DNA from: an uncultured Gammaproteobacteria bacterium
GTDB taxonomy: Bacteria > Pseudomonadota > Gammaproteobacteria > Pseudomonadales > Pseudohongiellaceae
NCBI GenBank assembly: GCA_913060695.1
Contig: CAJXUA010000012.1
Span: forward strand, 1-64,000
Direction: 5' to 3'
Length of the DNA: 64,000 nucleotides
Of the stretch, positions 1-64,000 are shown one piece after another; positions within the stretch are counted from its first letter, which is position 1, and every line of letters begins with the position of its first letter. The position numbers and the translations under genes were made by a program. The notes beneath the pieces are model-generated. The model was not told the origin of the DNA. It worked only from the letters and a program-made list of their open reading frames with translations, and did not search any database.

Positions 1-52
1 GTATCAACATGCTGAGATTTAAGCCTTTTTTATTCTGCTAAGTGGGACAGCA

Positions 53-128
53 ATGGGTCAGAGTAATTTTATCGTCACCATTATACGGGGCAGGGACTTC
101 ATTTTCGATAAAGTTACTCTGACCCCAT
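53..128. repeat. GGGGTCAGAGTAA-family inverted repeat, locus 1
   Basis: The left arm (53-74) and right arm (106-128) are near-perfect reverse complements, with one mismatch and one indel, around a 31-base loop. The core reads GGGTCAGAGTAA on the left and TTACTCTGACCCC on the right. It ends 7 bases before the stop codon of the minus-strand hydrolase. The loop is much longer than in the other copies, so this is a diverged or older member of the family. Confidence 0.85.
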
Positions 129-135
129 TTATCTT

Positions 136-1482
136 TTAGCGTTCAATCCCATACCCCTGCACCTTTGGGTTTGGCGTACTGCCACTATCTATCACCGACT
201 GGCTCACCACATTCGTGAAGCGTTGGCGAATATTGAGAGGGGCATGTCCGGGTAGTTGTATGAACATAAGCCCTATGAGGTCCTCTACAGGATCGGCGTA
301 GTACAAGGTGCCATAAGCGCCGCCCCAACCATAGCTACCTGGGGAAGCGGTATCGAAAGAGAGTGTTGGATCGACGAGCACGCCGAAGCCTAGGCCAAAA
401 CCGAAGCCTGGCCCGCGCACGTACACATCCTTGTCGCCGGTTTGATTGCTGATCATGAGCTCTACTGTCATGCGACCTAACAAACGTACTCCGTCCAACT
501 CGCCACCATTAGAGATCATCTGCGCAAAGCGAATATAGTCGGACGCCGTGCTGTTCAAGCCAGCGACGCCTGGGAAATAAGTGCTTGGCTCCTTATACGC
601 AGCGGCCTGCTGTAACTCCGACTCACCGTTCGCCGTTGGTCGATAGACGGCCGCAACACGGTTCACCTTGTCGCGGGGAATATTGTAGAAAGTGTCGTTC
701 ATGCCCAGGGGCTGAAAGAGGCGCTCACGTAGGAACTGATCGATAGACTGCCCTGAAATTTTCTCGACTAGTATCGCCACATAGTCGGTGGAGCTTCCAT
801 ACTGCCATTGCTCTCCTGGGTGGAATGCGGCAGGGATTATCGCCGCGCGTGCTATGCGCTCGCCGAGCGTTGCGAACGCCTCACCATTATTGGTCACCCA
901 GCGCTGCTCCTCCTCTGTCAAGCCCATACCGTCGGGATTAAGAGATAGGCCCGAGGTGTGAGTTAACACATGGCGTATAGTGACTGGCCGCGCTTCGGCC
1001 ACATTGCTTGCGCGAGCTCCGTCGGAAACCCGTACTTTGTGGTCAGTGTACTCTGGAATCCAGTCGGAGATGGGGTCGTCCAAACGAAAGCGCCCCTCCT
1101 CAAACAGCATCATCAGCGCCGTCGACACGATAGGCTTGGTCATCGACGCGAGATAGAAAATCGAGTCCGTCGTCATAGGCATATTCTGCTCGCGATTATT
1201 CCAACCTACTGCAGAAAGATGCACTACCTTGCCATGTCGCGCGACTAGGCTAACTGCACCCGCGATTTGATTATCATCAACGAAGCGCTGGAAGTAGTCA
1301 TCGATACGCTGCAAACGCTCCGATGACATGCCCACCGATTCGGGTTCTGCCATAAGCAACTCATCTGCAGCGATGATGCTTGTTGAATGCAATGTAAGTG
1401 CAGAAACGATAAATGCCGCTCCTACAGTTGCCCGTATAAGGCCTCGCAAAGCTCGTTTGCTAGTGTTTTTATTTTTGTTCAT
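136..1482 (-). CDS. secreted serine hydrolase, beta-lactamase class C family
   Basis: This is a 448-residue exported serine hydrolase of the class C beta-lactamase/EstB-like esterase superfamily. The catalytic SxxK motif is S113-M-T-K116, and a Tyr motif (Y228-G-S) lies where the second catalytic motif is expected. A basic N-terminus followed by a hydrophobic stretch (about residues 12-38) ending in IIAAD looks like a signal peptide, so the enzyme should be periplasmic. An AAGGAG ribosome site lies 8 bases before the ATG and supports this start. YGS in place of YSN favours esterase or peptide/amide hydrolase activity over beta-lactamase, but the substrate cannot be read from sequence. A related but not near-identical enzyme lies at 14075-15268. 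Confidence 0.88.
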   Translation of the reverse strand: MNKNKNTSKRALRGLIRATVGAAFIVSALTLHSTSIIAADELLMAEPESVGMSSERLQRIDDYFQRFVDDNQIAGAVSLVARHGKVVHLSAVGWNNREQNMPMTTDSIFYLASMTKPIVSTALMMLFEEGRFRLDDPISDWIPEYTDHKVRVSDGARASNVAEARPVTIRHVLTHTSGLSLNPDGMGLTEEEQRWVTNNGEAFATLGERIARAAIIPAAFHPGEQWQYGSSTDYVAILVEKISGQSIDQFLRERLFQPLGMNDTFYNIPRDKVNRVAAVYRPTANGESELQQAAAYKEPSTYFPGVAGLNSTASDYIRFAQMISNGGELDGVRLLGRMTVELMISNQTGDKDVYVRGPGFGFGLGFGVLVDPTLSFDTASPGSYGWGGAYGTLYYADPVEDLIGLMFIQLPGHAPLNIRQRFTNVVSQSVIDSGSTPNPKVQGYGIER

Positions 1483-1768
1483 GAAGCAGGCTCCTTATCG
1501 AGAAAAGCGGACAAATCGGCGGCAGATCACGTTTTAAATAGGTGGAATAAAAGGTATCTCGCAGGAGAGGGAATGTCGAGCGTCAAAAACTCGTGTCCCG
1601 TTCAGCATTATCCACGCAGATGCCTGATATACAGGCCTACCCTTTGGGCCTGCACTGCCACACACATCTCTTTAAGCTCATAAACCTGACCTGGCTGATG
1701 GGGCTCAAAAGTCTAATTATGCGAAACCCAAGTCGTGAACACTACCTACTTGCGCCCAACTTGTCAGC

Positions 1769-1798
1769 AGTATACGATTCGTATATACATCGTATACT
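1769..1798. promoter_or_regulatory. palindromic operator/promoter of the parD-like/map operon
   Basis: Nine-base arms AGTATACGA (1769-1777) and TCGTATACT (1790-1798) are perfect reverse complements around a 12-base AT-rich centre that holds another TCGTATA half-site. The palindrome ends 11 bases before the ParD-like start. It contains TATATA and TATACT, usable as -10 hexamers, with TTGTCA (1761-1766) as a possible -35. Ribbon-helix-helix antitoxins typically repress their own operon through such sites. That the ParD-like protein binds here is inference. The rest of the 1483-1809 gap shows nothing else. Confidence 0.6.
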
Positions 1799-1809
1799 AA
1801 GGCTCCGAT

Positions 1810-2016
1810 ATGGGTATCGTAAAGATAAGTGAAGAACTGCACGAAGACATTCGCAAGGCTAGCTCGGTGATGGTGCGCTCCATCAATGCCCAAGCCGAAT
1901 ACTGGATCAAGATAGGCATGCTTGCCGAGGCTAACCCCACCATGTCCTTCTCGCAGATCATGAGCGAGCAGATGAAGCACGCCGAAGTCGAGACAAGGAA
2001 GATCGCCTGTGGATGA
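1810..2016 (+). CDS. ParD-like ribbon-helix-helix protein
   Basis: This 68-residue protein starts with a short beta-strand-like segment (VKISEELHEDIRKAS) followed by two helices, the layout of ribbon-helix-helix DNA-binding antitoxins. From memory it matches the 'ParD-like antitoxin of type II toxin-antitoxin' family, which often sits beside a type I methionine aminopeptidase. Its last codons overlap the start of the aminopeptidase gene by 8 bases, so the two are probably translationally coupled. The palindrome just upstream suggests autoregulation. No RelE/ParE toxin gene is adjacent, so calling it an antitoxin rests on family resemblance only. Confidence 0.75.
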   Translation: MGIVKISEELHEDIRKASSVMVRSINAQAEYWIKIGMLAEANPTMSFSQIMSEQMKHAEVETRKIACG

Positions 2017-2782
2017 TGTAAAGCTAAAAAACCCTGCAGAGCTTGCTGTGATGCGCGAAGCCGGACGCTTGCTCGCCTTGGTTTTTCACTACCTCGACAC
2101 CCAGATGAAAGCCGGCATGTCCACAATGGACGTGAACGACCTAGCAGAGCGCTATATCGTCGACGAGCTGGACTCTCGCCCTGCGAGTAAGGGCCAATAT
2201 GGTTATCAATACACGCTGAACACTTCCGTAAATCATGTCGTTTGTCATGGCGTTCCTGCCGAGACGCAGATACTGCGCTCGGGCGATATCGTCAACGTCG
2301 ATATCACCCTAGAGAAGGGCGGCTTCATCGCCGACTCCAGCAAGATGTATATGATTGGCGAAGTAGCCCCGCTCGCCAAGCGCTTGGTGGATAAAACCTA
2401 TGAGGCGATGTGGGAAGGCATTCGGGCTGTTAAACCCGGCGCCACACTCGGCGATATCGGCCATGCCATACAGCGCCATGCGCAGAGCAACGGCTACTCC
2501 ATCGTGCGCGAGTACTGTGGCCACGGCATAGGTAGAGAAATGCATGAAGACCCGCAGGTGCTGCACTACGGGCAGCCCGGCAAAGGGCTAGTTTTGAAAG
2601 AGGGCATGACCTTCACTATAGAGCCTATGGTCAACCAAGGTCGCGCAAAAGTTAAGACGAAGAAAGATGGCTGGACAGTCGTCACCAGCGATAAAAAGCT
2701 ATCCGCACAATGGGAACACACCATTGCAGTTACCTCGGAAGGTTTTGAGGTGCTGACACTTAGAGAAGAGGAGCGTGTGTAG
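2009..2782 (+). CDS. map: type I methionine aminopeptidase
   Basis: This enzyme removes the initiator methionine from nascent proteins in the cytoplasm. At 257 residues it has the usual bacterial type I length. All five dimetal ligands of the family can be placed: D98, D109, H172, E205 and E236, and the substrate-facing H80 is in NHVVCHGVP. The start is GTG at 2009, inside the end of the ParD-like gene, with AAGGAA eight bases upstream. The gene is not beside rpsB/tsf, where many proteobacteria keep their essential map, so this is probably a second, regulated copy. That is inference, since the rest of the genome is not visible. Confidence 0.93.
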   Translation: MDDVKLKNPAELAVMREAGRLLALVFHYLDTQMKAGMSTMDVNDLAERYIVDELDSRPASKGQYGYQYTLNTSVNHVVCHGVPAETQILRSGDIVNVDITLEKGGFIADSSKMYMIGEVAPLAKRLVDKTYEAMWEGIRAVKPGATLGDIGHAIQRHAQSNGYSIVREYCGHGIGREMHEDPQVLHYGQPGKGLVLKEGMTFTIEPMVNQGRAKVKTKKDGWTVVTSDKKLSAQWEHTIAVTSEGFEVLTLREEERV

Positions 2783-2936
2783 CAGGCTGCTGTGACACCT
2801 CAACCTCCCGCCCCTACCAAATGGCAATCCTTCGTATCTTAAGTTAGTTTTAATAAACTGCAGATACCATTGCGCGGCATCATTGTGCCAGTACTGTTTT
2901 CACTGTGCTGAAAAACCCCAAAAAATAGAGGTTCAC

Positions 2937-5348
2937 GTGAAAAATATATTTTGCCTAATTAGTTTCCTGATAGCCCTGCCAGCCTTTGCACAGCAAGACG
3001 CTACACTGTTTGGACATGTCCTCAACCAGCAAAGCGGAAGTCCACTGGAACGTGTCATCGTAGAAATAGGCGACGAGCAATCTGCCACATTGATCGCGGG
3101 AACACTGACAGACACAGACGGTTATTTCGAACTAGAGGGCATTCCCACCGGCAATCTCACTCTTACATTTACAGCCGCGGGTTTTGCAGAGTCCAGCACC
3201 GACATCGTCGTGTTCGCTGGCAATGATAACTACAATTTGGGCGACATTCGGCTTCGCGAAAATACCGGCACTGTGGAAGAGATCACAGTTCTCGGCCAGC
3301 AGCTAGACGCAGCCACACTCGAGTCTCGTATCTACAGTCTCGACAATAATGTGGCACAGAGCACCGGCTCCTTAGCGGACGTTATGCGGACTTTGCCTGG
3401 CATAACCGTGGAACAAGATGGCCGCATCCAGTTACGTGGCAGCGACCGCGTAACGATTCTTATCGACGGAAGGCAGTCAAGCCTCACCGGCTTTGGCAAT
3501 CAAGCGGGTGTAGACACGATTCCTGCGGCAGGCATCGAGAGTATCGAGATCATCAACAACCCCTCCTCTCGTTTCGATGCCACAGGCATGGCTGGCGTCA
3601 TCAACATCCGTTACAAAGAAGAGCATGTGCAAGGTCTAAACGCAGAGGTTGGCTTGTCTTACGGAGTTGGACAGCTTTCCAAACGTAAATCTGACTTACC
3701 TACGGACCTAGGTAGTTTTACTAGCAACCCCAAGATTACGCCTCGTGTAAACCTTAGCTACAACACGGAAAAGCGCCGTTACTTCTTCAATGCAGAAGTG
3801 TTGAAACAAGAAGACTTGCCTAACAACGAATTCACCACCCGTTACTACGATAGCGGCCGCACTACCTTTTCGCAGGTGCCCGAGAACCGTAAACAGATCC
3901 AGACTATCGTGAGCGGCGGTATGGACTGGAATATCGATGATTACAATATTTTTACTCTCTCAGCTGTTCTAGATTATGAGAGCCACGAAGACAATGCCGA
4001 GGTGCCGTTTATCAATGGCGATGATATGCAACGTTATCGCTTCTGGTTCTGGCGCGAAGAAGAGGTGACCGGTTTCCTAAACCTCAACGCCAACTACGAG
4101 CACAAGTTTTCCGAACCTGGCCACGAGCTAACCGGCACTATTCAGTACACACGCGGCTGGGAGGATGAAGACTATTATCTCAATGACCGTTCGGCTCTGC
4201 GCAATGCCTCGGATTCGACACACCTCTCGGCGAAAGAGAATACCGTCCCAATCCAAATAGATTATGTTAGGCCACTGCGTGAAGGACGCATCGAGACCGG
4301 GGCTAAGTACCAGCGGCGCTGGATACCCATCGGCTACGACGTGGTAAAAGGTGAAGACACCATAATCTATCCTGGCCTTGGCGACTGGTCCGAATGGGGC
4401 GAGAACATCTATTCCGCCTACGGCAATCTCGTATACGAGAACAGCCGCTATGGAGTAGAGGGCGGCGTTCGCGTCGAGCAGACCGATGTCTATTACGACC
4501 TGCCGAGCGAGAATATCTACTACGCCAACAGTGATTCCTACGATTACTTTGAGGTATACCCTAGCGTGCGATTGAGTTACAAACTCGGCGACAATAGCAG
4601 CATCGCGGCTTATTACAATAAACGTGTTGACCGCCCCGGCGAACCCGAACTACGCATATTCCCGAAGTACGACGATCCAGAACTTCTGAAGGTGGGCAAC
4701 CCCTATCTAAGACCGCAATTTACTACCAGTACGGAACTGGCTTTCGAGCAACTTTGGAACTCTGGCTCCCTGATCTTCTCTGTGTATCAACGAGATATCA
4801 CCGATCCCTTTATTCGCGTATTCGACATAGACAACAGCAATGCCGAGTACGACATTGTTAATCGTATATATCAGAATGTAGGAAGCGCCACTAACAATGG
4901 CATTGAGCTCATATTTTCCCAAGAACTAGTGGAGTATTGGCAACTGAGTGGCAGCCTGAACTGGTACGAGAACCACGTCGACCACTATGAGACCGAACTA
5001 TTATTCCCTGTAGTACGCCCCTTTACTGTGGAGGAGTCTACAGACGACACTTGGAACTTTAATCTCAACAATCAATTTGATCTGCCTTATCAGATTCGCA
5101 TGCAGCTCTCGTATACCTACTATGCTGAGAAGAATTTCGCCCAAGGCGTCGAAGCCGCGCGCTCTTCTATTGACCTCGGTCTTAGTAAACCAATCTTAGA
5201 CAACCGCGGCGAACTAGTGTTCTCGGTTACTGATCTTTTGAACGACTTTGGTATTAGGCAAAATATCGACGGTAACGGTTTCAACGCAGTCTATGAGAAC
5301 TATTATGAGACTCAGGTGATCTCTTTGGGCTTCACTTATAGGCTATAA
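2937..5348 (+). CDS. TonB-dependent outer-membrane receptor with N-terminal carboxypeptidase-regulatory-like domain
   Basis: I place the start at GTG 2937, preceded by AGAGG, because it gives a clean signal peptide (MKNIFCLISFLIALPAFA, then QQ). The 803-residue product has a carboxypeptidase-regulatory-like beta-sandwich (about residues 22-100), a plug domain with the segment GRIQLRGSDRVTILIDGRQS, and a long beta-barrel rich in aromatic alternation. This is the layout of the 'outer membrane beta-barrel' branch of TonB receptors, which import siderophores, glycans or peptides. No transporter or degradative gene is next to it, so the ligand is unknown. The adjacent two-component system is on the other strand and could regulate it, but no shared site was seen. 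Confidence 0.88.
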   Translation: MKNIFCLISFLIALPAFAQQDATLFGHVLNQQSGSPLERVIVEIGDEQSATLIAGTLTDTDGYFELEGIPTGNLTLTFTAAGFAESSTDIVVFAGNDNYNLGDIRLRENTGTVEEITVLGQQLDAATLESRIYSLDNNVAQSTGSLADVMRTLPGITVEQDGRIQLRGSDRVTILIDGRQSSLTGFGNQAGVDTIPAAGIESIEIINNPSSRFDATGMAGVINIRYKEEHVQGLNAEVGLSYGVGQLSKRKSDLPTDLGSFTSNPKITPRVNLSYNTEKRRYFFNAEVLKQEDLPNNEFTTRYYDSGRTTFSQVPENRKQIQTIVSGGMDWNIDDYNIFTLSAVLDYESHEDNAEVPFINGDDMQRYRFWFWREEEVTGFLNLNANYEHKFSEPGHELTGTIQYTRGWEDEDYYLNDRSALRNASDSTHLSAKENTVPIQIDYVRPLREGRIETGAKYQRRWIPIGYDVVKGEDTIIYPGLGDWSEWGENIYSAYGNLVYENSRYGVEGGVRVEQTDVYYDLPSENIYYANSDSYDYFEVYPSVRLSYKLGDNSSIAAYYNKRVDRPGEPELRIFPKYDDPELLKVGNPYLRPQFTTSTELAFEQLWNSGSLIFSVYQRDITDPFIRVFDIDNSNAEYDIVNRIYQNVGSATNNGIELIFSQELVEYWQLSGSLNWYENHVDHYETELLFPVVRPFTVEESTDDTWNFNLNNQFDLPYQIRMQLSYTYYAEKNFAQGVEAARSSIDLGLSKPILDNRGELVFSVTDLLNDFGIRQNIDGNGFNAVYENYYETQVISLGFTYRL

Positions 5349-5387
5349 ACTTCAACTGAAACCGTGAGTCAGTTTGAATGAGCGCGC

Positions 5388-6824
5388 TCACGGGGCGACA
5401 GTTTGCTCATTTACGGCAGGCAAACCCGAGACAGCGACGCAATATAGCTGATCGCTTAGAGATACACGAATATCAAGCTGCAATAACTCTATATAGGCTT
5501 TAACGATCGTTAGGCCCATTCCTATATGGCTTTCAGAATTTCTAGAGTCCTCCTTGCGCCATAAGCTTTCGAACACATGCGGCAGGTCTCCTTCTTCTAG
5601 CTCGTCGGTATAGTTCTTGATGGTTAACGTTGCCAACTCACCATCCGTTGTTAGACATGCAGAAATAGTGGAGTCTTCGATACTGTACTCAACCGCATTT
5701 GAAAGCAGATTAGAGATTATCAAGTCGAACTCTATATAGCTCGTGATCACGCGTGCCGCAGCATCACCCACGAACTCGAAACGAAGCCCTTTGCTATCGG
5801 CTTGCTTTGCGTACTTCTTCCAATTCTCTGTAAACCTCTGCGCTACTCCAATCTCTGATATCTCAAGTTTCAACGGAGTCTTCTTACAACGAGCAAGTTC
5901 GAACAAGCTATTTACAATGAGGTGCATCTTCTCGCTTGATTTCAATACATCGTTGTAAAATTCCAATTGATCTACTTTCTTTGGCCATCTCTTTGCCACC
6001 TCTGCCATGTTCATCAACTCTGCGATGGGAGTTCTCAGTTCATGCGCTGCATCGGAAGTAAACCTTTGCTCGCGTCTAAAACTATCTGAAATCCTCTCTA
6101 GCGCTTGATTGATGACCTTGACGATACTCTCCATGTCGGCAACAGAAGAGTTTATCTTTATCGGCTCAACAAGGCGGTTTACATCCAGCGTTTCTAGCTG
6201 TGTTTTAAGCTCCTCTAAAGGCCTCAACCCCCTGTCCGTTGCGATCCGAATTGCTACATACATAAAGAGCAGCACTAAAGGAATAGAGAAAAGAAGAGTA
6301 AAATTGACTAGGAGGATGAGAAAGTCCAGAGACTCTCGTTCTCTTGATATCAGCAGAATCATCTCATCATCACTGGCAGTCCTAGAGGCTGAACGAAGTT
6401 CTTCGTCTAGCTGTGGAATGAAATTGAGTTGTAATAACCGTCCCTTCTGACCATCATAGAGATCAACATCGCTGAACAGTTGCACTCCCGGCGAACTCGC
6501 CTTAAATGGCATGCTGTCACCCTTCAAGCTATTTGAACTCTCGAACACTCTGCCGCTGACATATCGAAACTGAAAGTACTCTGGGTTTTCTTTGCGCTCG
6601 AACTCCGGCATAAACTCGTCTGCGAAATTGAACTCGATACCCTCATCGTCTTCCTCAACTAGTGTGAGTAGCACCTGCGCCTTCGCTAAAAGATTCTTGT
6701 CAAAATTTTCTTCCAACCACCCTACGATAAACCAATTTGCCGTAGTGGCTTTAAGGGTCAATATGATGCCCACCCCAAGTAAGGAGCTAAGGATGATATT
6801 GTTCTTTATGGATTTTCTGAACAT
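5388..6824 (-). CDS. sensor histidine kinase (PmrB/QseC-like)
   Basis: This 478-residue inner-membrane kinase has two transmembrane segments (about 8-36 and 167-192) enclosing a periplasmic sensor region of about 130 residues. A HAMP-like linker follows, then the phospho-acceptor box with H261 in DAAHELRTPIAEL, the N box around N372/N376 and a G box at G435-M-G437. It overlaps the 3' end of the response regulator gene by 19 bases and is translated after it. The sensor region resembles nothing I can name, so the signal is unknown. Assignment to the PmrB/QseC side is inferred from the partner regulator and its box. Confidence 0.92.
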   Translation of the reverse strand: MFRKSIKNNIILSSLLGVGIILTLKATTANWFIVGWLEENFDKNLLAKAQVLLTLVEEDDEGIEFNFADEFMPEFERKENPEYFQFRYVSGRVFESSNSLKGDSMPFKASSPGVQLFSDVDLYDGQKGRLLQLNFIPQLDEELRSASRTASDDEMILLISRERESLDFLILLVNFTLLFSIPLVLLFMYVAIRIATDRGLRPLEELKTQLETLDVNRLVEPIKINSSVADMESIVKVINQALERISDSFRREQRFTSDAAHELRTPIAELMNMAEVAKRWPKKVDQLEFYNDVLKSSEKMHLIVNSLFELARCKKTPLKLEISEIGVAQRFTENWKKYAKQADSKGLRFEFVGDAAARVITSYIEFDLIISNLLSNAVEYSIEDSTISACLTTDGELATLTIKNYTDELEEGDLPHVFESLWRKEDSRNSESHIGMGLTIVKAYIELLQLDIRVSLSDQLYCVAVSGLPAVNEQTVAP

Positions 6825-7492
6825 GGTTTTCTGATTACGTAGCCGAAGCCTCTATGGGTCTGAATGAAGTCTGCTACACCCGCCAACTTAAGCTTCTTCC
6901 TAGTCGAGGAGATGTGAACTTCGATAGCGTTTTTTGATGTAACTACACAGCTATCGAACAAATGGTTGATCAACTGCTCCGAAGACAGAACGCGATTCAG
7001 GTTCAACGCTAATCGCTCCACCAAGGAGTACTCCATCGACGTTAGCCTTAGCACTGTTCCGTTTACACTAATTTGTTTCATCTGAATGTCTAAGGAGACG
7101 GCACCTATCTCTATCGAATTTGACTTTAGCTGATAATAGCGACGAATCAGAGTAAGTACTCTTGCATTAAGCTCATCGAAGGAAAACGGTTTACAAAGAT
7201 AATCGTCAGCCCCAAGGTTCAAGCCCTTAACCCGATCTTCCAATTGATTCATGGCAGATAGAATTAGGATGTTCGTTTGAATTCGCTTGTCTCTTACCTC
7301 CTTCAGAATCGAAATCCCATCCATTGAGGGCAGCATAATGTCGAGAATAATCGCATCGTAGGCATAGCTAAGTGCGAAGTTAAGGCCCTCCCGGCCGTCC
7401 CCGGTACAATCGACCGTAAAGCCCAGTGCCTTGAAACCGGTTGATAGACTTTTTCGCAGCCGTTCCGAATCTTCGATGATCAGTAATTTCAT
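6806..7492 (-). CDS. OmpR-family response regulator (PmrA/QseB-like)
   Basis: This 228-residue regulator has a receiver domain with phospho-acceptor D51 (ILDIMLPSMDG) and conserved K101 (CKPFS), followed by a winged-helix OmpR-type DNA-binding domain. It is the first gene of the operon, with the kinase second. A perfect CTTAAG-N5-CTTAAG box lies 139 bases before its start and fits the binding consensus described for PmrA/QseB-type regulators, so positive autoregulation is likely. Beyond itself, the divergent secreted-protein gene at 7878 is the obvious candidate target. Confidence 0.92.
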   Translation of the reverse strand: MKLLIIEDSERLRKSLSTGFKALGFTVDCTGDGREGLNFALSYAYDAIILDIMLPSMDGISILKEVRDKRIQTNILILSAMNQLEDRVKGLNLGADDYLCKPFSFDELNARVLTLIRRYYQLKSNSIEIGAVSLDIQMKQISVNGTVLRLTSMEYSLVERLALNLNRVLSSEQLINHLFDSCVVTSKNAIEVHISSTRKKLKLAGVADFIQTHRGFGYVIRKPCSENP

Positions 7493-7615
7493 ATTTGAAG
7501 TCAGTCATTTACTTTTTGGGGGAAGGGACGGCGTTTCGTGCGATTACACTAAAGCACGTTTGTGTTGGATCCGCCTAATCCATAAGCTTCAGGCATAGCT
7601 GTGATGGTACGTGAG

Positions 7616-7648
7616 ATCCTAGCTCAGTATTCTTAAGTTTTACTTAAG
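7616..7648 (-). promoter_or_regulatory. PmrA/QseB-type direct-repeat box in the divergent intergenic region
   Basis: CTTAAG at 7632-7637 and again at 7643-7648 are separated by five bases. CTTAAG is itself palindromic, so the box reads identically on both strands. On the minus strand it is followed after ten bases by TAGGAT (7616-7621), a plausible -10 for a PmrA-activated promoter of the two-component operon. It is also 229 bases upstream of the plus-strand gene at 7878. The remainder of the 7493-7877 gap shows no other feature I can support. Confidence 0.6.
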
Positions 7649-7877
7649 AGAACTTTTAGCCCCGAATGCTGCGTTAAACTCATCCCCCAATACGCTAGTA
7701 CTCCTGATTTTTGATTGCCTGCTCTATATCAGCGTATTCCACTGAATTTCGTCGTATATCCCTCTTGTTTGACATTAATGAGTTGCACTGCTATACCCAC
7801 CACTATCGCGGGAAAAACTTTTCGCTACAATCGCTATATTGGGGATTTTTTTGCAGCAAAGTTGCCGAGAGAATATT

Positions 7878-8780
7878 TTGACGATAAGCGCCACAACCGC
7901 TTTAATTTGGATAACTACTCTATCCAATGCCGCGCCAGCTCTACCTTCGGACTTACAAGACAGCGTGCGCAATTTGCCCCATAGGAGCCTCTACTTAGAA
8001 CTCGTCGAAGAAGAAGCATTAAGTACATATCCTGGCGCCCCAGACGCATTCCCAGAGTTCGAGATCCCAACTGACTTTGCAGTCATGGGCGGCACTTCCC
8101 AGCACGGTTCACTACAGTTGATGCTAGAAACACGACTAGGGCGTGAGCAGGCACTCGCAGCATTGTCGGATTCGATTATGGCATCGGGCTTTGTTGACTA
8201 TTATGCATTGGCCGGGCGTCCTCTGAACGAGTTCATCGTGACTGAGATCACGCGCTCAACGCGCATATTGTGCAGCGATGATATGGCTTATTTATCGTTA
8301 CTGTTCATTCGAGAAGATGAAGTTAACTCTGTGGTGTTGACAAACACCGCCGGGGCTTCTCTACCGCACTTCGTCTCTTGCCAGGACGAGGCTCAGCGGC
8401 CACCAGGTTTTAGTGTCTACGGCAATGAGTTGCGGGCGATGATGCAGGATGCGCCGGTTCTGGATCTTCCCTCCGATGCCGTCGTCATCCATGCTCCCTT
8501 CATTGGCAACACTTCGCGAGCTTCCGATACCTACAGAACTAGCGCCATGTTTGTTAGCGATTTAGGTCTATCGCAATTGCAGCAATTGTTCGCGCAACAA
8601 ACGAGAAGCCAGTCTTGGATAGAAGTGCACCAATCTGTCGACGATGCTTACGCCTCGAGTAACTGGGTGAGAAACATCAATGACCAAAATTCACTTTATG
8701 CCGAGATAACACTCGAACAACGCGCTGATGCGCGATTTTTACTTCGCATGGCAGTCTCCAGAACACCACCCGAAAACTAG
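7878..8780 (+). CDS. secreted protein of unknown function
   Basis: I do not recognise this family. No ATG lies near the front of the open frame. The best start is TTG at 7878, with GAGAG six bases upstream, which gives a signal peptide of about 22 residues ending ALIWITTLSNAAPA. A TTG at 7839 is also possible. The mature part, about 280 residues, has two similar acidic alpha/beta-looking halves and cysteines C134 and C170 that could pair in the periplasm. It is divergent from the two-component operon across the CTTAAG box and converges on norZ with three bases between stops. Its function may be tied to the two-component signal, which is inference only. Confidence 0.6.
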   Translation: MTISATTALIWITTLSNAAPALPSDLQDSVRNLPHRSLYLELVEEEALSTYPGAPDAFPEFEIPTDFAVMGGTSQHGSLQLMLETRLGREQALAALSDSIMASGFVDYYALAGRPLNEFIVTEITRSTRILCSDDMAYLSLLFIREDEVNSVVLTNTAGASLPHFVSCQDEAQRPPGFSVYGNELRAMMQDAPVLDLPSDAVVIHAPFIGNTSRASDTYRTSAMFVSDLGLSQLQQLFAQQTRSQSWIEVHQSVDDAYASSNWVRNINDQNSLYAEITLEQRADARFLLRMAVSRTPPEN

Positions 8781-8783
8781 GCC

Positions 8784-11066
8784 CTAAACCTTTCTAATCC
8801 CAAAGTACACGCCGCCGATGGCAATGCTTAGAGCTAGCGCGCCGAACGCGAAAACGATATCACCTGGAACCCGCAGCCACACTAAAGTTTCCATCGCGGG
8901 GCTATGGATGAACTCAGCCGAACGGGCAAACCAATAACCGAACTGGCTGACGTTGTAGGTTTGCCAGAGCCCAGCGGGCAATAACGCAAATAATATCATC
9001 ATCGCCAAGCCTATGTTCAAGCTCCAGAACGCCCTATTCATCCAACGATCACTCCATTGAAAGTGTGGCGCCATTCCCTTGAGGCAGAAGAGCATCAACC
9101 CTATCCCTAACATGCCATATACGCCGAACATGGCACCGTGTCCGTGGGCGGCTGTGGTATTCAGACCTTGCATATAGTACAGCGCGATTGGGGTATTTAT
9201 TAGGAAGCCCAACAGGCCTGCCCCCACTACATTCCAGAAGGAAACGGCTGCAAAAAATTTCAACGGCCATTGGTAGATATGCGTCCATTTCGCTTGCTGT
9301 TCGAGTTTCGTATGCTGATAGGCTTCGAACCCAATCACCGCTAATGGCACTACTTCCAAGGCAGACATTACGCCTCCTAGTGCGATCACAGAGATAGGAG
9401 TGCCGCTCCAATATAGATGATGGAAGGTACCCAGTACGCCACCGGTTAAGAAGACAATGGTGGCAAAGAGAACGGAGATAGTGGCGGTAGATGAGCGCAG
9501 CAATCCCATCTTCACGAATAGCAAGGCGATAATCGTAGTGGCAAATACCTCGAATACACCCTCAACCCAAAGATGGACTACCCACCAACGCCAGTACTCC
9601 ATGATGCTGATGTGGGTATGCTCTCCCCAACTTAGGCCAGCGCCATAGAGTAAACCGATGGCTGTCGAAGATAGTGCCAACAAGAAAATGAGGGAGCGAT
9701 TGTTATCGCGGTTGGTGATTTCGGGCCAAAGCGCGCGGAACATCAGTAGCAGCCACACTAGTAGACCTACGAACAAGAATATCTGCCAGAACCTACCAAG
9801 ATCTACGTATTCGTAACCCTGGTGACCGAACCAGAAATTCATCGTTAGATTGCTGAAGAACTGATTGATCCCCAACCACTCCCCAGCAAAAGAGCCCACA
9901 ACAATGATGAGTAGACAGACGTAGAGAAAGTTGACGCCTAGGCGCTGGTACTTTGGCTCATGACCGGAGATGAGGGGCGCAACGTATAAGCCTGTGGCGA
10001 GCCAAGCCGTTGCGATCCAAAACACCGCCAGCTGAGTATGCCAGGTTCTAGTAACACTGTAGGGCAGATATTCTGATAGAGGGAAACCATAGAAATCCTG
10101 CCCCTCAACGGCATAATGCGCCGTAATGGTGCCCAATATAATTTGCAGACCAAACAGCGCAACCACCGTCCAGAAGTACTTAGCGGTGGCGCGCATAGAC
10201 GGCGATTGTACGGCATTACCTAGAAGGTTCACGGCAGCGACACCCCCTTCCGGCGCGAGATTCTGCCGCCAAATATCGTATTGCTGCGCGTAGAACCATA
10301 CTAATGCCGCAATGGCACCGATCAATAAGACTATGCTTAGTAGAGTCCAAATTAGGAGACTCGGGGGCGGCGTATTGTCGACTAGGGGGTCATAAGGCCA
10401 GTTGCTAGTATAGGAGATATTGTCGTCGGGGCGGTTGGTGACTGCGCTCCAACTGGTCCAGTAGACGAAGGAGCTTAAGGCGTGCATATCCTCATCGCTG
10501 AGGGTGACAACTGTGGAGAACGCGTATTGCTCTCGTAACTCACGCGAAGCATCCGAATCGATGGCCTGAAAAATATTGGCATATTGCCTAGCTACCCGTT
10601 CGATGGCTTGTGCGCGTGTTTCACTAATAGTAATGATGCCCGTTGCGCTATCCCACGTGTTCTCACGTATCGCAACTTGCATGCGAGCCTTTTGAGCTTC
10701 TTGCTCGGGTCTATCTAGCGAGGCGAAAGCAACACCATATCGCTCCAGAGATGACAACTCGAGTATCTCCAGCGCTTCCCGGTGCAACCAATCGGCGCTC
10801 CAGTCGGGCGCTAGATAGCTGCCATGCCCCCAGATTGAACCCTTCTGCATGCCACCTAGAGATTGCCACACATTTTGACCGCGTTGGATATTCGCGAGAG
10901 TGAAGATTGAAGAGCCGTTAGTCGATAGAACCTGTGTCGGAAGAGGAGGTGCCTGCTGATATATCTCGCGACCGAAGAACAGCAAGACGGAGACACTGAT
11001 AAGAGTAGAAACTGCGAGAATGCGCCAAAGAGACTTTTTACTGAAAACAGCTTCATAACTTTTCAT
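8784..11066 (-). CDS. norZ: quinol-dependent nitric oxide reductase (qNOR)
   Basis: This inner-membrane heme-copper-superfamily enzyme reduces two NO to N2O using quinol. The 760-residue product has the qNOR-specific N-terminal extension (one membrane helix, then a periplasmic cytochrome-c-like domain without a CxxCH heme site) and about twelve further helices. Putative non-heme iron ligands are H498, E502 (VHLWVEGVFEV) and H549/H550 (GTFHHLYW); a heme ligand is H343 (TRTWHTQ). I choose ATG 11066 because the 18 residues encoded upstream are not typical of the family. It is third in the minus-strand block after nnrS and the broken cupin gene, pointing to NO detoxification or partial denitrification. 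Confidence 0.93.
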   Translation of the reverse strand: MKSYEAVFSKKSLWRILAVSTLISVSVLLFFGREIYQQAPPLPTQVLSTNGSSIFTLANIQRGQNVWQSLGGMQKGSIWGHGSYLAPDWSADWLHREALEILELSSLERYGVAFASLDRPEQEAQKARMQVAIRENTWDSATGIITISETRAQAIERVARQYANIFQAIDSDASRELREQYAFSTVVTLSDEDMHALSSFVYWTSWSAVTNRPDDNISYTSNWPYDPLVDNTPPPSLLIWTLLSIVLLIGAIAALVWFYAQQYDIWRQNLAPEGGVAAVNLLGNAVQSPSMRATAKYFWTVVALFGLQIILGTITAHYAVEGQDFYGFPLSEYLPYSVTRTWHTQLAVFWIATAWLATGLYVAPLISGHEPKYQRLGVNFLYVCLLIIVVGSFAGEWLGINQFFSNLTMNFWFGHQGYEYVDLGRFWQIFLFVGLLVWLLLMFRALWPEITNRDNNRSLIFLLALSSTAIGLLYGAGLSWGEHTHISIMEYWRWWVVHLWVEGVFEVFATTIIALLFVKMGLLRSSTATISVLFATIVFLTGGVLGTFHHLYWSGTPISVIALGGVMSALEVVPLAVIGFEAYQHTKLEQQAKWTHIYQWPLKFFAAVSFWNVVGAGLLGFLINTPIALYYMQGLNTTAAHGHGAMFGVYGMLGIGLMLFCLKGMAPHFQWSDRWMNRAFWSLNIGLAMMILFALLPAGLWQTYNVSQFGYWFARSAEFIHSPAMETLVWLRVPGDIVFAFGALALSIAIGGVYFGIRKV

Positions 11067-11210
11067 ACTTGGTCCGGAAAGGTGAACTTCGAGTTGAAGC
11101 CACTCTATCGCTAGCTTCAAGCTGGGCGCAATCTTGCAGAATCGAATTCGCCTTAAACTTACGAGAGATCAAAGTAAACAAGTCTAAACGGGGATTGCTC
11201 TTGGAATTAC

Positions 11211-11549
11211 TCAGTCATTTGACTCAATAAAGACAATGGTAAGCAAGACGACGGCATCTGTGAGTGCGAGCAGCGAGTGCATCTCATTGGGCAGTAGATA
11301 CAACAATTGCCCAGCACTGAGGGTTTTGCTTGCCCCCATCGCAGTAAACTCGATCGTACCGCTAATACAATGCACAACAATTGGTCCGGCAACCTAATGA
11401 CTCTTGAATTGTTCACCGGCGCGAAAAACGAGACGTGCCAACTCCATATCACGTGTCTTTACTATCGCCTTGGCGTGTTCTTCGGGTAGGTCTTTTGCCC
11501 ATGTATCGAGGTCAACGACCTCTGCAGGTGATGCGTGATGTGTAGCCAT
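11211..11549 (-). pseudogene. cupin-domain gene interrupted by an in-frame TAG
   Basis: From ATG 11549 the frame codes MATHHASPAEVVDLDTWAKD and continues to FKSH, then meets TAG at 11394-11396. The same frame continues without another stop for 60 codons, starting VAGPIVVHCISGTIEFTA and ending at TGA 11211. The two halves read as one roughly 112-residue cupin. In related small cupins the interrupted position is commonly a polar residue, and one C-to-T change would turn CAG (Gln) into TAG. The gene sits between nnrS and norZ, where small cupins are often found. It may be a true pseudogene, a read-through case or a sequencing error. Translation of the first half alone would lack the core of the barrel. 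Confidence 0.8.
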
Positions 11550-11671
11550 GAAAGCGTCCTCGTGAGTCGATTTTTTTATTATTTGCACGTTCAGAATACA
11601 CCGCTGCCTCTATCTTCACAAAACCTCGTCGACGCCGCGGCAATGACTAACTATTGGACCTTACTTTCCAT

Positions 11672-12844
11672 TTAGACTTTAGCTGGGGGGCCCAGGAGGA
11701 TCGGCGCGAAGACATAACCATAGCATAGGAATGCGGCAATCCAAGACAAAGCCGAAAGGCTGATTAGCAACTGCATATCGAGCATACTCGCACCTACCCG
11801 CAGTACCGCCGTGAGGTTCAGCAATAAGATACTGCAGGTCAGCGCAGGATGCGCGACAAGTGCGCGATTGGTGTGCCCCAGAGCCGCTCGACTCGAGACA
11901 CTGACGATCATGCCGGCGATAGCCCCAGTGGTCAGCGCGTGTATCCCTGCAGAGGGCGACACCCACCCGAAACTGGCTAGCGCCATGAGTGCGATACCAA
12001 CGGGAATCCACGCATAGGACAAGTGCAGCATCCATACCAATGGATCGCTCAAGGTGAGATGCCCTAACCAACGCGATAGACGCAAGGCGTGCAGCGCGGC
12101 GGCGATCATGCCCACCGCTAAGGTCACGATTGAGGGAGCGGATAACACTGAGCATAGCGCGAATCCGACAAAGGCGAGTATCGCAAGGAGGTCGATGTAA
12201 TTGAATGCCGCAGGCATGTGGGCTGGAAGTGCTGGTACCTGCTGCGATGCCGACTGTCGTCGCAGCCAATTGCCAGTGAAGGCAGGAATGACTCGGCCAC
12301 CGATGATGGTTACTAACAACACCACCAAGTACATTTGTGCCCACAAAAACGAGCGCTGCAGTGCCGCTTGATGAAGCTCGGCATAGTGCCAGCCAGCATC
12401 TATCAAAAGCATTGCCCCAAGCACAAACAAAAGCTTGTAGTTGCGCCGGTTGCCTGCGCGCAGTATCTCGTTGGCGGCAATCATCAGCAGCAAAGTCCAG
12501 AAGCCGATATCGAAAATGGCGGCAGCTACCGCAGAGTCTAAGGCAAGGCGACCGCCAAGCCACACCGCGCACAATAGCATCAGAGGCCAACCGGAGATTG
12601 CCGGCCTATTGGTCCAGTTAGCAACAGCGGTCAGAAGAAATCCGGCAATCGCAGCGCCGGCAAAACCGTTTAGCATCTCATGCCCGTGCCAATAGACGGG
12701 ATTGCGTTGCCACGCGAACGGCACAACACCACTCCACGTCAGCGACCAGAACAGGACCATGGCTATTGCCTGAACGACCAGCAGTAGAAAAAAGGGCCGG
12801 AATGCATAGCTAAACAACAGGTCAAAACGACTTTCAGTCTTCAT
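11672..12844 (-). CDS. nnrS: NnrS family heme/copper membrane protein
   Basis: This 390-residue polytopic inner-membrane protein has about twelve hydrophobic helices. NnrS proteins contain heme and copper and protect cells against nitric-oxide-derived damage to iron pools. Typical features are YWHGHEMLNGFAGAAIAGFL near the front, DAGWHYAELH in the middle and GGRVIPAFTGNWL after it. The ATG at 12844 has AAGGAGCG six bases upstream. It is the first gene of the nnrS-cupin-norZ block. No convincing FNR/DNR or NsrR operator was found upstream. Confidence 0.92.
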   Translation of the reverse strand: MKTESRFDLLFSYAFRPFFLLLVVQAIAMVLFWSLTWSGVVPFAWQRNPVYWHGHEMLNGFAGAAIAGFLLTAVANWTNRPAISGWPLMLLCAVWLGGRLALDSAVAAAIFDIGFWTLLLMIAANEILRAGNRRNYKLLFVLGAMLLIDAGWHYAELHQAALQRSFLWAQMYLVVLLVTIIGGRVIPAFTGNWLRRQSASQQVPALPAHMPAAFNYIDLLAILAFVGFALCSVLSAPSIVTLAVGMIAAALHALRLSRWLGHLTLSDPLVWMLHLSYAWIPVGIALMALASFGWVSPSAGIHALTTGAIAGMIVSVSSRAALGHTNRALVAHPALTCSILLLNLTAVLRVGASMLDMQLLISLSALSWIAAFLCYGYVFAPILLGPPAKV

Positions 12845-13090
12845 CGATGCGCTCCTTAGTCCTTGCTAACAAGTCCTGAAAGCTATCGGTAGAAATTTCA
12901 GCTATCAACAATTTCTTCGCAAAAGCATTTAGGTTGCAAGCAGACAAGTGTAGCAGTCTTTAGTTGTGTTTGAGCCTCATTCAAGATTCGGACTCTCCAT
13001 TCGACTGGGCGTTTCCCGGCCTCACTCCACAGAACCTCTGACGCCACGACGCTATATCACGTAGAATCGAAACACATCCATTTCGAGACC

Positions 13091-13957
13091 GTGCCCTTAC
13101 CCCTTATGCAAACACTACAAAACTGGACAGCTAGTTTAGATTCCGCCCAACGCTTATTACTTTTACTTGCCGTCGCGATTGCCGCCCACGCACTAGTTAC
13201 CGTAATCAGAAGAGTCTCCTCTTACGCGATAATGCACTCAAGTGAGCGCAATTATCGCAAGACCGTTTCACTGATTAGCTTGTTTTCCAGCTCCTCCATC
13301 TTTTTCATCTACTTTGCAGGAGTCGGGGTTGCTCTCAGCGAGCTAGGTGTGCCGATTGCTGGTTATTTGGCTAGTGCGTCGATTATCGGGCTGGCCGTCG
13401 GTTTCGGTTCGCAGGGCCTAGTGCAGGATGTCGTGTCTGGCCTTACCTCTATTTTCTCCAACATCTACGATATCGGCGATATGGTGGAGATTGGCGGACA
13501 AGTGGGAGTGGTGAAGAATATAGGTTTGCGCTTTCTCGAGATCGAGAACCCCTTGGGCGCGAGAGTGATGGTGCCTAACCGTCTTGTCACAAACGTGATC
13601 AACTACAATCGCGGCTACATCCGTTGCATTGCCGACATCACATTGCCAGAACATGACGATGCGGGGCTGGTCGATAGGCTTACTCTCATCGCCAATGGCG
13701 TGTACGAACAGTTCCCTGGCATCTTGGTCACCAAGCCCACCATAGAAGGTATTAAGCACACTGGAGCTGGGCGCAGTTACTTGCGCATCAAGTTTCGTAT
13801 TTGGCCAGGCCGTGGCGCACCGATAGAGCAATCGTTTCGCCAGGAAGTCGTGCAAGAGGTTAGCAAGATTGATGCTAGCTACAAAGAATGGATGGCCGCG
13901 GTGTATTACGAGGTGGAACTCAAGATCAAACCACCGAAAACAAAAACACCCAAATAG
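13091..13957 (+). CDS. small MscS-family mechanosensitive channel
   Basis: This 288-residue channel relieves osmotic downshock by opening under membrane tension. It has hydrophobic segments near 20-38, 58-80 and 88-115. The last carries the MscS pore helix with its glycine-rich packing (IIGLAVGFGSQGLVQDVVSG), followed by the beta domain (GDMVEIGGQVGVVKNIGLRF) and a cytoplasmic alpha/beta domain. The frame opens with GTG 13091, and ATG 13106 is an alternative start. Neither has a strong ribosome site. The stop is three bases before a repeat that fills the gap to the convergent hydrolase gene. Confidence 0.9.
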   Translation: MPLPLMQTLQNWTASLDSAQRLLLLLAVAIAAHALVTVIRRVSSYAIMHSSERNYRKTVSLISLFSSSSIFFIYFAGVGVALSELGVPIAGYLASASIIGLAVGFGSQGLVQDVVSGLTSIFSNIYDIGDMVEIGGQVGVVKNIGLRFLEIENPLGARVMVPNRLVTNVINYNRGYIRCIADITLPEHDDAGLVDRLTLIANGVYEQFPGILVTKPTIEGIKHTGAGRSYLRIKFRIWPGRGAPIEQSFRQEVVQEVSKIDASYKEWMAAVYYEVELKIKPPKTKTPK

Positions 13958-13960
13958 AAC

Positions 13961-14066
13961 CAAAGGGGTCAGGGTCAAAGGGGGGATCAAAGGGGTCAGA
14001 GTAACTTGATCGTTTTCCGATCAAGTTACTCTGACCCCTTTGATTTTACTCTGACCCCTTTGATCC
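13961..14066. repeat. GGGGTCAGAGTAACTTGA-family inverted repeat, locus 2
   Basis: The main hairpin is a perfect 27-base stem (13986-14012 with 14018-14044) around a five-base loop. Partial extra copies flank it: a left fragment at 13961-13975 and a duplicated right-arm fragment at 14046-14066. The block occupies the whole space between two convergent stop codons (13957 and 14075). It could act as a bidirectional transcription stop, though there is no U-tract. Confidence 0.92.
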
Positions 14067-14074
14067 GAATGGCG

Positions 14075-15268
14075 TTAAAGCGCTTCGTCGAACGCTCGGA
14101 ACACTGCATCGCGGTGGGCGGCATACTCGGCGCCCTGCGCGGTTCTCCAGGCGCTCAGCGCTACTACCACTAAGTTATTCGCCGGGTTGATATAGATTCC
14201 CTGTCCGAAGATTCCACTTGCGCGGTATATCCCATCAGCTTCCAGCCACCAGAGATAACCATACTGTGAGCTGCCCTTGGAAGGCTGGGTAGACTCCTGC
14301 ATCCAGTTCGCTGGCAACACTTCCGTGCCGTCGGCCAAGACACCACCTCCCATCGCGAAGAGCCCCAATCGACCGAAATCGCGTAGTGTCGCATTGATGC
14401 AGCAACCGCCTAGTTCGCCATTGCCTACGCCATGAGTCTGCCAAGTGGCATCGGACTCCATGCCGAATGGTCCCCATATCTTGTGGGTAAGATAGGTGGA
14501 CAGATTATTACCAATGGCCGCCCGCAAGATGGCACCGGCTAGGTTGGTTTCTCCCGTGTTGTAGTTGAACTTCTCGCCGGGTGCCGCTACTCGCTCCTTA
14601 GCGCCTAGAAATTGAAAGAGATCGACTAGGTTGCCAGGAGAGCTCGCTACGTCCGAATTCGGATCGGTGTAGTCCTCGTTCCACTGCACGCCAGAGGCCA
14701 TTTGCAAGACGTTGCGGATGGACACCTGGTCGTAGGCAGAACCCTTCATCTGTGGCAAGTAATCGGTGACCATGTCATCGACACTGCCGATATAACCGTC
14801 TTTGATGGCAGCGCCGGTTAGCATCGACACCACCGATTTCGCCATGGAGAACGACACCCACAAACTATCTTCGTCGTTACCAAGGCCATAGCGTTCCAAC
14901 ACATTTTCACCATCCTTGAGGACAAGCAGCCCGGCGATGTCGTTGTGAATCATGAATTGATCGAGGCTGTACTGCATGCCATCCACTTCATACTGGAAGT
15001 CTGCAAAATTCACAGGGCGGAACGGCAGCTCCAGTGTGTAATCCCCTGCTTCGATTGTGCGCGTAGCGGCCATGGCAGGGATATTGCGGAAGCTGATGAT
15101 CTGCGCATCGCCAGTTCTAGTTAACAAACCTCCCGTGGTGGGCAGATTCGCAAGATCATTAGCGGGGTCGACCCATCGCGCTTGTTGCGCATAAGCCCCT
15201 AATGGCGCAGCTAAGAACATAAGTCCAATCGTCAAGCGTGATGCAATTGTTATTGTATTTTTCGACAT
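14075..15268 (-). CDS. secreted serine hydrolase, beta-lactamase/6-aminohexanoate-dimer-hydrolase-like
   Basis: With the start at ATG 15268 (GGAGG six bases upstream) the 397-residue product has a signal peptide ending GAYAQQ. The catalytic SxxK is S141-M-A-K144 and the Tyr motif is Y236-N-T, followed by a long C-terminal segment with YGYLWW. This pattern fits the class C-like hydrolases that include NylB-type amide hydrolases and esterases. The substrate is not predictable. It is monocistronic, ends in a repeat-filled convergent gap, and is divergent from the diheme peroxidase operon. Confidence 0.87.
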   Translation of the reverse strand: MSKNTITIASRLTIGLMFLAAPLGAYAQQARWVDPANDLANLPTTGGLLTRTGDAQIISFRNIPAMAATRTIEAGDYTLELPFRPVNFADFQYEVDGMQYSLDQFMIHNDIAGLLVLKDGENVLERYGLGNDEDSLWVSFSMAKSVVSMLTGAAIKDGYIGSVDDMVTDYLPQMKGSAYDQVSIRNVLQMASGVQWNEDYTDPNSDVASSPGNLVDLFQFLGAKERVAAPGEKFNYNTGETNLAGAILRAAIGNNLSTYLTHKIWGPFGMESDATWQTHGVGNGELGGCCINATLRDFGRLGLFAMGGGVLADGTEVLPANWMQESTQPSKGSSQYGYLWWLEADGIYRASGIFGQGIYINPANNLVVVALSAWRTAQGAEYAAHRDAVFRAFDEAL

Positions 15269-15503
15269 AGAATCCTCCGTCTTTAGCATGCATTGGACTC
15301 CAATTTCCGAGCAGACTCAATCACCAACACACGCAGCAAGACACAAACATACTTGTTTGATGCTCATCAACGTTACTGGAGAGTGCGACAACATGACGCA
15401 TTGGAAAGCCACACCGGGGCACCCATAAAGAGGATAATGAACTTGTAGATAGACATTTTATGTAAGATTGTTAGGACACCTCAACGAGACTAAGGGAGTG
15501 CAT

Positions 15504-16787
15504 ATGTTCGATGAAAACAGCGCGTCTCAACGCATTCGAGTTCGGCTTACAAGCGCCCTACTCTCTATTGGCCTTCTCGGCAGCATTAGTGCCATGGCTG
15601 AGCCTATGGATGCAGACTACGCAGCCTTCTTGCAGGCGAGAGGCGAGGCGTCTTGGATAAACGCCAATGCCGAGCACCCCTTAGCTAACGAGGCCTTCCG
15701 GCCAATCCCATCACTGGCGCAATATCCCGCAAGTACAGCCAAGCGAGACCTTGGATTCGCTCTGTTCCACGACACCTCACTCTCACGGGATGGCACGGTG
15801 GCGTGTAATAGCTGCCATATGGGCATGATGGGGGGTACCGATGGCATGAGTATGGCAAGGGGCATCGACGGCGAGCGAGGTCCACGCAACACCCCCACCG
15901 TGTTCAACGCGGCGTTCAATTTTAGGCAATTCTGGGATGGCCGCGCGTTCGATCTAGACACTCAGTCTCTCGAACCTATTAGTAATCCCCTCGAGATGGG
16001 ACACGATCTCAATGCTGTCGTCGCTCAACTCAAGGAAGACCCGCGCTACACAGCTATGTTCGAAGAGGCATATACCGATGGGGTAACTGCCGCGAATCTA
16101 GGCAATGCTCTGTCTCAGCACACCAAAGACATGACGCGCTCAGACTCGGCCTTCAACGACTATCTCAACGATGAGAATAAAGCTTTGCCGGAACAGGCAG
16201 TGCGGGGCAAGTCTCGCTTTAATGCGCTGGGCTGCGTCGCCTGTCATAACGGCATTAATATTGGCGGCAACTCCTATCAGCCCATCGCCAGCTCCTTTAC
16301 CACAGCGCTGCAATACGCCCTGCCAGGCGAGGAAGGCTTAGCGGCACGAAGCGGGCGCGAAGAGGACCGCTTAGTGTTCAAAGTGCCTCAACTGCACAAT
16401 GTCGCGATGACTGCGCCCTATTACCACGACGGCAGTGTGCCTACTTTGAAAGACACGATTCGCAGAATGGGGGCACAGCAGACAGGCCGAATTATCAGCG
16501 ATCAAGATGTAGAAGATATCAACGCCTTTCTCGGCAGCCTAAGCAGTGCCTTCTTCAACGGCATGAACATGCACAATATGACGAACGATGAACTGCAGAG
16601 CGCCGTGCGCGGGCAGATGCCAGACGCCATGGGCAAAGGCCACATGATGCAGGGGCAAGACCATGCGCAGCACATGCAACATATGCAAAACATGAATCAC
16701 TCCGCAGGACAGGGCATGCATCACGCGCCAGCCTCCACAAGTACCGAAGCTAGCCCTGAACCAGCCCATCAACATGGAGAACATTGA
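15504..16787 (+). CDS. diheme cytochrome c peroxidase/MauG-like protein with His/Met-rich tail
   Basis: This is an exported diheme protein: a signal peptide (ending SISAMAEP), a first heme site C101-x-x-C-H105 (CNSCH), a second at C244-x-x-C-H248 (CVACH), and the CCP/MauG core. It probably reduces hydrogen peroxide, or oxidises a partner, in the periplasm. The start is ATG 15504 with GGGAG five bases upstream. The odd part is residues 353-427, a low-complexity tail full of Met and His (HMMQ, HAQHMQHMQNMNH, HQHGEH) that looks like a metal, probably copper, sink. A gene for an unknown secreted protein follows after three bases. Confidence 0.88.
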   Translation: MFDENSASQRIRVRLTSALLSIGLLGSISAMAEPMDADYAAFLQARGEASWINANAEHPLANEAFRPIPSLAQYPASTAKRDLGFALFHDTSLSRDGTVACNSCHMGMMGGTDGMSMARGIDGERGPRNTPTVFNAAFNFRQFWDGRAFDLDTQSLEPISNPLEMGHDLNAVVAQLKEDPRYTAMFEEAYTDGVTAANLGNALSQHTKDMTRSDSAFNDYLNDENKALPEQAVRGKSRFNALGCVACHNGINIGGNSYQPIASSFTTALQYALPGEEGLAARSGREEDRLVFKVPQLHNVAMTAPYYHDGSVPTLKDTIRRMGAQQTGRIISDQDVEDINAFLGSLSSAFFNGMNMHNMTNDELQSAVRGQMPDAMGKGHMMQGQDHAQHMQHMQNMNHSAGQGMHHAPASTSTEASPEPAHQHGEH

Positions 16788-16790
16788 GAG

Positions 16791-17510
16791 ATGAAAAAGC
16801 AATTAGTTATGAAAGGCTGTGATCGTCCCTTTTTAGTTGGTTTGATGCTGTTAGGCTTGGCATTGCCATGTGTCGGCAACGCACAGATTAACGACGCACA
16901 TCACGAAGACTACCAAGCAGCACTGAATGTCGTGGCACAGGGCGAGTCGCGAATTGCACAGGCCATGATGCAGGTACAATCGGGTCAGGTGGCGCATTAT
17001 GATTTTTTGCAGAATGAGCACATCGAGTTAATACGACACTCCCGGGCGCTCGCATGGCCGCCCGGCAGTATCGATGCAAACAAAAAAGATGAACTACGTA
17101 AGAATGCGATAGCCCTACTGGGCTCTGCGGAGTCTCTAGAGTGGGTTATTTCCGATTATTTGCGGGCCATTGCACAGGTGCGTAGTGCCACGAGTAATAC
17201 GCTTGATATTGCGGAGCAAGCAGAACAACAGGCTACGGGTGCACTCAAGGCTGACTTCGAATCACTGCAAGTCGCAACACTGATGTTTATGGCCTCTGCC
17301 TACAAAGAGGAATGGACGCCACTGACACAGGCATTCGACAAGGTGCTCGGCGCGGACATCACAGAACAGACGCGCAGAGAACTTGAATTCCAAAGAGAGA
17401 AGCTAGCAGCTTTCACACCTCTACTCCAAGTACACATGAAAGCATTGCAAGATTCGGATGTAGACGTCCGCGCGGCTAGCCTTCAAGCCTCATACGAAGC
17501 AGCGATCTAG
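16791..17510 (+). CDS. secreted helical protein of unknown function, partner of the diheme peroxidase
   Basis: I do not recognise the family. The 239-residue product has a signal peptide (hydrophobic FLVGLMLLGLALPCVGNAQ) and an almost entirely helical, Glu/Gln/Ala-rich mature part with several His near its front (DAHHEDYQ). It starts three bases after the peroxidase stop and is surely co-transcribed with it, so a role as partner or electron-transfer/assembly factor is a reasonable guess. Its TAG stop is interlaced with that of the convergent TonB receptor through a shared CTAG. Confidence 0.7.
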   Translation: MKKQLVMKGCDRPFLVGLMLLGLALPCVGNAQINDAHHEDYQAALNVVAQGESRIAQAMMQVQSGQVAHYDFLQNEHIELIRHSRALAWPPGSIDANKKDELRKNAIALLGSAESLEWVISDYLRAIAQVRSATSNTLDIAEQAEQQATGALKADFESLQVATLMFMASAYKEEWTPLTQAFDKVLGADITEQTRRELEFQREKLAAFTPLLQVHMKALQDSDVDVRAASLQASYEAAI

Positions 17511-19672
17511 AAAGTCGACTTGATCTTGAACAACAGCTGAGCGCCGGTGTTAGTGCAGCTATATTCGATTTCGCGAAGATCGCGATTTCGAATATGGCCG
17601 TTGTAACGCTTCCTCTCGAAACAGCGCTCGGAGTCGATGGCATTGTTCACCTCTAGTCGATAGGTAAAATTGCGATAGCCAACCTTCTCGACAAACGCCG
17701 TTAGGTCCGTTCTAACTTTACCGACGCCATAGAACAAGACATTGTCTATGTCATAGCGCACACGGTTACCACCTGTGCCCCCAACCCCGCCAATACCGTC
17801 CTGGTAACTCATACCGTAGCTTAGATTGTAGGCAGAAATATCGTGTCGGAAGCCGATGCGAAAACTGCCCCTATCGATTGGGATAATGGTGCGCTTCTTG
17901 GCGATAAGCGGGTCATAGATATACGCGTCTTCTAAGTTCAAGCCTGCCGTAACAACCGCGCTGGGGAGATTAAGAAAGCCCAAGCGAATACTCGCATTGA
18001 GATACAGCCCGAAAATCTTACCGTCGCCAACATTGCCGTTGGTGCTTAGCAGCGTCTGGGGGTTCGGGGAGATATCGATACGGCCGATAGAGTTACGCAC
18101 ATCGTAATAGAACAGGCGCGAGTTGAGCACGCCGCTATCGTTAGGTAAACGATAATCGAGGTTTAGGTTGTAGCGCCAGGTTTGTTCTTGCTCTAAGCCT
18201 GGGTTGCCAACCTGAGTGTCTTGATCCTCGTCTTGAGCATTCACACTAGCGGAGAAGTCCGCGAAACTCAGCTGCGACACGTCTTTCTCTGCCGACATAC
18301 GCAGTTGAAAGCTGCGGCTTATGTCGAAGCGAAAATCCAACTTAGGTTTTATGAAGTCGAAATCGCGTTTCTTATTCACATCTCCGGACTGCGCGATCTC
18401 GGAGACCTCGTACAAAAGGCTGCTCTCTAGGGACATGCGCGGGTTGATCTGCCAGTTGTGCACGGCAAAGCCCTCATAGCGAATCTCCTCCACTTGCGAC
18501 ACCGCATTGGGCACGAAAACCGGCGATAAGCCGCCATATTCGAGCGACGCAGGAGCCCCTGTTCTAGCCCCCAGCTTTAGTGCGGAGTTCTGTATGGTTT
18601 GCGAACCTTCCAGCCCTAATTCAAGAGCCTGATTACCATAGAGATTCCACGCATAGGAGGTCCGTACAATGCGCTCTCTATAACGACTGTCGGAGGCGAG
18701 AAAGAGGTTCTTCGTCTCGGGCTGCCCTTGCCCAGAGGACACATAGCGCTCGCGCACGCTGTCATTATTTTTCTCGTTCACAATGAACAAGACTTTGTAT
18801 TTAGCGCCGCCATCGAAGCTGTGCTCGTAGTCCCCGCCTAGCTCCCAGTTTGTGGCCGTTGCGGGTAAGTCTTCTCGCTCAATAAGAAGTGTATTCGGAG
18901 TGGTTTTGAGGTCGGTGATCTTGCGTAACAAGGTCGCGGGCGGGTCATTCTCGCCATAGAGCGCATTTAAGGACACGCGGTCATTGTCGCTCATCTGGTA
19001 AACGAGATTCGAATTGAAAGTGTAGTTCGTTTGTTCACGCTGCCGATCGAATACTCGAGTCTCATTAAGCCTGCCATCGGCCAATACACTCAACTCCCTA
19101 CTCTCTTGCAGCTCGTAGCCAGACCCGAGAGTGGCATTGACTAGATAATTCAAAGAACCTCGCTGCCCGCTATAGGATAGCGAGCCAGTTGGGTCCAGGG
19201 TGCCATCATGGTAGTAAGCTGCACCCGCCTCTGCGGAGATGCTAGAGCTCGCCTGCACTTCCAGCAACACGATATTCACGAGCTGACCGCTATTGCGCAC
19301 ATCTAAGTCGCCGGATGTGCCGCGAATGATCTCGATATAGCTGACCTGGTTTGCAGGAATACGATCCAGTTGAGCCCCAGTCTCATTCGCTTTTCCTGCC
19401 AGACGCTTGCCATTGATCAATATCTGGCTCTCGCTGCCTAGCCCGCGATTATTGTTATTACCTACACTAGGCACCTGATTGCCATCTAGGGCCAGTGCGA
19501 TTCCGGGTATTCGATTTAGCATGTCATTCACAGACACCGCACCGAATTCCGCGAAATAGCTCGCGGGATAGCGCACCGAAGCACTCTCATCAACAGAGTC
19601 TTGTGCGAAACTAGTAGAGACGGGAAGGCAGAGAATAAGAATGGCAACGAACGTGGCGGGGTGTCTAGTCAA
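17507..19672 (-). CDS. TonB-dependent outer-membrane receptor
   Basis: This 721-residue receptor has a signal peptide (ending VSTSFAQD), a short plug domain (about residues 30-140, with RGLGSESQILINGKRLAG and the EIIRGTSGDLDVRNSG turn) and a beta-barrel ending in Phe (KIKSTF), as expected for BAM-dependent insertion. It lacks an N-terminal regulatory-like domain, unlike the receptor at 2937. Its ligand is unknown and no transport gene is beside it. The stop overlaps the convergent gene by four bases. Confidence 0.87.
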   Translation of the reverse strand: MTRHPATFVAILILCLPVSTSFAQDSVDESASVRYPASYFAEFGAVSVNDMLNRIPGIALALDGNQVPSVGNNNNRGLGSESQILINGKRLAGKANETGAQLDRIPANQVSYIEIIRGTSGDLDVRNSGQLVNIVLLEVQASSSISAEAGAAYYHDGTLDPTGSLSYSGQRGSLNYLVNATLGSGYELQESRELSVLADGRLNETRVFDRQREQTNYTFNSNLVYQMSDNDRVSLNALYGENDPPATLLRKITDLKTTPNTLLIEREDLPATATNWELGGDYEHSFDGGAKYKVLFIVNEKNNDSVRERYVSSGQGQPETKNLFLASDSRYRERIVRTSYAWNLYGNQALELGLEGSQTIQNSALKLGARTGAPASLEYGGLSPVFVPNAVSQVEEIRYEGFAVHNWQINPRMSLESSLLYEVSEIAQSGDVNKKRDFDFIKPKLDFRFDISRSFQLRMSAEKDVSQLSFADFSASVNAQDEDQDTQVGNPGLEQEQTWRYNLNLDYRLPNDSGVLNSRLFYYDVRNSIGRIDISPNPQTLLSTNGNVGDGKIFGLYLNASIRLGFLNLPSAVVTAGLNLEDAYIYDPLIAKKRTIIPIDRGSFRIGFRHDISAYNLSYGMSYQDGIGGVGGTGGNRVRYDIDNVLFYGVGKVRTDLTAFVEKVGYRNFTYRLEVNNAIDSERCFERKRYNGHIRNRDLREIEYSCTNTGAQLLFKIKSTF

Positions 19673-20127
19673 AATTGGGCTCGCTTAAATTGTTTTTATT
19701 GTTATATGGCAGTTTGCGCATTAAACGTGAGCTAGGGGATTCCGTCTACCGTTTTGCGGAATAAGACTGGTGAGTATTGAAAAAAGTGGATATCAGAATC
19801 ACTCAGGCCAAGCACAATCAACAATCACAGAGAAAAGGGATCTCTCGCTATAGAAAGAAATGGCCACTAAGCTCTAACTAGGCACCGTTGAAATAGCACC
19901 GTATAATGCGGCTCAGAACAAGAATCACTCGAACAGTTTAGCCGATACCCCTGATGATGGTAGTTTACTTAAACGCACTATTTCTGCCTTGTGCGTAGCT
20001 AAAACTTTAATTTCTTCTTTGATATCACTCCGAAATCACATCCCATAAAGCCCCACTGTTAAAGGTGAAGCTTTCACAGTGCAAAAAGGCGCTTTAGTGT
20101 CATCGCGCGGTTAAAGGTGACCCATTA
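19673..20127. other. intergenic region with a hairpin
   Basis: No gene can be supported in this 455-base divergent gap. The one clear structure is an inverted repeat at 20054-20081: arms CACTGTTAAAG and CTTTCACAGTG pair at ten of eleven positions around a six-base loop, 46 bases before the next gene. It could be an operator or a 5' leader hairpin. AGGTGA at 20115-20120 is the ribosome site of that gene. Confidence 0.5.
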
Positions 20128-21255
20128 ATGCTCGACTCAAATCTGCAAAGCCTCCGGTCTAAGCCGCTGTTGCCCAATGAGCCAAGAATCATCAACTCGG
20201 CATTCCAGCAGCTTTTGACTGACCGCTACCTAACACCCAATTTGCATGAGCTAGAAAGTTACTTCCTTGCTATCCGCGAATCTTTGGATAGTGAATTAAG
20301 CCAGCTAAAACCGGTGAAACTGGGCAAATCCTACCCACTAGGCCAATGTTTAGAGATCGCCGAAGCGGTTTATAAGCGTTTGCGCGCGGCGAGGCAATTT
20401 GCATTGCCACCTCATGCTATAAAGGGATTTGACGCGATGCGCGCGTTTCTCAGAGATGGGGGCAGTTTTAGACAGGTCTGGGGCGATTTACGCGGGCAGT
20501 ATTTCCAAAATGCCTTTCAACTAGGTACTCTCTACCTCGATGTCGCCAATGATACTGTCGTGGCCACCAAACCGAAGATAGAAATTCTGCCGTTTGAGCA
20601 GGCTAATATTGTACCGATAAGAGACTTTGAGCATTTTATCATTGTTGCGCAGCGGTACTGGAAGGACGAGGTTTATCCAAATCATGTATTACCAGGGCTA
20701 GCCCCTTATTGCCCCCTAATCCATATGAGCAAAGTAGGGGCAGTTAGGCTCCATGACGCGACACAGTATATGATAGGAATGACACGAATTAAGGCATTTG
20801 AGCCTAGCGAGACAGTGCTACGCGCAGCCCCTATGCCCCAAGACCTATTCGATGCCGTTCGTGAAGCACTCAAAGGGACTTCCTTACGAGTTGCAAGTAA
20901 TCCAGAGCAAGGCCGTCGCGAGGCACTGCGACAGTGCCAACAGTACAGAGCTAAACGCTGGCATCAGAGCGACAAACCCTTTGATAAAATCTTATTGGAA
21001 GTACAACAATCCAATTACCGTTTTTCACAATTTCAATTCACTAGAAAACCCAAGGAAATAGACATGGCAACAGTCAAAATAGACGACAAAGAATATGATG
21101 CAGACAGCCTCTCAGAAGAGGCCAACACGCAGTTGCAAAACCTGCGCTTCGTCGATCAAGAGCTAGCGCGCCTGCAAGGCCAAGCAGCAGTTTTACAAAC
21201 GGCCCGTACTTCTTACGCTAACGCGTTGAAAGCGGCATTACCTGACGGTAAGTAA
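20128..21255 (+). CDS. unrecognised protein with DUF6447-like C-terminal domain
   Basis: The 375-residue cytoplasmic product has two parts. Residues 1-312 form a mixed alpha/beta region I cannot assign, with LRAARQFALPPHAIKGFDAM and GDLRGQYFQNAFQLGTLYLD as distinctive segments. Residues 313-375 begin again with Met (MATVKIDDKEYDADSLSEEA) and resemble the short stand-alone proteins annotated, as I recall, DUF6447. An ATG at 21064 after GGAAATAGAC could be an internal start producing the small domain alone. No signal peptide or membrane segment is seen. The gene is isolated, looks slightly more A/T-rich than its neighbours by eye, and is preceded by a hairpin. Confidence 0.65.
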   Translation: MLDSNLQSLRSKPLLPNEPRIINSAFQQLLTDRYLTPNLHELESYFLAIRESLDSELSQLKPVKLGKSYPLGQCLEIAEAVYKRLRAARQFALPPHAIKGFDAMRAFLRDGGSFRQVWGDLRGQYFQNAFQLGTLYLDVANDTVVATKPKIEILPFEQANIVPIRDFEHFIIVAQRYWKDEVYPNHVLPGLAPYCPLIHMSKVGAVRLHDATQYMIGMTRIKAFEPSETVLRAAPMPQDLFDAVREALKGTSLRVASNPEQGRREALRQCQQYRAKRWHQSDKPFDKILLEVQQSNYRFSQFQFTRKPKEIDMATVKIDDKEYDADSLSEEANTQLQNLRFVDQELARLQGQAAVLQTARTSYANALKAALPDGK

Positions 21256-21285
21256 GCAATGCCTAAGGAGTTACTAGGTAGCCAG

Positions 21286-21303
21286 CCTGCCCTGCGGGGC
21301 AGG
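21286..21303 (+). terminator. possible hairpin terminator
   Basis: CCTGCCC (21286-21292) pairs with GGGCAGG (21297-21303) around a four-base loop, 30 bases after the stop at 21255. There is no clear T-run after it, so intrinsic termination is only possible. Confidence 0.4.
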
Positions 21304-21404
21304 AGCTTGTGTCTCCTCCACCATCAGCTATATCCTCTCTATTAAATTGCGATTCTCAATCGCTCGCATCCCGCCACTCATCGCCACGAAAAAAGAGCCT
21401 TGCT

Positions 21405-23156
21405 ATGAAATTCACACTACCCCTGCTGAGTTTGGTATTGATAAGTGCCTGCTCCGAACCCACAACGCAACAAACAAGCGAACCGGCCCCACTGGCAACA
21501 GTAGCTGTTGAAGCTACCGACGGCTGGAACTTGGGCTATATGGCAGCGGTTGCAAACCCCTATGCCACGGACGCAGCAGCATTAATGCTAGCGCAAGGCG
21601 GGCATGCCGTGGACGCAGCGATTGCAGCTCACCTAGTCCTGGGCCTAGTAGAGCCAGAGAGCTCGGGCATCGGTGGCGGTGGCTTTATGGTGGTGTATGA
21701 ACGCGAGGAGAAACAGGTGCATTTCCTCGACGGTAGAGAGACAGCCCCAGCAGGCGCAACGGCCGATATGTTTATGCGTGAGAATGAACAAATGGGTTTT
21801 CTCGATGCATGGCAGAGCGGCAAGTCAATTGGGGTACCCGGCGCCATTGCCTTGTACAAACTAGCCCACGACGAATACGGCAAACTGCCCTGGGCCACTC
21901 TGTTCGAGCCGGCGATTCAGCTTGCCAGTGAAGGCTTTGAGGTAACCGCGAAGATGGCTGGCTATCTGCCCCAGTTGGCGCAGATCTCCCGCTTAGACGA
22001 GAATCCCGGATCAGCGGAATACTTCTACCCAAATGGTCAGCCCTTGCAGGCCGGCAGTTTATTGCGCAACCCAGAATATGCACATACGCTGCAGCGCGTG
22101 GCTCAGGAGGGACCTTCTGCGTTCTATAGCGGCGAGATAGCCGAAGCGATGGCAGAAGCTGCGCAGGCTGGCCCAGAGGCGGGCAGTATGACGGTAGAGG
22201 ACATCGCTGCCTACAAGGCAGTGTCGCGCCCTGCTGTTTGCGGTGCTTGGCGCGCCTTGAATATTTGCTCCGCCACGCCTCCTTCTTCGGGCGCCATGCA
22301 AATCATGATGGCGAACCTGTATGACGGAATGGTGTCCGAGAATGCCACGCAAGAGCAGCAAATAGCGGCATTCGTCGATGCCCAACGCCTTGCCTATGCG
22401 GACCGCGATTACTATTTTGGCGATCCAGATCGTATCTCGGTGCCTGTTGAGCAGTTATTGGATCCGCGCTATATCGAGGCGCGTGCTAACAACCCAACCG
22501 CCCCTGGTGATACTCCTGTAGCTGGCGACCCGAGCGCAGTGCTAGGTAACGACAGCGCCGCTATCTGGTCCGCGGATAATACCGACGAGGTTGCCGGTAC
22601 CACCCATTTCTCTATCGTCGATAATGAAGGCAACGCGGTCTCGATTACGATGACCGTCGAGTCACCCTTCGGCTCTGGCCGCTGGGCGGCAGGCTTTCTC
22701 CTCAACAACGAGATGACTGACTTCGACCGTGGCTTCGACGCCAGCGCAGCAGAGCCAGCCAATATGATTCGTCCTAGCGCCCGCCCACGCTCCTCCATGT
22801 CGCCCACCATCATTCTGGATGCCGATATGGACCTGTATATGGTCACGGGCTCGCCGGGCGGCAACTCAATCCCTGCGTATACGGCCAAGACGGTTTTAGG
22901 AATTGTCGACTGGGGCATGTCCGTGCAAGAGGCGGTGAACTTCCCCAATATCATCGCCCGTGGCGATACCGTGCGTGTAGAGATCGGCCGCGAGCCAGGA
23001 CAGGAGCTGTCGAACTCTCTAACAGCCGCTGGCTACAAGGTTGAGGAAGTGGACGGTGAGAACTCTGGCCTGCACGTTATTCTAGTTACCGAAGATGGCC
23101 TAATCGGCGCTGCAGACCCGCGCCGTGAAGGCACTGTGGTGAGTGGCAAGCTTTAA
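21405..23156 (+). CDS. ggt: gamma-glutamyltransferase (lipoprotein precursor)
   Basis: This self-cleaving enzyme transfers or hydrolyses the gamma-glutamyl group of glutathione and related compounds in the periplasm. From ATG 21405 (AAGAG eight bases upstream) the 583-residue precursor has a lipobox-like LISAC at the end of a short signal peptide, so it is probably lipid-anchored. The autoprocessing nucleophile is T399 in GTTHFSIVDNEGNAVS. Upstream are the typical ESSGIGGGGFMVV and later SPGG segments. It is monocistronic and its stop is five bases before a repeat. Confidence 0.93.
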   Translation: MKFTLPLLSLVLISACSEPTTQQTSEPAPLATVAVEATDGWNLGYMAAVANPYATDAAALMLAQGGHAVDAAIAAHLVLGLVEPESSGIGGGGFMVVYEREEKQVHFLDGRETAPAGATADMFMRENEQMGFLDAWQSGKSIGVPGAIALYKLAHDEYGKLPWATLFEPAIQLASEGFEVTAKMAGYLPQLAQISRLDENPGSAEYFYPNGQPLQAGSLLRNPEYAHTLQRVAQEGPSAFYSGEIAEAMAEAAQAGPEAGSMTVEDIAAYKAVSRPAVCGAWRALNICSATPPSSGAMQIMMANLYDGMVSENATQEQQIAAFVDAQRLAYADRDYYFGDPDRISVPVEQLLDPRYIEARANNPTAPGDTPVAGDPSAVLGNDSAAIWSADNTDEVAGTTHFSIVDNEGNAVSITMTVESPFGSGRWAAGFLLNNEMTDFDRGFDASAAEPANMIRPSARPRSSMSPTIILDADMDLYMVTGSPGGNSIPAYTAKTVLGIVDWGMSVQEAVNFPNIIARGDTVRVEIGREPGQELSNSLTAAGYKVEEVDGENSGLHVILVTEDGLIGAADPRREGTVVSGKL

Positions 23157-23161
23157 CGAGC

Positions 23162-23252
23162 GATCAAAGTGGGGATCAAAGGGGTCAGAGTAACTTGATC
23201 CGGAATTACCGGATCAAGTTACTCTGACCCCTTTGATCGACCCCTTTGATCG
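23162..23252. repeat. GGGGTCAGAGTAACTTGA-family inverted repeat, locus 3
   Basis: There is a perfect 30-base stem (23174-23203 with 23209-23238) and a five-base loop. A left partial unit (GATCAAAGTGGG) and a right partial unit (GACCCCTTTGATCGG) flank it. It fills the gap between the convergent stops of ggt (23156) and cytochrome b561 (23259). Confidence 0.92.
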
Positions 23253-23258
23253 GCCGGG

Positions 23259-23798
23259 CTAGGGCAGCATGCGTTTGAGCGTGTTGTCCTTGACCAGATA
23301 GTGGTGGTAGAGCGCAGCGAACGCGTGTATCGCGATAAAGAAATAGCCGGACATTCCTAGCACCTCATGTGCCTCCGAGGCTAAACCAGCAAGGCTTTCC
23401 GACTCGGATACCAGCGATGGTAGCGCCAGTCCCCACAGACTCACAACATGCCCTTCGGCGTTGACCATGATCCAACCGATCAGAGGTGCGCCAATCATCA
23501 ACACATAGAGATAAACCTTCATCAGCTTTGTGATACGCATCTGCCACGTCGGTGGTTGCGGCACTATGGCCGGAATCTTCGCACGTAGAATAGTCACCGC
23601 TCGGAACAGAGCAATCGGCAACAGACACACACCAAGATAGATATGCCAGTCTTCCATTGGGCGCCGCAGGGCGTGCCCTCTAGGCAAAGACTCATGCAAC
23701 TCGATGCTGATGTAGATCGCCGCCATAAGCACTAACGTCAACCAATGTAGCGTAATAGAAAGTGTCGAATAGCGGTCATGTCTGGCAGTGTTGTTCAT
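23259..23798 (-). CDS. cytochrome b561 family protein
   Basis: This 179-residue inner-membrane diheme b protein has four helices. Probable heme-ligand histidines are in ITLHWLTLV, MEDWHIYLG, SEAHEVLGM and IAIHAFAALYHHYL. Bacterial members pass electrons between quinone and periplasmic carriers or scavenge superoxide. ATG 23798 is chosen for GGGAG six bases upstream. It is divergent from the cytochrome c-propeller gene, across a gap that contains a half-repeat. Confidence 0.9.
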   Translation of the reverse strand: MNNTARHDRYSTLSITLHWLTLVLMAAIYISIELHESLPRGHALRRPMEDWHIYLGVCLLPIALFRAVTILRAKIPAIVPQPPTWQMRITKLMKVYLYVLMIGAPLIGWIMVNAEGHVVSLWGLALPSLVSESESLAGLASEAHEVLGMSGYFFIAIHAFAALYHHYLVKDNTLKRMLP

Positions 23799-23894
23799 AC
23801 GGAACTCCCTTTTCAATTAGTACTTGGGACATTATCCTCCCAATACTTAAGGCTTCCTTACGATATCTTGGCTAACGGCAAGTAGCTTGATTCA

Positions 23895-23922
23895 GATCAA
23901 AGGGGTCAGAGTAACTTGATCG
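23895..23922. repeat. solo left arm of the GGGGTCAGAGTAACTTGA repeat, locus 4
   Basis: A single 28-base arm (GATCAAAGG through CTTGATCG) is present without its partner. Unlike the other copies it lies in a divergent promoter region, between the starts at 23798 and 24014, not at a gene end. Confidence 0.85.
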
Positions 23923-24013
23923 AAATATGATCACGAATCGACAGAGATACTCCTACCCACTAATCGCGCTAAACGCACAAATTAATAAAATCGAAACCAC
24001 CGGAGCATGCCAA

Positions 24014-25216
24014 ATGAATAAGAATATTATTGCAGCTGCAATTTTGAGCTTTTCCGCCTGCGCCCCTAACGTTTTAGCTCAAGCGCCCCAAACCCTGCCC
24101 GAAGGGCCCGGCAAAGCCTTGGTTGAGAACCTTTGCAGCAGCTGCCACAGCATCGCTACCATTACGCGAGCTGCTGGCTTTAGTCATGCACAGCAGTGGC
24201 ATGACTTGTTCTCAACCATGATCAAACTCCCTTCTGCGCAAGCCAATACCATCGCGGAGTACTTAGCAGAGCATTACCCAGAGGACCCCTCCAATCGGCC
24301 TAACTTGATCGCCGGTGATACACAGATCGAAATCATCGAATGGACAGTCCCAACACTTGGTCAAAGAGCGCGAGATCCCGTCGAAACTCCCGATGGCTCC
24401 ATCTGGTGGACGGGAATGTGGGCGAGCCTAGCTGGGCGCTTGGACCCAAACACTGGGGTGATGGAAGAGTTCCGCCTACCTCCCTCCTCTCGACCCCATA
24501 CTGTAGTGCCCGACACAGAAGGCAATATTTGGTACACCGGTAATAGCAACGCCACTATCGGCAAGCTAGACCCCGTCAGCGGCACTGTTACTGAGTTTAA
24601 GACTGAGGCACGTGACCCCCACTCTGCAACGTTTCATCCTAACGGCAATCTCTACTTCACCGCGCAAGGAGCCGGAATGCTTGGTCGATTGAATCCTTCC
24701 ACTGGAAAAGTCGATGAAATCGAGACGCAGCCACGCCCCTACGGCATTAAAGTGGCAGGCGACGGCATGCTGTGGATTGCCTTTAATGGCACCAATAAAA
24801 TTGGCAGCATGCATCCCGACACCATGGCTGTGAAATATTACGAGGTCCCAAACACGAGCACGCGTATTCGCCGATTAGATTTGGATAGCCAAGGCATGGT
24901 GTGGTTCGTGAACTCAACACAGGGCAAGATCGGTCGGCTCAACCCTGCCAACGGCGAGATCAAGCAATGGGACTCGCCAAGTGGCCCTAGCTCCCACCCC
25001 TATGCCATAGCCGTTATCGATGATGTGATTTGGTATAACGAATCCGGCATGCGCCCCGACGCACTTGTGCGCTTTAACCCACGCACCGAAGCGTTCCAAA
25101 GCTGGGCGATACCCTCAGGCGTCGGCATCGTGCGTAATATGTGGAAAACTGAGGCGGGAGACTTACTGATCCATCAGAGTAGCTCTAATCGAATAGGGCT
25201 GGTGAAGATCAATTGA
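24014..25216 (+). CDS. c-type cytochrome fused to a virginiamycin-B-lyase-like beta-propeller
   Basis: From ATG 24014 (GGAG eight bases upstream) the 400-residue exported protein has a signal peptide (ending NVLAQAP), a small heme domain with C41-x-x-C-H45 (CSSCH), and then a seven-bladed propeller (about residues 100-395) built of repeated 'D..G.IW.T...ANTIGRLDP.TG..TEF' units like streptogramin lyase Vgb. A role in streptogramin resistance is unlikely given the heme. Such fusions are more likely electron-accepting periplasmic dehydrogenases or binding proteins. The function is inferred only from architecture. Confidence 0.85.
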   Translation: MNKNIIAAAILSFSACAPNVLAQAPQTLPEGPGKALVENLCSSCHSIATITRAAGFSHAQQWHDLFSTMIKLPSAQANTIAEYLAEHYPEDPSNRPNLIAGDTQIEIIEWTVPTLGQRARDPVETPDGSIWWTGMWASLAGRLDPNTGVMEEFRLPPSSRPHTVVPDTEGNIWYTGNSNATIGKLDPVSGTVTEFKTEARDPHSATFHPNGNLYFTAQGAGMLGRLNPSTGKVDEIETQPRPYGIKVAGDGMLWIAFNGTNKIGSMHPDTMAVKYYEVPNTSTRIRRLDLDSQGMVWFVNSTQGKIGRLNPANGEIKQWDSPSGPSSHPYAIAVIDDVIWYNESGMRPDALVRFNPRTEAFQSWAIPSGVGIVRNMWKTEAGDLLIHQSSSNRIGLVKIN

Positions 25217-25229
25217 AGCTCTAGATTTC

Positions 25230-25319
25230 GTAGGAGCGCTCGCCCTATTTATGGGGGGCACGCCCGCGAAAAATATTTAGCATGTAATTGACCCTCTTCG
25301 CGGGCAAGCCCGCTCCTAC
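25230..25319. repeat. Pseudomonas-type REP inverted pair
   Basis: Outer arms GTAGGAGCG (25230-25238) and CGCTCCTAC (25311-25319) and inner arms GCCCGCGAA (25262-25270) and TTCGCGGGC (25297-25305) are perfect complements. The right unit contains GCGGGC-AA-GCCCGC, the core of the REP family common in Pseudomonas. The left unit is interrupted. It occupies the convergent gap between stops 25216 and 25332 and is unrelated in sequence to the GGGGTCAG family. Confidence 0.8.
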
Positions 25320-25331
25320 CTGCCAGTGGTT

Positions 25332-25790
25332 TTATTTTGCTAGTTCGAGTATGGCTTGCCATTCATTTGCGCTTACCGGCATAACAGAGAGTCTATTGCC
25401 TTTCTTTACCAATGCCAGATCCTCAAGTGCGGGACTTGCCTTGATCGCATCAAGGGAAAGGAGCTGGCTAAACTTCTGCACAAACACCACATCCACCGCT
25501 TCCCAGCGGGGCGAATCGCGCGAACTCTTCGGATCGAAATAAGGTGATTTAGGATCAAACTGTGCAGGGTCTGGATAAACACTTCGTGATACTCGCGCAG
25601 TGCCGGCCACCCCAATCAGCTTACAACTGGAATGATAGACAAACACCTCATCGCCCTCGTGCATTTGACGAAGAAAATTACGAGCCTGATAATTACGTAC
25701 CCCTTCCCAAACCATAGGCTCAATCGGCTGCGCAGCGAGGTCATCGATACTACATTCGGCTGGCTCTGTCTTTAGTAACCAGTAGTTCAC
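25332..25790 (-). CDS. EVE domain protein
   Basis: This 152-residue cytoplasmic protein is a single EVE domain (PUA-like fold, also in human THYN1), beginning MNYWLLKTEPAECSIDDL and carrying WEGVRNYQARNFLRQM and GDEVFVYHSSC. EVE domains bind modified bases in DNA or RNA. Stand-alone bacterial copies have no settled role. It is monocistronic and its 3' end meets the REP pair. Confidence 0.9.
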   Translation of the reverse strand: MNYWLLKTEPAECSIDDLAAQPIEPMVWEGVRNYQARNFLRQMHEGDEVFVYHSSCKLIGVAGTARVSRSVYPDPAQFDPKSPYFDPKSSRDSPRWEAVDVVFVQKFSQLLSLDAIKASPALEDLALVKKGNRLSVMPVSANEWQAILELAK

Positions 25791-25956
25791 TGGCTCCCTC
25801 CTTTTTCAAAATTAAATTAGCATGCCACGATAATAGCATTCTCTAAAGACGCAAGCAGATTGCAAGGAGCGTTTCGTTCGCGGGTAGCGTGGCTATTGCG
25901 AATCGAATGCGAAACGTTCGATACTCACAGCTCAAGTCCTTTTATAGGTAAGCATA

Positions 25957-26865
25957 ATGAAAATAATAACGAACGTGCTTAGTTTGATTCTATCGGTCTT
26001 GGTTTTGAGTAATCCGCTCAGTGCATTTGCGCAAACCAAAATCTCCTATGGTGCAGACCCAATGCAGTATGGCGAGCTCTCAATCCCTGCTGGTGCTGGC
26101 CCTTTCCCTGTCGTGACGTTTCTGCATGCAGGCTGCTGGAACTCCAGCGAAGGCATGATTAACGCATATCGAGCGATGGCCAAAGTGATGAACGAACATG
26201 GCATCGCCGCATGGAATATGCAGTACAGAGGCGCGTCAAGCCTCGGCGGCGGCTGGCCCGGCACCTGGTTGGACATCGCAAACGGTTTTGACGCGCTCGC
26301 TTCGATTGCGAAGGACTATCCAATCGACACGTCACGAGCGGTCGTGGTGGGACACTCCTCTGGTGGACACTATGGTGCATGGCTAGCAACACGGCCGCAA
26401 CTTCCCCCGACTAGCCAAATCTATGTAAAACCCTTAGTAAACCCTATGGCATTGGTAATGGCCGACGCCTACATCAACCCTCTAGTCATCGATTCCATAG
26501 GCACTTCGGGCGAGGTCTATTGCGGCGAACCGCTCTTGGAGAAATTGGTAGGTGGACCCGTGGAGCAGAATATTCAGAACTTCCTAGAAATCTCTCCGCT
26601 GGAATGGCTGCCCTGGGGAATCCCGCAGGAATTTATCGTTAGCACCTATCGCTATCCAGTATCCCTCCCCCGCGAACTCGCCCAAGGTAAGACCGCGCTC
26701 AAAAGCCTGCCGGACTACCCCGCACTAGCCGTGCTAGCCGGCGACGAGTTCAATATGCGGCTCATCGATAAAGAAGGCCATGGCGATTTCGTAAAGGAAG
26801 GCGCACGAGGCTATCTCGCCACAATCTCCGCTGTACTCCGCCTACTCGGCAAGCAGACCGAATAG
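25957..26865 (+). CDS. secreted alpha/beta hydrolase
   Basis: The 302-residue precursor has a signal peptide ending PLSAFAQT and an alpha/beta-hydrolase core: an HAGCWNSS oxyanion segment near residue 55, the nucleophile elbow GHSSGGH near residue 135, an Asp near 269 (LAGDEF or neighbour) and a terminal His in KEGHGDFV. It resembles the BD-FAE/esterase-lipase branch. The substrate is unknown. A weak AGGTAAG precedes the ATG. Confidence 0.85.
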   Translation: MKIITNVLSLILSVLVLSNPLSAFAQTKISYGADPMQYGELSIPAGAGPFPVVTFLHAGCWNSSEGMINAYRAMAKVMNEHGIAAWNMQYRGASSLGGGWPGTWLDIANGFDALASIAKDYPIDTSRAVVVGHSSGGHYGAWLATRPQLPPTSQIYVKPLVNPMALVMADAYINPLVIDSIGTSGEVYCGEPLLEKLVGGPVEQNIQNFLEISPLEWLPWGIPQEFIVSTYRYPVSLPRELAQGKTALKSLPDYPALAVLAGDEFNMRLIDKEGHGDFVKEGARGYLATISAVLRLLGKQTE

Positions 26866-26892
26866 ATCGAACGAATAGGATTGAAGGGTTTC

Positions 26893-26980
26893 AGATCAAA
26901 GGGGTCAGAGTCAGATCAAAGGGGTCAGAGTAACTTGAATTTTCAAATTACTCTGACCCCTTTGATCCCCCCTTTGATCA
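26893..26980. repeat. GGGGTCAGAGTAACTTGA-family inverted repeat, locus 5
   Basis: The main hairpin (26914-26967) has one mismatch between arms. It is preceded by a truncated copy of the left arm (26893-26912) and followed by a truncated right unit (CCCCCTTTGATCAAG). It begins 27 bases after the hydrolase stop and forms the left boundary of the 27.2-32.4 kb cassette. Confidence 0.9.
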
Positions 26981-27159
26981 AGACGAAGCCTATAGACGAT
27001 GTTCCTTAGGAAACTATATCTGTAGAATAGCCACTTGCTCTGACGGAAAGGTGCATTCCACCTTGTATCTGCACCTACGGCAGAGCTAACTGCAAACGGG
27101 TATTTTCTGCGACAATATGAGGCAATTCTCATCGCAATCAATTTTTATAGGGTGAAGGC

Positions 27160-28320
27160 ATGAATTCTTCGCAAACAAGTGAGTCAGGGTGCTCGGCCAT
27201 GAAAGGTTTCAGGCTCTCAATTTTTCTGCTGGCCCTGTTTTCCTTATCAGCAATGGCGGACGAGAACACAGCGCTGGCGAAGGAGTATCCTGAGCTGCAA
27301 CAACTGCTGCTAGCCCACGATATTGTGCAGGCGCGCGTCTATGAAGAAATTAGCCTTGCTAATACATCTGACATCGCAGCCATAGGCCAGAGAGTCTTGC
27401 TGGATACTCTTGCAGAACTCAAGGAATCGAAAAACTCACACTACCACTCAGCCGGTGATCATTCGGCAATGTTGGGGCCACATCGCGTGTTTGAAAGTCG
27501 GGCAATTCCTGGCCTGCTGGGAGTTGTCAGGGGAAACTATAACGCCGACCAGGTAAGTAGCGCCTTAGCGGATGTGGGCAACCTACCTCCAGTAGCCGTA
27601 GAGACCTTGCAAAAGGGACGCCAATTTATTGAGTTACTTATTGAGATTTACATCAACCCCGCCTTCGAGGATAAGAAGGCCGCGGTGGCACTTGCAGTAG
27701 AGAGCTATTTGCAGAATGATCGGCTCGCTATCGCCCCCAAGCCGAAGTCCGATGAGTTGTTATCGGACCACGCGTGGGCCTATGCTTTCAAGGCCGGCTT
27801 TCCGCAACTCAGTGGCTTAACCTGGGCATCGCAATGGTTGAAGCTTGGTACGCTGGAACTGTTGGTATCAGAGCCGGATGTAGCATCACGCAATCAAGCC
27901 ATCGCAACCCTATTGGAGCTTTACAATGAGAAAATAAACCGCCTGCATGGCAGTCTGGTTTCTCTGCCCACAGACATCCCTACCAGCCCCGTTATCGCAC
28001 CCGCGTTCTTTGAACTGCATCCGGATGCGGCCTATATCATCGACAATCTGGAATTGTTAAAAGTAGTCATAGGCGACATCCTCGCCTATCCGGAAGTAGC
28101 AGACCGATGGCAGGAAATAGAACTAGCCGTGCAAAATTACACCGACAAAACTAGCAATTTCAGCGACGAAACAGATTATCTGTACTACACGCTGCGAGGT
28201 GGCATCTACAATGCCGGAGGACCTGCCCGGGGTGGCCTAAATCGGCCAGACCGAAACTGGTCACGGGAGCAGTCGGAGAATCCCCACATCAGTATCGGTA
28301 CACAGCCTTCGCCTGATTAG
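27160..28320 (+). CDS. secreted helical protein of unknown family (paralogue A)
   Basis: I do not recognise this family. The 386-residue precursor starts at ATG 27160 (GGTGAAGG just upstream) and has a signal peptide whose hydrophobic part is residues 18-32 (FLLALFSLSAMA, then DE). The rest is predominantly helical. Segments shared with the protein at 31201 are KGRQFIELLIEIYINPAFED (153-171), FPQLSGLTWASQWLKLG (214-230), SPVIAPAFF (276-284) and LRGGIYNAGGPA (345-356), so the two are clear paralogues. A His cluster (HYHSAGDHS, 94-102) falls where the paralogue has a Met/His-rich stretch. It is the first gene of a cassette with a heme/copper monooxygenase-like protein. Confidence 0.7.
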   Translation: MNSSQTSESGCSAMKGFRLSIFLLALFSLSAMADENTALAKEYPELQQLLLAHDIVQARVYEEISLANTSDIAAIGQRVLLDTLAELKESKNSHYHSAGDHSAMLGPHRVFESRAIPGLLGVVRGNYNADQVSSALADVGNLPPVAVETLQKGRQFIELLIEIYINPAFEDKKAAVALAVESYLQNDRLAIAPKPKSDELLSDHAWAYAFKAGFPQLSGLTWASQWLKLGTLELLVSEPDVASRNQAIATLLELYNEKINRLHGSLVSLPTDIPTSPVIAPAFFELHPDAAYIIDNLELLKVVIGDILAYPEVADRWQEIELAVQNYTDKTSNFSDETDYLYYTLRGGIYNAGGPARGGLNRPDRNWSREQSENPHISIGTQPSPD

Positions 28321-28557
28321 CTTTGCTCATCAAATGAGTAGGAGCCAAGAAATCAGCCGTTTTTGCCACAGTGCTTCATTTTGGTGCACAATGCTCGATA
28401 ATCTTGCACATCTAGTCGACAACTCGTAACATTTACACACTTGAAGTACGAGGCTCAAATGAGCATTATATGGAAATAAACTCATACTCATTGAATTTAG
28501 AGTTAGAAATACCCGTTAGTGTATTCAAAATGCCCATCCCAAACGAGGATATGGAAA

Positions 28558-29895
28558 ATGATGTATAAAAAAGTCTTAAAAACGCTAGTAGTTTTTGCAG
28601 CATTCCCAGCACTTAGCAGTGCTCAGGAAGCCGCTCCACACCCCACCTATGCAAAAGAGGTGTCTCGGTTAATTCAGGAGAATTGTCAGAACTGTCACCA
28701 ACCTGGATCAGTCGGGCCCATGTCATTCATGAGCTATGAAGAAGTGCGGCCTTGGGCTCCACTAATTCAGATGAGAGTCGCGAACCGCGAAATGCCCCCC
28801 TATCATTACGATAACGATGTTGGCGTTCAGCACCTCCAAAATGACTGGCGTTTGTCACAAGACGAAATCGATACAATTGTAGATTGGGTTAACGCCGGCT
28901 CGCCTTTGGGCAATCCGGAAGATCTACCGCAGCCCAAGATGTACCCAGCTGTGGACGAATGGCGTTTGGCAGGTGAACTCGGACTGCCCGATCACACAAT
29001 TAAATCTGAAGCTTGGGATGTCCCTGCGAATGGTCAAGACCTGTGGTGGAAGCCAATTGTAGATTCCGGCATCGACGAGAGTCGTTGCATTAAGGCTGTA
29101 GAGACACGACCTTCGGCAGCAGCCATAGGCTCAACTCACCATGCCAACTCGCACTTCAAGGTTCTCGACGCAAATGGCGAATGGGTAGATGGCGACCGTC
29201 TGTCCGAATTTGCGATCGGCAAACTCGGTGAGAAAGTACCAAAAGGCGCTTGCCGAAAAGTACCGGCGAATTCAAAAGTTGAATGGGAGATTCACTATTT
29301 CCCCAACGGCGTTGCTGTGCCAAATGATCAAGTGACCATAGGCATCTGGTACCACGACGAAGAAGATGGGTTTGTCGAAGAAGAAAGCTACCGCCAAGAC
29401 TTGCGCGCCTATACACTCTCTGCCTCAACAGATGATTATATGATTGCCCCCCATGGCAAGCTTATGACACAGGGATTCAGGTCTTTCGACCATCCGGTTC
29501 GTATCGACAGCTGGCAGCCTCATATGCATCTGCGTGGTGTCGCAATGTCATTGGAAGTGTTTTATCCGGAAACGGGCAGAACAGAAGTATTAAGTCAGGC
29601 TTCCAATTGGACCTCCGCCTGGAACCACAGCCACACCTATGAAGAAGGTTACCAGCCCCTTATTCCTGCGGGCGCGACCCTTATCATGACTGGATGGTAT
29701 GACAACACTGAAAACAACCCCATGAATCCAGATCCGGATCAATGGGTGGGCTCAGGTCAGCGTACGACTGACGAGATGTCACATGCGTGGATTGCTGTTT
29801 CCCACCTCGATGAAGAAGCCTATCAGGCCCTTCTTACCGAGCGCAAAGAGCGAGACAATAGCAGCGTTGCCAGCTTGGACAGTGGAGCTCAATAA
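28558..29895 (+). CDS. heme c / copper type II monooxygenase-like protein (two-domain)
   Basis: The 445-residue exported protein has a signal peptide (ending LSSAQ), one heme c site C43-x-x-C-H47 (CQNCH) in a small cytochrome domain, and then a two-lobed region like peptidylglycine/dopamine monooxygenases. Candidate copper ligands are H194, H195 and H199 in HHANSH, H246 in EIHYFPNG, and H322 and H324 in PHMHLRG. The start is ATG 28558 with GAGGA eight bases upstream. A fused heme could deliver electrons that ascorbate supplies in animal enzymes. The substrate is unknown. The next gene overlaps by one base (TAATG). A three-domain relative is at 36794. Confidence 0.82.
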   Translation: MMYKKVLKTLVVFAAFPALSSAQEAAPHPTYAKEVSRLIQENCQNCHQPGSVGPMSFMSYEEVRPWAPLIQMRVANREMPPYHYDNDVGVQHLQNDWRLSQDEIDTIVDWVNAGSPLGNPEDLPQPKMYPAVDEWRLAGELGLPDHTIKSEAWDVPANGQDLWWKPIVDSGIDESRCIKAVETRPSAAAIGSTHHANSHFKVLDANGEWVDGDRLSEFAIGKLGEKVPKGACRKVPANSKVEWEIHYFPNGVAVPNDQVTIGIWYHDEEDGFVEEESYRQDLRAYTLSASTDDYMIAPHGKLMTQGFRSFDHPVRIDSWQPHMHLRGVAMSLEVFYPETGRTEVLSQASNWTSAWNHSHTYEEGYQPLIPAGATLIMTGWYDNTENNPMNPDPDQWVGSGQRTTDEMSHAWIAVSHLDEEAYQALLTERKERDNSSVASLDSGAQ

Positions 29896-30812
29896 TGGTT
29901 TGTTTGAAAGTTTCTAGACTATTGTTACCAATGCTGGCGGGGCTGCTTATAGCAGCCCCCCTGCATGCTCAAATACCAGAACGGTTCCGCGATTATCCCT
30001 TGGCGACTCGCGGAACGACTGGTGAAATAGTGGCCCCTATGTTTAATGGCTGGATTGCCAACGAAGATGGGTCGACAACCATGATCTTTGGTTTCGCCAA
30101 TCAGAATAGAAAGGCGACCGTGGATGTTCCGCTAGGGCCCAATAACAAGTTGGAACCAGCCCAATTTCAAGGAGCACAGCCTACTCATTTTCCCGTATAC
30201 AGCAGACGTGGATTCGTTGGTATTCAGGAACGAGGCGCCTTTGGAGTAGTTGTGCCAGCAGACATGGCAGGCACCGAAGTTATCTGGACGCTAACATCTG
30301 GCGGTAACACTTACTCAATACCAGGCCGCGCCACATCAGCTGCCTATGAGTTAAGTGCTGGCATATCCGCTGCAGGCTCTTTGAGGCCTGCTATTAGATT
30401 CAGCGAGAATGGACCTGAGTCCGTTAATGAAGTGGGTATCTATGCAGAGCCTAAAACTGTCAAAGTCGGGCAGCCACTTACGCTTTCTGCGCTGATGCAG
30501 GATCGAGGGGAGCGTGACGGTTATGCAGACGTTTCGCCCTATTACGATCTTGGCACTTTTTGGGTTATGCATCAGGGCCCAGCTGAGCCGGAAATAGAAA
30601 CGCCGGAGATTCCTGGAAGTGTGCGCGCGGAAAACAATCCAAGCGATCCAAACATTAATGAATGGACCGAGGTTTCAACTCAGGTGACCTTCCCAGAGCC
30701 TGGGAATTACATAATCCGCCTTAGAGTAGATAATTTCGAGGCTCCAGATAGCCAATTCGATAATGTCTGTTGTTATTCCAACGCTTACTTCCCGGTAACC
30801 GTTAATCCTTAA
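29895..30812 (+). CDS. secreted protein with Ig-like C-terminal part, partner of the heme/copper protein
   Basis: I do not recognise the family. The 305-residue precursor has a signal peptide (LLLPMLAGLLIAAPLHAQ) and a beta-rich mature part. The C-terminal half (about 190-305) reads like an Ig/CARDB fold, with VKVGQPLTLSALMQDRG and EPGNYIIRLRVDNFEAPDS, and an adjacent cysteine pair (CCYSN) near residue 293. GGAG precedes the ATG, which shares its A with the stop of the upstream gene, so coupling to the monooxygenase-like gene is tight. A role as structural or substrate-presenting partner is inference. Confidence 0.7.
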   Translation: MVCLKVSRLLLPMLAGLLIAAPLHAQIPERFRDYPLATRGTTGEIVAPMFNGWIANEDGSTTMIFGFANQNRKATVDVPLGPNNKLEPAQFQGAQPTHFPVYSRRGFVGIQERGAFGVVVPADMAGTEVIWTLTSGGNTYSIPGRATSAAYELSAGISAAGSLRPAIRFSENGPESVNEVGIYAEPKTVKVGQPLTLSALMQDRGERDGYADVSPYYDLGTFWVMHQGPAEPEIETPEIPGSVRAENNPSDPNINEWTEVSTQVTFPEPGNYIIRLRVDNFEAPDSQFDNVCCYSNAYFPVTVNP

Positions 30813-30821
30813 ACCTTGGGT

Positions 30822-30853
30822 AATGTGCAAGCAGCAATCGCTGCTTGCACATT
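30822..30853 (+). terminator. intrinsic terminator of the heme/copper operon
   Basis: A perfect 13-base stem (AATGTGCAAGCAG with CTGCTTGCACATT) and a six-base loop begin ten bases after the stop at 30812, followed by GTTCTTTGTG. It separates this pair from paralogue B. Confidence 0.75.
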
Positions 30854-31200
30854 GTTCTTTGTGTCCCTTCCTAACACTTGGCCTGCTCATCTTCCGCTTT
30901 GACATGTTGTGACATCCAATCGACCGACCTAACAAGGAACGGCGATCAGATCCTCGTGAAGTTCTACTACCTATTCCAACGCTAGATTCGAGAATACTAG
31001 CCTTGTACCAAGCGCTAGTGATCTATCGAATTGGTTCTGGCCTTCAGGGAAATCGCGAAACTCAGGAGTGCGATGGAACCTGCCAAGGGATGCGTTTATA
31101 CTATTTTCACATCCCGCAATCGGGATCAACAAATAGATTGGCTCTCCACCAGCCTTAACTAGGTAAACGGTATAAATAGAACCAATCGAGGAATTGGAAC
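30854..31200. other. intergenic region upstream of paralogue B
   Basis: No gene is supported here. TGACAT occurs as a direct repeat at 30900-30905 and 30910-30915. TATAAAT at 31171 is a candidate -10, and GAGG at 31189-31192 is the ribosome site of the next gene. Paralogue B therefore probably has its own promoter. Confidence 0.4.
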
Positions 31201-32385
31201 ATGAAAAACAAACTGAATCGTAAGCCCAAGCCGGTCGCAAGAAAGACCTTGCTGGCCTCTGCCATGGTAGCTGCCTACCTCTTTACCAGTGCTCTGATGG
31301 CACAGGAAGCCACCCAGATACAACTGCAGTATCCGCAGGTCGCGGACCTGTTTAACGCCTTCGACGTCACCCAAGCTAAATCCTTTGAGGAAATTGCTGC
31401 AATCAATGCTAATCCGGCGACGCAACAGGCTCAGAATGAACTACAAATGAGCCTGAACAAGCAGGCCAAAATGACCATGAGCCAGATGATGGCCTCTGCC
31501 ATGATGTCGCATGGCGGCGACATGCCCATGGGCATGAGCAATGGCCCGCACCACAATCTGGAGGTCGAGGCACGAGTCAGACTTATGGAAATGATGCGCG
31601 GCAATCACAGCCACGAAGCGGCGGAAGCAGCCTTCGAGGACAGCTCTGCCATAAATCCGCACACTGCGGAGGTTTTCAAACGCGGCAGAAACTTCGAGGA
31701 AAGACTATTTGTTATCTACATCGATGATTCGATCGAAGACAAACGCGCCGCCGTCACCGAAGCTATCTACGACTATCTTAGCGACGATCAACATTCCGTA
31801 GCCAGTGCACCGAAGGAGAGTGATTATCTGCTGGAGCACGACCAGGCTAATGGGCTGAAATCGGCGTTTCCACTGTTGAGCGGCTTCCTGTGGACACAGC
31901 AATGGCTGCAACTCGCCGCGTTGGAGGCGGTCATCCTGCAAGGTTTGGACAGCCAGTTCAACGGCGGGGTAAATATAGCGCTTGAGCGCTTCTGGAATAA
32001 GGCGGGTACCTCCGGTGGTATGACCATGTTCCCCGCGCCTAGCGAACTGCCAATGGCGCCGGCTATCGCGCCTGACCTGTACAGCCAGTCACCCGAGGCT
32101 GCCATCATCCTGGACAATCTGAACCTGCTGGAAACCGTCGTCGCCGATATCCTTGCCTTCCCGAATGCAGAGAATCAGTACGAGTTAATGGATCAGGCTG
32201 TCGCGTTCTTTACCAACAAGGCTAGCAACAATGCAGAATCGGTGGACTATCTGCGCTTCGCGCTGCGTGGCGGTATCTACAATCAGGGTGGACCAGCGGT
32301 CGGCGAATTGATGCAATCAGAGCGAAACCGTGCCCGCGAAGCTATGAACATGCAACACACTATGATCATGTCATCTCCACAATAA
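31201..32385 (+). CDS. secreted helical protein of unknown family with Met/His-rich insert (paralogue B)
   Basis: This 394-residue precursor is a paralogue of the protein at 27160. Matching segments are QYPQVADLFNAFDVTQAKSF (43-62), RGRNFEERLFVIYIDDSIED (161-180), FPLLSGFLWTQQWLQL (223-238), APAIAPDLY (286-294) and LRFALRGGIYNQGGPA (351-366). Its signal peptide has a long basic front (KNKLNRKPKPVARK). Residues 91-118 are packed with Met and His (MTMSQMMASAMMSHGGDM), and another Met/His run is at the C-terminus, which suggests copper binding. It is the last gene of the repeat-bounded cassette. The family is unknown to me. Confidence 0.7.
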   Translation: MKNKLNRKPKPVARKTLLASAMVAAYLFTSALMAQEATQIQLQYPQVADLFNAFDVTQAKSFEEIAAINANPATQQAQNELQMSLNKQAKMTMSQMMASAMMSHGGDMPMGMSNGPHHNLEVEARVRLMEMMRGNHSHEAAEAAFEDSSAINPHTAEVFKRGRNFEERLFVIYIDDSIEDKRAAVTEAIYDYLSDDQHSVASAPKESDYLLEHDQANGLKSAFPLLSGFLWTQQWLQLAALEAVILQGLDSQFNGGVNIALERFWNKAGTSGGMTMFPAPSELPMAPAIAPDLYSQSPEAAIILDNLNLLETVVADILAFPNAENQYELMDQAVAFFTNKASNNAESVDYLRFALRGGIYNQGGPAVGELMQSERNRAREAMNMQHTMIMSSPQ

Positions 32386-32438
32386 GGGGATCAAGAGGAT
32401 CAAGGGGTCAGGTTACTTGATCCTAGACCCCTTGATCC
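32386..32438. repeat. GGGGTCAGGTTACTTGA-type repeat, degenerate, locus 6
   Basis: It starts directly after the stop at 32385. Left units GGGATCAAGAGGATCAAGGGG and right unit ACCCCTTGATCC pair imperfectly, and the AGGTTACTTGATCC arm lacks a full partner. Its sequence is intermediate between the AGAGTAAC and AGGTTCC variants of the family. Confidence 0.75.
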
Positions 32439-32504
32439 TAAAACTCAGTTGAACCACCTGTGCTTCTGCAGCGTATATAAAGTTGCAATACACAGGAGAA
32501 CAAC

Positions 32505-33140
32505 ATGTTTCCAAGACTGGTTTTGATAGGCTCACTATTTTTTCTAAGCTTAAGCGCGAGCGTGACTTTGGCGATCGAGGAACCCCCCTTTACAGTGATC
32601 GCTCAAGTCGATGCCGTAGAGTATCGGCAGTACGCGCCCTATCTGCTGGCGGAGACCTTGATAGAGGGAGAGAGCGATCGCAACAACGCGGCAAACGAGG
32701 GCTTCTCTCGTTTGTTCAAGTACATATCGGGCGCTAACTCTGTGCAGGCCAAAATAGCGATGACGGCACCGGTTCAGCAGACGCCTAGCCGCAAAATCGC
32801 TATGACTGCTCCAGTACAAGAGACCTCAACTCCCGAGGGCTGGAAGATTGCCTTTGTCGTACCTAACGAATTTACAATAGACACGGTTCCACTTCCGACC
32901 AATCCTACGATCAGTATCCGCGAAGTACCGGGTGAAATTTTCGCGGTGGTCACTTACTCCGGCCGCTGGACCGACAGGAACCTCGCCACCCATAGCGCAG
33001 AGCTATTGGACAAACTTCAGCAATCCAATATCGCAGTTAAAGGCAAAGTTATAAGCGCTGCCTATAACTCACCATTCGCGTTGCCCTTTCTACGCCGCAA
33101 TGAGGTAATGATAAGAGTTGACAGAGTACCCAGCACCTAA
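32505..33140 (+). CDS. SOUL family heme-binding protein, secreted
   Basis: The 211-residue precursor has a signal peptide (ending SASVTLA) and a SOUL/HBP domain, which binds heme or related tetrapyrroles. The family's signature KIAMTAPV occurs twice (KIAMTAPVQQT then KIAMTAPVQET, about residues 84-109), followed by the typical VVPNEFTIDTVPLP segment. AGGAG precedes the ATG. It sits alone between repeat loci 6 and 7. Confidence 0.9.
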   Translation: MFPRLVLIGSLFFLSLSASVTLAIEEPPFTVIAQVDAVEYRQYAPYLLAETLIEGESDRNNAANEGFSRLFKYISGANSVQAKIAMTAPVQQTPSRKIAMTAPVQETSTPEGWKIAFVVPNEFTIDTVPLPTNPTISIREVPGEIFAVVTYSGRWTDRNLATHSAELLDKLQQSNIAVKGKVISAAYNSPFALPFLRRNEVMIRVDRVPST

Positions 33141-33144
33141 AGAA

Positions 33145-33213
33145 GATCAAAGGGGTCAGAGTAACTTGAAAATTCAAGTTACTCTGACCCCTTTGATCGG
33201 ACCCCGTTGATCC
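33145..33213. repeat. GGGGTCAGAGTAACTTGA-family inverted repeat, locus 7
   Basis: A perfect 26-base stem (33145-33170 with 33173-33198) is followed by a partial right unit (GACCCCGTTGATCC). It starts four bases after the SOUL stop and lies upstream of the plus-strand YcaQ-type gene. Confidence 0.92.
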
Positions 33214-33251
33214 TCTATGATGCGGGTTCCCCTTACAGCTCAAGCTATTCA

Positions 33252-34424
33252 ATGCCAAAGACCTCCTCGACAGCAGTCACGCGCAAAATCCTGCGTCAAG
33301 CAGCCCTACACCACCAAGGGCTGACGAAGGCCGCCCCCTTTGGTGCGGGCAAGCAAGCAACGCTTAACGCCCTCGAGCACCTTTCCTATGTGCAAATCGA
33401 TACGCTCGCAGTAGTGGAGCGCGCGCACCACCATATCCTTTGGTCGCGAATTCCTAGCTACAAGCCCGTACATCTCGAGAGCCTGTTGGAAGAGCGCAAG
33501 ATATTCGAACACTGGTCCCACGCGGCAGCTTTTCTGCCAATGCGTGACTATCGTTTCGCATTGCCACGCATGAATGCCGTGAAGCGAGGCGAATCAGGTT
33601 GGTTTGCGAGTGTAAGCGAAAAGGACGAGAAGGAAGTGTTGGCACGCATTAGAAGCGATGGACCATTGCGGTCGCGGGATTTCGAATCTCCCAAAAAACA
33701 GCAAGGGAGTTGGTGGAATTGGAAACCCGCGAAGAAAACTTTAGAAAAGTTATTCTTTCAGGGCGATTTGATGGTCTCATCCCGTCAGGGCATGCAGAAA
33801 GTCTATGACTTACGCGAACGGGTGTTGCCAAATTATACAGACACGCGTGAGCCTAACGTTCGCGAGTTCTCCGACTACCTTATCGATTCATCACTTACAG
33901 CACATGGATTTACCACACAAAAACAAATTACGCACTTACGTCAAGGAAAGGAGCTTCGGAGTACTATTAACGCTTTACTAAAAGAGCGTATAGCAGAAGG
34001 GATTCTCATCGAATTCACTGTACCAGGGCTGCCCACCGTATTCGCAGCACCAGAATTATTTGAAATGAAGCGAGCGAGGGGCGACAGTAAGGTGCGCCTT
34101 CTCTCCCCTTTCGATAACGCTGTAATTCACCGCACTCGCATCGAGAAAATTTTCGATTTCAACTATAGCATCGAATGCTACACCCCGAAGCCTAAACGAA
34201 AATTTGGCTATTTCTGCTTACCAATCCTGTACCAAGAGGCGCTAGTGGGTCGAGCGGATTGCAAGGCGGATAGGAAAAGCAAACACCTAGACGTGCTACA
34301 CCTGCATATAGAGAGCTCGATTGGCGACCGAGAAGAATTCGACTCAGCCCTAGCGCTGGCTCTGCAGAAATTCGCCGCTTTCAATGGCTGCGATGCCTAC
34401 ACCGTGCACAAAATCAGCGGGTAG
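33252..34424 (+). CDS. YcaQ/AlkX-type winged-helix DNA glycosylase
   Basis: This 390-residue cytoplasmic protein belongs to the HTH_42 (AlkZ/YcaQ) family, whose members excise bulky alkylated bases or unhook interstrand cross-links. The catalytic Q-phi-D motif is in HLSYVQIDTLAVVERAHHHI near residue 31, and the winged-helix signature and LLSPFDN segment are present. QxD places it on the AlkX/YcaQ side. ATG 33252 is chosen because the longer frame begins within the upstream repeat. No good ribosome site is visible. It is bracketed by repeat loci 7 and 8. Confidence 0.88.
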   Translation: MPKTSSTAVTRKILRQAALHHQGLTKAAPFGAGKQATLNALEHLSYVQIDTLAVVERAHHHILWSRIPSYKPVHLESLLEERKIFEHWSHAAAFLPMRDYRFALPRMNAVKRGESGWFASVSEKDEKEVLARIRSDGPLRSRDFESPKKQQGSWWNWKPAKKTLEKLFFQGDLMVSSRQGMQKVYDLRERVLPNYTDTREPNVREFSDYLIDSSLTAHGFTTQKQITHLRQGKELRSTINALLKERIAEGILIEFTVPGLPTVFAAPELFEMKRARGDSKVRLLSPFDNAVIHRTRIEKIFDFNYSIECYTPKPKRKFGYFCLPILYQEALVGRADCKADRKSKHLDVLHLHIESSIGDREEFDSALALALQKFAAFNGCDAYTVHKISG

Positions 34425-34426
34425 AG

Positions 34427-34556
34427 GATCAAAGGGGCGGAGAGGACCAAAGGCGGATCGGATCAAAGGGGTCAGGATCAAAGGGGTCAGAGTAACTTGA
34501 TCGAGAATCGAGAATCGATCAAGTTACTCTGACCCCTTTGATCCCTTTGGTCCTTG
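34427..34556. repeat. GGGGTCAGAGTAACTTGA-family inverted repeat, locus 8
   Basis: The main hairpin is a perfect 28-base stem (34476-34503 with 34516-34543) with a 12-base loop that itself contains AGAATCG twice. Three decayed left units (34427-34475) and a CCCTTTGGTCC right unit flank it. The block exactly fills the gap between convergent stops 34424 and 34558. Confidence 0.92.
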
Positions 34557-34557
34557 T

Positions 34558-36525
34558 TCAGGGCAGCGCAAACACCAGTAACTCCGGCACTGGATTGCTG
34601 AGCACACTCAGTGCGATGTACTGCTTGCCGTTTACGGAGTAAGTCATTGGGGCTCCGCCGCCATTGGCGGGCAAATCGATGGTCTTGAGCTCTTCCCCTG
34701 TCATCTTGTCCCGGGCCACCAGCACGGCTCCGTCCAAAGTAGTCTGCGCGTGTATCAATAGGGTTGCCGTTACGAGTACCGCCTGTCGACCTCCGCCGCC
34801 CAGTGGGGGCAGTTCAATACCCGCGAGGTCCGGATGATTCGTGACGGGGGCATAGTCTTTGCCATTGGCCTGCTGCCACAGTATTTCGCCCTTGTTCATG
34901 TCGATGGCGGTAATGGTGGCATAAGGAGGCTTGAGAATCGGCAATCCCCTAGGCCCACGCACCGCCTGGTTGGAAAGCCGCAGATAATCGAAATTCGACT
35001 CGCTCGGATCCAACGTCGTCATCAATGGTGCGTTAGGACTATTACTCGAAGGGATATAGAGAATGCCATGGATAGGGTCTACTCCTGCGCCTGTCCAATT
35101 CGCGCCACCTCCCGCACCCGGCAGGATGATGGTGCCACGATTGCCACCGGGCACCGTCTCCGAAGGAGGCGTGAACAGTGGCCCATAGGTATAGTCCTTC
35201 AGAATCTCTTCGGCCTCGGCGCGTATCTCCGGCGTAAAGTCGACGAGATAGTCCACAAACATGCCTTGCCGCGCGAAGGCTGGCGGCTTGCTCGGGAACG
35301 GTTGTGTAGGAGACAAACGCTCACCCGGCAGCCCATTCTGCGGCACGGGTAGTTCGTTAATCGGCCACACGGGCTCGCCAGTTACGCGATCCAGTACATA
35401 GGTAAAACCCTGCTTGGTCACTTGCGCCAAGGCCTTGATAGTGCGGCCATCTAGATTGATGTCGATCAGATTCGGCGCCGCTGGGTTATCGAAATCCCAC
35501 ACGCCATGATGCACTGTTTGGAAATGCCATACGCGCTCACCGGTCCGTGCATCCAGAGCCACAATGCTCTCGCTAAACAGATTGTCACCGGGACGATGAC
35601 CGCCATAGAAATCATCGGTAGCCGCCTCCATGGGCAGGTAGACATAACCCAACTCAAGGTCAGCACTCATCATGGACCATACACCGCCATTGCCGGCTGT
35701 CCGCCAAGAGTCTTCTTCCCAAGTGTCATTGCCAAACTCCCCTTCCAGGGGAATCGTGTGGAAGGTCCAGACCGTCTCGCCGGTGCGAATATCGTAGCCC
35801 CGAATCCACAAGGGAGGGCGCTCCTTGAATCGCGGTCTGTTAGACGTAATCTGCGACACCACTAGGATATCGCCAACGACTATTGGAGGAGAGACCGAGC
35901 CCAGAGGTTGCGAACCCAGATAATCCAACTCGTCGCGCGTAGCGCGAGGGATGCCATCGGTCAAGTCGATGCGACCATTGGCGAAATTGGGATCGACCGA
36001 ACCATCTTCTAATTTGAGTGAGTATACGAAGCCATCATTGGTGCTAACTAAGATGCGCTGCGCATCGCCATCTTTCCAATAGGCTACTCCGCGCTGATGA
36101 AATCCCAAGGCACCCACCGGGGCCCCATTACGATAGACCTCGGGGTTAAAATGCCAAAGAGTCTGCCCCGTAACCGCATCTATAGCAGCCACTTGATTCA
36201 GCGAGGTGATCATGTAGAGGATGCCATCGATCATCAATGGCGTACCCTGCATGCGCCCGAAGGAGACCTCCCGGTCCACATCATCGAAGCTCAGGTCGCC
36301 ATCTAAAGAACGCCAACTCCACGCTAGGGCCAGTTGATCGAAGTTATCGGCATTGATTTGGTCTAGGCCGCTGTATTTCGTGGACCCTGCATCCCCAGCA
36401 TAACTGGCCCATTGACCATCGTTAACGCCATATTGCGCGTGGGTTGAAACACAGAAAACAATCGCGCCGGCAAAGAGTGCAGGCTTTAGTATGTCTTTGA
36501 TTGTGCTTGTTTTTATTATTTTCAC
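34558..36525 (-). CDS. PQQ-dependent dehydrogenase (quinoprotein), periplasmic
   Basis: The 655-residue precursor has a signal peptide (ending STHAQYG) and an eight-bladed PQQ propeller, with blade motifs such as AIDAVTGQTLWHFNP, IRGYDIRTGETVWTFHT and ALDARTGERVWHFQTVHHG. It resembles membrane-type glucose/polyol dehydrogenases without their transmembrane front, and it lacks a C-terminal heme c domain, so it needs an outside electron acceptor. The divergent heme/copper/redoxin protein at 36794 is a candidate acceptor or partner. The substrate, an alcohol or sugar, is not predictable. Confidence 0.88.
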   Translation of the reverse strand: MKIIKTSTIKDILKPALFAGAIVFCVSTHAQYGVNDGQWASYAGDAGSTKYSGLDQINADNFDQLALAWSWRSLDGDLSFDDVDREVSFGRMQGTPLMIDGILYMITSLNQVAAIDAVTGQTLWHFNPEVYRNGAPVGALGFHQRGVAYWKDGDAQRILVSTNDGFVYSLKLEDGSVDPNFANGRIDLTDGIPRATRDELDYLGSQPLGSVSPPIVVGDILVVSQITSNRPRFKERPPLWIRGYDIRTGETVWTFHTIPLEGEFGNDTWEEDSWRTAGNGGVWSMMSADLELGYVYLPMEAATDDFYGGHRPGDNLFSESIVALDARTGERVWHFQTVHHGVWDFDNPAAPNLIDINLDGRTIKALAQVTKQGFTYVLDRVTGEPVWPINELPVPQNGLPGERLSPTQPFPSKPPAFARQGMFVDYLVDFTPEIRAEAEEILKDYTYGPLFTPPSETVPGGNRGTIILPGAGGGANWTGAGVDPIHGILYIPSSNSPNAPLMTTLDPSESNFDYLRLSNQAVRGPRGLPILKPPYATITAIDMNKGEILWQQANGKDYAPVTNHPDLAGIELPPLGGGGRQAVLVTATLLIHAQTTLDGAVLVARDKMTGEELKTIDLPANGGGAPMTYSVNGKQYIALSVLSNPVPELLVFALP

Positions 36526-36793
36526 ACGTCTAATCTCCGGAAGGGTTAAGAACCTGAAGGAAAATCACGAAACTCAGTGTAAGGAAAAGCTGCTGTCATG
36601 AATAGTGGGTTTTTGACTGCATTTGTGCCCCCGAACATTTCCAAAACTGGCTTCTTGAATGCGTTTACACACGAACTATCTAGGACTATAGTTGCTCTGA
36701 TCAGCATACCTTAATGTTTGCGCTGTCTTTTCGGTAAGCTTATTCGAAAACAGACGTCTAAAAATGACGCAGAATAATAAAAAGGAGTTGTTC

Positions 36794-38533
36794 ATGAGAA
36801 TTAAGCACTGGAAGTCCCTTGCTACGGGCTTATTGGCCACACTGGCCTACGTCAGCCCCACACAAGCAGCAGATCCCATTGGCAACTTCGCCTTACTGGA
36901 TGTTAAGGGCGATTTTCACCAACTCAACAAGTATGGCTATCAAGACGCGCTGGTGATCGTTGCGCAGGCAAACGGTTGCGAAGCCAACTACGAAGACAAC
37001 TTCAAATACAAATTACTCGAAACTGACTATAAGAACGCCAACATCAGCTACCTAATGCTGAATATTGCGGGCGAGAGCCGTGATGCGGTGCGCCAGGAAG
37101 CCGAGACCTTCGACTACGAGTGGCCAATGCTGATCGACAGCTCGCAGCTCGTAGCGGAATCCCTTGGCATCACTAAGGCCGGAGAAGTCGTTATCATCGA
37201 CCCTCAGCGCATGCAGATACTCTATCGCGGTCCTGTTCAGTCAGGCGCCCGCGCCAATGACCCAGTCCGCATGAAGATAGACACCGCACTCGAGACCGCA
37301 TTGACCGGAGATACGCGTAGCGCTGAAACCATCGCCATGGCTGCCGACGGCTGTGAAGTTGCGTTTCCTGGTAAGCAAATGCATGCGTCTAGCGCGCCTG
37401 ACTACGTCAACGACATTGCCCCAATCCTGAAAGAGCAATGCGTCGACTGTCACCGCAAAGGTGGTATCGCTCCTTTCGCAATGGACAGCCATCAAATGGT
37501 CATGGGTTGGTCGACAATGATGCGCGAAACTCTCATGACCAAGCGCATGCCTCCCGCGCAGGTAGACCCCGATATTAAACACTTCCAGAATGCTCGATAT
37601 ATCAGCGATGAAGACTTGCAAACACTTGTGCATTGGATCGATGCCGGCGCACCGCGCGGCGACAATATGGTCGAGCCTTTGGCCGGCCTTACCTTTCAGG
37701 AAGGCTGGGATCTCGGCGAGCCAGACTTAGTGGTCTATGCGGAAGACTTCGTAGTCCCTGCCACTGGCGTAATCGATTACCGCTACCCCATCATCGACCT
37801 GCCCTTCGAGGACGACGTTTGGGTGAAGGCCGTGCAGTTTGTGCCACAAGAGCGCTCTGTAGTGCACCACATGATCGCTAGCATCGTAGAGCCACAATAC
37901 AGCCGCGAGCTCGAGGCCGAGGAGCGTGGTGAGGTGCGTTTCCTAGAGGGTTACGCTCCGGGTAAAGAGGCTGCTACCGTATTCCCAGAAGGCACCGGCG
38001 TGCTTATCCCCAAGGGCTATAAGATTCGCCTAGACTCTCACTACACGACTATGGGTAAAGAAGTGCGTGATCGCACAGCAATCGGCATCTACTTATCAGA
38101 CGAAGTGCCAGAGCATGAATTCCGTACCTATCGCCTGTCCCACGAAGGGCAGAACTTGGTAATTCCTGCTGGAGAGATGGATCACCGTATGTATGCGAGC
38201 TACACCTTCGATAAGGAAGTTACGCTGTTCGCATTCCGCCCCCATATGCACACTCGTGGCAAAGACATGCGCTTCAAGGTGATCTACCCCGATCACAGCT
38301 CTGAAGACCTCATCAATGTCGCGAACTACAATTTTAACTGGCAGCCAACCTATCGCCTCACTGACCCGCTGGTAATTCCAGCGGGCTCGCGCGTAGTGAT
38401 TGACGGTGCCTTCGATAATTCTGAGTTCAATCCAGGCGCCGTTGACCCTAGCGTTGATTCCTTAGGTGGCTTACAGACTTGGGATGAAATGTTCGCGGGT
38501 TATTTAACCTACACCTATAACGACGAGATGTAA
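36794..38533 (+). CDS. redoxin - heme c - copper type II monooxygenase-like protein (three-domain)
   Basis: The 579-residue exported protein starts at ATG 36794 (AAGGAG seven bases upstream) with a signal peptide ending PTQAAD. Residues about 25-160 are a thioredoxin-fold redoxin domain with a lone Cys (QANGCEAN) and no CxxC. A heme c site follows at C216-x-x-C-H220 (CVDCH). The rest is the PHM-like copper region with H358/H359 (VVHHMIAS), H416 (DSHYTTMG) and H484/H486 (PHMHTRG). It shares its last two domains with the protein at 28558. It is divergent from the PQQ dehydrogenase across a 268-base gap. The reaction is unknown. Confidence 0.82.
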   Translation: MRIKHWKSLATGLLATLAYVSPTQAADPIGNFALLDVKGDFHQLNKYGYQDALVIVAQANGCEANYEDNFKYKLLETDYKNANISYLMLNIAGESRDAVRQEAETFDYEWPMLIDSSQLVAESLGITKAGEVVIIDPQRMQILYRGPVQSGARANDPVRMKIDTALETALTGDTRSAETIAMAADGCEVAFPGKQMHASSAPDYVNDIAPILKEQCVDCHRKGGIAPFAMDSHQMVMGWSTMMRETLMTKRMPPAQVDPDIKHFQNARYISDEDLQTLVHWIDAGAPRGDNMVEPLAGLTFQEGWDLGEPDLVVYAEDFVVPATGVIDYRYPIIDLPFEDDVWVKAVQFVPQERSVVHHMIASIVEPQYSRELEAEERGEVRFLEGYAPGKEAATVFPEGTGVLIPKGYKIRLDSHYTTMGKEVRDRTAIGIYLSDEVPEHEFRTYRLSHEGQNLVIPAGEMDHRMYASYTFDKEVTLFAFRPHMHTRGKDMRFKVIYPDHSSEDLINVANYNFNWQPTYRLTDPLVIPAGSRVVIDGAFDNSEFNPGAVDPSVDSLGGLQTWDEMFAGYLTYTYNDEM

Positions 38534-38552
38534 GGTATCGTCGCTTCTACTT

Positions 38553-38595
38553 GATGGGCCAGAGTCACTTGCGTGCAAGAGACTCTGGCCCTTTT
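38553..38595. terminator. hairpin terminator, diverged relative of the GGGGTCAG repeat
   Basis: GGGCCAGAGTC (38556-38566) pairs perfectly with GACTCTGGCCC (38581-38591), followed by TTTT. Inside are ACTTGC and GCAAG. The order GGGCCAGAGTCACTTG parallels GGGGTCAGAGTAACTTG of the repeat family. It lies 22 bases after the stop at 38533 and probably ends that transcript. Confidence 0.65.
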
Positions 38596-38614
38596 CATTT
38601 CAAAGGTTGGACAA

Positions 38615-39109
38615 ATGAAAAAAACAATAAGAAACATCGGGATAGTTCTGGGCCTAGCTCTCATCATCGGCGTTACCTACTACGTCTACACAGCACCCTA
38701 CACCCGCATAGCAGGTGTGCGCATCGGCGGCACACTCACCCCTGCCCCTGCAGACTGGAATACCGTCAACGGTCGCGGCGTCGGCTGGATCAAGACTGGG
38801 GGCTTTCCTCCTTTCGTTGTCCACATGATCTATTCGACGGACGAGGGTGGCATTATCACCGCTACGCGACCCGATGGCGGATACTGGGCCAAGCGCGCGC
38901 GAGTAGCGCCTAATGGCTATATACGAGTGGGCGACGAAACCTTTGCCATGAAGGCAACAGAGATATTCGGCGAGGCCAAGATCCCTTATCTCGAGAGCTA
39001 TGGCAGCAATAATAATATGCCGATGCGCTACGATTTTGCCGAAGAAGTTATCCGTGGGCAGAACGAACCCTTATATACTTGGGAGGTGTTCTATTGGACG
39101 CCGCGCTAA
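38615..39109 (+). CDS. membrane-anchored protein of unknown function
   Basis: I do not recognise the family. From ATG 38615 the 164-residue product has one N-terminal membrane helix (IGIVLGLALIIGVTYYVY) and a beta-rich periplasmic part with GVGWIKTGGFPPFVVHMIYS and GGYWAKRARVAPNGYIRVGD. It could be a small membrane-tethered beta-barrel, such as a flavin/heme-type split barrel, but no motif proves it. It follows the three-domain heme/copper gene after the hairpin. Confidence 0.6.
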   Translation: MKKTIRNIGIVLGLALIIGVTYYVYTAPYTRIAGVRIGGTLTPAPADWNTVNGRGVGWIKTGGFPPFVVHMIYSTDEGGIITATRPDGGYWAKRARVAPNGYIRVGDETFAMKATEIFGEAKIPYLESYGSNNNMPMRYDFAEEVIRGQNEPLYTWEVFYWTPR

Positions 39110-39154
39110 GCGCCATTCGTTTAAAACTCAATCAGATAAGAACAGGACCACCCT

Positions 39155-40078
39155 ATGAGATTCACAAGTACTACGCTCGCAAGCCTACTCTTAACATTAA
39201 GTACCAGCGCAGCGATTGCGGACGAGAGCATTTTGTTTATCGGCAATAGCTTCACCTATGGCTTTGGATCGGCTGCGAGATTTTATCGTGCCGATACCGT
39301 GACGGATCTCAATAACGAAGGCATAGGGGGCGTACCCGCCTTGTTCAAATCTTTCGCGGATCAAGCGGGCCTCGACTACGAGGTGGCTCTAGAGACTCGA
39401 GGCGGCAGCGGTCTTGATTTCCATCTTGCAGAGAAGCGCGGCGTTATTGGCCGCAGACCTTGGGACAAGGTGGTAATGCATGGCTATAGCACGCTAGACA
39501 GTGCGCAGCCCGGCAATCCTGCAACGCTTATCGAAACGGCAGGACAAATGGCAGAGTTTCTACAAGGTTTGAATCCAGACGTAGAGGTTTACTTAACTGC
39601 GACTTGGTCACGAGCCGATCAGGTCTATGTAGAAGACCGCCCTTGGTCGGGCAAGCCTATAGAGCAAATGGCGCTCGATATTCGTGCCGGCTACGACCAA
39701 GCCGCCGCCAACGCTGCGGCGATCAAGTCGGTCAACCCAGTGGGCGAGGCATGGACGCGCGCAATGACACTTGGCGTCGCCGATGCGAACCCCTATGACG
39801 GAATCGAACTAGATAAAGTAAACCTCTGGACCTACGATCATTACCACGCCAGTGACTATGGCTATTATCTCGAGGCGCTAGTCGTGTTCGGCAACGTAAC
39901 TGGCTTAGACCCGCGCTCCCTCGGCGAGAACGAATGTTCCGCCTATGAACTAGGTATGTCTCGCAGCCAAGTGCGTGGGCTGCAACAGGCCGCATTCGAG
40001 CAATTGGCCAGCGAAGGCAAGGTCACGCCCAACCCCCTCTCCCTTCCAAGACCCGTCTCACCCGAACACTGCAATTAA
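39155..40078 (+). CDS. secreted SGNH/GDSL-type hydrolase
   Basis: The 307-residue precursor has a signal peptide (ending SAAIADES), then the block I motif ILFIGNSFTYGFG with the catalytic Ser in GNSFT. The C-terminal DHYHASDYGYY segment supplies the Asp/His pair. This is an SGNH hydrolase, probably an esterase acting on acylated carbohydrate. AGGA precedes the ATG. Confidence 0.82.
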   Translation: MRFTSTTLASLLLTLSTSAAIADESILFIGNSFTYGFGSAARFYRADTVTDLNNEGIGGVPALFKSFADQAGLDYEVALETRGGSGLDFHLAEKRGVIGRRPWDKVVMHGYSTLDSAQPGNPATLIETAGQMAEFLQGLNPDVEVYLTATWSRADQVYVEDRPWSGKPIEQMALDIRAGYDQAAANAAAIKSVNPVGEAWTRAMTLGVADANPYDGIELDKVNLWTYDHYHASDYGYYLEALVVFGNVTGLDPRSLGENECSAYELGMSRSQVRGLQQAAFEQLASEGKVTPNPLSLPRPVSPEHCN

Positions 40079-40109
40079 GCTCTCACAGTTTTACTGCCCT
40101 GCTCTTGCC

Positions 40110-40158
40110 GCTAAAGCGCGTCGATTCGAACATTGATTCGATGAAACGCCGCTTTAGC
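40110..40158. repeat. inverted repeat downstream of the SGNH hydrolase gene
   Basis: Nine-base arms GCTAAAGCG (40110-40118) and CGCTTTAGC (40150-40158) are perfect complements around a 31-base loop that contains GATTCGA twice. The role is unknown. A REP-like remnant or a weak terminator are possible. Confidence 0.45.
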
Positions 40159-40263
40159 AGGTCAGCCACCTCTGGCGTCAGTAGTGAATGCCAATCTTCG
40201 CGTGTAACCTTTCCTGCCGTAATACTCCAATCCATTTAGCTTACTTATTGAGGTTCACCTCCA

Positions 40264-40623
40264 ATGTTTAAACGTTATTCTCTTAAGGCTTTTGCCTTGT
40301 TTGCACTGCTTCTGAGCGCACAATTTGCCAGCGCCGACGTCAGCGGTAACTGGATTTTCGCCGTGACTATAATGGATCAAACCGGTAATCCACAGGTCAC
40401 AATGGCGCAAGATGGCGCTGTACTGACAGGTCATTACAACGGCCAACTAGGCAACTCCGACTTCAAGGGAACGGTAAACGGCGATGACTTCCAATTCGTA
40501 TTGGCAAGTGAAGCTGGCTCAGTAACCTACAAAGGCACTTTGCAAGCAGACGGGACTATCAAGGGTTCATTAGACGCAGCGGGCATGGCGCAAGGCACCT
40601 TCACTGCTAAGAAAGCAGACTAA
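40264..40623 (+). CDS. small secreted beta-rich protein
   Basis: This 119-residue precursor has a signal peptide (ending AQFASAD) and a mature part of about 95 residues made of repeated short strands: GNWIFAVTI, VTMAQDGAVLTGHYNG, FKGTVNGDDFQFVL and VTYKGTLQADGTIKGSLD. The look is a small lipocalin-like barrel seen in many uncharacterised secreted proteins. GAGG lies before the ATG. Its last 17 bases overlap the convergent kinase gene. Confidence 0.75.
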   Translation: MFKRYSLKAFALFALLLSAQFASADVSGNWIFAVTIMDQTGNPQVTMAQDGAVLTGHYNGQLGNSDFKGTVNGDDFQFVLASEAGSVTYKGTLQADGTIKGSLDAAGMAQGTFTAKKAD

Positions 40624-42058
40624 AGCTCGATCTTGTATCCGACCCCATAGGTCGAGACGATCCATTCTTTACTTTCGGCAGTCGCGCAGTGAATCTAGTT
40701 AGTGCGGTACTTGATTCGACTTTGACCTCGCCATCGTGGGCCTCGATAACCGATTTGACGATCGCGAGGCCTAGCCCTGCCCCTTCGCTATTGCGTGCTC
40801 GTGACGGATCGATACGATAGAAACGATCGAAAATGCTGGCGAGATGTTTCGGGGCAATCACAGGTCCGCAATTCTCCACCGTAATCGAGGCGCTCTCGGA
40901 ATCTTGCGCCAGAATAACATTCACGACGGCGTTTTTTGGCGAGTGATAAAGCGCATTGGAGAGCAAATTCGTGAATGCGCGGCGCAGCAGATCGCGATCG
41001 CCCTGTACTAGAACGCTCTTCGGATTGACCGCGAGAGTAACACCTCGCTCATCGGCAAACGCATCGAAGAATTCGAACAGTGCCTGAAACTCATCCTGCA
41101 GGTCGATAGGCGTGCTGCTGAGTTTGATCAAGCCGTTCTCGCTCTTGGCGAGCCACAGCATATCGTTCACCATCTTGTTCAAGCGTTCCTGCTCTTCTAA
41201 AACGGAGTAAAGCAGCTCGCGATAGTCCGCATCGCTGCGCGCCTTCGACAAACCCACCTGAGTCTGCGTAATCATATTCGTTAAGGGCGTGCGCAGCTCA
41301 TGGGCGATATCATCAGAAAAATGCGAGAGTTTACTGAAGCCCACCTCGAGCTGCTCGATCATCTGATTGAAAGACAGCACCAAGTCCTGCAGTTCGATGG
41401 GCACGGCGATCGCGTCTAGGCGAGTGTCTAGTTTATTGGTTTGAATGGCGCGCACACGGTGGCTGACTCCGCGCAGAGGGCGCAGACCTTGGTACACGCC
41501 AACCCATGCCGCCAACAGAGTAAGCACGCCAGCGCCGAGTATGATTAACCAAAGGCTCTGCTGAAAAGAATCTAAGAATTCCATATGGAACTCCATATCG
41601 ATAGCACTGGTGATCTGATAGTAAACACCCGCTATCGAACTCGCGACTACCACGCCACGATAGGTCTTGCTGTCGATCGTCCACAACTCCAAGTTTTCCG
41701 CGTTGACAGTCGCAGCTGGAGAAACGCTAGGGAGTACGAAAGAAAAATCCAAACCGGCGGAACTAAATAAAATGGCACCTGCCCCATCTTTGACTTCATA
41801 GAAAACATCATGGTGACCAGAGATCGCGGAGGAAAGGCTCGCAGGCATCGAGACGAAGTCACCATTTTCATGCGCTAGTGCGTGCTCTATAGAGTCCACC
41901 ATCACGCGCAGCTCGTCGGCATCCTGTTCGATAAAATGCCGCTCTACAGTACTGAGCACCAAGCGACTAATCAGCAAAAGGCTAAGCCCGATGGCGAGCA
42001 TCACGAATAGCATTACGCGCAGCGATAGGGACAGTGGCCGCTTGAGCTTAGGCTTCAT
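40607..42058 (-). CDS. copS: heavy-metal sensor histidine kinase (CusS/CopS type)
   Basis: This 483-residue inner-membrane kinase has two transmembrane helices (about 13-36 and 168-190), a periplasmic sensor loop, a HAMP domain, the phospho-acceptor H253 in [20 protein letters not shown] (the form typical of CusS/IrlB heavy-metal kinases) and a C-terminal ATPase domain with [12 protein letters not shown]. It overlaps the response regulator gene by 11 bases. The copper genes on the other side of the regulator make Cu the likely signal. Confidence 0.9.
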
Positions 42059-42737
42059 CGACTTGCTCCAACTCTAGCTTATAGCCCATGCCACGCACGG
42101 TGTGTATTAGCTTCGGCTCGAATTCATCGTCGATCTTGGAGCGCAGCCGACGGATGGCGACATCGATGACATTGGTGTCGCTGTCGAAGTTCATATCCCA
42201 CACTTGCGAGGCGATGATCGAGCGTGGCAACACTTCGCCCTGGCGCCGCATCAATAGCTCCAACAAGCAGAATTCCTTGTGACTAAGATTGATACGCTTG
42301 CCCGCACGAGTAACGCGGCGCTTGAGCAAGTTGACCTCGAGATCGGCCACCTGCAGCTCGTCTTGCGCAACAGGGGCTTGCGTGCGCCTTAGGAGGCTAC
42401 GCACCCGGGCCAACACCTCCACGAAGGCGAAGGGCTTGATGAGATAGTCGTCTGCCCCGAGCTCCAGCCCCTTAACGCGGTCATCGACGCTGTCGCGCGC
42501 AGTGAGGAACAGCACCGGAGTCGTGTTCTTCGCCTCGCGCAGGGACTGCAAGATGCGCCAGCCATCCACGTCGGGCAGCATGACGTCTAGGATGATGAGG
42601 TCGAAACTCTCCGTCATGGCCAAATGATGACCATCGAGTCCGTTGCGCGCTAGGCTCACGGCAAAGCCGGCCTCGGTAAGGCCCTGGCGCAGATAATCCG
42701 CGGTCTTCGTCTCGTCCTCTACCACCAATAAGCGCAT
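42048..42737 (-). CDS. copR: heavy-metal response regulator (CusR/CopR type)
   Basis: This 229-residue OmpR-family regulator has phospho-acceptor D51 ([14 protein letters not shown]), K101 (IKPFAF) and a winged-helix domain ending [13 protein letters not shown]. It is divergent from the multicopper oxidase gene copA, its expected target. Heavy-metal type regulators of this kind induce periplasmic copper resistance genes. Confidence 0.9.
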
Positions 42738-42797
42738 GTCTCTTTGTCTCTTTTAAAGCAATACATTGAGGTTAGTGGGGCCATACCAACACTTGGA

Positions 42798-42813
42798 TGA
42801 CATCAAGATTACA
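42798..42813. promoter_or_regulatory. possible CopR-type direct-repeat site
   Basis: TGACA (42798-42802) and TTACA (42809-42813) are eleven bases apart in the copR/copA divergent gap, the periodicity of OmpR-family half-sites. The match to known cop/cus boxes is weak. Confidence 0.25.
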
Positions 42814-42895
42814 AAGTTCTCATCTTCCCGTCATCGGTGTGCAAGCCAAACCTCGCTACAGTGTTCACCAAGATCCAAATCTATAGGCAACACGA

Positions 42896-44782
42896 ATGCA
42901 CAAACGACCACCGCAGCCACCTTCCCAGTCCCGTCGGCAATTGCTGCAGAGCCTAATACTGGGGGGCGTCGCAAGCGCCCTGCCTTCTACAACAATAGGC
43001 GCGCAGTCTAACACCATCGCCGATGCCGCGCGGGGCACTGCGCCTATAATTCATGGGCCAGTGGTAGACCTAGTGGTCGAGCAGGCGCGGGTGAATTTCA
43101 CAGGGCAGTCACGCATCGCCACCACGATCAACGGCTCTCTTCCCGCGCCGACCCTGAAGTTTCACGAGGGCGACGAGGTCACTATTCGCGTCACCAATCG
43201 CCTACAGGTGCAAACCTCGATTCACTGGCACGGCATCATCCTGCCCTTCCAAATGGATGGCGTGCCGAGCATCAGCTTCGACGGCATCCCTCCTGGCGAG
43301 ACCTTCACCTATCGCTTCAAGCTGGAGCAGAGCGGCACCTATTGGTACCACTCCCACAGCGGTTTTCAGGAGATGACGGGGATGTATGGCGCCCTGATCA
43401 TCGAGCCGAGAGCGGGCGAAGCGTATGAAGTAGAGCGCGACTACATCGTGCAATTGTCCGATTGGACCGATGAAGAGCCGATGCGCGTGTTCAATAAACT
43501 GAAGATTCAAAGCGACATGTACAACTTCAATCAACCGACAGTTGGAGACTTCTTCGCAGATGTCGCCAATGGCGGTATCGGCTTGGCCATGGACAAGCGT
43601 CGCATGTGGAATCAGATGCGGATGAACCCATCGGATCTCGCCGACCTGTCTGCGGACACGCTTACTTTTCTGATGAACGGCAGCCCTGCAGGTGCGAACT
43701 GGACCGCGATCTTCAAGCCGGGGGAGCGGGTACGCCTGCGGATCATTAACGCCTCCAGTAATACGATATTCGACGTACGCATACCAGGCCTACCCATGCA
43801 AGTAGTGCAAGCGGATGGCCAAAACGTAAAAGCCATACAAGTGGATGAGTTCCGCTTCGGTCCAGGCGAGACCTACGATGTGATCGTAGAGCCCAGCGCT
43901 GACGCCTACACCATCTTCGCCCAAAGCATGGACCGCAGTGGCTACGTGCGCGGGACTCTGGCAGTAAGCGCGGACCTAGAGGCCGAAGTCCCTAAGGTCG
44001 ATACACTCGAGCAATTGAGCATGACAGACATGATGGGCGACATGGGTGCAATGGCGGGCATGGACCACAGCGCTCATGCGGCACCAGCAGTTGCAGCCGT
44101 TGACCATAGCGCCCATGATACTTCCGTCGCAGCGGCAGTAGATCACAGTGCTCATGCAGCGCCAATTGCAGCTGTGGATCACAGCGCACACGCGGCGTCC
44201 ACTACAACAGTCGATCATAGCGGCCACAACATGGCTGTAGATCCTCTCGCCCTGCCGTCCAAGACCGTACGCCACGCCAGCACCGAGTATGGTGCCACTG
44301 TCGATGCCCGCATCGACACGCCTCGAACCAACCTCGACGATCCGGGCGTTGGTCTGCGCAACAATGGCCGACGCGTGCTGACCCTTGCCGACCTGCGCTC
44401 GCTAGAGCCATTAGATAACTCGAGGACACCAAGCCGCGAGATAGAACTGCACCTCACCGGCAATATGGAACGTTATAGTTGGTCATTCGATGGCTTGGAG
44501 TTCGGCGATAGCACTCCAGTGCACATGCGCAAAGACGAGTTGGTCCGCATCATATTGCAGAACGACACGATGATGACTCATCCGATGCATCTACATGGCA
44601 TGTGGAGCGACATAGAGAACGAGAACGGAGAGTTGCTCTCACGCCAGCACACGATTCTGGTGCACCCGGCCCAGCGTATTAGTTTTCTCGCCACCCCAAG
44701 AGACGTCGGTCAATGGGCTTGGCACTGCCACCTGATGTTCCATATGGACGCGGGGATGTTCCGCAAGGTGATCGTGTCATGA
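42896..44782 (+). CDS. copA: copper-resistance multicopper oxidase
   Basis: This periplasmic laccase-like enzyme oxidises Cu(I) and binds excess copper. The 628-residue precursor has a Tat signal (R13-R14 in QSRRQLLQSLILGG) and the four copper motifs: HWHGIILPFQMDGVP, YWYHSHSGFQEMTG, HPMHLHGMW and WAWHCHLMFHMDAGMF. Between the second and third cupredoxin domains is a Met/His region (MTDMMGDMGAMAGMDH) followed by five DHSAH/DHSGH repeats spanning residues 390-444, a copper-binding insert. It overlaps copB by four bases (ATGA). Confidence 0.95.
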   Translation: MHKRPPQPPSQSRRQLLQSLILGGVASALPSTTIGAQSNTIADAARGTAPIIHGPVVDLVVEQARVNFTGQSRIATTINGSLPAPTLKFHEGDEVTIRVTNRLQVQTSIHWHGIILPFQMDGVPSISFDGIPPGETFTYRFKLEQSGTYWYHSHSGFQEMTGMYGALIIEPRAGEAYEVERDYIVQLSDWTDEEPMRVFNKLKIQSDMYNFNQPTVGDFFADVANGGIGLAMDKRRMWNQMRMNPSDLADLSADTLTFLMNGSPAGANWTAIFKPGERVRLRIINASSNTIFDVRIPGLPMQVVQADGQNVKAIQVDEFRFGPGETYDVIVEPSADAYTIFAQSMDRSGYVRGTLAVSADLEAEVPKVDTLEQLSMTDMMGDMGAMAGMDHSAHAAPAVAAVDHSAHDTSVAAAVDHSAHAAPIAAVDHSAHAASTTTVDHSGHNMAVDPLALPSKTVRHASTEYGATVDARIDTPRTNLDDPGVGLRNNGRRVLTLADLRSLEPLDNSRTPSREIELHLTGNMERYSWSFDGLEFGDSTPVHMRKDELVRIILQNDTMMTHPMHLHGMWSDIENENGELLSRQHTILVHPAQRISFLATPRDVGQWAWHCHLMFHMDAGMFRKVIVS

Positions 44783-45624
44783 AGCGTTTATTACTCGCCA
44801 CAGCACTCCTGTTCTCTACCAGCGTAGCCTTTGCACAAGATGGTCACGACCATGAGGCGATGGACCACAGCACGATGCCTATGGACTCGGACACTGCGCC
44901 AGCAGATGCACGAGACCCTCACGCCTACTCAGGAGGCTTTACCCGTACCGAGGGACCCTACGCATTGAACAATGCCGAGCATGGCATGCACCACATCTCA
45001 GAGCCTATTCTGTCGATTCTAGGCGATCACTTCGAATACACCCCGGACTCGAACACTAGCAACTACGATATGCAGGCATGGTATGGCACTAGCTTCAACC
45101 GCTTCATCATCAAGTCCGAGGGCAGCCTCGCGCAGCACGGCGAGTATGAGAATCAAACCGACCTGCTCTGGGGACGTGCGTTTTCTGCGTTTTGGGACTC
45201 GCAGCTTGGGCTAAGGATAGATTCAACAAGCGAGGGCAAGGACCGACAATGGCTGGCGGCCGGAATCCAGGGTTTAGCGCCCTACTGGTTTGAGCTCGAT
45301 GCCACCGCCTATCTCGGCACCCAGGGGCAAAGCGAAGTCGTCTTCAACTCCGAATACGAGATGTTACTGACCCAGCGGCTCATCTTGCAGCCGCGCTTTG
45401 AGCTCACCCTGCGTGACAAAGACGACCCGGCCAACTTATTGGGCAGCGGCTTGGCGAATGCTTCATTCGGGCTGCGACTACGCTATGAGTTCTCGCGGCA
45501 GTTTGCCCCGTTTATAGGCGTTGAGACCGAAAAACGCTTCGGAGACACTGCCGACCTCCTAAGCAGATCTGGCGAAAATATTAGCGAATCGCGCTACTTT
45601 ACCGGTATTCGCTTCTGGTTCTAG
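44779..45624 (+). CDS. copB: copper-resistance outer-membrane protein CopB
   Basis: This 281-residue protein starts at ATG 44779, overlapping the copA stop. It has a signal peptide (ending VAFAQDG), a short His/Met-rich copper-binding front (HDHEAMDHSTMPMDSD) and the CopB beta-barrel, including LLWGRAFSAFWDSQLGLRID and a terminal Phe (GIRFWF). CopB sits in the outer membrane and works with CopA to sequester copper. Confidence 0.94.
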   Translation: MKRLLLATALLFSTSVAFAQDGHDHEAMDHSTMPMDSDTAPADARDPHAYSGGFTRTEGPYALNNAEHGMHHISEPILSILGDHFEYTPDSNTSNYDMQAWYGTSFNRFIIKSEGSLAQHGEYENQTDLLWGRAFSAFWDSQLGLRIDSTSEGKDRQWLAAGIQGLAPYWFELDATAYLGTQGQSEVVFNSEYEMLLTQRLILQPRFELTLRDKDDPANLLGSGLANASFGLRLRYEFSRQFAPFIGVETEKRFGDTADLLSRSGENISESRYFTGIRFWF

Positions 45625-45706
45625 AGCCAATTCAAGCACTTAGGCGACCAATCCCACTGAGAGTCAGATACTCGCGGCCTAAAGAAAAAAGAATTTATCG
45701 TCGCTA

Positions 45707-45737
45707 TTGACCTATGTCTAAGACATAGGTGTAGCCT
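45707..45737 (+). promoter_or_regulatory. MerR-type operator and long-spacer promoter
   Basis: A perfect dyad, ACCTATGTCT and AGACATAGGT with one central base, spans 45710-45730. It lies between -35 TTGACC (45707-45712) and -10 TAGCCT (45732-45737) with a 19-base spacer, the hallmark of MerR-activated promoters. The arm sequence differs from the CueR consensus (ACCTTCC). It should drive the merR-ATPase operon. Confidence 0.85.
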
Positions 45738-45802
45738 TGCATCATTGACCAGAATTGATGGACTAGCGAAGCTCTCGTTTAGGTCCTCAAGGAGAGATGA
45801 GC

Positions 45803-46231
45803 ATGCGCGTGAAAGAAGTTGCCGAGAGATTAGGTGTCACTGCCGACACCGTCAGGTTCTATACTCGAATTCGACTACTGAACCCGAACACCAACCCCCA
45901 TAACCAATACAAAGAATATTCTCACGCCGATGTCGAGCGCCTGAAGTTTGTAGTCGCCGCTCGCTCACTCGGGTTCACCGTGGAAGATATCAGCACCATC
46001 ATCGCGAAGGCAGAGGATCATCAGTCCCCCTGCCCGACCGTGCGCCAAATTATCGAAAAGCGTTTAGAAGAAACCGAGCGGCAATTCCAGGACCTGATCG
46101 CGCTGCGTGCCCGCATGAGCGCTGCGATCGCGCAATGGGAAGACACACCAGATCGCGTTCCGAATGGACACATGATCTGCCACATGATCGAAAGTTTTGC
46201 GGGAGGATTTAGCGATGACACAGAAAAATGA
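45803..46231 (+). CDS. MerR-family metal-responsive regulator of the copper ATPase
   Basis: This 142-residue regulator has an N-terminal MerR helix-turn-helix ([20 protein letters not shown]), a dimerisation coiled coil and a C-terminal metal site that differs from CueR. Instead of the CueR two-Cys loop it has one Cys after the linker ([11 protein letters not shown]) and another in [11 protein letters not shown] prefer ATG 45803, with AAGGAG eight bases upstream, over ATG 45797, which is only two bases from it. It overlaps the ATPase gene by 17 bases. Confidence 0.88.
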
Positions 46232-48479
46232 ACACGCCAAAGAGATGACCTTCATGGTCGATGGCGCCAGTTGCTCCAGTTGCGTCATGAAGATAGAGAA
46301 CAGCCTAAAGGCCGTGAGTGGCGTAGAGAACGCCGCCATGAACTTTGCCGATAGAACGGTAACAGTAACTGGCTCTGCAAATGCTGCCACTTTGATCAAT
46401 GCGGTCAAGGCTGCGGGCTATGGTGCGACGGAGCAGCAGACAGAGAATGACGACGAACTACTAGAGGAGAAGGAGCGCAGCGACGAGGCCTACTACAAGC
46501 ATCTTGTGCGCGACATGCAGATCGCCCTGGGCTTAGGCGTGCCGCTCATGCTCTATGGCTTGATCACCGGAGACATGAATGTGGAGACTGGTGTCGAGCG
46601 CATATCCTGGCTCACGGTGGGCCTGTTGACCTTGGCCGTGATGATTTTCTCCGGCAGGCATTTCTATGTCGGGGCCTGGCATTCGTTTAAAAACCACAGC
46701 GCCAATATGGACACCCTCATCGCGCTGGGTACAGGCACCGCATGGCTGTACTCCATGAGCGTTGTGATAGCGCCCGCATTGTTTCCCGAGATGGCGCGGC
46801 ACGTTTACTTCGAGGCCACCGCGATGATCATAGGCCTCATCAACCTAGGCCTAGCCTTGGAGTTAAAGGCCCGTGGCCGCACCTCCGAGGCGATCAAGAG
46901 GCTCATCGGGCTGCAGCCCAAGACGGCGCGAGTAGTGCGCGACTCGGGCGAGGTGGACATCGATATTAAGGATGTACAGCTCGACGATATAGTGCGTGTC
47001 CGCCCCGGAGAGAAGATTCCTGTAGATGGCGAGATCAGCGAGGGCAGCACCACGATTGATGAGTCCATGCTGACGGGCGAACCCATGCCCGTTGCGAAGC
47101 AGGCCGGCGATACCGTATCGGCAGGCACCATCAACAAGAGCGGTTCATTCCTGTTCAAAGCGAATAAAGTAGGCAAGGACACCATGCTTGCGCAGATCAT
47201 CGGCATGGTGAAGCGCGCACAGAACTCCAAGCCCCCTATTGGGCGCATGGCCGATGTCATCTCCTCTTACTTCGTGCCAACCGTCATGATCATCGCGGTA
47301 CTAAGCGCGCTCGCGTGGCTGAATTTCGGGCCAGAGCCCACCATCGCGTTTGCGATTATCTCGGCTACCACGGTGCTGATCATCGCCTGCCCTTGCGCAC
47401 TAGGACTAGCAACACCAATGTCCGTGATGGTGGGCGTAGGCAAGGCGGCAGAAGCGGGCGTATTGATTCGCAATGGCGAAGCCCTACAGTCTGCCTCCAA
47501 GATTACTGCGATGGTATTGGACAAAACAGGCACGATCACCGAAGGGGTTCCAGCCGTGACCGATGTGCTCACCACCGGCGATAGGAGTGAGGAAGAAGTC
47601 CTGCGCCTAGCATCTAGCCTAGAGGCCGGCTCCGAACATCCTCTGGCTCAGGCCATCGTCGAGTCCGCGCAGAAACGCGACATCAAGCAAGCCAAGATTA
47701 GCAACTTCGACGCGATCTCCGGACAAGGGGTGAAGGCGACACTGGACGGCTTGGAGTTGCTGTTCGGCAATCAAGCACTCATGCAGGAGAACTCGGTCGC
47801 GATCGACGAGTACATCGACAAGGCCCAGTCCCTCGCGACGCAAGCGAAAACCCCGATGTATTTCGCGGTGGACAAAAAACTGCAGGCCATCATCGCCGTT
47901 GCGGACCCGATCAAGAAGGATTCTATCGCCGCCATCAAGCGCCTGCGACAGCAAGGCATCAAGGTCATCATGCTCACTGGCGATAACCGCGACACGGCCA
48001 AGGCGGTGGCTGAGGCTGCAGGAGTAGAAGACTATTTTGCGGAGGTACTCCCCAGTCAAAAGGCGGACAAGATCAAGGAGCTACAGGCCCGTGGCGAGAT
48101 CGTCGGCATGAGTGGAGACGGCATCAACGACGCACCCGCACTCGCCATGGCCAATGTCGGCTTCGCCATCGGCACTGGCACCGATGTCGCCATAGAGAGC
48201 GCCGACATCACGCTAATGCGCGGCTCCCTGCATGGTTTGGCCGACGCGATCGCCATCAGTAAGGCCACACTGCGCAACATCAAGCAGAACTTATTTGGCG
48301 CCTTCATCTACAACATAGCAGGAGTGCCCATCGCGGCCGGTTTGTTATACCCCTTCATCGGCGTGTTGCTAAACCCAGTGATCGCCGGCGCGGCAATGGC
48401 CTTCTCGTCACTGACCGTAGTCACCAACGCCAATCGACTGAGACTGTTCAAAGCCACGTCATGGGGTCAGGTTCCTTGA
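46215..48479 (+). CDS. Cu(I)-exporting P1B-type ATPase
   Basis: This inner-membrane pump exports Cu(I) using ATP. The 754-residue protein starts at ATG 46215 (GGAGG seven bases upstream). It has one N-terminal metal-binding domain with CSSC, the CPC transport motif in [13 protein letters not shown], the phosphorylated Asp in DKTGTITEG, the HP motif in SEHPLAQAI and [11 protein letters not shown]. The [11 protein letters not shown] and MAFSS segments near the end fit the Cu(I) subgroup. Uniquely, the last five residues (WGQVP) and the TGA stop come from the repeat at 48461. Confidence 0.94.
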
Positions 48480-48509
48480 TTTTTTCAAAATCAAGGAACC
48501 TGACCCCAT
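48461..48509. repeat. GGGGTCAGGTTCCTTGA-type inverted repeat, locus 10 (copper pair, left)
   Basis: There is a perfect 23-base stem (48461-48483 with 48487-48509) and loop TTC. It overlaps the end of the ATPase gene, and the TGA at 48477-48479 lies within its left arm. The copy at 48906 is its exact reverse complement (loop GAA). Confidence 0.95.
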
Positions 48510-48545
48510 GATTCACCATGATTCACTCATTAGAGGATACGCATC

Positions 48546-48899
48546 ATGCTCATTATCAATATTGCAGGGCTCGCACTCATAGCACTCATCATCTGGTGGT
48601 TCTGGCTCTATAAGCCAACGGAAGCGACGGTCTCGGACAGCGACATAGTCATTAAGGTAGAGAACGGGGTGTATCAACCTTCGCGTTTGAAAATAGCGGC
48701 GGAGAAACCCGTCACTCTCTATTTTGAGCGCCTTGACCCCTCGCCTTGTGCGGAGATGGTTCAGTTCCCAGATCTCGAGATCAGCGAGACTTTGAGGCTC
48801 AACGAGAAAGTAGGCATCGACATCCCAGCTCTAGCCGCCGGCAAGTATGCCTTTCACTGCCAGATGCAGATGTATAAAGGGGAGTTGCATGTCGAGTGA
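48546..48899 (+). CDS. membrane-anchored cupredoxin-like copper protein
   Basis: The 117-residue protein has one N-terminal membrane helix (IAGLALIALIIWWFWLY) and a periplasmic cupredoxin fold. DPSPCAEMVQFPDLE and the terminal HCQMQMYKGEL supply Cys, His and Met ligands for copper. Such proteins are often encoded next to copper ATPases and probably accept exported Cu(I). It is flanked on both sides by identical 49-base hairpins in opposite orientation. Confidence 0.85.
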   Translation: MLIINIAGLALIALIIWWFWLYKPTEATVSDSDIVIKVENGVYQPSRLKIAAEKPVTLYFERLDPSPCAEMVQFPDLEISETLRLNEKVGIDIPALAAGKYAFHCQMQMYKGELHVE

Positions 48900-48905
48900 T
48901 GGGGG

Positions 48906-48954
48906 ATGGGGTCAGGTTCCTTGATTTTGAAAAAATCAAGGAACCTGACCCCAT
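48906..48954. repeat. GGGGTCAGGTTCCTTGA-type inverted repeat, locus 11 (copper pair, right)
   Basis: There is a perfect 23-base stem (48906-48928 with 48932-48954) and loop GAA. It fills the gap between the convergent stops at 48899 and 48961 and is the exact reverse complement of the copy at 48461. Confidence 0.95.
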
Positions 48955-48960
48955 TATTCT

Positions 48961-51951
48961 CTATCTATACCGCGCAAGAATGTCCTCCACCGTAATGCCC
49001 ACTCCATTCTTGATGATTAACTCGATGTCGGCCGCATGGCGCACATCCTCCAAAGGATTGCCGCGCACCAGCAGCATGTCGGCAATCTTACCCACTTCGA
49101 TGGAACCTAGGTCGCGATCTACTTTCGCGTAGCGTGCTGCGTTCAGAGTCACCGCTTGCAGCGCTGCGTGGTTGCCCACCACCGCGGCATAGGCGCGCAG
49201 CTGCGCGTGTAACGCTAGTGCCGGCCAGCTAAGGGGAGTATCCGACCCTATCGTGACCAGCCCACCGCCCGCGGCAATCGCCGCAGGCGTCGCTAGACTG
49301 TCGCGCACCGCTTGCCACTGCGCCTGGGTAGGGGCCGTGGAGACCTCACGAATGATCTGCTCCTGATAGTTCACTGGCATGAGGGTTCTAAAACGCAGGT
49401 CATCCAAGATACCGGGGTCATCACCAAGGATATTATTGCGCGATGTATGGTGGCTGGATAGGTTGAAGTCACCCTGCATGAACAGCGTCATCACGTCTTG
49501 ATAGCTATTGCCTTGTGGGGATTCGGCCCAGCTATAACCCATGCGCTGGCTGGCGGATAAATGGGTTGCGGCGCTGATGCCGGACTGGATGCCGGGGGAG
49601 AGGAAGTGAGAGCCGCTAGGCAGTCCCAGCGCTCCGGCGAAACGCGCGGTCTCTTGCATATAGGAGATTGGGGCGCGCACATAGACCTTGTAGAAGTGCA
49701 TGCCTAGGGCTTGGGCCTTGTCGAGCTCCAAGGCCAGCGCCTGGGCGTCATGGACCGAACGATGATGGCCATAGTATGGCCGCTGTCCGTCGAACAGGGG
49801 CGACGGCAACATGCGCGGACCCAGCAACTGCCCGGACTCGATAGCCTCGTGAATCTCCAGGCTGTGATAAGGCGAGCCGCCATTGGACAGCCCTGTGGTG
49901 ATGCCATAGGACAGCGTCACGCCCCACCATTTGGCCGTGAGGTCGAGCACGCGCGGATGGATGTGTGAATCCCAGAGTCCCGGCATAACGGTGAGCTCGG
50001 AGGCATCGATGAAGCGCGCACCGGCGGCGCGCGCGTCTGCTTCCGGGTCGTTGCCTGCCGGCACAATCGCCGTGATGCGACTATCTTCGAGCACGATCAC
50101 AAGGTTGCGCTGAAGCGCTGGGTTCACGCCATCCCATAAGGCCCCCGCCAAGATATGGCTTGTGCCCTGCGCCGCCTGTCTTTGCCACTGCAGATCTAGC
50201 GCAACTTGCTCGTCACCGCTGCCGTCAACTTGCGCGATGCGCAGCTTGCCACTGGCGAGATAGACGATGCTGCGGGAATCTGCGCCCCAGGAGGGCATGT
50301 CGGCGGCGAACTCACTCAGCTGACGCGCAGGACCTGTGGGTGTGCCATTCTCCGTCACGGGCAGCACATGCAGCACAGAGCGCATGATGAAGGCCATCCA
50401 CTTGCCGTCGGGTGACCACACTGGGCCAGACTCGTAGCGGTCGGATATCTGCTCGGGTAAAGGGCCGGGTTCGTGGAAGGCGGATGCGCCAGTGTCGACA
50501 TTCACAGTGCGAATCATGTTGCGCCCTTCCCGGTAACGGCTATTGGCGGCTTGAATCTCGGCGAAGGCGACGGTGCTGCCGTCTGCAGACCAGCTCGGTG
50601 CGCCCATGGCATTGCCGTAGACCTGATCCACGACATGCCGTGACTGCCCGGTCGCAACATCGTGAACGCGAAGGGATTGGTCGCGGCCATCGACATAGGC
50701 GATGCGCGTGCCGTCCGGCGACATGGCTGGGAATATCATCTGGGCTTCCGCTGTCGTGCTTATGCGCTCGATGTCGCCACTCGCGGTGTCTGCGGCATAG
50801 AGGTCGGGCCGCCCGTCGCCATGGCGGTCAGAGGTGAAATAGACTCGCCCATCGTGTGCGCCCCAGAACACGGTGCCAACAGTATCGCGCTCGTCGGTCA
50901 GGCGAACCGGCGCTTCGCCTATGGGCATCACCCACAGGTCATTGAGTGCAGCAAAAGCAATGTGGCTACCGGATGGAGACAGTGCCGGAGAATATATACC
51001 GACCGCTGTCTGCGGAGCGGGATCGTCGAGAGCGCGTGATCGAGTTTCGACTACTGGGCGTTGCAGAGTGAACGCCGCTGCGAACGGGATGGTCTCGAAG
51101 CTGCTGGAGCCCAGCGCACGCAATTTTATCTGGCCATCGGCCGTGTAGACGAAGCGACCGTCGGGCAGCCAGGACACGGGAAACGGAAAGATATCCTCGC
51201 CACTGGTCAATGCCTGCTCGCCACTGACTAACTGGCGCTCATGGCTCTGATACAGAACTCCAGAGCCATCGGGCAGCCATGCCGGCGCGTACACCGAGCG
51301 ATTGCCTTGGGAGAAGGTGCCTAGTGTAGTTGTTTGTCCCTGCGAGTTAACGCTGCGAATAACATCGCCATCGACATAGGCGATGCTCTCGCCATCGGGA
51401 GACCAGGCGGGGGAATGGGCATCGTTCGCAGACTGAGTCCAGCGCCGATACTCGCTACTGTCTAGATCGAGTGTCCAGATGTCATAACTGCCCTCGCCAC
51501 TACGATCGGAGGAGAAGGCGATGCGCGAGCCAGACCATGCCGGCTCGCGGTGGTCATAGTAGCCACTAGTCAGCGCCCTTGCCTCGCGGCCATCGGCGGC
51601 TACGCTCCATATCTGATAATAGTGTTCGTCGAAGTTTTGAAAGGCGATGCGAGTGCCGTCGGGCGACCAGACGGGCGCGGTGGCCTCCATATCCCAGGTG
51701 CTTATGCGTGTGGCGTCGCCGCCTTCGATCGGCAGGGTCCAGAGCGCGCTCTGCACTGCGATCACCATCGACTCCCCGTCGGGGGCCACGGCGGCCGCCA
51801 TATTCGTGCCCTGTGTTAACACTATAGGGATCTGCCGCGCCTCTGGTGTTTGCGCAGACGCTTCATCAGGCAAACCGAGCATGCCTACAGACAAAGCCGC
51901 CACTAATGCCAGTACACACGCACTCATGCGCCGAATCGAAACCTGAAACAT
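48961..51951 (-). CDS. secreted TolB-propeller/amidohydrolase fusion protein
   Basis: The 996-residue precursor starts at ATG 51951 (GGGAG five bases upstream), with a signal peptide ending EASAQTPE. Residues about 40-600 are TolB/PD40 propeller repeats (SPDGTRIAF, SWSADGSTVAF and many more). From about 620 on it is an amidohydrolase (TIM barrel) with HxH in GLWDSHIHPR near 660, a Lys in HFYKVYVR, a His in LSSHHTSRN and an Asp in IGSDTPLSWP. The C-terminal GSIEVGKIADMLLVRGNPLE is the family hallmark. It may cleave peptides or cyclic amides. The substrate is unknown. Confidence 0.9.
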   Translation of the reverse strand: MFQVSIRRMSACVLALVAALSVGMLGLPDEASAQTPEARQIPIVLTQGTNMAAAVAPDGESMVIAVQSALWTLPIEGGDATRISTWDMEATAPVWSPDGTRIAFQNFDEHYYQIWSVAADGREARALTSGYYDHREPAWSGSRIAFSSDRSGEGSYDIWTLDLDSSEYRRWTQSANDAHSPAWSPDGESIAYVDGDVIRSVNSQGQTTTLGTFSQGNRSVYAPAWLPDGSGVLYQSHERQLVSGEQALTSGEDIFPFPVSWLPDGRFVYTADGQIKLRALGSSSFETIPFAAAFTLQRPVVETRSRALDDPAPQTAVGIYSPALSPSGSHIAFAALNDLWVMPIGEAPVRLTDERDTVGTVFWGAHDGRVYFTSDRHGDGRPDLYAADTASGDIERISTTAEAQMIFPAMSPDGTRIAYVDGRDQSLRVHDVATGQSRHVVDQVYGNAMGAPSWSADGSTVAFAEIQAANSRYREGRNMIRTVNVDTGASAFHEPGPLPEQISDRYESGPVWSPDGKWMAFIMRSVLHVLPVTENGTPTGPARQLSEFAADMPSWGADSRSIVYLASGKLRIAQVDGSGDEQVALDLQWQRQAAQGTSHILAGALWDGVNPALQRNLVIVLEDSRITAIVPAGNDPEADARAAGARFIDASELTVMPGLWDSHIHPRVLDLTAKWWGVTLSYGITTGLSNGGSPYHSLEIHEAIESGQLLGPRMLPSPLFDGQRPYYGHHRSVHDAQALALELDKAQALGMHFYKVYVRAPISYMQETARFAGALGLPSGSHFLSPGIQSGISAATHLSASQRMGYSWAESPQGNSYQDVMTLFMQGDFNLSSHHTSRNNILGDDPGILDDLRFRTLMPVNYQEQIIREVSTAPTQAQWQAVRDSLATPAAIAAGGGLVTIGSDTPLSWPALALHAQLRAYAAVVGNHAALQAVTLNAARYAKVDRDLGSIEVGKIADMLLVRGNPLEDVRHAADIELIIKNGVGITVEDILARYR

Positions 51952-52272
51952 AGTCACTCCCTATTGATCTAAAAAGCCCTTTTCTAGTGGCTAGTTGGCA
52001 GCAATATCCACGCCATTGCGCTCCTAAGAGCTTCCCAGAGCGCGAAGCTATGCCACAACACAGATATGTACTGCTTTTGGTCAATACCGAATGTGCCGGT
52101 TTGCGTGGCGCTTTGGAAGTGCAAATGCACGATTTATCTCATTACACTGCTGTGCGCCCTTTATCGGAGCAAAGTCAGTGCAGACAGCGCGCGGACTTTC
52201 TGCGAACATCAGCGCCAGTTGTGAGCCTCGACCACGATGGGATCAAACCCTCTCAAAACCGCAAGGAAACTA
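51952..52272. other. intergenic region, nothing identified
   Basis: This 321-base divergent gap holds the GGGAG ribosome site for the amidohydrolase (minus strand, just above 51951) and AAGGAA (52263-52269) for the next plus-strand gene. I see no other repeat, hairpin or gene in it. Confidence 0.5.
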
Positions 52273-52743
52273 ATGATGATCAGAAAATTCGTGTTAATCG
52301 CCGCGCTAATGTTCGGCGCCTCTCCTGCCAGCTTCGCCGCCTCGGATGACGTGTATTGGGCTTGTAGCAACTTAGTCACCGACTACGCCTATCACCGCGA
52401 TAACTTCAACGCTAAAGAATTCTCCGAGTTGTTCACCGAGGATGCCTCGCTAACGGTAGTCAGCCAGACTTGGGTAGGACGCAGTGAGATAGAGCAACGC
52501 ATAGAGGGGCTCAAGACTGGCTCCACTATCCGCCACGAGATGAGCACCATTCGCATCGTCCCTATCGATGCGGATCATGCAACGGGCGTTAGCTATGCCA
52601 CGATCTATAGTGCTCCGGCCGGCGAGACGTCGGTCAGCGGCTTCGCACTGATGGGGGAGTATCACGATGAGTTCGTGCGCACCCCCGAGGGCTGGAAGTT
52701 CAGTAAGCGGGTTCTAATATCCAAGTACTCGCTGCAGCGCTAA
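52273..52743 (+). CDS. secreted SnoaL-like (NTF2 fold) protein
   Basis: The 156-residue precursor begins MMIRKFVLIAALMFGAS with a signal peptide ending ASFAAS. The mature part has the NTF2/SnoaL-like order: helix with YAYHRDNFNAKEFSELFTED, strand-rich centre and the terminal GEYHDEFVRTPEGWKFSKR. This fold serves as small-molecule enzyme or binding scaffold. The ligand is unknown. AAGGAAA precedes the ATG. Confidence 0.8.
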   Translation: MMIRKFVLIAALMFGASPASFAASDDVYWACSNLVTDYAYHRDNFNAKEFSELFTEDASLTVVSQTWVGRSEIEQRIEGLKTGSTIRHEMSTIRIVPIDADHATGVSYATIYSAPAGETSVSGFALMGEYHDEFVRTPEGWKFSKRVLISKYSLQR

Positions 52744-52822
52744 TCCCATGCGCAGCTTTTCCTGCAGGAAGCGATGATAAGGCGTAAAATCGCCCCAAAT
52801 GAAAGTGCTGGCCTGAAGGAGA

Positions 52823-53152
52823 ATGCCAATGAGATATCTGATGATCGCCCTATTGACGATGGGGTTCACGAGCGCCACGCTCGCACAATCGACACTTGAG
52901 AGCTGTGCAGAAGTGCCAGATCTAGCAGCGGACGTAATGAGGAATCGGCAGGTAAATTACGACATCATGCTGATGCTTAACCGTATGAGCAGTGAGTTAA
53001 CTGACCACATAGAACTGCTTAGTTGGGCCGAGGCCATGATCGACATGGCCTATTCACAGCCCAGCGCGACAACGCCCGAGGCCCGCGCCCAGCAAGTCGA
53101 GGACTTTAAGGCACTATGGCAGGAGCGCTGCACCAGCAAAATGTCGCAGTAA
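52823..53152 (+). CDS. small secreted helical protein
   Basis: This 109-residue precursor has a signal peptide (ending SATLAQST) and a helical mature part with two Cys (ESCAEV and ERCTSK), probably a disulfide linking its ends. The family is not recognised. AAGGAG precedes the ATG and its stop is six bases from that of the convergent yehS. Confidence 0.65.
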   Translation: MPMRYLMIALLTMGFTSATLAQSTLESCAEVPDLAADVMRNRQVNYDIMLMLNRMSSELTDHIELLSWAEAMIDMAYSQPSATTPEARAQQVEDFKALWQERCTSKMSQ

Positions 53153-53158
53153 CGCAGC

Positions 53159-53680
53159 TTAGGGTTCTCGTTTCCACAGGTCATGAGTCACTTCTGGCTC
53201 GACCGCTTCGGCCTCTTCCACTTCCTTACGAAGGCGCTGCTGCAAGCCCTTGAGGAAGTTGCGCAGTAATTGATCTTCGCAGTGGCGATAGTGCTTGTGG
53301 CCGGGCTTGCGGAACAGCGCGGAAAGTTCGTGCTTACTGAAGCTTAGTCCCGTCTCGAGTAGCAAGGCCTGCACGTCATCGGACTGCAGATTCAAGGCGA
53401 TGCGCAGCTTCATCAATACCATGTTATTGCTCAGAGTCTTCTCTGGCACCGGCTGAGCCCCTTCGCGTCGACCGCGCTTCTGGTTAATCAATCCATTGAG
53501 GAACTGCGCCATCTGCGGGTCAGTGATTGGCTCGAAGCCAGGATCTTCATCGGATTTAAGCCAGGCGCAGACCTTGGCCCGCTCTACCTCTAGATCGCCA
53601 CTGGCGAACACCTCCATCATCTTCTGATCGTCGAAATCGAATGTGTAGCGAATGCGGCGCAATACGTCGTTTAAATTCAT
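53159..53680 (-). CDS. yehS: DUF1456 family protein YehS
   Basis: The 173-residue cytoplasmic protein contains two copies of the DUF1456 module, beginning MNLNDVLRRIRYTFDFDD and VLMKLRIALNLQSDDV, and ends in a charged coil. E. coli YehS is the namesake and its function is unknown. ATG 53680 gives the canonical start. The second module's FSKHELSALFRKPGHKHYR is characteristic. Confidence 0.88.
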   Translation of the reverse strand: MNLNDVLRRIRYTFDFDDQKMMEVFASGDLEVERAKVCAWLKSDEDPGFEPITDPQMAQFLNGLINQKRGRREGAQPVPEKTLSNNMVLMKLRIALNLQSDDVQALLLETGLSFSKHELSALFRKPGHKHYRHCEDQLLRNFLKGLQQRLRKEVEEAEAVEPEVTHDLWKREP

Positions 53681-53803
53681 AGCAAGCGGTCTACCCAGTG
53701 AGAGTCTAATTTGGCTAATCGAGAATGGAGGCATCTTACCTGAATGAGCAGGCGCTGCTAGTATTCACACCTCATTCTTTCTAGAAAACCCGCGATTTAG
53801 CCC

Positions 53804-54199
53804 ATGAAACCCAATCCATGCCCCTGTCATAGCGGCAAAACCTATGCAAAATGCTGCCAAGCCTTCCTCAGCGGCAAGGCCAAAGCCCGCACAGCAGCCC
53901 AGCTTATGCGCTCGCGCTATAGCGCCTACGCCCTTGGTGGACATGGCGACTATCTGTATCGCACTTGGCACCCCGATAGCCTGGGCAGCTTGCAGCCAGA
54001 GGACTTAGACCTCATCACCGTGCGCTGGACGCACTTAGAGCTGCTACAGGCGCAGCAGAGCGGCGACGCGGGCAATGTGGAGTTCAAAGCGCGCTTCGTA
54101 CACGAGGATGGCAGCGAGGGCCTCCATCACGAGCTCTCCACCTTTGTACGTGACAAGGGCCACTGGCTGTATCACCAAGGACAAGTGTTCGAGGAATAA
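53804..54199 (+). CDS. ychJ: YchJ family SEC-C motif protein
   Basis: This 131-residue protein has an N-terminal SEC-C zinc motif (PCPCHSGKTYAKCCQ) and an NTF2-like remainder with RTAAQLMRSRYSAYALG and the terminal GHWLYHQGQ. This is the UPF0225/YchJ family, of unknown role, and slightly shorter than two-SEC-C versions. Confidence 0.92.
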   Translation: MKPNPCPCHSGKTYAKCCQAFLSGKAKARTAAQLMRSRYSAYALGGHGDYLYRTWHPDSLGSLQPEDLDLITVRWTHLELLQAQQSGDAGNVEFKARFVHEDGSEGLHHELSTFVRDKGHWLYHQGQVFEE

Positions 54200-54285
54200 T
54201 AACGCTCCATGCACCTGCGCGCAGTGCAGGAGCCAATGGTGTACTCTATGCTGCTAGCCTTAATCCACCCAAACAGACCTAGATC

Positions 54286-55815
54286 ATGACTATGCCGAAC
54301 GAAGCAAAGCCAGAAGTACAACAAGAAACTAAGAGCTATTCGACCCCGCAAACCGTTGGGTTAATCCTCGGCCCCTTACTGTTCGCCCTTACCCTGTTGT
54401 TCTTCTCGCCGGAGGGGCTTAGCTTTCAGGCTAAGGCCGTATTAGGCACAACTCTTTGGGTAGCCACCTGGTGGATTACCGAGGCGATCCCGATTCCCGC
54501 CACCTCCCTGCTGCCGATCTTCTTGCTACCCATTACGGGGGCCTTGGATAGTGGCACCGTTACCTCCTCCTACGGAGACGACATCATTTTCCTTTTCCTC
54601 GGCGGCTTCTTTATCGCTACCGCCATGGAAAAATGGAATCTGCATAGGCGCATGGCACTGGCGATCATCGCCTTCGTGGGCACGAGCACCCAGCGCATAT
54701 TGCTCGGCTTTATGCTGGCTACTGCATTCCTGTCGATGTGGGTCTCGAACACTGCTTCGGTGATGATGATGGTGCCGATGGCGCTGGCCATCACCAAACA
54801 GGTTGGCAGCGCCCTACAAGGCACACCGGAGGCCCGCGATATTCCGATATTCGAGAAATCCCTCCTCTTCGCCGTGGGCTATGCGGGCACTATCGGGGGC
54901 ATGGGCACCTTGATCGGCACACCGCCTAACATCATTCTGGCGGCGCAGGTTCGCGAACTATTCGGCGTCGAGATCTCTTTTGCCAGTTGGATGCTGATCG
55001 GCGTACCCGTCGTGATTATTTTGCTTGCGATTGCATGGGTATATCTGGGCCGCGTGGCATTTCACATGAGCATCAAAGGCATTCCAGGCGGCCGCGCCCT
55101 TATTCAGAATCAGCGCGATGCGCTGGGCAAAATCTCCTTCGAAGAGTCTGCCGTCGCGTCAGTGTTTGCCTTCGCCGCGTTCATGTGGATTACCCGTGGT
55201 TTTATCTGGTCTGATCTCGTGCCGGAGATACGCGATGGCATGATCGCCGTACTCGCCGCCGTGCTGCTCTTCCTTATTCCCGAGCGCACCGGCAATGGCG
55301 GGCGCATATTAGACTGGAAAGACTCGCGCGAGATTCCCTGGGGCATTCTTCTACTGTTCGGCGGCGGTCTGGCGATTGCGGCGGGCTTTAGAGAGACAGG
55401 TCTTGCCACCTATATGGGAGAGCAATTGACAGTGCTCGATAGCCTACACCTACTCGTCATCATCGCTTGCGCCACACTGCTGATCTTGTTCCTTACCGAG
55501 ATTACCTCCAATACCGCCACGGCCACGATGATTTTGCCAGTGGTCGCCGCATTGGCCTTGGCATTGAATATCCATCCCTTCGCGTTGATGGTGCCTTGTG
55601 CAATGGCGGCCAACTGCGCGTTCATGCTGCCGGTCGGAACGCCGCCGAATGCCATTATTTTCGCGACCGAGAAGCTGCGGATTGTGGAGATGGTGCGCAC
55701 CGGTTTTGTAATGAATATTATCGCTGCAACATTAATCGTTCTAGTCGTCTACTTCTTGATGCCCGTTATCTGGAATCTCGACATAAGCACTGTGCCTGAC
55801 ACGTTTCTTCAGTAA
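54286..55815 (+). CDS. DASS-family sodium/dicarboxylate (or sulfate) symporter
   Basis: This 509-residue inner-membrane transporter of the SLC13/DASS family imports C4-dicarboxylates, or possibly sulfate, with Na+. Both SNT substrate motifs are present (MWVSNTASVMMMVP near 150 and TSNTATATMILP near 407), along with GTPPN twice (GTPPNIIL and GTPPNAII). About eleven helices and two re-entrant hairpins are evident from hydrophobicity. No kinase or sensor gene adjoins it. Confidence 0.9.
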   Translation: MTMPNEAKPEVQQETKSYSTPQTVGLILGPLLFALTLLFFSPEGLSFQAKAVLGTTLWVATWWITEAIPIPATSLLPIFLLPITGALDSGTVTSSYGDDIIFLFLGGFFIATAMEKWNLHRRMALAIIAFVGTSTQRILLGFMLATAFLSMWVSNTASVMMMVPMALAITKQVGSALQGTPEARDIPIFEKSLLFAVGYAGTIGGMGTLIGTPPNIILAAQVRELFGVEISFASWMLIGVPVVIILLAIAWVYLGRVAFHMSIKGIPGGRALIQNQRDALGKISFEESAVASVFAFAAFMWITRGFIWSDLVPEIRDGMIAVLAAVLLFLIPERTGNGGRILDWKDSREIPWGILLLFGGGLAIAAGFRETGLATYMGEQLTVLDSLHLLVIIACATLLILFLTEITSNTATATMILPVVAALALALNIHPFALMVPCAMAANCAFMLPVGTPPNAIIFATEKLRIVEMVRTGFVMNIIAATLIVLVVYFLMPVIWNLDISTVPDTFLQ

Positions 55816-55854
55816 CGATCAGGCACTACAAATGATTTAAAAGAGACTCTCTAC

Positions 55855-58800
55855 ATGCGTGCATCCAAGGCAGCTAGCTATATTTTTTCCTACGTATTGC
55901 TTGCTCTTTGCGTCAATGCTTATTCACAGAGCGAACCTAACGAGCTTGACGTAGACTCTTTGGAAACAAGGATCGCCAATAGCGCACCAGTAGACTCGCT
56001 TGCAGAGGAAGAAAAAGCCGAAGCGCAGGCGGCAATTGATCTCGCCCAGACCCAGCTCCAACTCATTAACGAGCGCACGCAACGGATTGCGGAGTACACC
56101 GAAATTGCGAGCTCCTCCGAGGCCACAGTAGCAGAGATTAAGAGCGAGATCGCAGCAGTCGAGGCGGAGCCAACGGACACGGCACTACCTAGCTCCGTAG
56201 AAGCGCTTCGCAACGCCCTAGCCCTACTGGTTGCCGATCGCAGTAACAACTCCGCGGCCTTAGACGAGGCACGCGCTGCCCAGAACGCTCTCACCGCACG
56301 TGGCCCAGAGATTGTCACAGAAGTTGCGTCGCTACGTGAAACCTTAGCAGAGGCCACTATAGCGCCAAACGACGCGCCGCCCGGCAGTGTTGCCTATGCG
56401 CAACAAACATTGGCGCTTGCGCGACTGTTAGCTCGGCGCCGCGCCGAAGCCGACCTGCAAGTCGAACTCACCAGCATTCCTGCGCGACAGGCTATCAACG
56501 AGCAGCGTGTCACTCTCTTGGAGCTACGTGCCGAGAAACTCGCCGCACGCATCGGCTTGCTCACAGAGAGCCTGAACACTACCAGGGTTGGGCGTGCGGA
56601 GACCGCAGTAACCGAGGCCCAAGAGGATGTGCAACGCTTCGCGGACGCCTCCGCTCGAGTTCAGCCACTCGCCGCTGAAAATCTAGCCTTGGCGCAAGAG
56701 CTCAACGCTATGGTCTCCGATCAACAACAGATCGATATGGCGACGGAATTGCTGCGCGAGCAGATCGCTGGAATAGAGCAATCGCGACAGGTTGTGGAGC
56801 GAGTATTAGCCACTGGTCGGCTCACGGATGAACTAGGTGTTTTATTGCGCAGCGTCCGCACTCGACAGCTGCGTATCGCACCACTGGAACAACGCGTTAG
56901 GACGAACGAGGAAGCGCGCATCGCGCAGGAGTTAAACCCCATTATCTGGCAGGAACGCCTAGAACGATTGTCCGACCCTGACGCTGCCAATCGATTAGTG
57001 GCCGAGACTAGTGTGGCTGGCGAAGAGTCCGCACCAGCAACGGAGCAAGAGCTCAGTGCGATTAATGTCTTGATCGAGCAACGCCGCTCCCTACTTACCG
57101 ACCTCATCGATTCCGCAAAATTAAGCCGAGAAAGGCTTGTAGACCAAGCCATCCTGTTAGCCGACATCATTAATCAAACTAGCGAGCTTACTGGCCTACT
57201 CGATCGGCGCCTACTGTGGTTACGCAACCAGGACCCAATCGCTCGGGACTGGCTCACCAATCTTCCTGCGGCATTTGCGTGGCTCCTGAATCCTCGCTCA
57301 TGGCAGAGTGCGCTGACAGATCTGCTGCAACAGATAATGCGCAATCCATTCTTCGCCCTACTTGGATTCCTACCACCCTTTCTCATTCTGGCGAACCGAA
57401 AGCGCCTACGGCAGACCAACGCAAACCTCGCGGCCGATGTGGGCCATGTGGGCAACGACAGCTATTGGTCTACCCCTTTGGCCTTACTTATCTGCGCCGT
57501 TTTGGCTTTACCAATACCATTATGGATAGGCGCCGTTGCTGGCATACTCGCTCTTGGAGATACCCTCAGTCCGTTCAGTATCACCCTGATTCCTGCATTA
57601 ACGGCACTAGCACTTCTCACTTTCCTATTATTCCTCTTTAGAATGTTGAGCCGACCAAAAGGGATATTCGAGACTCATTACCAATGGAGCGAGGCCTCGC
57701 TGAAGAAGCTACACCTCAACCTGTTCTGGTTCACTTGGGTGCAATGCACCGCAACGTTCGCATTTACTTTGGCGGTGAACAGTGTCGAGCCAGTCATTCG
57801 TTACAGCCTAGGGCTACTCGGATTCGTGGCGCTATCGGTCGGCATGTCGATCATGGCCTATGTGTTTATGAATCCTATCAATGGCATCTTCGTGAGTATT
57901 TCCCAAAAGACCGAAGCCTCTATCTGGCAGAAATTACTATTCCCCATTCTCGTGGCAATACCAATCATAATCGGCCTTACGCCACTGTTTGGTTACTTCG
58001 ATACGGCAGTGCTATTGCAATCCCTTGTGTTCCAGTCAGGCTTGCTATTGTTACTCGTGGCGATGTTCCATGGTCTCTCGACCCGCATGTTGAAGGTCGC
58101 TCACCGTAGATTCTCTCTCCGACAGGTTCTCCAGATTCGCGCGAACGCTGAGGCAGAGCGTAAGAAGAATGCAAGGGCAGATCCACTTAGCGAGGAAGAA
58201 GACGCATCGACAGAAGCAGAGAAACAACCGGACTATGTCGATGAAATGAGCCACCAACTCCAGAACACCATCATGTCGGCCACCGTGATTTTATTCGGTA
58301 TAGGTATGTGGTTGATATGGCGCCCACTATTTCCCACTATCGGCATTGCAGAGGACATCGTCATCTGGCAAGGCACAAGGGTGGTGGACGGAGTGTCGAT
58401 CTCGCAGGGGGTTACACTGTGGAATCTTTTCGTCGCCCTACTATTCCTATTCGGAGGTTCCTATGTGGCACGCCACATTCGGGGCTTCTTAGAAGTCGGT
58501 TTGTTCGGTCGCCTGAGTTTAGATGCGGGGGCGCGTTATGCCGCGGCGAGTATCGCTGGCTATAGTATCGTTGCGATCACTGCACTGATCGGCCTGGGTC
58601 AGCTAGGGATAGACTGGTCGAAGATGCAGTGGATCATTGCGGCACTGGGTGTCGGCCTTGGCTTCGGCCTACAAGAGATCGTCGCGAACTTTGTATCTGG
58701 CCTCATTATTCTTTTCGAGCGACCAGTTCGAGTGGGAGACGTAGTGACTATAGGCGAGCTCACTGGCACCGTCAGCAAGATTAGCATCCGTGCCACTACT

Positions 58801-59205
58801 ATCGTGGACTTCGACCACCGTGAAGTCTTATTGCCCAATAAATCCATTATCACTGACAACGTTGTGAACTGGACTCTCAACGATCCGGTGACTCGAATTA
58901 TCGTGAAGATCGGCGTCGCTTACGGCTCAGATTTGCAGAAGGTAACTGACATATTGATGGAGATCGCAAGCGGACACAAAGATGTCTTAGACAATCCTGC
59001 TCCCTTAGTATTCTTAATCGATCACGGCGATAGTTCGATCAATTTTGAATTGCGAATATTCGTCTCCTCGCCTCCGATACGCTGGCCCGTAGCACACGAT
59101 GTCAACATCGCGATCAACACGGCACTTGCGAAGAACGGCATCCAGATTCCGTTCCCACAACGCGATGTCCACCTATTCGAGCATGCGGCGAAAGAACCCG
59201 CCTAG
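55855..59205 (+). CDS. large MscK/YbiO-like mechanosensitive channel
   Basis: This 1116-residue channel has a signal peptide (ending CVNAYSQ), a long coiled-coil periplasmic region (about 35-440, rich in Ala/Glu/Leu), a block of about eight membrane helices (480-770), a charged linker and the C-terminal MscS core. The core includes the pore segment GVGLGFGLQEIVANFVSGLI and GDVVTIGELTGTVSKISIRA. This is the KefA/MscK arrangement, gating during osmotic shock, possibly modulated by ions. A smaller MscS relative is at 13091. Confidence 0.9.
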   Translation: MRASKAASYIFSYVLLALCVNAYSQSEPNELDVDSLETRIANSAPVDSLAEEEKAEAQAAIDLAQTQLQLINERTQRIAEYTEIASSSEATVAEIKSEIAAVEAEPTDTALPSSVEALRNALALLVADRSNNSAALDEARAAQNALTARGPEIVTEVASLRETLAEATIAPNDAPPGSVAYAQQTLALARLLARRRAEADLQVELTSIPARQAINEQRVTLLELRAEKLAARIGLLTESLNTTRVGRAETAVTEAQEDVQRFADASARVQPLAAENLALAQELNAMVSDQQQIDMATELLREQIAGIEQSRQVVERVLATGRLTDELGVLLRSVRTRQLRIAPLEQRVRTNEEARIAQELNPIIWQERLERLSDPDAANRLVAETSVAGEESAPATEQELSAINVLIEQRRSLLTDLIDSAKLSRERLVDQAILLADIINQTSELTGLLDRRLLWLRNQDPIARDWLTNLPAAFAWLLNPRSWQSALTDLLQQIMRNPFFALLGFLPPFLILANRKRLRQTNANLAADVGHVGNDSYWSTPLALLICAVLALPIPLWIGAVAGILALGDTLSPFSITLIPALTALALLTFLLFLFRMLSRPKGIFETHYQWSEASLKKLHLNLFWFTWVQCTATFAFTLAVNSVEPVIRYSLGLLGFVALSVGMSIMAYVFMNPINGIFVSISQKTEASIWQKLLFPILVAIPIIIGLTPLFGYFDTAVLLQSLVFQSGLLLLLVAMFHGLSTRMLKVAHRRFSLRQVLQIRANAEAERKKNARADPLSEEEDASTEAEKQPDYVDEMSHQLQNTIMSATVILFGIGMWLIWRPLFPTIGIAEDIVIWQGTRVVDGVSISQGVTLWNLFVALLFLFGGSYVARHIRGFLEVGLFGRLSLDAGARYAAASIAGYSIVAITALIGLGQLGIDWSKMQWIIAALGVGLGFGLQEIVANFVSGLIILFERPVRVGDVVTIGELTGTVSKISIRATTIVDFDHREVLLPNKSIITDNVVNWTLNDPVTRIIVKIGVAYGSDLQKVTDILMEIASGHKDVLDNPAPLVFLIDHGDSSINFELRIFVSSPPIRWPVAHDVNIAINTALAKNGIQIPFPQRDVHLFEHAAKEPA

Positions 59206-59265
59206 CACTGCTGCATTGCCATAGAGCTACGACAGTGGGTGCAGGCGCGGGAGATATTGCCAAGA

Positions 59266-59673
59266 TTATTGCTGAGCGATGCATTCCTGGAACGAGAAAT
59301 TTAACTCACCGATATGCTCGCCATTCGCAAAGTGATATTGGTAGTTAATATTGTCGACTACTTGCATAAGCGGGCTCAGTGTCGGCCCAAAGCACCACGA
59401 CATCAACACACTCGGGCGCACCGCATCGAGCTCCTGCTGGGTAATTTGATTGCCGTCGGTAACGCGGTTCTCATACAGCAAACCAATGTCACCATTACCT
59501 AGGTCCACACAGGAGGTGTTAACCCAGGTCGTAATATCGTCCAGCGCCATTGGCAAAGAGTCATTGAACTCGGTCACTGTAGTATTGCACTCCTCCATGC
59601 TTATGCCCGCACTAAAGGCATTATGCGACAACAGAGCGAGAAAAAATGAGAGTGACAGAGTCAGTTTACGCAT
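59266..59673 (-). CDS. small secreted protein of unknown function
   Basis: The 135-residue precursor has a signal peptide (ending NAFSAGI), GGAGG before the ATG and four Cys in the mature part (MEECNT, NTSCVD, MSWCFG and FQECIA) that could make two disulfides. Family not recognised. Confidence 0.7.
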   Translation of the reverse strand: MRKLTLSLSFFLALLSHNAFSAGISMEECNTTVTEFNDSLPMALDDITTWVNTSCVDLGNGDIGLLYENRVTDGNQITQQELDAVRPSVLMSWCFGPTLSPLMQVVDNINYQYHFANGEHIGELNFSFQECIAQQ

Positions 59674-59753
59674 GGAATTTTCCTCCTTCTAATTATTATT
59701 TAATCCTAACTGCTCAAGCTTATGAGCATGACTCATAACTTAAACGAAAAAAC

Positions 59754-60737
59754 TTAGAGCTCTTCATACCAATGACGATCCGAGAGCTTGTCGGTTTCCA
59801 TCCTCTCTCGTGCCAAGTCCAGCAAATCATCGAGGGTAAGATTGGTTCCGGGCAGAGCCACTATGTGACCGGCACTAAACTGCATGGAATACGCTAGCCC
59901 ATCTTGATCAATGTATTGCTCAAGCGCGTTGTGTAAGCGAATGAGCGCTGCCTTCGCATTCGCATCATCACTCTCCAACATAAAGACCGCAAATTCATTA
60001 TTGTCGATGCGCCCAAAAATATCCGAATCGCGAAATACCTCTCTCAATAAATCCGTAAAACTTACCAAGACGAGCTTGCTTTTTGTCTGCCCAAACTTTT
60101 CGACTATGCGATCTAAATTGTTGAGGCTTAGTAACAGTAAGGAACATTGCACGCCCTTGCGTTTAGAGACTGTATAGCTATGGCCAGCATACTCAAGAAA
60201 ACCTCGCTGGTTCGAAATCTTAGTTAGGTCGTCCAGCGTCGAGCTCTGAATTGTCGCAATCTCCTGCTCAGCCATCACGCCAAGATCGTTCAGTATGTGT
60301 AAATCCTCAGCTGAGAATTGACGCGGCTCGCTAGCAAGAATACACAGGGTACCTAATGCACTGCCATTATTCATACGTAAGGGATAGCCTGCGTAGAAGC
60401 GAATTTTGGGATCATTGACCACGACGGGATTATCTTTAAAACGCTCATCGAGAGACGCGTCTTCTACTACCATTGCCTCGTTACCTAGAATCGCGTGAGC
60501 ACAAAAGGAGATATCTCGGGTCGTTTCCGCGGGGAGTGAATTCGGCTGCGTAGTCGACTTAAACCACTGCCTGTCGCTATCGACTAAGGTGATAATTGAG
60601 ATGTCGGCATTGAAGATTCGTTTTGCCAAGCGGGTTAGCCTGTCAAAGCGTTCCTCTGCTGCTGTATCGAGAATATTTAGTGCGTACAGCTTCTTGATTC
60701 GCTTCTGCTCATCCTTCGGAATTTCGGGGGCTAACAT
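59754..60737 (-). CDS. GAF - degenerate GGDEF signalling protein
   Basis: The 327-residue cytoplasmic protein has a GAF domain (about 20-160, with LDTAAEERFDRLTRLAKR and RFYAGYPL) and a diguanylate-cyclase-like domain (165-325). The active-site loop reads D245-N-N-E-F249 in place of GGDEF, and the metal-binding Asp pair segment reads SLNNLD in place of DIDxFK. Catalysis is therefore unlikely. It may be a c-di-GMP/GTP-binding regulator or a decayed cyclase. Confidence 0.85.
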   Translation of the reverse strand: MLAPEIPKDEQKRIKKLYALNILDTAAEERFDRLTRLAKRIFNADISIITLVDSDRQWFKSTTQPNSLPAETTRDISFCAHAILGNEAMVVEDASLDERFKDNPVVVNDPKIRFYAGYPLRMNNGSALGTLCILASEPRQFSAEDLHILNDLGVMAEQEIATIQSSTLDDLTKISNQRGFLEYAGHSYTVSKRKGVQCSLLLLSLNNLDRIVEKFGQTKSKLVLVSFTDLLREVFRDSDIFGRIDNNEFAVFMLESDDANAKAALIRLHNALEQYIDQDGLAYSMQFSAGHIVALPGTNLTLDDLLDLARERMETDKLSDRHWYEEL

Positions 60738-60820
60738 GCTTCACTCGCTTCAATTTAGGGCCATCTTGAACGCAGTGTAACATACAGGCCTAAACCCCAT
60801 TACGCCTGCAAAGGATTTTT

Positions 60821-61213
60821 CTAACTAGCTATTTCCCTATAAATATCAATACCTAACTCGACATTGTGTGCCTCAACGATTAGTTGGCTACGAAATAGCG
60901 CGGGCAACTCGACCAAGGTGATTAGCAGGATCAGCGCGCCTCCTAGCATCGGCAATACGAAGCATAGGGCAATCCCAATTGTCATCACACCTAGATTCAA
61001 TAGCCCGCGTAAGTAGTGCTGAAGGTAGAAGTGATGCAGCCCCGCCAAAAATACCCAATTGAGAACGGCGTAGGTATCCGGGTCCTTAATGGCTTGCGTG
61101 TATTGCGCGTAGTATTCGGCCCTCTGCGCATTGGACAGTCCCTCGACCTTATGGCGCAGCGACTCGGCTGCCTCATGAACAGACTCGGCGCGTAGATTAT
61201 AGGCCTCAAACAT
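60821..61213 (-). CDS. TM2-domain-like membrane protein
   Basis: The 130-residue protein has a charged helical front and three hydrophobic segments from residue 50 on, with the TM2-like AVLNWVFLAGLHHFYLQHYL (the G..HHFYLG signature). Function unknown. Its start overlaps the end of yidD by 8 bases. Confidence 0.8.
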   Translation of the reverse strand: MFEAYNLRAESVHEAAESLRHKVEGLSNAQRAEYYAQYTQAIKDPDTYAVLNWVFLAGLHHFYLQHYLRGLLNLGVMTIGIALCFVLPMLGGALILLITLVELPALFRSQLIVEAHNVELGIDIYREIAS

Positions 61214-61454
61214 GATCGAAATCCGTCACCAGTGGATCGGGCCGAGTGCCAACTTGATCGCGGTCAGAGCAGCGCCTGATGCGCTTTACCCCTAACACCG
61301 ACCCTTTGATTGCGCCATAGTGCAGCACAGCCTGCTTAGTGTATTCCGAGCAGCTCGGCTCGAAATTGCATTCAACCCTATAGACGCCCACGCCCGCACA
61401 CTTAGCTTGATGTGAGTCGATCATTTTCACTATGAACTTCTGCATACGGGTCAT
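61206..61454 (-). CDS. yidD: membrane protein insertion efficiency factor YidD-like
   Basis: This 82-residue protein has the YidD (haemolytic-domain) core CNFEPSCSEYTKQAVLHYG, then GSVLGVKRIRRC. YidD normally sits between rnpA and yidC. Here it lies in a DUF4177-yidD-TM2 operon, so it is likely a displaced second copy. ATG 61454 or 61445 could be the start. Confidence 0.88.
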   Translation of the reverse strand: MTRMQKFIVKMIDSHQAKCAGVGVYRVECNFEPSCSEYTKQAVLHYGAIKGSVLGVKRIRRCSDRDQVGTRPDPLVTDFDHV

Positions 61455-61458
61455 CGAG

Positions 61459-61668
61459 CTATCGTCCCAGCGTGAGAATCACGGTCTCACGAGTCCAGAA
61501 TAGCCAGAAGCGTTTCTGTTCGATGACTTGGAAAGCTAGCTGCCAGCCCTCCGCTGCCGCCTGGTTGAGGGTTGCCTCTAACTTCTTAATGGGCAGACCA
61601 GCGGAGCCGAGGAAGATCGTGCCACAGCCTCCTTCCACCACTATCTCTACTTTGTATTCTTTAAACAT
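61459..61668 (-). CDS. DUF4177 family small protein
   Basis: The 69-residue protein matches DUF4177: MFKEYKVEIVVEGGCGTIFL, then LEATLNQAAAEGWQL and a hydrophobic strand. AAGGAA six bases upstream supports the ATG. It is the first gene of the operon with yidD and a TM2 protein. Function unknown. Confidence 0.85.
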   Translation of the reverse strand: MFKEYKVEIVVEGGCGTIFLGSAGLPIKKLEATLNQAAAEGWQLAFQVIEQKRFWLFWTRETVILTLGR

Positions 61669-61782
61669 AGTCAGTTCCTTGAGTATGAACGCAGTCCATC
61701 TTGTTTGGCGGAACAGCGCTTTTGTATGAATCTACCCAAGCCCCGCGCGCTTAGCAAGCCAAGACCTTAGTCGTAAAAACAA

Positions 61783-61818
61783 AGAAGCCGCCGCCAAATA
61801 AAAATAGCGGCGGCTTCT
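61783..61818 (-). terminator. intrinsic terminator of the secreted aldolase gene
   Basis: A perfect 12-base stem (AGAAGCCGCCGC with GCGGCGGCTTCT) has a 12-base loop. On the minus strand it is followed by TTTGTTTTT, 42 bases past the aldolase stop. Confidence 0.88.
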
Positions 61819-61859
61819 CTTGCAGCTAGCACGTTGCGGCGCTGTAAAGACACCAAGCC

Positions 61860-62804
61860 TTAGTCAGTGCGGCCCGAATGCTCCCGTGCAATACGCAGCG
61901 TTGCCTCTGTACCACCGGCAATACCTGCATCGCCCCAGTACCCTACCGTTGGCATATTGAAGCCCTGATCGATACGCTGCGCAACGTCGCGCGCGTTAGT
62001 GGTAATGCCGCATGGCTTATTGTACTGCTTGCATAGCGCTGCCACTTTCGCGATCGCGTCCTGCACATCGGGATGATTGCCGGGAACGCCCATATTCATA
62101 GACAAGTCAGCTGGACCTACGAAGATCGCGCCAACACCAGGAGTCGTCATGATTGCCTCTGCATTGTCTACGCCTTCCTGTGACTCGATCTGCATAACGG
62201 CGAGCAGGTCGCCATTCGGGTTGTGCGGCCAAGTGTCTGCACGCTGCACATAGTCTGCCGAACCCCAATACCAAGCTGCTGCGGCAGGTGACATGCCACG
62301 CACGCCCTTAGGCTCTCTGATCTCTGACCCACGCGCTTGTGGATAACGCATCGCGGCGACAGCTCGTGCTGCTTGTTCGGCGTTCTCAACATAGGGGAAC
62401 ATAATGCCGAAGGCACCCACGTCTAGAATCTGCTTTACCAGCCACTCTGGATCATTACGGCCGTTGGCTGGCAGACGCACAATAGGCGTTGTCGCCATCT
62501 GCGTATTGCCTTGCTCTGCTATGGTCTGCTTGTCCGACATACCGATAAGAAACTCTTGCAGCAGCTGCGGATTGAACGGCGTGTGCTCCATGTCGATCAG
62601 AATATAATCTAGCCCGGAACGCGAGAGAGCGCGGGCATTCGCTAGTGAAAAATTGCCCGTGAACAGGCCGAAAATTGGCTCATCTTTTTGCAGCGTTTCG
62701 ATACTGCGATTGAGATGAATTGAGTCTTGAGCGAATACGGAAGTAGCGGCAAAAGTGGAAAGAGTAAAAGCGCCTAAGAGTGCGCGAAGAGACATCTGTT
62801 TCAT
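61860..62804 (-). CDS. HpcH/HpaI-type aldolase with a signal peptide
   Basis: The 314-residue precursor is a class II pyruvate aldolase-like TIM barrel. Residues include the catalytic His in LIDMEHTPF, metal ligands Glu in VMQIESQEG and Asp in VGPADLSMNMG, and the R of IVRLPANGRND. Unusually it begins with a clear signal peptide (LLGAFTLSTFAATSVFAQDS), so it should work in the periplasm, while known HpaI aldolases are cytoplasmic. AAGGAA precedes the ATG. The substrate is unknown. Confidence 0.87.
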   Translation of the reverse strand: MKQMSLRALLGAFTLSTFAATSVFAQDSIHLNRSIETLQKDEPIFGLFTGNFSLANARALSRSGLDYILIDMEHTPFNPQLLQEFLIGMSDKQTIAEQGNTQMATTPIVRLPANGRNDPEWLVKQILDVGAFGIMFPYVENAEQAARAVAAMRYPQARGSEIREPKGVRGMSPAAAAWYWGSADYVQRADTWPHNPNGDLLAVMQIESQEGVDNAEAIMTTPGVGAIFVGPADLSMNMGVPGNHPDVQDAIAKVAALCKQYNKPCGITTNARDVAQRIDQGFNMPTVGYWGDAGIAGGTEATLRIAREHSGRTD

Positions 62805-63038
62805 GGAGAATTCCTTAGGATGACAAGTGAAAATAACGCAGCGCGCATGCTAGTCCGAATGCAAGCCAAGGTAAAATCAATTTCTCCAATAAAATTTTTC
62901 GGGAACTCATTTCCATTGCTAGGTAGTTGAAACTTTAGGGCTTATCCGCAACAAGATAATTTGTGTCAAAATGAAATTAGCACCTTGGCATTGACGAGAG
63001 TTGTTACCACGTGTGACATAGGGCGCCAAGATAGAGCA

Positions 63039-63401
63039 TTAAGAAGAGCGCGATACCCCAAGGCGCCGCTTGCACCAATAAAGCACAGACTCGATTCCTT
63101 GCACCACACCACGGGCCACGATCAATACCCCGAGTTTCGCTCGCGCGCCTAGACTAAGCCCACTGGCTGCCTGCATATGCAGCAGATGATAACGAAACCA
63201 AGGCTTGCTATGGGCGTAGGCAGCAACACGACGAGATAGCTTGGTCAGCACGAATAGGGCGAGAAACAGGAATACGAGCCCGGGAATAACCGGCATGATC
63301 AAGCCAATTACACCTAGGATCAAGAAGCATCCCACCAGCATGATTCCTGCAAATTTGTAGAGCAACGGCAGCGGTTTTCTTTTGTCTTTGGCGCCTAACA
63401 T
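63039..63401 (-). CDS. PGPGW/DUF454-like small membrane protein
   Basis: The 120-residue protein has two or three helices (FAGIMLVGCFLILGVIGLIM and VIPGLVFLFLALFVL) followed by a basic amphipathic tail. It resembles the putative transmembrane PGPGW/DUF454 group. GGAGGACA precedes the ATG. Function unknown. Confidence 0.72.
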   Translation of the reverse strand: MLGAKDKRKPLPLLYKFAGIMLVGCFLILGVIGLIMPVIPGLVFLFLALFVLTKLSRRVAAYAHSKPWFRYHLLHMQAASGLSLGARAKLGVLIVARGVVQGIESVLYWCKRRLGVSRSS

Positions 63402-63586
63402 ATTGTCCTCCAGTAACTCAGAATGTTCTTCGATCTATAGTTCTATGCAGCGTCCATGCCACATCATAAGCCACTGTTTTAAATAGCTTATATTTTTATC
63501 CGTGCTAGAAATATGGCGAATTTCGATAAGTAGTGGCGATCTCGCTACAATACAGCTCGCAATTCATTCAATGGAGAATCGTCACA

Positions 63587-64000
63587 ATGGAAACAGTCGT
63601 CATTACGGGTGCAAATCGGGGCATTGGGCTAGGCCTAGTGCAGGAATTTCTCGCCAAGAACACTCGCGTGATTGCCGGATGTCGACACCCGGAGAAGGCT
63701 ACTGCCCTAAGTGAGCTCGCGAAGAACGCAGCGCTGGAAATACTCCCACTCGATGTGGCCGACGAGGCAACCGTCAGCAACTTTATCGCCTCGCTAGCGA
63801 ACACGCCTGTCGACATCCTCATTAATAATGCCGGCACACTGGGAGGCGACAAACAGAGTGCGAATAGTATGGATTATGATGCCTGGGCCGAGGCCTTTGC
63901 CATCAACACTATTGCGCCCTTTCGTCTAACCATTGGCTTGCTTGCTAATCTAAAGAAATCGTCACGCCCGCGAGTCATCAGTGTGTCTAGCCAGATGGGT
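63587..64000 (+). CDS. short-chain dehydrogenase/reductase, cut by the window end
   Basis: The open frame from ATG 63587 runs to the last base (138 codons seen). It starts METVVITGANRGIGLGLVQE with the TGxxxGxG NADP-binding motif and has NNAG (LINNAGTLGG) near residue 84. The catalytic YxxxK lies beyond the window. It resembles C-factor-like SDRs. Confidence 0.9.
   Translation, partial: METVVITGANRGIGLGLVQEFLAKNTRVIAGCRHPEKATALSELAKNAALEILPLDVADEATVSNFIASLANTPVDILINNAGTLGGDKQSANSMDYDAWAEAFAINTIAPFRLTIGLLANLKKSSRPRVISVSSQMG

Follow-up and report, generated by a model that had tools for sequence, protein, structure and literature searches.

Two related exported proteins, paralogues A and B, may be copper-handling partners that hold, pass or buffer copper for exported haem-PHM copper oxidases in a recurring gene cassette, a reading that we favour tentatively and draw from the sequence of a 64,000-nucleotide stretch of DNA (the window) and of related loci. 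The locus described here would be one copy of this exported oxidation cassette. The haem-PHM, a protein with haem c and a PHM/DBH fold, would act as a type II copper monooxygenase with its own haem c as the electron inlet replacing ascorbate, and its Ig-like partner would be produced together with it. Copper would be held by a flexible Met/His loop and tail in B-type members of the A/B family, or by a His motif in A-type members, and would be passed to, or buffered for, haem-PHM; A- and B-types would be alternatives for one slot, and some B-types would perhaps serve a CueO-like oxidase. If true, such a dedicated partner family would provide a handle on the copper and electron supply of exported copper oxidases and would single out, among the numerous haem-PHM copies, those that belong to working cassettes. 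A/B are also a candidate family of copper-handling proteins without a Pfam or NCBIfam match. We know of no substrate for the haem-PHM cassettes, and no description of a haem-c-fused bacterial PHM or of the A/B family was found in the accessible portions of the open-licence literature.

The ORF listing contained all four ORFs claimed earlier between positions 27160 and 32385, all on the forward strand. Signal-peptide-like N-termini were recognized by eye in each of the four proteins, consistent with the earlier proposal that all are exported. Paralogue A (27160..28320, +, 386 aa) belongs to a clade of nine A-type rows. The haem-PHM ORF was listed at 28519-29895 with a GTG start (458 aa), and the ATG at 28558, which has a GAGGA-type ribosome site upstream, yields 445 aa, the listed ORF length of two close orthologues (L035 and L036; a third, L033, was listed at 472). 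Judged from the sequence, the ATG is the likelier start, and the feature was placed at 28558..29895 (+) from the ORF, the upstream sequence, the AlphaFold model and the Foldseek and VIA matches. The Ig/PKD-like ORF (29895..30812, +; PF00801 19.9 bits, below the cut-off of 23.5) overlaps haem-PHM by 1 base, and in 35 of 39 PKD rows, among which some loci occur twice, the relative lies no more than 300 bp from haem-PHM in the same orientation. Downstream lies a hairpin with an 18-pair stem and a short T-rich tail (30818..30857, +; RNA fold −27.2 kcal/mol, z −5.97), a possible terminator of the haem-PHM/PKD unit from a scan that overall found 6 sites vs 5.8 expected by chance. Paralogue B (31201..32385, +, 394 aa), a B-type member, follows.

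The tight coupling proposed in the earlier note applies to the haem-PHM/Ig-like pair with its 1-base overlap and does not extend to A and B, which lie apart from the pair. A four-gene operon in the window appears to be ruled out because of the hairpin 3' of PKD and the 237 bases separating A from the likelier start of haem-PHM. A, the haem-PHM/Ig-like pair and B look like three separate transcription units, and B is probably its own unit in the window. The hairpin cuts B off from the enzyme in the window, an observation that counts against the copper-partner reading. An Rfam search of the window returned nothing at gathering score.

The middle protein had been described as a haem c/PHM-like copper protein, and both the fold search and the candidate copper ligands of its relatives agreed with this description. 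The haem-PHM model matched DBH and PHM in Foldseek (E 3.4e-11 and 1.3e-10, respectively), and VIA aligned it with DBH 4zel (Z 19.8, 269 aligned, 3.5 Å) and PHM 6ala (Z 18.0, 243 aligned, 3.4 Å), the next unrelated row standing at Z 8.8. The haem c motif CxxCH (residues 56-60 in 458-aa numbering; 28684..28698, +) was kept in 59/59 relatives. All six candidate copper ligands (H207, H208, H259, H335, H337 and M420 in the same numbering; 29137..29778, +) were also kept in 59/59, arranged as HH, H, HxH and M; this count covers haem-PHM of at least 400 aa and redoxin-PHM of at least 450 aa, with identical sequences removed and near-identical ones retained, and excludes later-fetched stretches. The same six residues were invariant in a 25-row alignment. 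We take the HH...H...HxH...M series to be the PHM copper ligand order, matched residue to residue. Haem-PHM shares this series and the fold with DBH/PHM and differs from them in its CxxCH haem c region, its bacterial origin and its lack of a match to the Pfam PHM models, which failed to match in 25/25 members scanned; in haem-PHM itself, Pfam matched the haem part alone. PDB sequence-profile searches with haem-PHM missed DBH/PHM, and the relation was found by fold search only. Cu2_monooxygen (PF01082) had no match in the genome of the window, a blank that is uninformative because the control genomes likewise had none. The same genome held 17 haem-PHM family matches.

A redoxin + haem c + PHM protein with a full candidate ligand set is encoded at 36764..38533 (+; PF03712 34.4 bits, cut-off 23), 4.4 kb from B, and is 29% identical to haem-PHM. 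In 13 of 16 redoxin-haem-PHM relatives, K/R and N take the place of HxH. A bolder proposal, which we regard as doubtful, is that A/B would constitute a new exported copper metallochaperone class of unmatched fold, dedicated to copper monooxygenases that carry a fused haem c. The complete machine would then comprise the catalytic haem-PHM and a redoxin-haem-PHM that would have lost the O2-activating copper site and may be a redox/copper relay, and the three His of the A-type and the alternating Met of the B-type would do the same job.

A and B, previously called paralogues of no recognised family, proved to be genuine paralogues that are identical at 129 of 369 aligned positions (35%; E 8e-74) and share both motifs quoted for them, and no family was recognised in Pfam, NCBIfam, PHROGs, PDB sequences or solved folds. 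Known families were rejected, all Pfam, NCBIfam and PHROGs rows being below cut-off or at E >0.05; the PDB sequence search gave no row at E up to 10, and the fold searches gave none at E ≤ 0.001 (Foldseek) or Z ≥ 5 (VIA). The family matches no solved fold and so has no structural copper-protein precedent, which counts against the copper-partner reading; an unlisted fold is possible. The AlphaFold model of B (pLDDT 79.7) is all-helical apart from two isolated bridge residues, and falls below pLDDT 50 at residues 101-111 and 368-394. Remote plasmid homologues aside, the members found all came from a single bacterial family, which is mostly uncultured and largely marine, and related genomes with the same cassettes are named Pseudohongiella or Gammaproteobacteria. 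Viral contigs searched with B yielded no relative, and a class sample yielded no A/B match in 368 genomes besides G000, with at most five candidates scored per genome.

Co-occurrence of the family with haem-PHM, suggested as a check in the earlier note, was found within genomes and across genomes. A/B rows of at least 330 aa numbered 106, of which 90 were unique and 57 remained below 85% identity. PHM genes lay within 6 kb of 36 of these 57 non-redundant members (L082, which also has the SoxC/DUF5916 context, was counted here), so most of the family does sit near a copper or haem protein, and no known family of another role was matched. Fifteen members had a SoxC (sulfite dehydrogenase)/DUF5916 context with no PHM within 6 kb, five were unscored, and L098 showed neither context inside that distance; in L098 and the unscored L122, haem-PHM was just past the 6-kb limit. 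That many B genes lie away from PHM, with 15/57 members in the SoxC/DUF5916 context, counts against the copper-partner reading. Linkage to haem-PHM was seen in 17 of the 20 first-fetched A/B loci, and in the window's own genome a PHM gene lay no more than 6 kb from each of the three separate A/B loci; positions satisfying this distance make up at most about 6% of the genome. The 80 named loci are the best 80 of 132, with B-types near window B over-represented and some contigs duplicating other fetched stretches.

Across 137 genomes, taken by inference to be the same for both counts, 94 had both A/B and a close haem-PHM, 2 had A/B only, 7 had haem-PHM only and 34 had neither. Close was defined as E ≤ 1e-200, a limit chosen after viewing the match list, from which two genomes without a haem-PHM match were absent. 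At E ≤ 1e-60, haem-PHM was present in 115/137 genomes (every one of the 96 A/B-positive genomes and 19 A/B-negative ones), and the tight match between A/B and haem-PHM therefore needs the close subset. The seven genomes with haem-PHM and no A/B, and the two with the reverse, also count against the copper-partner reading. Among the genomes listed for genus g4, a close haem-PHM was present in 7/7 A/B-positive vs 0/8 A/B-negative genomes, and the slot behind haem-PHM and PKD was filled in all seven, by a B-type in four and an A-type in three. Record L129, from Pseudohongiella sp. O18, likewise encodes haem-PHM, PKD and a B-type gene one after another.

Paralogue B's Met/His stretch and paralogue A's His cluster, which had been placed at the same site, do share one alignment position and are clade-wide features. 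The A-type motif SHYHSAGDH (residues 93-101; 27436..27462, +) retained SHYH in 9/9 non-redundant A-type rows. The Met/His-rich loop of B (residues 86-116; 31456..31548, +) belongs to a region with 28.1% Met vs 3.0% in the core across 48 B-type rows. The B-type alignment also revealed a C-terminal tail with MxMxHxMxM (residues 373-394; 32317..32382, +), a second Met/His motif overlooked in the earlier note; MxMxH was present in the tail of 42/48 B-type rows. Met pairs in B-types were enriched at spacings of 2, 4 and 6 and depleted at 1, 3 and 7, and the loops drifted in sequence with their Met composition kept. In the B subclade adjoining close haem-PHM orthologues (L034, L037, L038, L041 and L091), the tail motif was eroded in 4/5, with 0-2 Met+His in the tails of L034, L038, L041 and L091, and the loop was Met/His-poor in 3/5, with 2-4 Met+His in L034, L041 and L091. 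Eroded Met motifs in a B clade beside haem-PHM count against the copper-partner reading.

These data bear on a different role for A/B, as structural or substrate-binding subunits of an oxidase complex in which the helical core does the work and the Met/His segments are secondary. Conservation of A/B peaks in the core (H213, W231, W235, E242, K267, D305, N306, D316 and R356-GG) and not in the loop, the Met/His motifs erode while the gene still adjoins haem-PHM, and the g4 genes sit directly behind haem-PHM and PKD, all of which suits a subunit. However, the Met composition that B-types keep despite drift, with its alternating spacing, would be needless for a mere linker, and B genes occur in the non-PHM context too. 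We consider the subunit role unlikely.

The copper-partner reading must also accommodate the SoxC/DUF5916 loci, among whose B genes window B nests in the tree. A molybdopterin oxidoreductase adjoins many B genes. SoxC is a molybdenum enzyme, and the molybdenum enzyme at L065 scored 516.8 bits against SoxC (cut-off 420) and 28.6 bits against MsrP (cut-off 207). A multicopper oxidase adjoins 8/90 unique A/B members and 6 of the 15 SoxC/DUF5916 members (L039, L040, L065, L066, L086 and L088), and the one copy tested scored best as CueO. Both contexts contain a c-type cytochrome, which is haem-PHM itself in one and a small cytochrome c next to SoxC in the other.

The Met-rich B and its frequent molybdopterin oxidoreductase neighbour would fit a methionine sink that is oxidised by reactive species of oxygen or chlorine generated near the oxidase and then repaired, for which the available part of one source provides a precedent in MrpX/BcrX with the molybdenum methionine sulfoxide reductase system MsrPQ (PMC8315932). 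That precedent resembles the B loci in having a Met-rich protein near a molybdenum oxidoreductase, but MrpX/BcrX are described there as a peptide rich in Met or a protein with MXKDX repeats, whereas the B-types are folded proteins of about 390 aa whose neighbour, in the locus tested, is an enzyme of SoxC type. The neighbouring enzyme tested is SoxC by score, with MsrP far below its cut-off; the A-type has His instead of Met; and His is retained within the fixed MxMxHxMxM spacing of the tail. We consider a sink improbable. We give similarly little credence to A/B serving a process common to the SoxC/DUF5916 and PHM loci, such as exported haem protein assembly or anchoring, with copper incidental: the c-type cytochrome of both contexts would be accounted for, but the Met/His motifs and the multicopper oxidase neighbour would be left unexplained. 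Inherited synteny with no functional link is very improbable, since, although the members (remote plasmid homologues aside) share a single bacterial family and loci related to one another are not independent, PHM and non-PHM contexts changed at least five times on the A/B tree, arrangements differ among loci (co-directional after PKD, convergent, or A then redoxin-PHM), and A/B and close haem-PHM are jointly present or absent in genus g4.

Among known copper proteins, PCuAC (AccA) resembles A/B in being exported and, in some members, in carrying a flexible His/Met-rich tail, but PCuAC is cupredoxin-like with HXnMX21/22HXM, according to the accessible text (PMC13006917), whereas the model of B is helical and shows no cupredoxin-like fold. 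As described in the same portion of that source, the AccA tail binds Cu(II) and yet is dispensable in cells (PMC13006917), and this dispensability counts against the copper-partner reading of A/B. CopM of Synechocystis is likewise exported and Met/His-rich, and copper binding is reported for CopM, which, in the part of the paper available, has two DUF305 domains with an HH motif (PMC4335983); A and B have none, and no Pfam row for DUF305 appeared in either at E up to 1. A phylum sample queried with the Gemmatirosa protein gave no match in 298 other genomes. A plasmid search yielded one remote A/B homologue, and two more when that homologue was used as the query; the C-termini of the remote homologues in Gemmatirosa and Methylobacterium are Met/His- or Met-rich too.

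All four open reading frames of the cassette described in the earlier note were present, as placed there, in an ORF listing of the window: A (27160-28320, 386 aa), haem-PHM, a haem c protein with a PHM/DBH fold, an Ig-like gene (29895-30812) and B (31201-32385, 394 aa). A and B shared 35% identity over 369 aligned positions, and neither matched anything above noise in Pfam, NCBIfam or PHROGs. The 458-aa haem-PHM contained CxxCH, with Pfam matches to cytochrome c only, all below cut-off; the Ig-like protein had a PKD match, also below cut-off. The ATG at 28558 is the likelier haem-PHM start, judged by a ribosome-site-like sequence upstream, and the stop overlapped the Ig-like gene start by 1 base. 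A hairpin of 18 pairs (fold -27.2 kcal/mol, z -5.97) was located 3' of the Ig-like gene, so B is probably transcribed separately from the haem-PHM/Ig-like unit. The terminator case rests on stem length, since the scan found 6 terminator-like sites versus 5.8 in shuffles and the T-rich tail behind this hairpin was short.

A structure model of haem-PHM was built from 25 relatives (mean pLDDT 77.0). Foldseek matched it to human dopamine beta-hydroxylase (E 3.4e-11) and PHM (E 1.3e-10); VIA yielded Z 19.8 (269 aligned, 3.5 A) and Z 18.0 (243 aligned, 3.4 A), respectively, and the best unrelated fold after these reached Z 8.8. The haem motif and six candidate ligands (HH, H, HxH, M) were intact in 59 of 59 haem-PHM of at least 400 aa, the window's copy included. 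The fold and candidate ligands are well supported, and the enzyme activity is putative.

A related protein, redoxin-haem-PHM, was found with many cassettes. The HxH pair was lost in 13 of the 16 examined (L031, L034, L046-L049, L099, L106, L107, L109-L111 and L117), replaced by K or R, and N, with CxxCH kept; these 13 either shared a stretch with A/B and haem-PHM or lay immediately after A. Three of them carried a further ligand change, at the HH or at the third His, and L046 lacked the Met ligand. All ligands were kept in three (the window's 36764-38533, L081 and L082). In PHM, HxH belongs to the O2-activating copper; by this analogy, the 13 proteins would have lost or changed their catalysis.

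The A/B family had four members in the window's own genome. Of 137 genomes from the bacterial family, 96 carried it (4 of 8 genera); it was absent from the 368 other genomes of the class-wide sample, with at most 5 candidates per genome scored. At E <= 1e-200, a limit picked after the match list was seen, A/B and haem-PHM were both present in 94 genomes and both absent in 34; seven had haem-PHM only (G731, G739, G740, G742, G744, G764, G784) and two A/B only (G758, 73% complete; G793, 65% complete), and a Fisher test on these counts ignores kinship among the genomes. At 1e-60, haem-PHM was found in 115 of 137, comprising all 96 A/B-positive and 19 A/B-negative genomes. In genus g4, all seven A/B-positive genomes carried close haem-PHM in the order haem-PHM, PKD, A/B, and the eight listed A/B-negative genomes carried just more distant haem-PHM (E 1e-100 to 1e-106). 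The slot behind PKD held a B-type gene in G032, G710, G714 and G717, and an A-type gene followed by redoxin-PHM in G016, G715 and G716. That two diverged paralogues occupy one slot is the best indication of a shared function of A and B for haem-PHM.

A/B occurred with haem-PHM or redoxin-PHM in 17 of an initial 20 stretches (without: L039, L040, L042), and PHM was in the stretch for 39 of 80 named loci (best 80 of 132), many stretches being bounded by contig ends. In a tree, the 57 non-redundant members split into 9 A-clade and 48 B-clade proteins; 36 had PHM within 6 kb, 15 were in a SoxC/DUF5916 context, one had neither and five were unscored. Context changed at least 5 times on the tree, gain and loss being indistinguishable. 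In the window's genome, 3 of 3 A/B loci were within 6 kb of PHM, where at most ~6% of the genome would qualify (17 PHM matches). Haem-PHM family matches numbered 17 in this 3.7-Mb genome and 28 in G018. Association of A/B with haem-PHM is clear; the chemistry of the partnership we infer.

Across 48 B-type rows, the loop contained 28.1% Met and 6.3% His (core: 3.0% and 1.8%) and the tail 17.6% Met, with MxMxH in 42 of 48 tails; in both loop and tail, Met-pair spacings of 2, 4 and 6 were above shuffles and 1, 3 and 7 below, with z-values overstated as the rows are kin. All nine A-type rows had SHYH and at least 3 loop His. The B model was helical (mean pLDDT 79.7), fell under 50 in the Met/His loop (101-111) and tail (368-394), and had no match among solved folds by Foldseek or VIA. 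A remote B homologue in Gemmatirosa (28% identity, 56% of B covered, E 4e-13) led in turn to homologues (E 8e-15 and 2e-13) carried by two Methylobacterium plasmids, and one of these homologues matched A1 by profile comparison (probability 93.9, E 1.5e-7); the Gemmatirosa and M. fujisawaense homologues had a Met/His- or Met-rich C-terminal region. An outer-membrane beta-barrel-like gene, so named from weak Pfam matches below cut-off, adjoined both (L131 8842-9660; L136 9340-10248).

Motifs, copper-enzyme neighbours and export are consistent with copper handling by A and B, and we hold it as a tentative reading, a little short of even confidence. Counting against it, Met+His numbered just 2-4 in the loop of L034, L041 and L091 and 0-2 in the tail of L034, L038, L041 and L091, and these four motif-poor B genes adjoin close haem-PHM orthologues; L117, of a different B subclade, likewise had just 4 in the loop. 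This erosion in one B clade, and the SoxC context of some B genes, allow for a structural role; a structural or substrate role we consider less likely than copper handling. The molybdopterin neighbor at L065, the one locus tested, was SoxC by TIGR04555 (516.8 bits, cut-off 420), and its multicopper oxidase scored best with CueO (456 bits, below the model cut-off of 525). Among 39 loci viewed, L064, L065 and similar loci had a block of TPR protein, SoxC, cytochrome c, DUF5916 and B-type gene, followed by CueO-like oxidase and YeeE/YedE-type genes or by YdbH-like and YdbL-like genes.

Elsewhere in the window, a gene judged di-haem peroxidase-like by eye from two CxxCH motifs (15468-16787), with a strongly Met/His-rich C-terminus, was followed by a gene for a protein of unknown type (16791-17510); the pair is possibly another copper-linked haem system. 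A copper resistance-like set recognized by eye (42896-48479) comprised a multicopper oxidase with Met/His repeats, a CopB-like protein and a copper P-type ATPase, and a two-component pair (40607-42737), also assigned by eye, was on the opposite strand.
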